In this document: piece by piece, positions 1 through 16,410 of the stretch
How positions within the stretch are numbered: the first letter of the stretch is position 1
How the letters are laid out: every line of letters starts with the position of its first letter
Source of the DNA: Actinomycetota bacterium
GTDB taxonomy: Bacteria > Actinomycetota > Thermoleophilia > Gaiellales > Gaiellaceae
Length of the DNA stretch: 16,410 nucleotides
Direction of reading: 5' to 3'
Assembly (NCBI GenBank): GCA_003170995.1
Contig: PMXT01000085.1
Coordinates: forward strand, 1,742-18,151
Translations under genes and position numbers: made by a program
The notes under the pieces: generated by a model
Seen by the model: the letters and a program-made list of their open reading frames with translations, nothing else
The model's database searches: none
Told to the model about the DNA's origin: nothing

Positions 1-125
1 GTGGTGGGATCGGGCTCGATCGCACACTCGAGCTCGCACTCGATACCGGCCTCGCGCAGAATTGACTCGATCTCTTCCGCCTCAGCGGCATCGGCAGCGA
101 CGGCCACCTGCACCATTCTCGTCAT
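1..125 (-). CDS. DUF2007-like small protein, N-terminal part (runs off left edge)
   Basis: Only the first 41 codons are inside the window. The peptide starts MTRMVQVAVAADAAEAEEIE and continues into a segment with REAGIECELE. This matches the opening of the DUF2007 family (putative prokaryotic signal-transducing proteins, a small alpha/beta fold): a beta strand, an AxEAExI helix, then a GI-x-C/V turn. The start is well supported: AGGAG lies on the minus strand at 134-138, eight bases before the ATG at 123-125. That ATG overlaps the RNase Z stop as ATGA, which implies translational coupling. The biochemical role of the family is not established, so none is assigned. The C-terminal half, and any partner domain, lies outside the window. 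Confidence 0.6.
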   Translation of the reverse strand, partial: MTRMVQVAVAADAAEAEEIESILREAGIECELECAIEPDPT

Positions 126-1138
126 TCGCTCTTCTCCTCGCCCCCGGCACTGGGAACGGCCAGCCGCGGCCCAGCTTCACTCCCTTCACCGGGGAGCGCT
201 CCACCCTTGATCAGCCGAGGCTCACCTCGCTCCCGGAAGGGCAAGTCGATGATATCGAAGTCCTTCGGCACAGCCGTTGCCGTAAAAAGCTCACGCGCTT
301 CGCGCAGCACCTCGGGCCCGAAGTAGCGGGTCGAGACGTGAGTGAGCGCGAGCATCTTCACGCGAGCGGCAAGCGCGACCTGCGCCGCCTGCACGGCTGT
401 CGAGTGCCGCGTTTCCTCGGCGCGCTCGCGCTCCTCCTCGCAGAAGGTCGCCTCGTGGATGAGCAAATCGGCGTCGCGAGCCGCCTCGACCACGGTACGT
501 ACCGGCGCGGTGTCTCCCGAGATGACCAGCTTGCGCCCGGACCGAGCCGGACCTAACACCTGCTCGGGCCGAACCACGGTTCCGTCCGTGAGTGAAACCG
601 TCTCACCTCGCTGCAGGGCTCCGCGCTCACGCCCGGGCGGGACTCCCAGCGCATCGGCACTCCGAACATCAAAACGGCCAGGTCTCGGCAGCTCCACCAG
701 TGCGTAGCCGAGCGCTGAGACACCGTGCTCGACGGAGAAGGTCTCGAGCATATAACCGTCCCGCTCGAGCGTCTCGCCGGGCCGCAGCTCCACCAGTTCG
801 AGAGCGAACGTGAGCCGGCCGAATATCTTGCGCAGGCTGGCGAAGAGGTCGTTCAGCCCGGGCGGGCCGAAGACGGTGAGCGGGAGCTCGCGACCCCTCA
901 AAGAGAACGTCTTGAGCATCCCCGGCAGCCCCAGGTAGTGATCGGCGTGATAGTGGGTCAGAAAGATCTCACTCAGATCGACCAGCCCAAGCGTCGAGCG
1001 CAGGAATTGGCGCTGGCTGCCCTCACCGCAATCGAAGAGCAGCCGCTCGCCTCCCCGGCGAACGAGGAGCGCAGTCGGGGAGCGCCTGGCGGTAGGCATC
1101 GAACCAGCCGTGCCAAGGAATACGACGTCGAGATCCAC
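122..1138 (-). CDS. rnz: Ribonuclease Z (tRNA 3' endonuclease)
   Basis: A metallo-beta-lactamase-fold endonuclease that cuts tRNA precursors after the discriminator base in the cytoplasm. The protein has 338 residues, close to the usual 300-340. The two-zinc site is complete: the HYHADH motif (His62, His64, Asp66, His67), His138 in VEHGV, Asp209 in SGDTAP, His228 in HEATF, the His245 region (RHST) and His267 in THVSTRY. The N-terminal FLGTAGSMPT segment and the FDCGEGSQ motif near residues 35-42 are typical of RNase Z rather than other lactamase-fold enzymes. Translation starts at a GTG; an in-frame TAA lies nine bases upstream, so no longer start exists. No clear ribosome binding site precedes it. 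About 25 residues at the C-terminus are Gly/Pro/Glu-rich and look disordered. The downstream DUF2007-like gene overlaps by four bases. Confidence 0.95.
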   Translation of the reverse strand: MDLDVVFLGTAGSMPTARRSPTALLVRRGGERLLFDCGEGSQRQFLRSTLGLVDLSEIFLTHYHADHYLGLPGMLKTFSLRGRELPLTVFGPPGLNDLFASLRKIFGRLTFALELVELRPGETLERDGYMLETFSVEHGVSALGYALVELPRPGRFDVRSADALGVPPGRERGALQRGETVSLTDGTVVRPEQVLGPARSGRKLVISGDTAPVRTVVEAARDADLLIHEATFCEEERERAEETRHSTAVQAAQVALAARVKMLALTHVSTRYFGPEVLREARELFTATAVPKDFDIIDLPFRERGEPRLIKGGALPGEGSEAGPRLAVPSAGGEEKSE

Positions 1139-1446
1139 GACCGGATCTTAGTGGGGTCTATCCCGTTAGGGATGCGATGCAAGGGAGCTCGACTGGGGAC
1201 GGAGGGGCGCCGGGTCAGTGCTAGATCGTGGTGCGAGGCTAGGACGCAGTGCGGCCAGTGGGTGGAGTGCTTCGTTTGGAGACGAGTTCCGAGGCCGGAC
1301 GGATCGCAAAGGCGCACTGGTGGTGCGACTATCGGTCTGGGTGGCCGCCGGCGCGGCGGACAGTTCTCGTTGGACTTCGGCCGTCTGGTGCCCTATCCTT
1401 CCGGCGTTTGACGTAAGGAACTGCGGCTTCAACCTCTCTGAGCAGC
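1139..1446. other. 308-bp divergent intergenic region (rnz / HD-GYP)
   Basis: Both flanking genes are transcribed outward from this stretch, so it should carry promoters for each, but no convincing -35/-10 pair is visible on either strand. Small inverted repeats are present: ATCCC-GTTA-GGGAT at 1160-1173, and CGCAC-TGGTG-GTGCG at 1313-1327. Neither is followed by a T tract and both are short enough to occur by chance. Open frames crossing this stretch are antisense continuations of rnz, with no recognisable family or ribosome binding site. No RNA gene was recognised. Confidence 0.5.
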
Positions 1447-2706
1447 ATGGCGGCTACAAGTACACGCTTACGCATGCGTGATCGCTCGATCGCGCATATG
1501 TACGTCTTCCTACTCGCGAGCGGAGCGATTTTGCTCGCCTCCGCGGTCGCGCTCTCGATTGTCCTCGGCGCCGTCGTACGTAGGCAGGCCAGCTCGAATA
1601 CCCTTTCTGATCTGAGCCACGCCACCAGCGTCGCGCTCACCTCCAAGCGCGCCGGTGACCTGCTCGCGAGTCCGGCCGCTGTGGCAACGGTCAGTCGGCA
1701 GCTGCTCCGCAACCCCAACATCGCCAAGGTCGAAATCGTTCGTGGCGGACGAATCACGCCGCGCGCTTCTGAACCTGACCAAGTTGTCTATCAAGAGCCA
1801 CTTCACGCCCAAAACGGCCGGCGAGGGCTTCTACTCGTGTTTTCTCGTCCGATCGATGCGAGTTCCGGCGCCGGCTCGTACACCCGCTTCATCTGGCCCT
1901 CGGTGGCACTCGTCTTCCTGGCCCTCTTCGTCATGCTGGTACTGCTCGCGCATGTAGCCTCGCAAGCTTTGCGACGACGACGGCGAGCCCTACGGCAACA
2001 GTCCGAGGCGCTACGGGATGCCTATCGGCGTCTAGAGCAAAGCTCGCTCGAGGCGATCGAAAGCCTCAACGCGGCGGTCGACGCCAAGGACCCTTCGACG
2101 GCCGGCCACTCCCAGCGAGTGGAAGAGATAGCGGTGCGCATCGGCCGCGAGCTTCAACTCGAGCCGGCGCGCCTCGAGCTGCTCCAGATCGGCGCGCTCT
2201 TCCACGACATCGGCAAGTTGGCCGTTCCCGATGCCATCCTGCTCAAGCCGGGGCGCCTTACTCGCCAGGAGTACGAGGTGATGAAGCGCCATTGCAACGA
2301 CGGAGCTCGAATCGTGGATCGTTTCGGCCCACTGCGCCCCGTGGTATCTACTATCCGCCACCACCACGAGTGCTGGAGCGGTCACGGCTACCCGGCCGGC
2401 CTCGAAGGCGAGGCGATTCCTATCGAGGCCTCGATTGTGGGAGTGGCGGACTCCTGGGATGCGATGACGACTAACCGCCCTTACAAGGCAATGCTCAGCG
2501 TCGAGCTGGCGCGAGAAGAAGTCGAGAGATGCCGTGGTACGCAGTTCCGGCCCGACGTGGTTGACGCTTTGCTCAGCGCCCTCGAGCAGGACCCGGAAGT
2601 GTTCACTCCGCTCGACGCACAACTAGGCACCTCCGACGAGAAAAGCCGTATCCCACACCCACCGATCGCAACACAGACCGAGGCGTTCGATCTCGGCGAG
2701 GCCTAG
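1447..2706 (+). CDS. Membrane-anchored HD-GYP domain phosphodiesterase
   Basis: Probable cyclic-di-GMP phosphodiesterase of the HD-GYP class, 419 residues. Layout: a transmembrane helix at about 18-44, an extracytoplasmic segment of about 100 residues (45-147), a second helix at about 149-170, an Arg-rich stop followed by a coiled-coil linker (175-205), then the HD-GYP domain (205-385). The catalytic signature is complete: GHS with His221, the HDIGK motif (His253, Asp254), the His305-307 triplet, GYP at 314-316 and the ADSWDAM segment around Asp335. It should therefore be an active hydrolase that senses something outside the membrane. The sensor segment resembles no domain I recognise. Start choice is uncertain, since there is no clear ribosome binding site at 1447; ATGs at 1474 and 1498 are alternatives. 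The stop lies 12 bp from that of convergent divIVA. Confidence 0.88.
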   Translation: MAATSTRLRMRDRSIAHMYVFLLASGAILLASAVALSIVLGAVVRRQASSNTLSDLSHATSVALTSKRAGDLLASPAAVATVSRQLLRNPNIAKVEIVRGGRITPRASEPDQVVYQEPLHAQNGRRGLLLVFSRPIDASSGAGSYTRFIWPSVALVFLALFVMLVLLAHVASQALRRRRRALRQQSEALRDAYRRLEQSSLEAIESLNAAVDAKDPSTAGHSQRVEEIAVRIGRELQLEPARLELLQIGALFHDIGKLAVPDAILLKPGRLTRQEYEVMKRHCNDGARIVDRFGPLRPVVSTIRHHHECWSGHGYPAGLEGEAIPIEASIVGVADSWDAMTTNRPYKAMLSVELAREEVERCRGTQFRPDVVDALLSALEQDPEVFTPLDAQLGTSDEKSRIPHPPIATQTEAFDLGEA

Positions 2707-2718
2707 CGCTGCGGGCTC

Positions 2719-3390
2719 CTATCTCGGGACGGGCCAGCCCATTCCGTTTGCAGCCGCTCCGGCCATCGCCTGTCCGCTTGTCGGCTCGCCCGGCTTTGCG
2801 GCTGGGCGTGGCACTGGCGGCTGAGCCGTCGGATCCGACCACTGCACAGGAGGGATCGGTTGGACGGGCGGAGCGACAGGTGCCGCACGAGGCGGGACAG
2901 CCTGAGTGGGAGGCGCAGCCGCGGCCGGTTGCGCCGGCGGCGTCTCGAGAGTCGACTCCTTCGAGGCGGTCTCCTGTTCGGGCGCTTCGCCCCCGATCGT
3001 GGCGAGCACAGCGGCCAGCTGGGCGCGAATCCGACTGATCTCGACATTCAGGCGCTCGCGCTCGGCCATCGCCTCCCGCAAGATCTCACGCGCTTCGGCA
3101 CGGGCCTCGCTCAGCACCGACTCGGACTCGCGTCGCGTCTGGTCGGTCATCTGCTGCGACGCTCGCTCGGCCGAGATCAAGGTCGTGCGTAAAAGCTGCT
3201 CCAGCTCGCGGTAGCGAACCAGCTCGGTCCCCAGCTGCTCGATCTTGTCGGCGAGATCGGCGCGGTCGCGCCATACATCTTCGAAGCTGTTGACGATATC
3301 GGCAAGTAGATCATCGGCCTGCTTGGTCTGGTAGCCGAAGAGCGCCTTGCGGAGGCGGATGTGCCTTATCTCTACGGGCGTCAAAGCCAT
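2719..3390 (-). CDS. divIVA: DivIVA-family cell division / polar scaffold protein
   Basis: A 223-residue DivIVA-type protein that binds curved inner membrane and recruits septal or polar growth machinery. The N-terminal lipid-binding domain is recognisable from LTPVEIRHIRLRKALFGYQ through the DDLLADI helix (residues 3-32). A long coiled coil follows (about 30-150), then a Pro/Ala-rich low-complexity tail (155-223). In the membrane-inserting loop, where Bacillus subtilis has Phe17-Arg18, this protein has Leu17-Phe18. The start at 3388-3390 is chosen because an AAGGAGG ribosome binding site lies just upstream and the family begins at this residue; a longer in-frame extension upstream is not conserved. 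The gene follows yggT by 11 bp and sepF further up, the standard Gram-positive division cluster order. The tail is variable in the family, so its role is unknown. Confidence 0.88.
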   Translation of the reverse strand: MALTPVEIRHIRLRKALFGYQTKQADDLLADIVNSFEDVWRDRADLADKIEQLGTELVRYRELEQLLRTTLISAERASQQMTDQTRRESESVLSEARAEAREILREAMAERERLNVEISRIRAQLAAVLATIGGEAPEQETASKESTLETPPAQPAAAAPPTQAVPPRAAPVAPPVQPIPPVQWSDPTAQPPVPRPAAKPGEPTSGQAMAGAAANGMGWPVPR

Positions 3391-3404
3391 TGGAAGCCTC
3401 CTTA
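3391..3404 (-). promoter_or_regulatory. Strong ribosome binding site of divIVA overlapping the yggT stop
   Basis: On the minus strand the sequence reads TAAGGAGGCTTCCA directly before the divIVA ATG. The first three bases are the yggT stop codon, so the Shine-Dalgarno element grows out of the stop. This fixes the divIVA start and implies coupled translation of the two genes. Confidence 0.85.
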
Positions 3405-3713
3405 TCCGAACTGGGCAAGCACTTCGTACACCATCCGATCGATCAGCCAGAGCGCCAATACGGCAACGATGGGAGATAGATCGATACCTCCGAACGACGG
3501 CAACAAACGCCGAAACAAGCGGAGATACGGATCGCAAGCGTCAAAGAGGAAGCGGCGAACTCGATTTAGATTGCGGTTGTAGGGCATTGGTATCCAGGAG
3601 CTGAGGACGTAGATAAAGATGATCAGCGAGTAAACGGACACGAAGACGTTCACCACCGTCATCACCTGGGAGACGACTGAGCAGAGCATCGTCAAGCTGG
3701 CCTCATTGCCCAT
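3402..3713 (-). CDS. yggT: YggT family membrane protein
   Basis: A 103-residue integral membrane protein of the YggT/YlmG family, encoded next to sepF and divIVA in many Gram-positive bacteria. Two hydrophobic helices are visible at about 12-40 and 79-100. They flank the conserved cytoplasmic segment with NRVRRFLFDACDPYLRLFRR (50-69) and then LPSFGGIDLSPIVA (71-84), the family signature. It is linked genetically to cell division and membrane organisation; no enzymatic activity is known. The start at 3713 has only weak ribosome-binding context. The ATG at codon 9 (3689) is an alternative and would still leave both helices intact. The stop codon forms part of the divIVA ribosome binding site. 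Confidence 0.88.
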   Translation of the reverse strand: MGNEASLTMLCSVVSQVMTVVNVFVSVYSLIIFIYVLSSWIPMPYNRNLNRVRRFLFDACDPYLRLFRRLLPSFGGIDLSPIVAVLALWLIDRMVYEVLAQFG

Positions 3714-3806
3714 ACTGCGTCAATTCGTTCCGCTAGCGCTCGTTCCTACACCGCTGCCGCGACTCTTACCCATGAGTCTTTGGCTTATCTTTAACGGGAG
3801 AAACCC

Positions 3807-4358
3807 CTAGCCCTGATTGAAGAAGCCACGCTCGATCATACGGGCGCGTTCCTCGGCTGAGACCTGTACGTGCTGCGGCGTGAGCAGAAAGACCTTGTCG
3901 GCCACTCGCTGCATCCCGCCGTCGAGCGCGTAGGTGAGCCCGCTGGTGAAGTCGACCAGCCGCTTCGAGAGCTCGCTGTCTACTCCCTGCAGATTGAGGA
4001 TCACCGGGATGCCTTGCTTGAAGTGATCGGCGATCTGCTGAGCGTCATTGAAACCACGCGGGACAACGAGATGAACGCGCGCCGGCGAGACACCGATATC
4101 GGCTGCAACCGCAGGCGGCTCGACACCGCGCAGGCGAGTTGCCGGGCGCAGCGCTACGCCGCGTTGACGTGGGCTCTCGGGCTCACTCCACTCATCTAGC
4201 TCGGCGCTGCGGCGACGCGGCGCCAATCGCCGAACGTTCGGCCGCTCGCTGTGCGTGCGCTCGGCCTCTTCGGTCACGTAGCCGTCCTCGTCCCAGTCTT
4301 CCTCTTCGGCTATGCCGAAATAGACGAGCGTCCGGTTCCAGACGTCCGCGAAACCCAT
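3807..4358 (-). CDS. sepF: Cell division protein SepF
   Basis: SepF anchors FtsZ to the membrane in bacteria without FtsA, including Actinobacteria. The protein has 183 residues. The N-terminal amphipathic membrane-targeting helix is MGFADVWNRTLVYFGI, followed by an acidic then basic, low-complexity linker (17-93). The conserved C-terminal SepF domain spans about 95-167, with VHLVVPRGFNDAQQIAD, GIPVILNL and the VDFTSGLTYALDGGMQRV segment including the Gly pair used in dimer packing. The start at 4358 is chosen because family members begin with this helix; an upstream in-frame extension of 70 codons is not SepF-like. No good Shine-Dalgarno is visible. Its usual upstream neighbour yggS lies 1.2 kb away behind two opposite-strand genes, so sepF needs its own promoter. 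Confidence 0.92.
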   Translation of the reverse strand: MGFADVWNRTLVYFGIAEEEDWDEDGYVTEEAERTHSERPNVRRLAPRRRSAELDEWSEPESPRQRGVALRPATRLRGVEPPAVAADIGVSPARVHLVVPRGFNDAQQIADHFKQGIPVILNLQGVDSELSKRLVDFTSGLTYALDGGMQRVADKVFLLTPQHVQVSAEERARMIERGFFNQG

Positions 4359-4453
4359 ATGACGCGATTGTATCCATCGGCGCGGTTGACATCGCGAAAG
4401 GAGCGATCGAAAGCAAGTTGACTTTATGGCAACACTGTGAGAAAGTCCCCTAC

Positions 4454-4459
4454 TGTCAA
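4454..4459 (-). promoter_or_regulatory. Possible -35 hexamer of a sepF promoter
   Basis: TTGACA, the consensus sigma-70/sigma-A -35 element, lies on the minus strand upstream of sepF. The hexamer 17 bp downstream is AGTGTT, a poor -10, so this is a weak call. sepF does need a promoter here because it is cut off from yggS. Confidence 0.25.
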
Positions 4460-4490
4460 GATCGAGATGAGCCGCCGCAATTTCGAACAA

Positions 4491-4520
4491 GACGGACGGA
4501 AAAGGCCGCCGCAGTCCGTC
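4491..4520. repeat. Inverted repeat, 7-bp perfect arms
   Basis: GACGGAC at 4491-4497 pairs with GTCCGTC at 4514-4520 across a 16-base loop. No T tract follows on either strand, so it is not a standard intrinsic terminator. It could be an operator or an RNA hairpin in a leader. It sits midway between the two divergent genes. Confidence 0.4.
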
Positions 4521-4546
4521 GCCTCCCCGGTTTATTGGTGCCTTCT

Positions 4547-4561
4547 CAAGCAATATGCTTG
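4547..4561. repeat. Compact palindrome CAAGCA-ATA-TGCTTG, candidate operator
   Basis: Six-base perfect arms surround a three-base AT centre, a geometry typical of a dimeric regulator site. It lies about 145 bp upstream of the HTH protein start at 4705. That neighbour could be its own regulator, but nothing in the sequence proves binding. Confidence 0.35.
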
Positions 4562-4704
4562 GGCTCATAGACGCTGCGAAGCCGCGCGAGGTGCTGCTTT
4601 CGGTCGCGTCCGCGCCTCCGTCGATACGAACACTCCCTACGTTCTAGCCTCACTTGCTTTACGCGCCCGGAAGCTCGTAAGCACTACCTGAGGAGCATTG
4701 GCGA

Positions 4705-5073
4705 ATGTCCTCAAAGCACTGGAAGTTGCGACTCGGGCCGACTCACGCCCTGCTCTCCCCCGAGCAACTCCGCGCCGCCCACCTCTTGCACGAGCAAGCG
4801 CGACTGAGTATTCCGGAGCTGGCACGACGGGGCTACGAGCAGTGGGGCTACTCGAGCGCGCATTCGGCCGCCGTGGCGCTGCACAGGCTCTTCCAGCGCT
4901 ACGAATACCCGGCGCGATCTCGAGCCGAAGCGAACAGGTTGCTCGCTTCGAACGAGGAAGGGCGCTGTCGGGGTGAGACGATCTACCGCCGACCCTGTAA
5001 GAGGTCGGCCTTGATCGGGTCGAGTTTTTGCCCGTACCACCAAGCGGACGAGATCGAGCAGGTGGCGCTATAG
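4705..5073 (+). CDS. Small helix-turn-helix protein with C-terminal Cys3His motif
   Basis: A 122-residue protein without an assigned function. Residues 18-66 look like a DNA-binding helix-turn-helix of the resolvase/transposase-like type: LSPEQLRAAHLLHEQ, then LSIPELARRGYEQWGYSS, then AAVALHRLFQRYEY. The C-terminal part has Cys88, Cys98, Cys109 and His112 in the pattern C-x9-C-x10-C-x2-H within RCRGET...RPCKR...GSSFCPYH. This matches the small zinc-binding motif of DUF5763-like proteins and many phage or recombinase accessory proteins. The start is supported by AGGAG at 4691-4695, nine bases upstream. The next gene follows after 10 bp on the same strand, so the two are probably an operon. The pair lies inside an otherwise conserved minus-strand division cluster. 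A transcription regulator is the likeliest role; it might instead be a domesticated element protein. Confidence 0.7.
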   Translation: MSSKHWKLRLGPTHALLSPEQLRAAHLLHEQARLSIPELARRGYEQWGYSSAHSAAVALHRLFQRYEYPARSRAEANRLLASNEEGRCRGETIYRRPCKRSALIGSSFCPYHQADEIEQVAL

Positions 5074-5083
5074 ACTCGCCGCG

Positions 5084-5533
5084 ATGATCGAGAGGCGAGC
5101 ACGCTGGGAACGAGCTCTCTCCTGTACTCGCGAACAGCTCGTACTCGAGATCTGCTCCTCTATGGTCTTCCTCGCGGTAGGAATCGTCCTTCGCCCTCGA
5201 CTTTCGAGCGCTTTGATCGTGCTTGTCGGTCTCGCCGCGGGTTTTTTCGTCCACAGCTGCAATCGCCTCGTTCTGGCTCAGCCACCGCTCGCGCGCCGAG
5301 TCGAGTGGGAACGCGAGCCCAGCTCACCTTCAGCACCGCAGAGCATTTCAGCCGGCTTACTCGTGGCGGTTCTAACCCTGCTGATAATCGCGGCGGTGTA
5401 CATATCGACCGGCGATGCGACGGAAAGCTTGATCGACTTCTTCGGCGGTATGTTCCTGGCTTACGCACTGATTGCAGCCGCTCAGCGCTTCTACCTCGAA
5501 CGCGACTTCGCTCGCCGCGTCTCCGAGCGCTAG
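5084..5533 (+). CDS. Hypothetical four-helix membrane protein
   Basis: A 149-residue integral membrane protein that I do not recognise. The basic N-terminus (1-18) is followed by hydrophobic segments at about 20-36, 41-58, 88-107 and 115-134. The two hairpins are separated by a polar, Glu/Arg/Pro-rich loop at 66-87. The C-terminus is charged. No catalytic motif or known transporter signature is visible. It starts 10 bp after the HTH gene with no evident Shine-Dalgarno, which suggests it depends on translation of that gene. Its stop TAG overlaps the stop of convergent yggS in the palindrome CTAG at 5530-5533. With the HTH protein it may be a regulator/membrane-effector pair; that is inference from adjacency only. 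Confidence 0.65.
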   Translation: MIERRARWERALSCTREQLVLEICSSMVFLAVGIVLRPRLSSALIVLVGLAAGFFVHSCNRLVLAQPPLARRVEWEREPSSPSAPQSISAGLLVAVLTLLIIAAVYISTGDATESLIDFFGGMFLAYALIAAAQRFYLERDFARRVSER

Positions 5534-6135
5534 CTCCAGAGAACGCTGCCGACGCGAATGAAGGTGGCGCCCTCCTCGGCGGCGACGAGGTAGTCCTGGC
5601 TGGTGCCCATCGAGAGCTGCGGGAGATTGAAGCGCTCGGCCAGCTCTCGCAAACGCCGGAAGGAGGGACGCGAGGCCTCAGGGTCGCTCGCGAGCGGCGG
5701 CATGGTCATCAGGCCGCGGACCTCGATGCCAGTTTGACGACAGAGTTCGAGGAAACCGTCCAGCTCTTCGGGAGCGATTCCAGACTTCGTCTCTTCCCCG
5801 GCGAGATTGACCTCGACCAGAGCCGGAATACTCAGCTGCCGGGCTGCCGACTCGCTCGCGAGTGAGTGACAGAGCTCGCAGAGCTCGCTCACGAGCGCCG
5901 TCTTACGGCTTTGCAAGTGACCGATGAAGTGCCAGCGGAAGGCTGCTCCGTAACGCGCCTGCTTCGTTGCCAGAGCCTGAGCGCGATTCTCCCCCACCAC
6001 CTCGATGCCCGCCTCGGCCAGAACTCTCATCTCTTCCAGCGACACGTACTTGGTCGCCGCCACCACGGTGACGCCCGGCCCTACGCACTCCCGGATGCTT
6101 TCATAGCGCTCGCGGATCTCCTCAGCCGATCGCAC
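5530..6135 (-). CDS. yggS: PLP homeostasis protein, YggS/PROSC family
   Basis: A cytoplasmic pyridoxal-5'-phosphate binding protein (YggS, YlmE, PLPBP) that buffers free PLP; it has no known catalytic activity. The PLP lysine is Lys29 in VVAATKYVS. Other signatures are VGENRAQ (48-53), WHFIGHLQSRK (68-78), VEVNLAGEETKSG (107-119), GLMTMPP (141-147) and LSMGTSQDY with IRVGSVLW near the end. The length, 201 residues, is about 25 short of typical members, mainly through a compressed N-terminus and a shortened loop before residue 100. The core barrel is complete. It starts with GTG, preceded by an AGGGGG element seven bases upstream, inside the last codons of pgeF (14-base overlap). In Gram-positives it normally leads straight into sepF; here two opposite-strand genes intervene. 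Confidence 0.92.
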   Translation of the reverse strand: MRSAEEIRERYESIRECVGPGVTVVAATKYVSLEEMRVLAEAGIEVVGENRAQALATKQARYGAAFRWHFIGHLQSRKTALVSELCELCHSLASESAARQLSIPALVEVNLAGEETKSGIAPEELDGFLELCRQTGIEVRGLMTMPPLASDPEASRPSFRRLRELAERFNLPQLSMGTSQDYLVAAEEGATFIRVGSVLWS

Positions 6136-6853
6136 CGATAACCCCCTGACGCCCCGTGTTGCCCTGATCGCGCCGGTGCGAGAAGAAGAGCTCCGGATGG
6201 CAGGACGTACAGATCTCCACCCGCTCTACATGGCTGCACCCGGCGCTCTCGAGCGCCTTCTCGGCGGCCAGCCAGAGGTCGACGTTGCGACCGTGTGCGA
6301 CCTCGCGCCCGAACTGCCGGCGGAAGCGCGCCGCCACCTCTTCCGACACCTCGAAGCAGCAGGGCCCGATCGCCGGACCGAGCGCCGCTCTGATACGGCC
6401 ACGGCCGAGAGCCCGTGCGGCCGATTCGATCACGCCCGCGAGCAAACCGCGCCAGCCGGCATGAACGAGAGCCAGACCCGGCCGTTCGCCGTCCTCGCGC
6501 ACTAGTGCGATCGGAAGACAGTCGGCCGTGACGAGCAGCATCCCCTGCCCGGGCTCCTCGCTCCAGAGGGCGTCGCACTCGGGGAATTCGGCATCCTCGG
6601 AGAGCAGCTCGCTCGGCTCGGCACGTCGTGCCACGGCGCCGTGAAGCTGGCGAGCCATGGTCGCGCGAGCAGGGTCGATCTCCAGCTCGTGACAGAGGCG
6701 CGCCCGGTTCTCGAACACCCTTGCCAGCTCGTCGCCAGTTCGCTTACCGAGGTTGAGCGAGGCGTAGGCTCCCTCGCTGACTCCGCCGAGACGGGTCGAG
6801 AAGGCGACCGTGTACGGGCCCGGCGGTCGCCAGCGATAGAACATTCCCTCCAT
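6122..6853 (-). CDS. pgeF: Peptidoglycan editing factor PgeF (YfiH/YlmD, laccase-domain family)
   Basis: A cytoplasmic enzyme of the DUF152/multicopper-polyphenol-oxidase-like family. In Escherichia coli, PgeF removes mis-incorporated L-serine from UDP-MurNAc-Ser. Homologues also act as purine nucleoside phosphorylase/deaminase. The protein has 243 residues, the normal size. The metal-site triad is present: His71 in RQLHG, Cys112 in TADCLPI and His131 in LVHAGWRG. Other family features are FSTRLGGVSEG near residue 18, LGPAIGPCCFEV (158-169) and the FFSHRRDQGNTGRQ tail. The start codon lies two bases after the upstream tRNA nucleotidyltransferase stop; a second ATG at codon 4 is also possible. 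Overlap with yggS indicates one transcript. Proximity to murA further up the same strand fits a cell-wall precursor role. Confidence 0.92.
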   Translation of the reverse strand: MEGMFYRWRPPGPYTVAFSTRLGGVSEGAYASLNLGKRTGDELARVFENRARLCHELEIDPARATMARQLHGAVARRAEPSELLSEDAEFPECDALWSEEPGQGMLLVTADCLPIALVREDGERPGLALVHAGWRGLLAGVIESAARALGRGRIRAALGPAIGPCCFEVSEEVAARFRRQFGREVAHGRNVDLWLAAEKALESAGCSHVERVEICTSCHPELFFSHRRDQGNTGRQGVIGAIG

Positions 6854-6855
6854 CT

Positions 6856-9417
6856 CTAGGCGCCGTCGGCGATGAGTTCCCTCGCCGCTTCGAGCTCGGT
6901 CTCGCGCCCGGCGAGCGCTCCGTTCAGCTTGCGCCGGCGCAGCTCGGCCAGGATCTCGCCCACTCTCGGCGATTGCTGTAGACCCAACTCAACCAGATCG
7001 CTTCCGTCGATCTCGAGCTCGATCTCACATAGGCGCTCGAAGTACTCCTCGAGGGCCGGTAGATCTCGCATGGCGAGAGCAACTAGTGGCGCGTCTGGAG
7101 CCACCGGCTCGACCAGCGAAACGAGCTCGGCCGGGCTGATCTCCCGTTGCAGACGATCGATCAAGCGCGGCGCGAATACTACCGCGGCCACGATCTTCTC
7201 GATGTCGCGGCGGCGCAGGCGCAGGCGCCCGAGCCAGGAGTAGAGCTCGTACGTCGGCAAGCGGCGGGCAAGCACGGCCAAGCCGGGTCGCCAGCGCGGC
7301 AACTCGGGGGCGTAGCGGTCACGAAGGACGTGAAGGCGCTCGACCAGCGCTGCCGCCTCCTCATCGGCGGCCAGATGCGGATGCACGGCTGCGGCAACAC
7401 CGAGCTCGGCCAGGCGCAGAATCGAGTGTGGTGCGTCCGGCTCGTCGAGGATGGCGATCAACTCGTCGCGCAGGCGTGCCGAGGAGAGATCGTCGAAGAG
7501 CCCCATCTCCACGCAGCTGCGAGCCAGCTGGGCGGCGTGCTCGTCCATGCGAAGGCCGAGCCGGCTCTCGTAGCGAACGGCCCGGAAGATGCGCGTGGGA
7601 TCGTCAACGAAGGAAAGGTTGTGGAGCACACGCAGTCGCCGCTCAGAAATGTCGCGCCGGCCGCCGAAGGGATCGACCAGCCGCCCGAAGTCTTCCGCCT
7701 CGAGCGACACCGCCATCGCGTTGACGGTGAAGTCGCGGCGGAAGAGATCCTCGCGGATGCTGGCGTGCTCGACCGAGGGCAGTGCCGCCGGCGCTTTGTA
7801 GAACTCGGTACGCGTGGTGACCACGTCGACGCGTGCTCCATCGTTGTAGAGGACAACCGCCGTTCCAAACTTCTCGTGCGCGCGGATGCGCCCGCGAAGC
7901 AACCGCGCCAGTTCCCTTGCTAGGCCGATAGCGTCGCCTTCTACGGCGATGTCGATGTCGAAGCCCTTCGTTCCGAGGAGAACGTCGCGCACCGAGCCGC
8001 CCACGAGGTAGATGCCCTCAAAGGCGCCGCCGACCGTCGCTACCGCCTCGCGCAGGGGCGCCAGGGCCTCCAGCTTCTCTAGCTCGTTCTCGAGGTTGGC
8101 CCCACTCGCGCCCGCCGGTTCCTCGCGCAAGCCGAAGGCTGCGAGCAGATCGCCACGAGTAACCACCCCGACGACCTCCCCGTCCTCGATCACGGCGATC
8201 CGCCCGGACGATGAATCGACCAGCATCCGCCGCAATTCGGGAAGCGTGGTGGCAGGTGCACAGACGGCTACCTCGAGTGCCATGATCGCTTTAACCGGCG
8301 CCTGATCGAGGCCGTGCCCAAGTGCCTTGTCCAGATCCTCGCGATTGACGACACCGCGCAGGTGGCCTTCCTCGAGCACGAGGATGCCCGACTGACGGTA
8401 GCGCTGGCAGGTGGCCATAGCCTCGGCAACCTTGGTCTCGGGCTCGACGAAGCGCGGCGGCTTCGACATCACTTCGCTTGCCACGGGCGGCTGCCCAAGT
8501 GCCGAAGCGAGACCCGTCTCGATCGCCTGGCAGGCCCGCTCGAGCGAGAGACGGGTCGAGGCCGAAGCCGCTCCTTGGTGGCCGCCGCCACCGAGCACGG
8601 CGGCCAGCCTGGCGGCATCGAGCTCGGGCACGCGGCTGCGGAGCACGGCGAGGACGCGCCCCTCCATCTCGACCAGGCAGGCGAGCGCGTCACAGTCGGT
8701 CAGATCGACGAGCTTGTGCGCGAGCAGAGCGATGTCTTCGAGATAACGCGGCCAACTGGCGCTTGCGAGGAGGAGCTCGACACCGGCGGCTCGCACGGGC
8801 CGGGCCGAGTCGATCAGCTTGCTCAGAAGCTCTCGCTCCTCCTCCCCGAGGGCGGGACGCAAGAAGTGGCCAAGCTCGTCGACGCGCGCACCGTGACGCA
8901 GGCACCAAGCGATCGCCTCGGCGTCACGCTGCGTGGTCGAGGCGAAAGTGAGCGAGCCGGTGTCCTCGTGGATCCCGAGCGCGAAGGCCGTCGCCTCTAG
9001 CGCACTCACGCCTAGCTCGCGCTCGGCGAGGATCCCGACAAGCGTCGTCGTCAGCGCCCCCTCCTCGGTCAGGTAGAGGTTCTCGGGCTTCACCCACTCC
9101 GGACGGGCGCGCTCGTGGTGATCGAAGACGACCTTCTCGACAGCCGAATCGAGCGCCAGCGACTCCAGCTCGCCGAGGCGCGAAGCATGCACCGTCTCGA
9201 CCGCCACCAGGCGGCGCACTTGTGAGAGATCCAGCGCCCCCGCCTCAACCAGCTCGAGCTCGTCGGCATAGAGACGCACGAACTCGCGCACGTTGCGAGC
9301 CAGGGTCGGCTGCAGGGCCACCACCGAGCCCGGGTAGAGACGCCGCGCGGCCAGCGTCGAGGCGAGCGCATCGAAGTCGGTGTTGGCGTGCGTGGCGATG
9401 ATCGTCTCGGCGCGCAT
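6856..9417 (-). CDS. cca: DHH-CBS-CBS-tRNA nucleotidyltransferase fusion (CCA-adding/poly(A) polymerase type)
   Basis: An 853-residue multidomain protein. The N-terminal DHH phosphoesterase domain has motif I HANTDFDA (His10, Asp14, Asp16), the DHH motif around 99-101 and GIHEDTG (148-154). A DHHA1 module ends at GGGGHQGAAS (276-285). Two CBS domains follow at about 315-370 and 378-430 and probably bind adenine nucleotides. The class II nucleotidyltransferase head starts at about 465 with YLVGGSVRDVLLG and catalytic Asp487/Asp489 (DIDIAVEGD). It also has RRDFTVNAM (560-568) and DDPTRIFRAVRYESRLG (605-621); the rest is the helical tRNA-binding body. It should add or repair the tRNA 3' CCA end, or add A only. 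The DHH half may trim RNA or cleave small nucleotides. The same fusion is known from Aquifex and some other bacteria. The start is followed without alternatives by the DHH domain. Confidence 0.9.
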   Translation of the reverse strand: MRAETIIATHANTDFDALASTLAARRLYPGSVVALQPTLARNVREFVRLYADELELVEAGALDLSQVRRLVAVETVHASRLGELESLALDSAVEKVVFDHHERARPEWVKPENLYLTEEGALTTTLVGILAERELGVSALEATAFALGIHEDTGSLTFASTTQRDAEAIAWCLRHGARVDELGHFLRPALGEEERELLSKLIDSARPVRAAGVELLLASASWPRYLEDIALLAHKLVDLTDCDALACLVEMEGRVLAVLRSRVPELDAARLAAVLGGGGHQGAASASTRLSLERACQAIETGLASALGQPPVASEVMSKPPRFVEPETKVAEAMATCQRYRQSGILVLEEGHLRGVVNREDLDKALGHGLDQAPVKAIMALEVAVCAPATTLPELRRMLVDSSSGRIAVIEDGEVVGVVTRGDLLAAFGLREEPAGASGANLENELEKLEALAPLREAVATVGGAFEGIYLVGGSVRDVLLGTKGFDIDIAVEGDAIGLARELARLLRGRIRAHEKFGTAVVLYNDGARVDVVTTRTEFYKAPAALPSVEHASIREDLFRRDFTVNAMAVSLEAEDFGRLVDPFGGRRDISERRLRVLHNLSFVDDPTRIFRAVRYESRLGLRMDEHAAQLARSCVEMGLFDDLSSARLRDELIAILDEPDAPHSILRLAELGVAAAVHPHLAADEEAAALVERLHVLRDRYAPELPRWRPGLAVLARRLPTYELYSWLGRLRLRRRDIEKIVAAVVFAPRLIDRLQREISPAELVSLVEPVAPDAPLVALAMRDLPALEEYFERLCEIELEIDGSDLVELGLQQSPRVGEILAELRRRKLNGALAGRETELEAARELIADGA

Positions 9418-9455
9418 ACCTTCATTGTGACCGCGAGACGGCCCGAAGGAAGCGT

Positions 9456-10682
9456 TCAGGCGCGATCGCCCGAGCGAACGAGGGTAAGCGCCGCGAGCGA
9501 GACGAGCATCCAGAAGGCCAGATAGGCGAAGGCCGCGCTCGGCGAGACGAGTGTCCAGAGCCCGCCCGCCACGGCGCTGGCGGCGAAGTTGCCGAAGCTC
9601 TGCACGGCGGCCAGCAGGCCGAAGGCCGAGCCGACCACCTCGCTCGGAGCGAGTCCGGCGACAGCCGCGCTCTCGGCGGTCTCGGCAAAGCCGATCCCGA
9701 TTCCCGCGAAGGCGAAGAAGACCGCGATCAGGACTATCGAGGAACTGCTCAGCGCAAGCCCCGCGTAGCCGACGGCGAAGGCCGCCGCTCCCAACCCGAA
9801 CACGAGCATCATGCCGCGGCGATCGCCGAGACGCCCACCGATAAAGCTGGCCACGACGGCCGCCAGGTTGTAGCCGGCATAGAGACCAAGCGCGAGATCG
9901 ACCGCCGTCGTGTGACTGCGCCCGGGTTGGAGCAGACCGGTTGCTCGCAGGATGAGCAGGGTCGCCGCCGCGTTCCCGATCTCGAAGGCCGAGATGGCCA
10001 GGAAGAGCCGGCCCAGGCCACCGCGCAAAACGGGGCGCACCTGAAGACGAAGTGCCCTGCGCTCGCCGCGCTGCGGCCTCGGGATGGCGCGGATCCCGAT
10101 CACGATCGCTAGAGCGGCAAGGAGTCCGGGAACGACGCTGACGAGGATTGCCGTGCGAATGCCGACCCAGGCAACGAGCCCGATCGCCAGGAGCGGCCCG
10201 CCGATCGCACCCAAGTTGTCCATTGCCCGCTCGTAACCGAAAGCGCGTCCGTAAGTTCCCTCCGAGACGGCCTCGGCCAGGAGCGCGCTACGCGAAGGAG
10301 CGCGCAAGCCACGCGCGATCCAGCCGGCTATTCGTAGTGCGCCCGCCTGCCAAACGGCGCTGGCGGCGCCGATCGCAGCGGTGAGAACGGCCGTGACCGT
10401 ATAGCCACCGACAGCCGTCTTGCGCCGCCGCGCCGGGTCGTCGGCGATGGCGCCGCCTACGAGGCGCGATACCCCGCCAAGCCCGTCGGCAAAGCCCTCG
10501 ATCAGGCCGAGCGCCGCGGCCGGTGCACCAAGCGTTGTCGTCAGGAAGCTCGGCAGGAGCGAGGTCGGTATCTCATAGCCGAGGTCGGCAAAGAAGCTGG
10601 CGCCACCGATCGCCGCGACGCTCCTGGTGAACCAGCGCTCTTCTTCGCGCGGGCTGAGCTGCAGGGCGTTCTCGTCGCTCAT
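9456..10682 (-). CDS. MFS transporter
   Basis: A 408-residue major facilitator superfamily permease with about twelve hydrophobic helices. The N-terminal half contains FFADLGYEIPTSLLPSFL (30-47) and the loop 2-3 motif DDPARRRKTAVGGY. It also has the ARGLRAPSRSALLAEAV segment and YGRAFGYERAMDNLGAIGGP (143-162). The second half has the equivalent motif GGRLGDRRG. This pattern resembles a group of uncharacterised actinobacterial MFS proteins annotated as drug or sugar exporters; the substrate cannot be predicted. There is no strong ribosome binding site. It lies 18 bp after ridA and 38 bp before the tRNA nucleotidyltransferase gene, so it is likely part of one transcript. Overall length and helix count look normal. 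Confidence 0.88.
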   Translation of the reverse strand: MSDENALQLSPREEERWFTRSVAAIGGASFFADLGYEIPTSLLPSFLTTTLGAPAAALGLIEGFADGLGGVSRLVGGAIADDPARRRKTAVGGYTVTAVLTAAIGAASAVWQAGALRIAGWIARGLRAPSRSALLAEAVSEGTYGRAFGYERAMDNLGAIGGPLLAIGLVAWVGIRTAILVSVVPGLLAALAIVIGIRAIPRPQRGERRALRLQVRPVLRGGLGRLFLAISAFEIGNAAATLLILRATGLLQPGRSHTTAVDLALGLYAGYNLAAVVASFIGGRLGDRRGMMLVFGLGAAAFAVGYAGLALSSSSIVLIAVFFAFAGIGIGFAETAESAAVAGLAPSEVVGSAFGLLAAVQSFGNFAASAVAGGLWTLVSPSAAFAYLAFWMLVSLAALTLVRSGDRA

Positions 10683-10700
10683 TCGCCTGAAGGGCCGACC

Positions 10701-11093
10701 TTATCTGGCCAGAGCAACCGCGTCGATCTCGACCAGTGCGCCGGAGGGAAGCGCCGCCACCTGCACGGTCGCGCGCGCCGGCGGAGCGCTACCGACGTAC
10801 TCCGAATAGGCGTTGTTCATCGCTGTGAAGTCCGCCAGGTCGGCCAGGAAGACGGTCGTCTTGAGCAGGCTACCCAACCCGCTTCCAGCCTCCTCCAGGA
10901 TCGCCTTGATGTTCTCGAACACCTGGCGGGTTTGTGCCTCGATGCTCTTGCCCTCGAGCGTGGTCTCGCCGGGAGCGAGTCCGAGTTGGCCGGAGATGAA
11001 GACGAGACCGCCGGCAGAGATCGCCTGGTTGTAGGGCGCCCCTTGGAAGGGCGCGGGCGCGGCCTCGGTACGGACAACCTGCTTCCCTTTCAC
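10701..11093 (-). CDS. ridA: RidA family reactive-intermediate deaminase
   Basis: A small cytoplasmic enzyme, trimeric in known members, that hydrolyses 2-aminoacrylate and other enamine/imine by-products of PLP enzymes. The protein has 130 residues, the family norm. Visible signatures are PYNQAISAGGLVFISGQL (20-37), the NIKAILEEAGSGL helix (61-73), and ARATVQVAALPSGALVEIDA (106-125) with the active-site Arg107 and Glu122. Tyr21 of the pocket is present, so it should be an active imine deaminase. It starts with GTG, overlapping the stop of the HisB-like gene as GTGA, with a GGGAGAGGA element just upstream; this implies translational coupling. Its neighbours suggest no single pathway, although the aminotransferase at the right edge and YggS also concern PLP chemistry. 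Confidence 0.93.
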   Translation of the reverse strand: MKGKQVVRTEAAPAPFQGAPYNQAISAGGLVFISGQLGLAPGETTLEGKSIEAQTRQVFENIKAILEEAGSGLGSLLKTTVFLADLADFTAMNNAYSEYVGSAPPARATVQVAALPSGALVEIDAVALAR

Positions 11094-11623
11094 GTCCTCT
11101 CCCCCCTCACACTGCAGGCAGTCTCGAGCGCCACTCCGAGTGCCTTGAAGATGGCATCGAGCACGTGCTGCGTATCGCTGCCCTCGACGAGACGAACATG
11201 AAGCACGATCCCAGTGGCCAGCGCCAGCTCGCGCAGAAAGCGAACGGCCATGTCGCCGGCGAGCCCGCCTATATGGGCGTCCGAGAGATCGAAGTTGGAG
11301 AGCAGGCGGGGGTCGTCGCTCAGGTCGAGAGCAACGTGTGCGAGCGCCTCGGCCGAGGGTATGTAGCCGGCGCCGTGGCCGAGCGCGTCTTCGGCCCGCA
11401 GTAGCTTGGCCAGCGCCGCCCCGAGAGCGCGCCCGGAAGAGACAACCTGCGCCTCGGCCGAATCGGAAGCGATCGCGAGCGTGAGATCGAAATGCCCGTA
11501 GCGAGCTACCTGCTCGAGCAGGCCGTCGAGCACCGGGAGACCCGTCTCGACGTGAGCGTTTCCCGCGCCGGATGGCACCAGGCGAACGGTACTGCGAGTC
11601 GCGGCGGTCTCATCCGAGGCCAT
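11090..11623 (-). CDS. HisB-fold protein with degenerate metal site (probable pseudoenzyme)
   Basis: A 177-residue homologue of imidazoleglycerol-phosphate dehydratase (usual length about 195). Shared landmarks are TGLPVLDGLLEQVARYGHFDL (from residue 27), AEALAHVALDLS (91-102), ATGIVLHVRLVEG (136-148) and DAIFKALGVALETA (156-169). The manganese ligands are mostly lost. The DHM histidine is Gly34. The HHxxED motif has become QVVSSGRALG, with no ligand. In the second HHxxE motif only His153 remains, in TQHVLD. His142 is retained. Asp in PMDEALA is Ala. With six of the eight usual ligands absent or changed, dehydratase activity is very unlikely. The reading frame is clean and translation is coupled to ridA, so the gene is probably functional, perhaps structural or regulatory. 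A true HisB is presumably encoded elsewhere. It follows murA by 94 bp. Confidence 0.75.
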   Translation of the reverse strand: MASDETAATRSTVRLVPSGAGNAHVETGLPVLDGLLEQVARYGHFDLTLAIASDSAEAQVVSSGRALGAALAKLLRAEDALGHGAGYIPSAEALAHVALDLSDDPRLLSNFDLSDAHIGGLAGDMAVRFLRELALATGIVLHVRLVEGSDTQHVLDAIFKALGVALETACSVRGERT

Positions 11624-11717
11624 AACGGCACCCTAGCGGAGAACTCGAATCGAAACGAAGCACTCCATCGCTCGGCCGTGTTCGGCGGTGCGACGGGTCG
11701 TCATTCCGCTTCGAGCT

Positions 11718-13031
11718 CTAGCTGGAGATTCGCTCGATGCAAGCCCCGAGCGAGCGCAGGCGCTCGTCGATGCGCTCGTAGCCTCGGTCGATCTGACCGA
11801 TGTTCCCGATCGTCGAGACACCGTCGGCGCAGAGGCTTGCGATCAGCATCGCCATGCCGGCGCGAATGTCCGGGCTCTCCATGCGGTCGCCGACGAGCGG
11901 GGCGGGCCCGGTCACGACTGCTCTGTGCGGATCGCAGAGGATGATTCGAGCGCCCATCCCGACCAGCTTGTCGACGAAGAAGAGCCTGCTCTCGAACATC
12001 TTCTCGAAGATCAGCACGGTACCCCGCGCCTGCGTGGCTACGACCAACGCGATCGAGGTCAGGTCTGCGGGGAACTGTGGCCAGGGCCCATCCTCGATCT
12101 TGGGAATCGCTCCGCCCAAATCGTCCTGAATCACGAGCTCCTGCCCATCGGGCACTCGCACGCTGCAGTCGTCCGCTTCGATCCGCACGCCCAACCGCTG
12201 CAGGTGGGGCAGAATCGGGCGTAGATCTTCGCCGCTGCAGCCCTCGATGGTCAGCTCGCCACGAGTGACCGCGCCCAGCCCGATGAAGCTGGCGATCTCG
12301 ATGTGGTCGGACGAGATGCGGTGCTCGCCACCCGAGAGCTCCGGTACGCCGCGGATGCGCAGGAGATTGGAGCCAAGGCCCTCGATCTCGGCTCCGAGCG
12401 AGACGAGGAATCGGCACAGGTCCTGAACGTGCGGCTCGCCGGCCGCGTTGCCGATGACCGTCTCGCCTTCGGCCAGCACGGCCGCCATGATCACATTCTC
12501 GGTTCCCATTACGCTCGGCTCGTCGAGGAAGAGATGGCAGCCGCGCAGCTTGCGAACGCTCATTGCGTAATCGCTCCCAACCTCGATTTGAACGCCGAGA
12601 TCGGCAAAGGCCTTGACGTGCGTGTCGAGCCGGCGGCGACCGATCACGTCACCGCCTGGAGGCGGGATCTTGACCGCACCGGAACGAGCGAGGAGCGGCC
12701 CGGCGAGCAGGAAGGAAGCGCGGATGCGGCGGCAGAGCTCGGAGTCGAGATCGGTGTTGGTGATCTCGCTGGCCTCGATACGTACCTCGTTCGGGCCGGT
12801 CCACTCGATATTGACGCCGGCATGCGCGATCAGCCCGATCATTGACTCGACGTCGAGAATGCGCGGCACGTTGCGCAGCGTTACGGGCTCGGAGGTGAGC
12901 AGGGAGGCGGCCAGGATGGGCAGGGCGGCGTTCTTGTTCCCGGACGCGTGGACGGTGCCGGAAAGGGAGTGTCCGCCTTCGATGACGAAGGACTCGCGGT
13001 GTAGAGCTTCGGCGACTGCAGCGTCGGTCAT
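11718..13031 (-). CDS. murA: UDP-N-acetylglucosamine 1-carboxyvinyltransferase, Asp-type active site
   Basis: Transfers enolpyruvate from phosphoenolpyruvate to UDP-GlcNAc, the first committed step of peptidoglycan synthesis, in the cytoplasm. The protein has 437 residues from the chosen start. The UDP-GlcNAc/PEP site includes Lys33-Asn34 in SGNKNAALP, Arg104 in RRIRAS, Asp323 in FPADL and Arg390 in DIRAGMA; the C-terminal [16 protein letters not shown] is typical. The catalytic loop, usually PGGCxIGxRP, reads [10 protein letters not shown]: Asp128 replaces the fosfomycin-reactive Cys115 of Escherichia coli, and the following Pro is Arg. The start at 13031 ([10 protein letters not shown]) is chosen by family length. 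Upstream in-frame starts at 13067, 13130 and GTG 13169 would add 12-46 unconserved residues, and no candidate has a clear Shine-Dalgarno. Likely first gene of a transcript running through yggS. Confidence 0.9.
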
Positions 13032-13283
13032 GATCTCGGAGCTCGCCGCTTGGGCGAGCGCGGTCATCGTAGCGGCCGGGTCAGCTGGAGGTGTGACCGT
13101 TCGGCGCACCCGTGTCTGGTACCGCGACATGGCCGCGTTGGATTGGTTCGCCCGACCGATACTGGGCACCGAGCCTGTTCGTACACACTTCGCCGAGTCG
13201 GTACCGAGACATGCTCCAGCGGGACGATCACGGCGGGCACCTCGACATAGCCCGGCTCAACAGGGCGAGCGAGCGAACGCGTT

Positions 13284-13874
13284 ATGCTGGCGTCGATGAC
13301 GATCACACGCGAGCAAGCCTGGGTGACGCTGACCGAGTACACGAAGAGCGAGGCGCTACGACGCCACGCGCTCGCGGTCGAGGCGGCAGTCAGGGCCTAC
13401 GCAGAAAAGTTCAGCGAGGACGAGGAGCTGTGGGGTATCGCCGGGCTCCTGCACGACTTCGACTACGAGATCCACCCCACACTCGACGAGCACCCGCAGG
13501 CCGGCGCCCCGATCCTGCGTGAGCAGGGCTATCCCGAGGAGATCGTGCTGGCCATCCTCTCCCACGCCAGCCACACCGGCGTCCCGCGCGAGACGCCGCT
13601 GCAGAAGACGATCTTCGCCTGTGACGAGCTGGCCGGTTTCGTGCACGCCTGCGGGCTGGTGCGCCCGGACGGAATCGACACGCTCGCGCCCAAGTCGGTG
13701 CGCAAGAAGCTGAAGCAGCCCTCATTCGCCGCCAGAGTCAATCGCGACGAGGTCTACCAGGGCGCCCAGGAGCTGGGTGTCGATCTGGACGAGCACATCG
13801 CCTTCGTGATCGCAGCGCTCAGGCCTATCGCCGCTGAGCTCGGGCTCCGGACGGGCGCCGACGCGAACTCGTAG
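13284..13874 (+). CDS. HD-domain metal-dependent hydrolase
   Basis: A 196-residue HD/HDIG-type phosphohydrolase-like protein. The metal-binding residues visible are His28 in RRHALAVEA, His57-Asp58 in GLLHDFDYE, His70 in DEHPQAGAPIL, the SHASH cluster (93-97) and Asp114 in FACDELAGF. Related small HD proteins are annotated as hydrolases or phosphohydrolases with unknown substrate. The start may be ATG 13284 or ATG 13296 (MTITREQAW); the second fits the family better, and neither has a clear ribosome binding site. It is divergent from murA. Its 3' end (13771-13874) lies inside a 117-bp direct repeat whose other copy, at 15488-15604, ends the gap before the aminotransferase. The stop here is four codons earlier than in the other copy (ANS-stop versus ANPKFLV-stop). 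Confidence 0.82.
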   Translation: MLASMTITREQAWVTLTEYTKSEALRRHALAVEAAVRAYAEKFSEDEELWGIAGLLHDFDYEIHPTLDEHPQAGAPILREQGYPEEIVLAILSHASHTGVPRETPLQKTIFACDELAGFVHACGLVRPDGIDTLAPKSVRKKLKQPSFAARVNRDEVYQGAQELGVDLDEHIAFVIAALRPIAAELGLRTGADANS

Positions 13875-13887
13875 TTCCTGATCTAGG
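13771..13887 (+). repeat. Direct repeat copy A (3' end of HD gene)
   Basis: These 117 bp align without gaps to 15488-15604 with 12 mismatches (about 90% identity), offset 1717 bp. The copy spans the last 33 codons and stop of the HD gene plus 13 following bases. Similarity stops sharply at both ends. Confidence 0.95.
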
Positions 13888-13938
13888 GAACACTCCGCTT
13901 GTCTTCGGAACTCGATCTACCGACAGACCGAAGCCGAA

Positions 13939-13956
13939 CTCTCATCAACCTCTCAT
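13939..13956 (+). promoter_or_regulatory. Tandem CTCTCAT repeat with 11-bp period, candidate response-regulator site
   Basis: CTCTCAT occurs at 13939-13945 and again at 13950-13956, spaced exactly one helical turn. This is the arrangement bound by OmpR/PhoB-type regulators, and each half differs from the Escherichia coli Pho half-site CTGTCAT by one base. It lies about 220 bp upstream of the RCC1 gene start. A weak TAGGCT -10-like hexamer lies at 13978-13983. Confidence 0.35.
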
Positions 13957-13973
13957 GTTGCTTCTTTCGGGGG

Positions 13974-13992
13974 CTAGTAGGCTCCTTACTAG
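13974..13992. repeat. Hairpin/palindrome CTAGTA...TACTAG
   Basis: Perfect 6-bp arms (13974-13979 and 13987-13992) can extend by a G-T and a G-C pair, giving an 8-bp RNA stem with a CTC loop. No T tract follows, so it is not a clear terminator. It may be an operator or a leader hairpin for the downstream gene. Confidence 0.4.
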
Positions 13993-14174
13993 ACGGTCGC
14001 TCTGCTTCAACCGCTTCATAGACACGATTGAGCGGTAACAACGGTTGGGTGGACGGATGATCAACTCGGGACGGTTACCGATACTCAGCTTCGCCCCTAC
14101 GGCCTCCCGGCCTCCGCTAGAAGGAATGATCTGTGATCTCAGACAGGTTCCGCGATCTCGGGAGGTCAGAGGCG

Positions 14175-15362
14175 ATGTTCAGTCACTCGGCGCTCTTCCG
14201 CGCACGCATCATTACCGGAGTCGTTCTGCTCGGCGCGACGATGGCCCTGGGGCTTGCCGGTGGCATTCCCTCAAACGCAACGGCGCAGGTTGTCGGCCTG
14301 CAATCCGTTAGCGCCACCCAGGTCAGCTCCGGCCGGATCCACACCTGTGCCCTCCTCTCCAACCACAGCGTCGAGTGTTGGGGTTGGAACATGGTCGGCG
14401 ACCCCGATGCCAGCATCCCCGTTGTATTGACCGGCCGCTCATTGACTCCGGTTCCGGTCGGCGGCATCACAAACGCCACCGCCGTGAGCGCCGGCTACGA
14501 TCACTCCTGCGCCCTGCTCTCCGACAATAGGGTCGAGTGCTGGGGCAGTGACGAACGCGGATACAGTCTTGACCCGGTTTTGGTCAGCGGCATCACGAAC
14601 GCCACCGCCGTGAGTGCCGGCGAGCAGGGCACGTGCGCCCTTCTCTCCAATCATAGGATCGAATGTTGGGGCGCAGGCCTGTTCGGTGGGCTCGGTAACG
14701 GCACGACTCAAGACAGCGCGACCCCGGTATTCGTCCGCGGCATCATGCATGCCACCCAGATCAGCTCCGGCCGGCTCCACACCTGTGCCCTCCTCTCCAA
14801 CCGTAGGATCGAGTGCTGGGGCTATAACCGCGATGGCGAACTCGGCAACGGCAAGAGGGTCACCTCCCGGTCGGGGGTTGCTACCCCGGTTCGAGTCAAA
14901 GGTATTACGAACGCAACTCAGATCAGCGCCGGCGGCGCTCACACCTGCGCTCTTCTCTCCAACCATAGGATCAAGTGCTGGGGCCTTAACGGCGTTGGCC
15001 AGCTCGGCAACGGCAAGAAGACGAGAAGCCTGATACCAGTTCCGGCAAGCGGAATCACGAATGCCACCCAGGTCAGCGCCGGTGGCAACCATACCTGTGC
15101 CCTCCTCTCCAACCACAAGGTCAAGTGCTGGGGCTACAACGGGGAAGGCGAGCTCGGTAACCTCACGAACGAACGCGGCGCGACGCCCGTATTCGTTCGC
15201 GGAATCACGAATGCCACCAAGGTCAGCGCAGGCGGCGCACGCACCTGCGCTCTACTGTCCAACCACAAGGTCAAGTGCTGGGGCTACAACGGTTACGGAC
15301 AGCTCGGGAACGGCACAGAAGACGACAGTGCGACCCCGGTTGGCGTGGTAGGCCTTCGCTAA
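14175..15362 (+). CDS. Secreted RCC1-repeat beta-propeller protein
   Basis: A 395-residue protein. Residues 1-38 form a signal peptide: basic MFSHSALFRAR, hydrophobic core IITGVVLLGATMALGLAGG, and a likely cleavage after NATA. The rest is seven tandem repeats of about 42-54 residues with the consensus TNATQVSAGGxHTCALLSNH, then xxKCWGYNGxGxLGNG and SATPVxVxGI. This is the RCC1/BLIP-II-type propeller, and seven repeats make a complete ring. Every repeat keeps two cysteines nine to ten residues apart (HTCAL and the C of CWG), suggesting a disulfide per blade outside the cell. The start at 14175 is supported by GGGAGG nine bases upstream and by the signal peptide. No enzymatic or anchoring domain is present, so it is probably released or periplasmic, with a binding role. 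The gene lies between copies of a 117-bp direct repeat. Confidence 0.85.
   Translation: MFSHSALFRARIITGVVLLGATMALGLAGGIPSNATAQVVGLQSVSATQVSSGRIHTCALLSNHSVECWGWNMVGDPDASIPVVLTGRSLTPVPVGGITNATAVSAGYDHSCALLSDNRVECWGSDERGYSLDPVLVSGITNATAVSAGEQGTCALLSNHRIECWGAGLFGGLGNGTTQDSATPVFVRGIMHATQISSGRLHTCALLSNRRIECWGYNRDGELGNGKRVTSRSGVATPVRVKGITNATQISAGGAHTCALLSNHRIKCWGLNGVGQLGNGKKTRSLIPVPASGITNATQVSAGGNHTCALLSNHKVKCWGYNGEGELGNLTNERGATPVFVRGITNATKVSAGGARTCALLSNHKVKCWGYNGYGQLGNGTEDDSATPVGVVGLR
14312..15360 (+). repeat. Seven intragenic tandem repeats (126-162 bp units)
   Basis: The ACCTGYGCYCT...TGCTGGGGC core recurs, starting at about 14343, 14505, 14631, 14781, 14943, 15093 and 15243. The spacings are 162, 126, 150, 162, 150 and 150 bp, all multiples of three. 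Cores of units 4-7 are nearly identical in DNA, which points to internal duplication or gene conversion. Confidence 0.85.
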
Positions 15363-15487
15363 AACTGCTTATCGAGTCCCACCTGGGCCTCGCGCTCGAC
15401 TAGATCCGGCTACGTTCCTGAACGCTCGCTCGGGTGAGCGGCCGGGGCATTTCCGCGTTCGGATTGGCGCAGCATTCGAAAATCGCT

Positions 15488-15604
15488 AACTGGGCGTCGG
15501 TCTGGATGAACACATCGCCTTCGTGATCGCGGCGTTCAGGCCTATCGCCGCTGAGCTCGGGCTCCGGACCGGCGCCGACGCGAACCCGAAATTCCTGGTC
15601 TAGG
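15488..15604 (+). repeat. Direct repeat copy B (orphan 3' fragment of an HD gene)
   Basis: Gapless partner of 13771-13887. It reads LGVGLDEHIAFVIAAFRPI and onward to ANPKFLV-stop, with an in-frame TAA immediately before it and no start codon context, so it is a non-expressed gene remnant. Its TAG stop (15601-15603) overlaps the aminotransferase stop in the palindrome CTAG. Confidence 0.95.
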
Positions 15605-16410
15605 CGAGCGCCTCGAGCAGCCGCTCGATGTCTTCCTCGCTCGTCCACCAGCCGCAGGAGGCGCGGATCAGGTTCCTTCCCGGGATGTCGCGGACGACGA
15701 CGTTGCGTTTGAACAGGCGCCTTACCGTCTCGGTCGGATCGCTTTCGGCCCGCCAGCTCACGAGCGTTCCCCGGCCCGGAGCCGAGACGACGTCGAAGCG
15801 CTCCGCCAGGGCCGAGCGGCAGCGCTCGCTCATCTCGGCGGCGCGCTCGAGGGCCCACTCGGGCCGCCCGTCGAGAGCGGCGAGAAGACCAACGAGCGAA
15901 GCCGGCGCGAGCCAATGCGAGTCGAAGCGGGCGGCGCCCGCTCGCGGCTCGAACTTCCCACTCGGCTCGAAGCTCGTCTGGGCGTAGTGGCTCGGCTGGG
16001 CGACACGCAGCCGCTCGGGATCGCGGACGACGAGCGCTCCGACCGTGTCCGGCCCGCAGAGCCACTTCTGCGCCGAGACGGTGAGGAAGTCGAGCCCGGC
16101 GGCGTCGACCGGGAGCGCCCCGACCGCCTGGGCTCCGTCCACGAGTACGGGAATCCCGCTTCGCGCTCGCAATTCGGCCACGGGTAAAACGCGCCCGTCC
16201 GTCCAGAGCACCTGCGAGAGCGCGAGCAACCTGGTGCGCGGCGTGAGGGCGGCCAAAATCGCCTCGGTATCCGGCCTGGCGACGACAACGCGGGCACCCG
16301 AGGCATGAAGCGGCCCGAGTAGACCGAAGTGCTCGTCGGTGGTGGTCACGACCTCATCCCCGGGCGAGAGGTCGAGCCCGGCCAACACGATGTTGCAGCC
16401 GTCGGTGGTC
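15600..16410 (-). CDS. Class V aminotransferase (PLP-dependent), N-terminus beyond right edge
   Basis: The C-terminal 269 codons of a fold-type I PLP enzyme of the class V (NifS/isopenicillin N epimerase/EgtE-like) group. The peptide enters the window at TTDGCNIVLAGLDLSPGDEV, the canonical segment before the TTxxEH motif. DGAQAVGALPVD carries the Asp that contacts the PLP pyridine nitrogen. The Schiff-base lysine is in SAQKWLCGP (codon at 16065-16067). The C-terminal domain ends with IRASCGWWTSEEDIERLLEAL, where the Arg of the IRAS motif binds the substrate carboxylate. It could be a cysteine desulfurase-like lyase, an epimerase or an aminotransferase; without the N-terminus the substrate is open. 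The GTG at 16386-16388 is an internal Val codon, not a start. The stop overlaps repeat copy B. Confidence 0.88.
   Translation of the reverse strand, partial: TTDGCNIVLAGLDLSPGDEVVTTTDEHFGLLGPLHASGARVVVARPDTEAILAALTPRTRLLALSQVLWTDGRVLPVAELRARSGIPVLVDGAQAVGALPVDAAGLDFLTVSAQKWLCGPDTVGALVVRDPERLRVAQPSHYAQTSFEPSGKFEPRAGAARFDSHWLAPASLVGLLAALDGRPEWALERAAEMSERCRSALAERFDVVSAPGRGTLVSWRAESDPTETVRRLFKRNVVVRDIPGRNLIRASCGWWTSEEDIERLLEALA

What the first reader, a model, noticed from the sequence alone, without database searches (positions are those of the whole stretch)
13771..15604. RCC1 gene sits in a 1717-bp unit bounded by a duplicated 117-bp gene 3' end
The 3' end of the HD hydrolase gene plus 13 bp (13771-13887) is repeated without gaps at 15488-15604, with 12 mismatches. 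Everything between the copies is the RCC1 gene and its flanks. Duplicating a gene's 3' end at both borders is how many integrative elements insert, since they supply a replacement gene end. No integrase is present, so this may be a minimal cassette, a deletion remnant, or insertion by homologous recombination with a related locus. The inserted secreted repeat protein would be the cargo.
Basis: partly seen in the sequence, partly recalled or inferred. Interest (0 to 1): 0.8.

Follow-up and report, generated by a model that had tools for sequence, protein, structure and literature searches.

The report
Tandem-duplication scar overwritten by RCC1 gene
The repeated 117-bp gene end around the RCC1-like gene is best read as the visible remainder of an old local duplication of a neighbouring aminotransferase gene, most of whose spare copy was replaced by the RCC1 gene; it is probably ordinary genome remodelling rather than a mobile element.

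Summary
The repeat is real: 13771-13887 and 15488-15604, 117 bp, no gaps, 12 mismatches. None of five congeners carries RCC1 at this site. In two, the HD and aminotransferase (AT) genes abut; the other three carry a different gene there. The proposed mechanism, an integrative element supplying a replacement gene end, is not supported: no integrase was found, 0 of 59 family loci have an HD-end duplication of 60 bp or more, and the insert is not only RCC1 plus flanks. Directly left of copy 2, about 15420-15489 is a decayed piece of the AT gene's 5' end (codons ~7-33, correct strand), joined to the HD 3' end at a short homology (CTGGG). That joint is expected of a ~1.15-kb tandem duplication from HD codon 163/164 through AT to about AT codon 8. 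Copy 1 still holds the AT stop codon (CTAG). RCC1, behind a leader shared with an ABC-transporter locus, then replaced nearly all of the spare AT copy. Against this: the AT relic is more diverged than the HD repeat, so later conversion must be assumed. Side finding: a many-copy RCC1 family, two copies inside tRNA-Lys 3'-end repeat arrays.

The parts
13284..13874 (+). HD-domain hydrolase gene, intact; its functional 3' end is copy 1
   Evidence: ORF; Pfam HD PF01966 E 4.6e-10
13771..13887 (+). copy 1 of the repeat: HD 3' end plus 13 bp, still holding the AT stop codon (CTAG 13883-13886)
13888..13939 (.). unassigned 52 bp; no match to AT, and only a 19-bp hit at E 0.43 in fetched genus DNA
13940..14141 (+). 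leader module, 84% identical to G000:C74:3367-3567, where it ends at the presumed start codon (read by eye) of a solute-binding protein gene
   Evidence: query 13985-14145 matched only these 2 places in 103 family genomes at E 0.001 (candidates per genome capped at 8)
14142..15425 (+). RCC1 module: own ribosome-binding region, CDS, and a 3' flank shared with other places in the genus; right edge uncertain by about 5 bp
   Evidence: 5' part shared with an RCC1 gene and remnants; 3' flank 15343-15429 shared
14175..15362 (+). RCC1-repeat protein, 395 aa, hydrophobic N-terminus (by eye), 7 CALLS...CWG motifs
   Evidence: nearest solved structure by sequence UVR8
15420..15489 (-). relic of the aminotransferase 5' end (codons about 7-33), decayed; its match runs on to about 15496 through the joint
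   Evidence: 59/79 identical to L033, 56/78 to own AT; without any base of copy 2 (15420-15487) 0 of 2000 random windows score as high against own AT or L033
15490..15496 (.). novel joint AT-5' | HD-3' at short homology CTGGG(C/T)G
15488..15604 (+). copy 2 of the repeat: HD 3' end, frame open to a TAG that shares CTAG (15600-15603) with the AT stop
15600..16410 (-). class V aminotransferase (AT), 3' three quarters; the rest is on contig C12
   Evidence: (C12:2-271, residues 1-90), 23-bp overlap

Best explanation
The 117-bp repeat is what remains visible of a larger tandem duplication. Step 1 (inferred from the joint): illegitimate recombination at a 5-7 bp homology between HD codon ~164 and AT codon ~8 duplicated about 1.15 kb (HD 3' end plus the AT gene minus its first codons), giving HD - AT' - HD 3' end - AT, with AT' lacking its start. 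Step 2 (inferred): an RCC1 gene, behind a leader also found before a solute-binding protein gene, entered the HD/AT' junction, a slot where many relatives carry extra genes. AT' was lost except for its stop codon (in copy 1) and ~70 bp of its 5' part (left of copy 2). Step 3 (inferred): the HD copies were partly homogenised by recombination while the AT relic decayed. Shown: the repeat, the AT relic and its joint to copy 2, empty and otherwise-filled sites in congeners. The RCC1 protein itself is a secreted-looking propeller with seven repeat motifs, probably a binding protein (inference).
For: AT relic: query 15363-15500 aligns at 15420-15500 to AT codons 6.7-32.7 of L033, 59/79 identical; z over shuffles 8.7-13.6 for five congeners, 8.8 for own AT; 0, 1, 2, 0, 0, 0 of 1500 random own-genome windows score as high for L033, L034, L035, L036, L037, own. 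That query includes 13 bases of copy 2; without them (15420-15487) the counts are 0, 89, 1, 2, 3, 0 of 2000, i.e. clear for own AT, L033, L035-L037, weak for L034. The relic has AT's strand and abuts copy 2 where HD homology starts, at CTGGG. Copy 1 keeps CTAG, the shared HD/AT stop seen in 8 of 59 loci, L035 among them. Empty sites: gap 0 in L034, -4 in L035. The HD copies differ at 8 of 90 bases but by 13-23 from the five congeners, so both look native to this lineage. At the 3 mismatch sites where all five congeners agree, all side with copy 1; of 4 further sites with a majority state also found in a copy, 2 side with each (the last four mismatches lie in the poorly alignable tail and were left out): copy 2 carries the unusual changes, as a non-coding fragment would. 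The RCC1 3' module ends where the AT relic begins.
Against: The AT relic is more diverged from own AT (22 of 78) than copy 2 from copy 1 (12 of 117), Fisher p = 0.002; one simultaneous duplication should give similar values. Conversion of the HD copies is an added assumption, supported only by mismatches crowding at the edges (10 of 58 against 2 of 59, p = 0.016; boundaries chosen after seeing the data). The relic is slightly closer to L033's AT than to own AT. With copy 2's bases left out, L034's AT matches little better than chance (89 of 2000). No AT remnant is seen at the left side (13884-14000, z at most 1.7). No intermediate (HD-AT'-HD 3'-AT) was found: 1 of 40 family intervals of 60 bp or more shows any same-strand AT-like DNA, a 26-bp match in L042. 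The relic is short (~70 bp).
Confidence: 0.62

Rival explanations
1. [quoted passage not shown]
For: The AT relic is closer to L033's AT than to own AT and more diverged than the HD copies. An insertion coupled with loss of resident DNA and 3-10 bp homology at the illegitimate joint is the described pattern (PMC3240628, passages).
Against: The two HD copies are nearer each other than to any of five congeners, so no foreign HD end is evident. It needs a donor with the same joint; no second 3'-end-only HD match was seen in the other genomes searched (101 genomes).
Confidence: 0.18
2. Site-specific integration of a small, integrase-less element into the HD 3' end, with copy 1 the element-borne replacement end and copy 2 the displaced native end, as e14 does in icd.
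For: A repeated gene 3' end at both borders and an empty site in relatives. Some other RCC1 genes of the genus lie between tRNA-Lys 3'-end repeats, in one case near an integrase gene.
Against: No integrase recognised in the unit. No identical core at the left edge: 5 mismatches in the first 23 bases. 0 of 59 HD+AT loci have an HD-end duplication of 60 bp or more although 32 have gaps over 350 bp. Copy 1, not copy 2, looks native-like. The AT 5' relic is unexplained.
Confidence: 0.1
3. Insertion at a staggered break with a 117-bp fill-in that duplicated the target (long target-site duplication by end joining).
For: A mosaic insert containing a leader similar to C74.
Against: It does not explain the AT 5' relic. 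Ku was not found in the own MAG (84% complete) and in only 2 of 6 genus genomes.
Confidence: 0.06

Closest known systems
Tandem duplication formed at short homologies in bacteria, with later divergence or loss of one copy (general knowledge)
   Same: novel joint of downstream end to upstream end at a few matching bases; direct repeat of the unit's ends; unduplicated site in relatives
   Different: only the two ends of the unit survive; the middle of one copy was replaced by an unrelated gene
Prophage e14 in E. coli icd
   Same: direct repeat of a gene's 3' end at both borders (163-bp displaced icd end for e14; PMC6379469, passages)
   Different: no integrase found, 1.7-kb unit, no recurrent use of the site, and a neighbouring-gene relic at one border
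Homology-facilitated illegitimate recombination
   Same: insertion with a comparable deletion and 3-10 bp homology at the illegitimate joint (PMC3240628, passages)
   Different: does not by itself create the AT-5'/HD-3' joint or the repeated HD end
RCC1/UVR8-type beta-propeller proteins
   Same: RCC1 repeats above Pfam cut-offs; sequence match to UVR8 chains, best E 8.4e-70
   Different: N-terminal hydrophobic leader and a Cys pair in each repeat motif; function in this bacterium untested

Membership tests
tandem-duplication relic | joint between the far end and the near end of the duplicated unit | tested here: met
   AT codons ~7-33 abut HD 3' copy at 15490
tandem-duplication relic | short homology or repeat at the joint | tested here: met
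   CTGGG shared in own DNA; CTGGGCG shared by AT and HD of L033
tandem-duplication relic | unduplicated state in relatives | tested here: met
   L034, L035 empty; one HD and one AT match at E 1e-8 in each of the 59 loci with both
tandem-duplication relic | all duplicated parts equally diverged | tested here: not met
   12/117 against 22/78, p 0.002; later conversion between HD copies would have to be assumed
tandem-duplication relic | remnant of AT 3' coding part beside copy 1 | tested here: inconclusive
   only the AT stop codon region remains; 13884-14000 shows z at most 1.7
e14/icd-type integrative element | gene 3' end repeated at both borders | tested here: met
e14/icd-type integrative element | integrase in the element | tested here: not met
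   RCC1 is the only Pfam family found between the copies; six other frames of 88-225 aa overlapping the insert have no Pfam match; mobilisation in trans not excluded
e14/icd-type integrative element | identical core at the inner-gene edge of the repeat | tested here: inconclusive
   5 mismatches in first 23 bp; later mutation possible
e14/icd-type integrative element | same site used by other elements | tested here: not met
   0 of 59 loci; second HD matches in G027, G039, G074 are an N-terminal piece, a full gene and an N-terminal piece
RCC1 repeat protein | RCC1 repeats over curated cut-off, seven repeat motifs | tested here: met
   PF13540, PF00415, PF25390; 7 motifs; fold not predicted here

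The most novel reading that the evidence does not exclude
RCC1 genes of this genus travel as cargo of a genus-specific array system bounded by tRNA-Lys 3'-end repeats and served by a tyrosine integrase in trans; the window's copy is an off-target insertion that captured a protein-gene 3' end instead of a tRNA end, and the AT piece was picked up during that event.
Probability: 0.06. Interest if true: 0.6.

Novelty: new member of a known kind. Interest (0 to 1): 0.3.

Why it matters
It shows how a border repeat that looks like an attachment site can instead be the ends of a lost tandem duplicate, and it offers a tell-tale to check: a piece of the neighbouring gene's far end at the inner border. 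It also documents a convergent-gene junction that serves as a slot for gene gain across a bacterial family. It draws attention to a many-copy RCC1 propeller family in uncultured Gaiellaceae-related bacteria, partly housed in tRNA-Lys repeat arrays, which deserves its own study.

Tried and rejected
Rejected: assembly artefact (copies differ at 12 bases and are joined by unique DNA; no read data were available, so this is inference). Rejected: leader 13940-14141 as a strongly folded RNA (z -0.34) or a known Rfam family (no hit at gathering score; one chance-level hit, E 2.4). Rejected: tRNA in the window. Rejected: HD end as a recurrent att site. Staggered-break end joining was weakened by the patchy occurrence of Ku. 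Two loci have short HD-end repeats that I did not count as duplications of this kind: L060 (31 bp, 97%) and L088 (42 bp, 83%). L081's gap of -218 reflects frame-based stop finding, not a real overlap of that size; it is kept among the 19 gaps of 60 bp or less. In the DNA alignment the L145 row was given on the wrong strand, so that row says nothing. Literature searches found background only; PMC11111574 and PMC9218822 (passages) were not used for a claim.

Full report
What was claimed and what is there. It matches nowhere else in the own genome at E 0.001, a 1.91-Mb MAG in 200 contigs, 84% complete. The gene order is MurA-like (-; Pfam EPSP_synthase, the name MurA is recalled), HD hydrolase (+), RCC1-repeat protein (+), class V aminotransferase, AT (-). 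The contig ends inside AT; the rest of AT lies on contig C12, with a 23-bp overlap.

Relatives. The HD gene was found in 91 of 101 genomes searched, the own one included, and 80 loci with organism names were fetched (the best 80 of 267). Five of these are congeners. None of the 80 loci shows an RCC1 match within the fetched flanks at E 1e-8. In 59 loci both HD and AT are present and the gap between them was measured: 60 bp or less in 19, 61-350 bp in 8, over 350 bp in 32. In 8 of the 59 the two stop codons share the four bases CTAG. Congener L035 is one of these; L034 has gap 0. The other three congeners hold a PEP-mutase-like gene (L033) or a ~140-aa protein (L036: no Pfam match; L037: LrgB below cut-off). 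For the wider family I took 30 ORFs by hand from 28 of the 32 loci with gaps over 350 bp (L052, L075, L082 and L093 left out; in L037, L038, L046, L059 and L088 I did not take the longest ORF). The most frequent family is glyoxalase (13 of 30), then dienelactone hydrolase (3), GFA (2), and PEP mutase, SnoaL, DUF6941, methyltransferase, rhodanese and IS200-type transposase (1 each).

What the repeat is. In copy 2 the HD frame stays open to a TAG that shares CTAG (15600-15603) with the AT stop, which is the empty-site structure. Copy 1 has an earlier TAG (13872-13874) but keeps the same CTAG at 13883-13886. So the duplicated stretch included the AT stop codon, not only the HD end. The decisive piece lies left of copy 2. 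A word-size-7 comparison of the margins with fetched genus DNA gave, for 15430-15495, hits at E 2e-5 and 0.003 to L033 7428-7492 (74%) and L035 6583-6625 (77%), which is the 5' end of AT on the matching strand (one other hit, 17 bp, E 0.43). Local alignment of 15363-15500 places 15420-15500 on AT codons ~7-33 in L033, L036 and L037 (15421 as first base in the last two), 15417-15496 in L035, and a longer, gappier stretch in L034; z 8.7-13.6 over shuffles. Own AT gives 56 of 78 identical, z 8.8. Of 1500 random 138-bp windows from other parts of the own genome, 0, 1, 2, 0, 0 and 0 reached the observed score for L033, L034, L035, L036, L037 and own AT. Because that query includes the first bases of copy 2, I repeated the test with 15420-15487 only: z 8.4 for own AT, and 0, 89, 1, 2, 3 and 0 of 2000 random 68-bp windows of either strand in the same order. 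The match is therefore clear for own AT and four congeners and not for L034, whose AT is the most diverged from own among the four compared in this stretch (58 of 76 identical). HD homology begins at CTGGG (15490), the very bases with which the AT match ends. AT-5'-end joined to HD-3'-end at a short homology is the joint expected of a tandem duplication whose unit ran from HD codon 163/164 through AT to about AT codon 8, about 1.15 kb.

The insert is a mosaic. 13888-13939 is unassigned. 13940-14141 is 84% identical to a stretch before the presumed start codon of a solute-binding protein gene on contig C74 (start read by eye; two undetermined bases follow). Only these two copies were found in 103 family genomes (candidates per genome capped); the leader does not fold better than shuffles. 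From 14142/14146 on the DNA is RCC1 module, its ribosome-binding region and leader peptide shared with an RCC1 gene in G005 and with short remnants in G000, G001, G002 and G004, in G001 beside a PLP-dependent decarboxylase gene. The RCC1 3' flank to about 15425 is shared with the flank of an RCC1 gene in G002 and with some other intergenic places. There the AT relic takes over. So RCC1 replaced AT' from just after its stop to about codon 33.

Difficulties. The AT relic is 28% different from own AT, while copy 2 is 10% different from copy 1 (p 0.002). If they were duplicated together, the HD copies must have been homogenised later. Mismatches do crowd at the repeat's edges (10 of 58 against 2 of 59, p 0.016), but the edges were chosen after seeing the data. 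A foreign source of the AT piece is the main rival. No intermediate is known. The HD copies differ from each other by 8 of 90 bases and from the five congeners by 13-23, which fits an origin within this lineage.

The integrative-element reading. Here the inner-gene edge is not an identical core, no integrase was found, no relative examined repeats the pattern, and the neighbouring gene's far end sits at the border. I therefore do not file the locus under that kind.

The RCC1 family. In the genus, 6 of 6 genomes carry RCC1-family matches (7-25 each), against 2 of 19 other genomes of the same family, both weak (E 4e-6 and 5e-5); but 13 of 16 genomes from other families of the order do have matches, down to E 3.6e-42, so the family is not confined to the genus. 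32 genus loci can be counted by hand (hits on one contig within 4 kb merged; the N-terminal-only remnants in G001 and G004 and one 64-residue hit in G004 left out). Five of the 32 lie within 1 kb of a tRNA-Lys 3' part: G004 C14 and G005 C26 beside the full ~170-bp repeat with its conserved tail, G000 C33, C71 and C90 beside the tRNA part alone, C90's being a complete tRNA-Lys gene. The tail part occurs in 6 of 6 genus genomes and weakly in 1 of 97 other family genomes (candidates per genome capped at 8, so counts are lower bounds). In G005 C26 a tyrosine integrase gene ends about 23 bp before one repeat, and an RCC1 gene lies between the next two. This may be how some RCC1 genes spread, but 27 of 32 RCC1 loci show no such repeat within 1 kb and nothing ties it to the window's HD-end repeat.

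Verdict. Observation right; empty site right; mechanism most likely a tandem duplication whose spare AT copy was overwritten by RCC1 (0.62). Ordinary in kind, instructive in detail.

Noticed in passing
L256 (G004:C14) 5411-15048; L261 (G005:C26) 3294-11351; L251, L252, L162: Arrays of ~170-bp repeats made of the tRNA-Lys 3' part plus a conserved tail, spaced about 1-5 kb, with single genes or small groups between them, including RCC1 genes in L256 and L261; a tyrosine integrase gene ends next to one repeat in G005. The tail is nearly confined to this genus within its family.
   Followed up: partly
G000-G005: RCC1-repeat family in many copies in each of the six genus genomes but found in only 2 of 19 other genomes of the family, weakly; present again in 13 of 16 genomes of other families of the order.
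   Followed up: partly
window 13940-14141 and L148 1501-1701: A 202-bp leader, 84% identical, stands before two unrelated genes (RCC1 and a solute-binding protein) in the same genome; possible shared regulation.
   Followed up: partly
window 13874-15600 equivalents in 59 loci: The convergent HD/AT junction is a variable slot across the family, most often holding a glyoxalase-family gene among the occupants scanned (13 of 30).
   Followed up: partly
L145 1501-1593, L146 1501-1593, L147 1501-1567, L149 1501-1587: RCC1-type 5' ends without an RCC1 match beside them, in L145 next to a PLP-dependent decarboxylase gene (Pfam) and, by the look of the protein start, also in L146 and L149: likely remnants of deleted RCC1 genes.
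   Followed up: no
L164 5789-5970 and 11033-11213; L162 857-959 and 1951-2095: Intergenic repeats that look strongly palindromic by eye, some ending in a tRNA-like GGTTCGAATCC; nature unknown.
   Followed up: no
L189 14693-14756, L034 8937-9013, L153, L154: The RCC1 3' flank (about 15374-15431) also occurs in places where I saw no RCC1 gene beside it; contexts not examined in detail.
   Followed up: no
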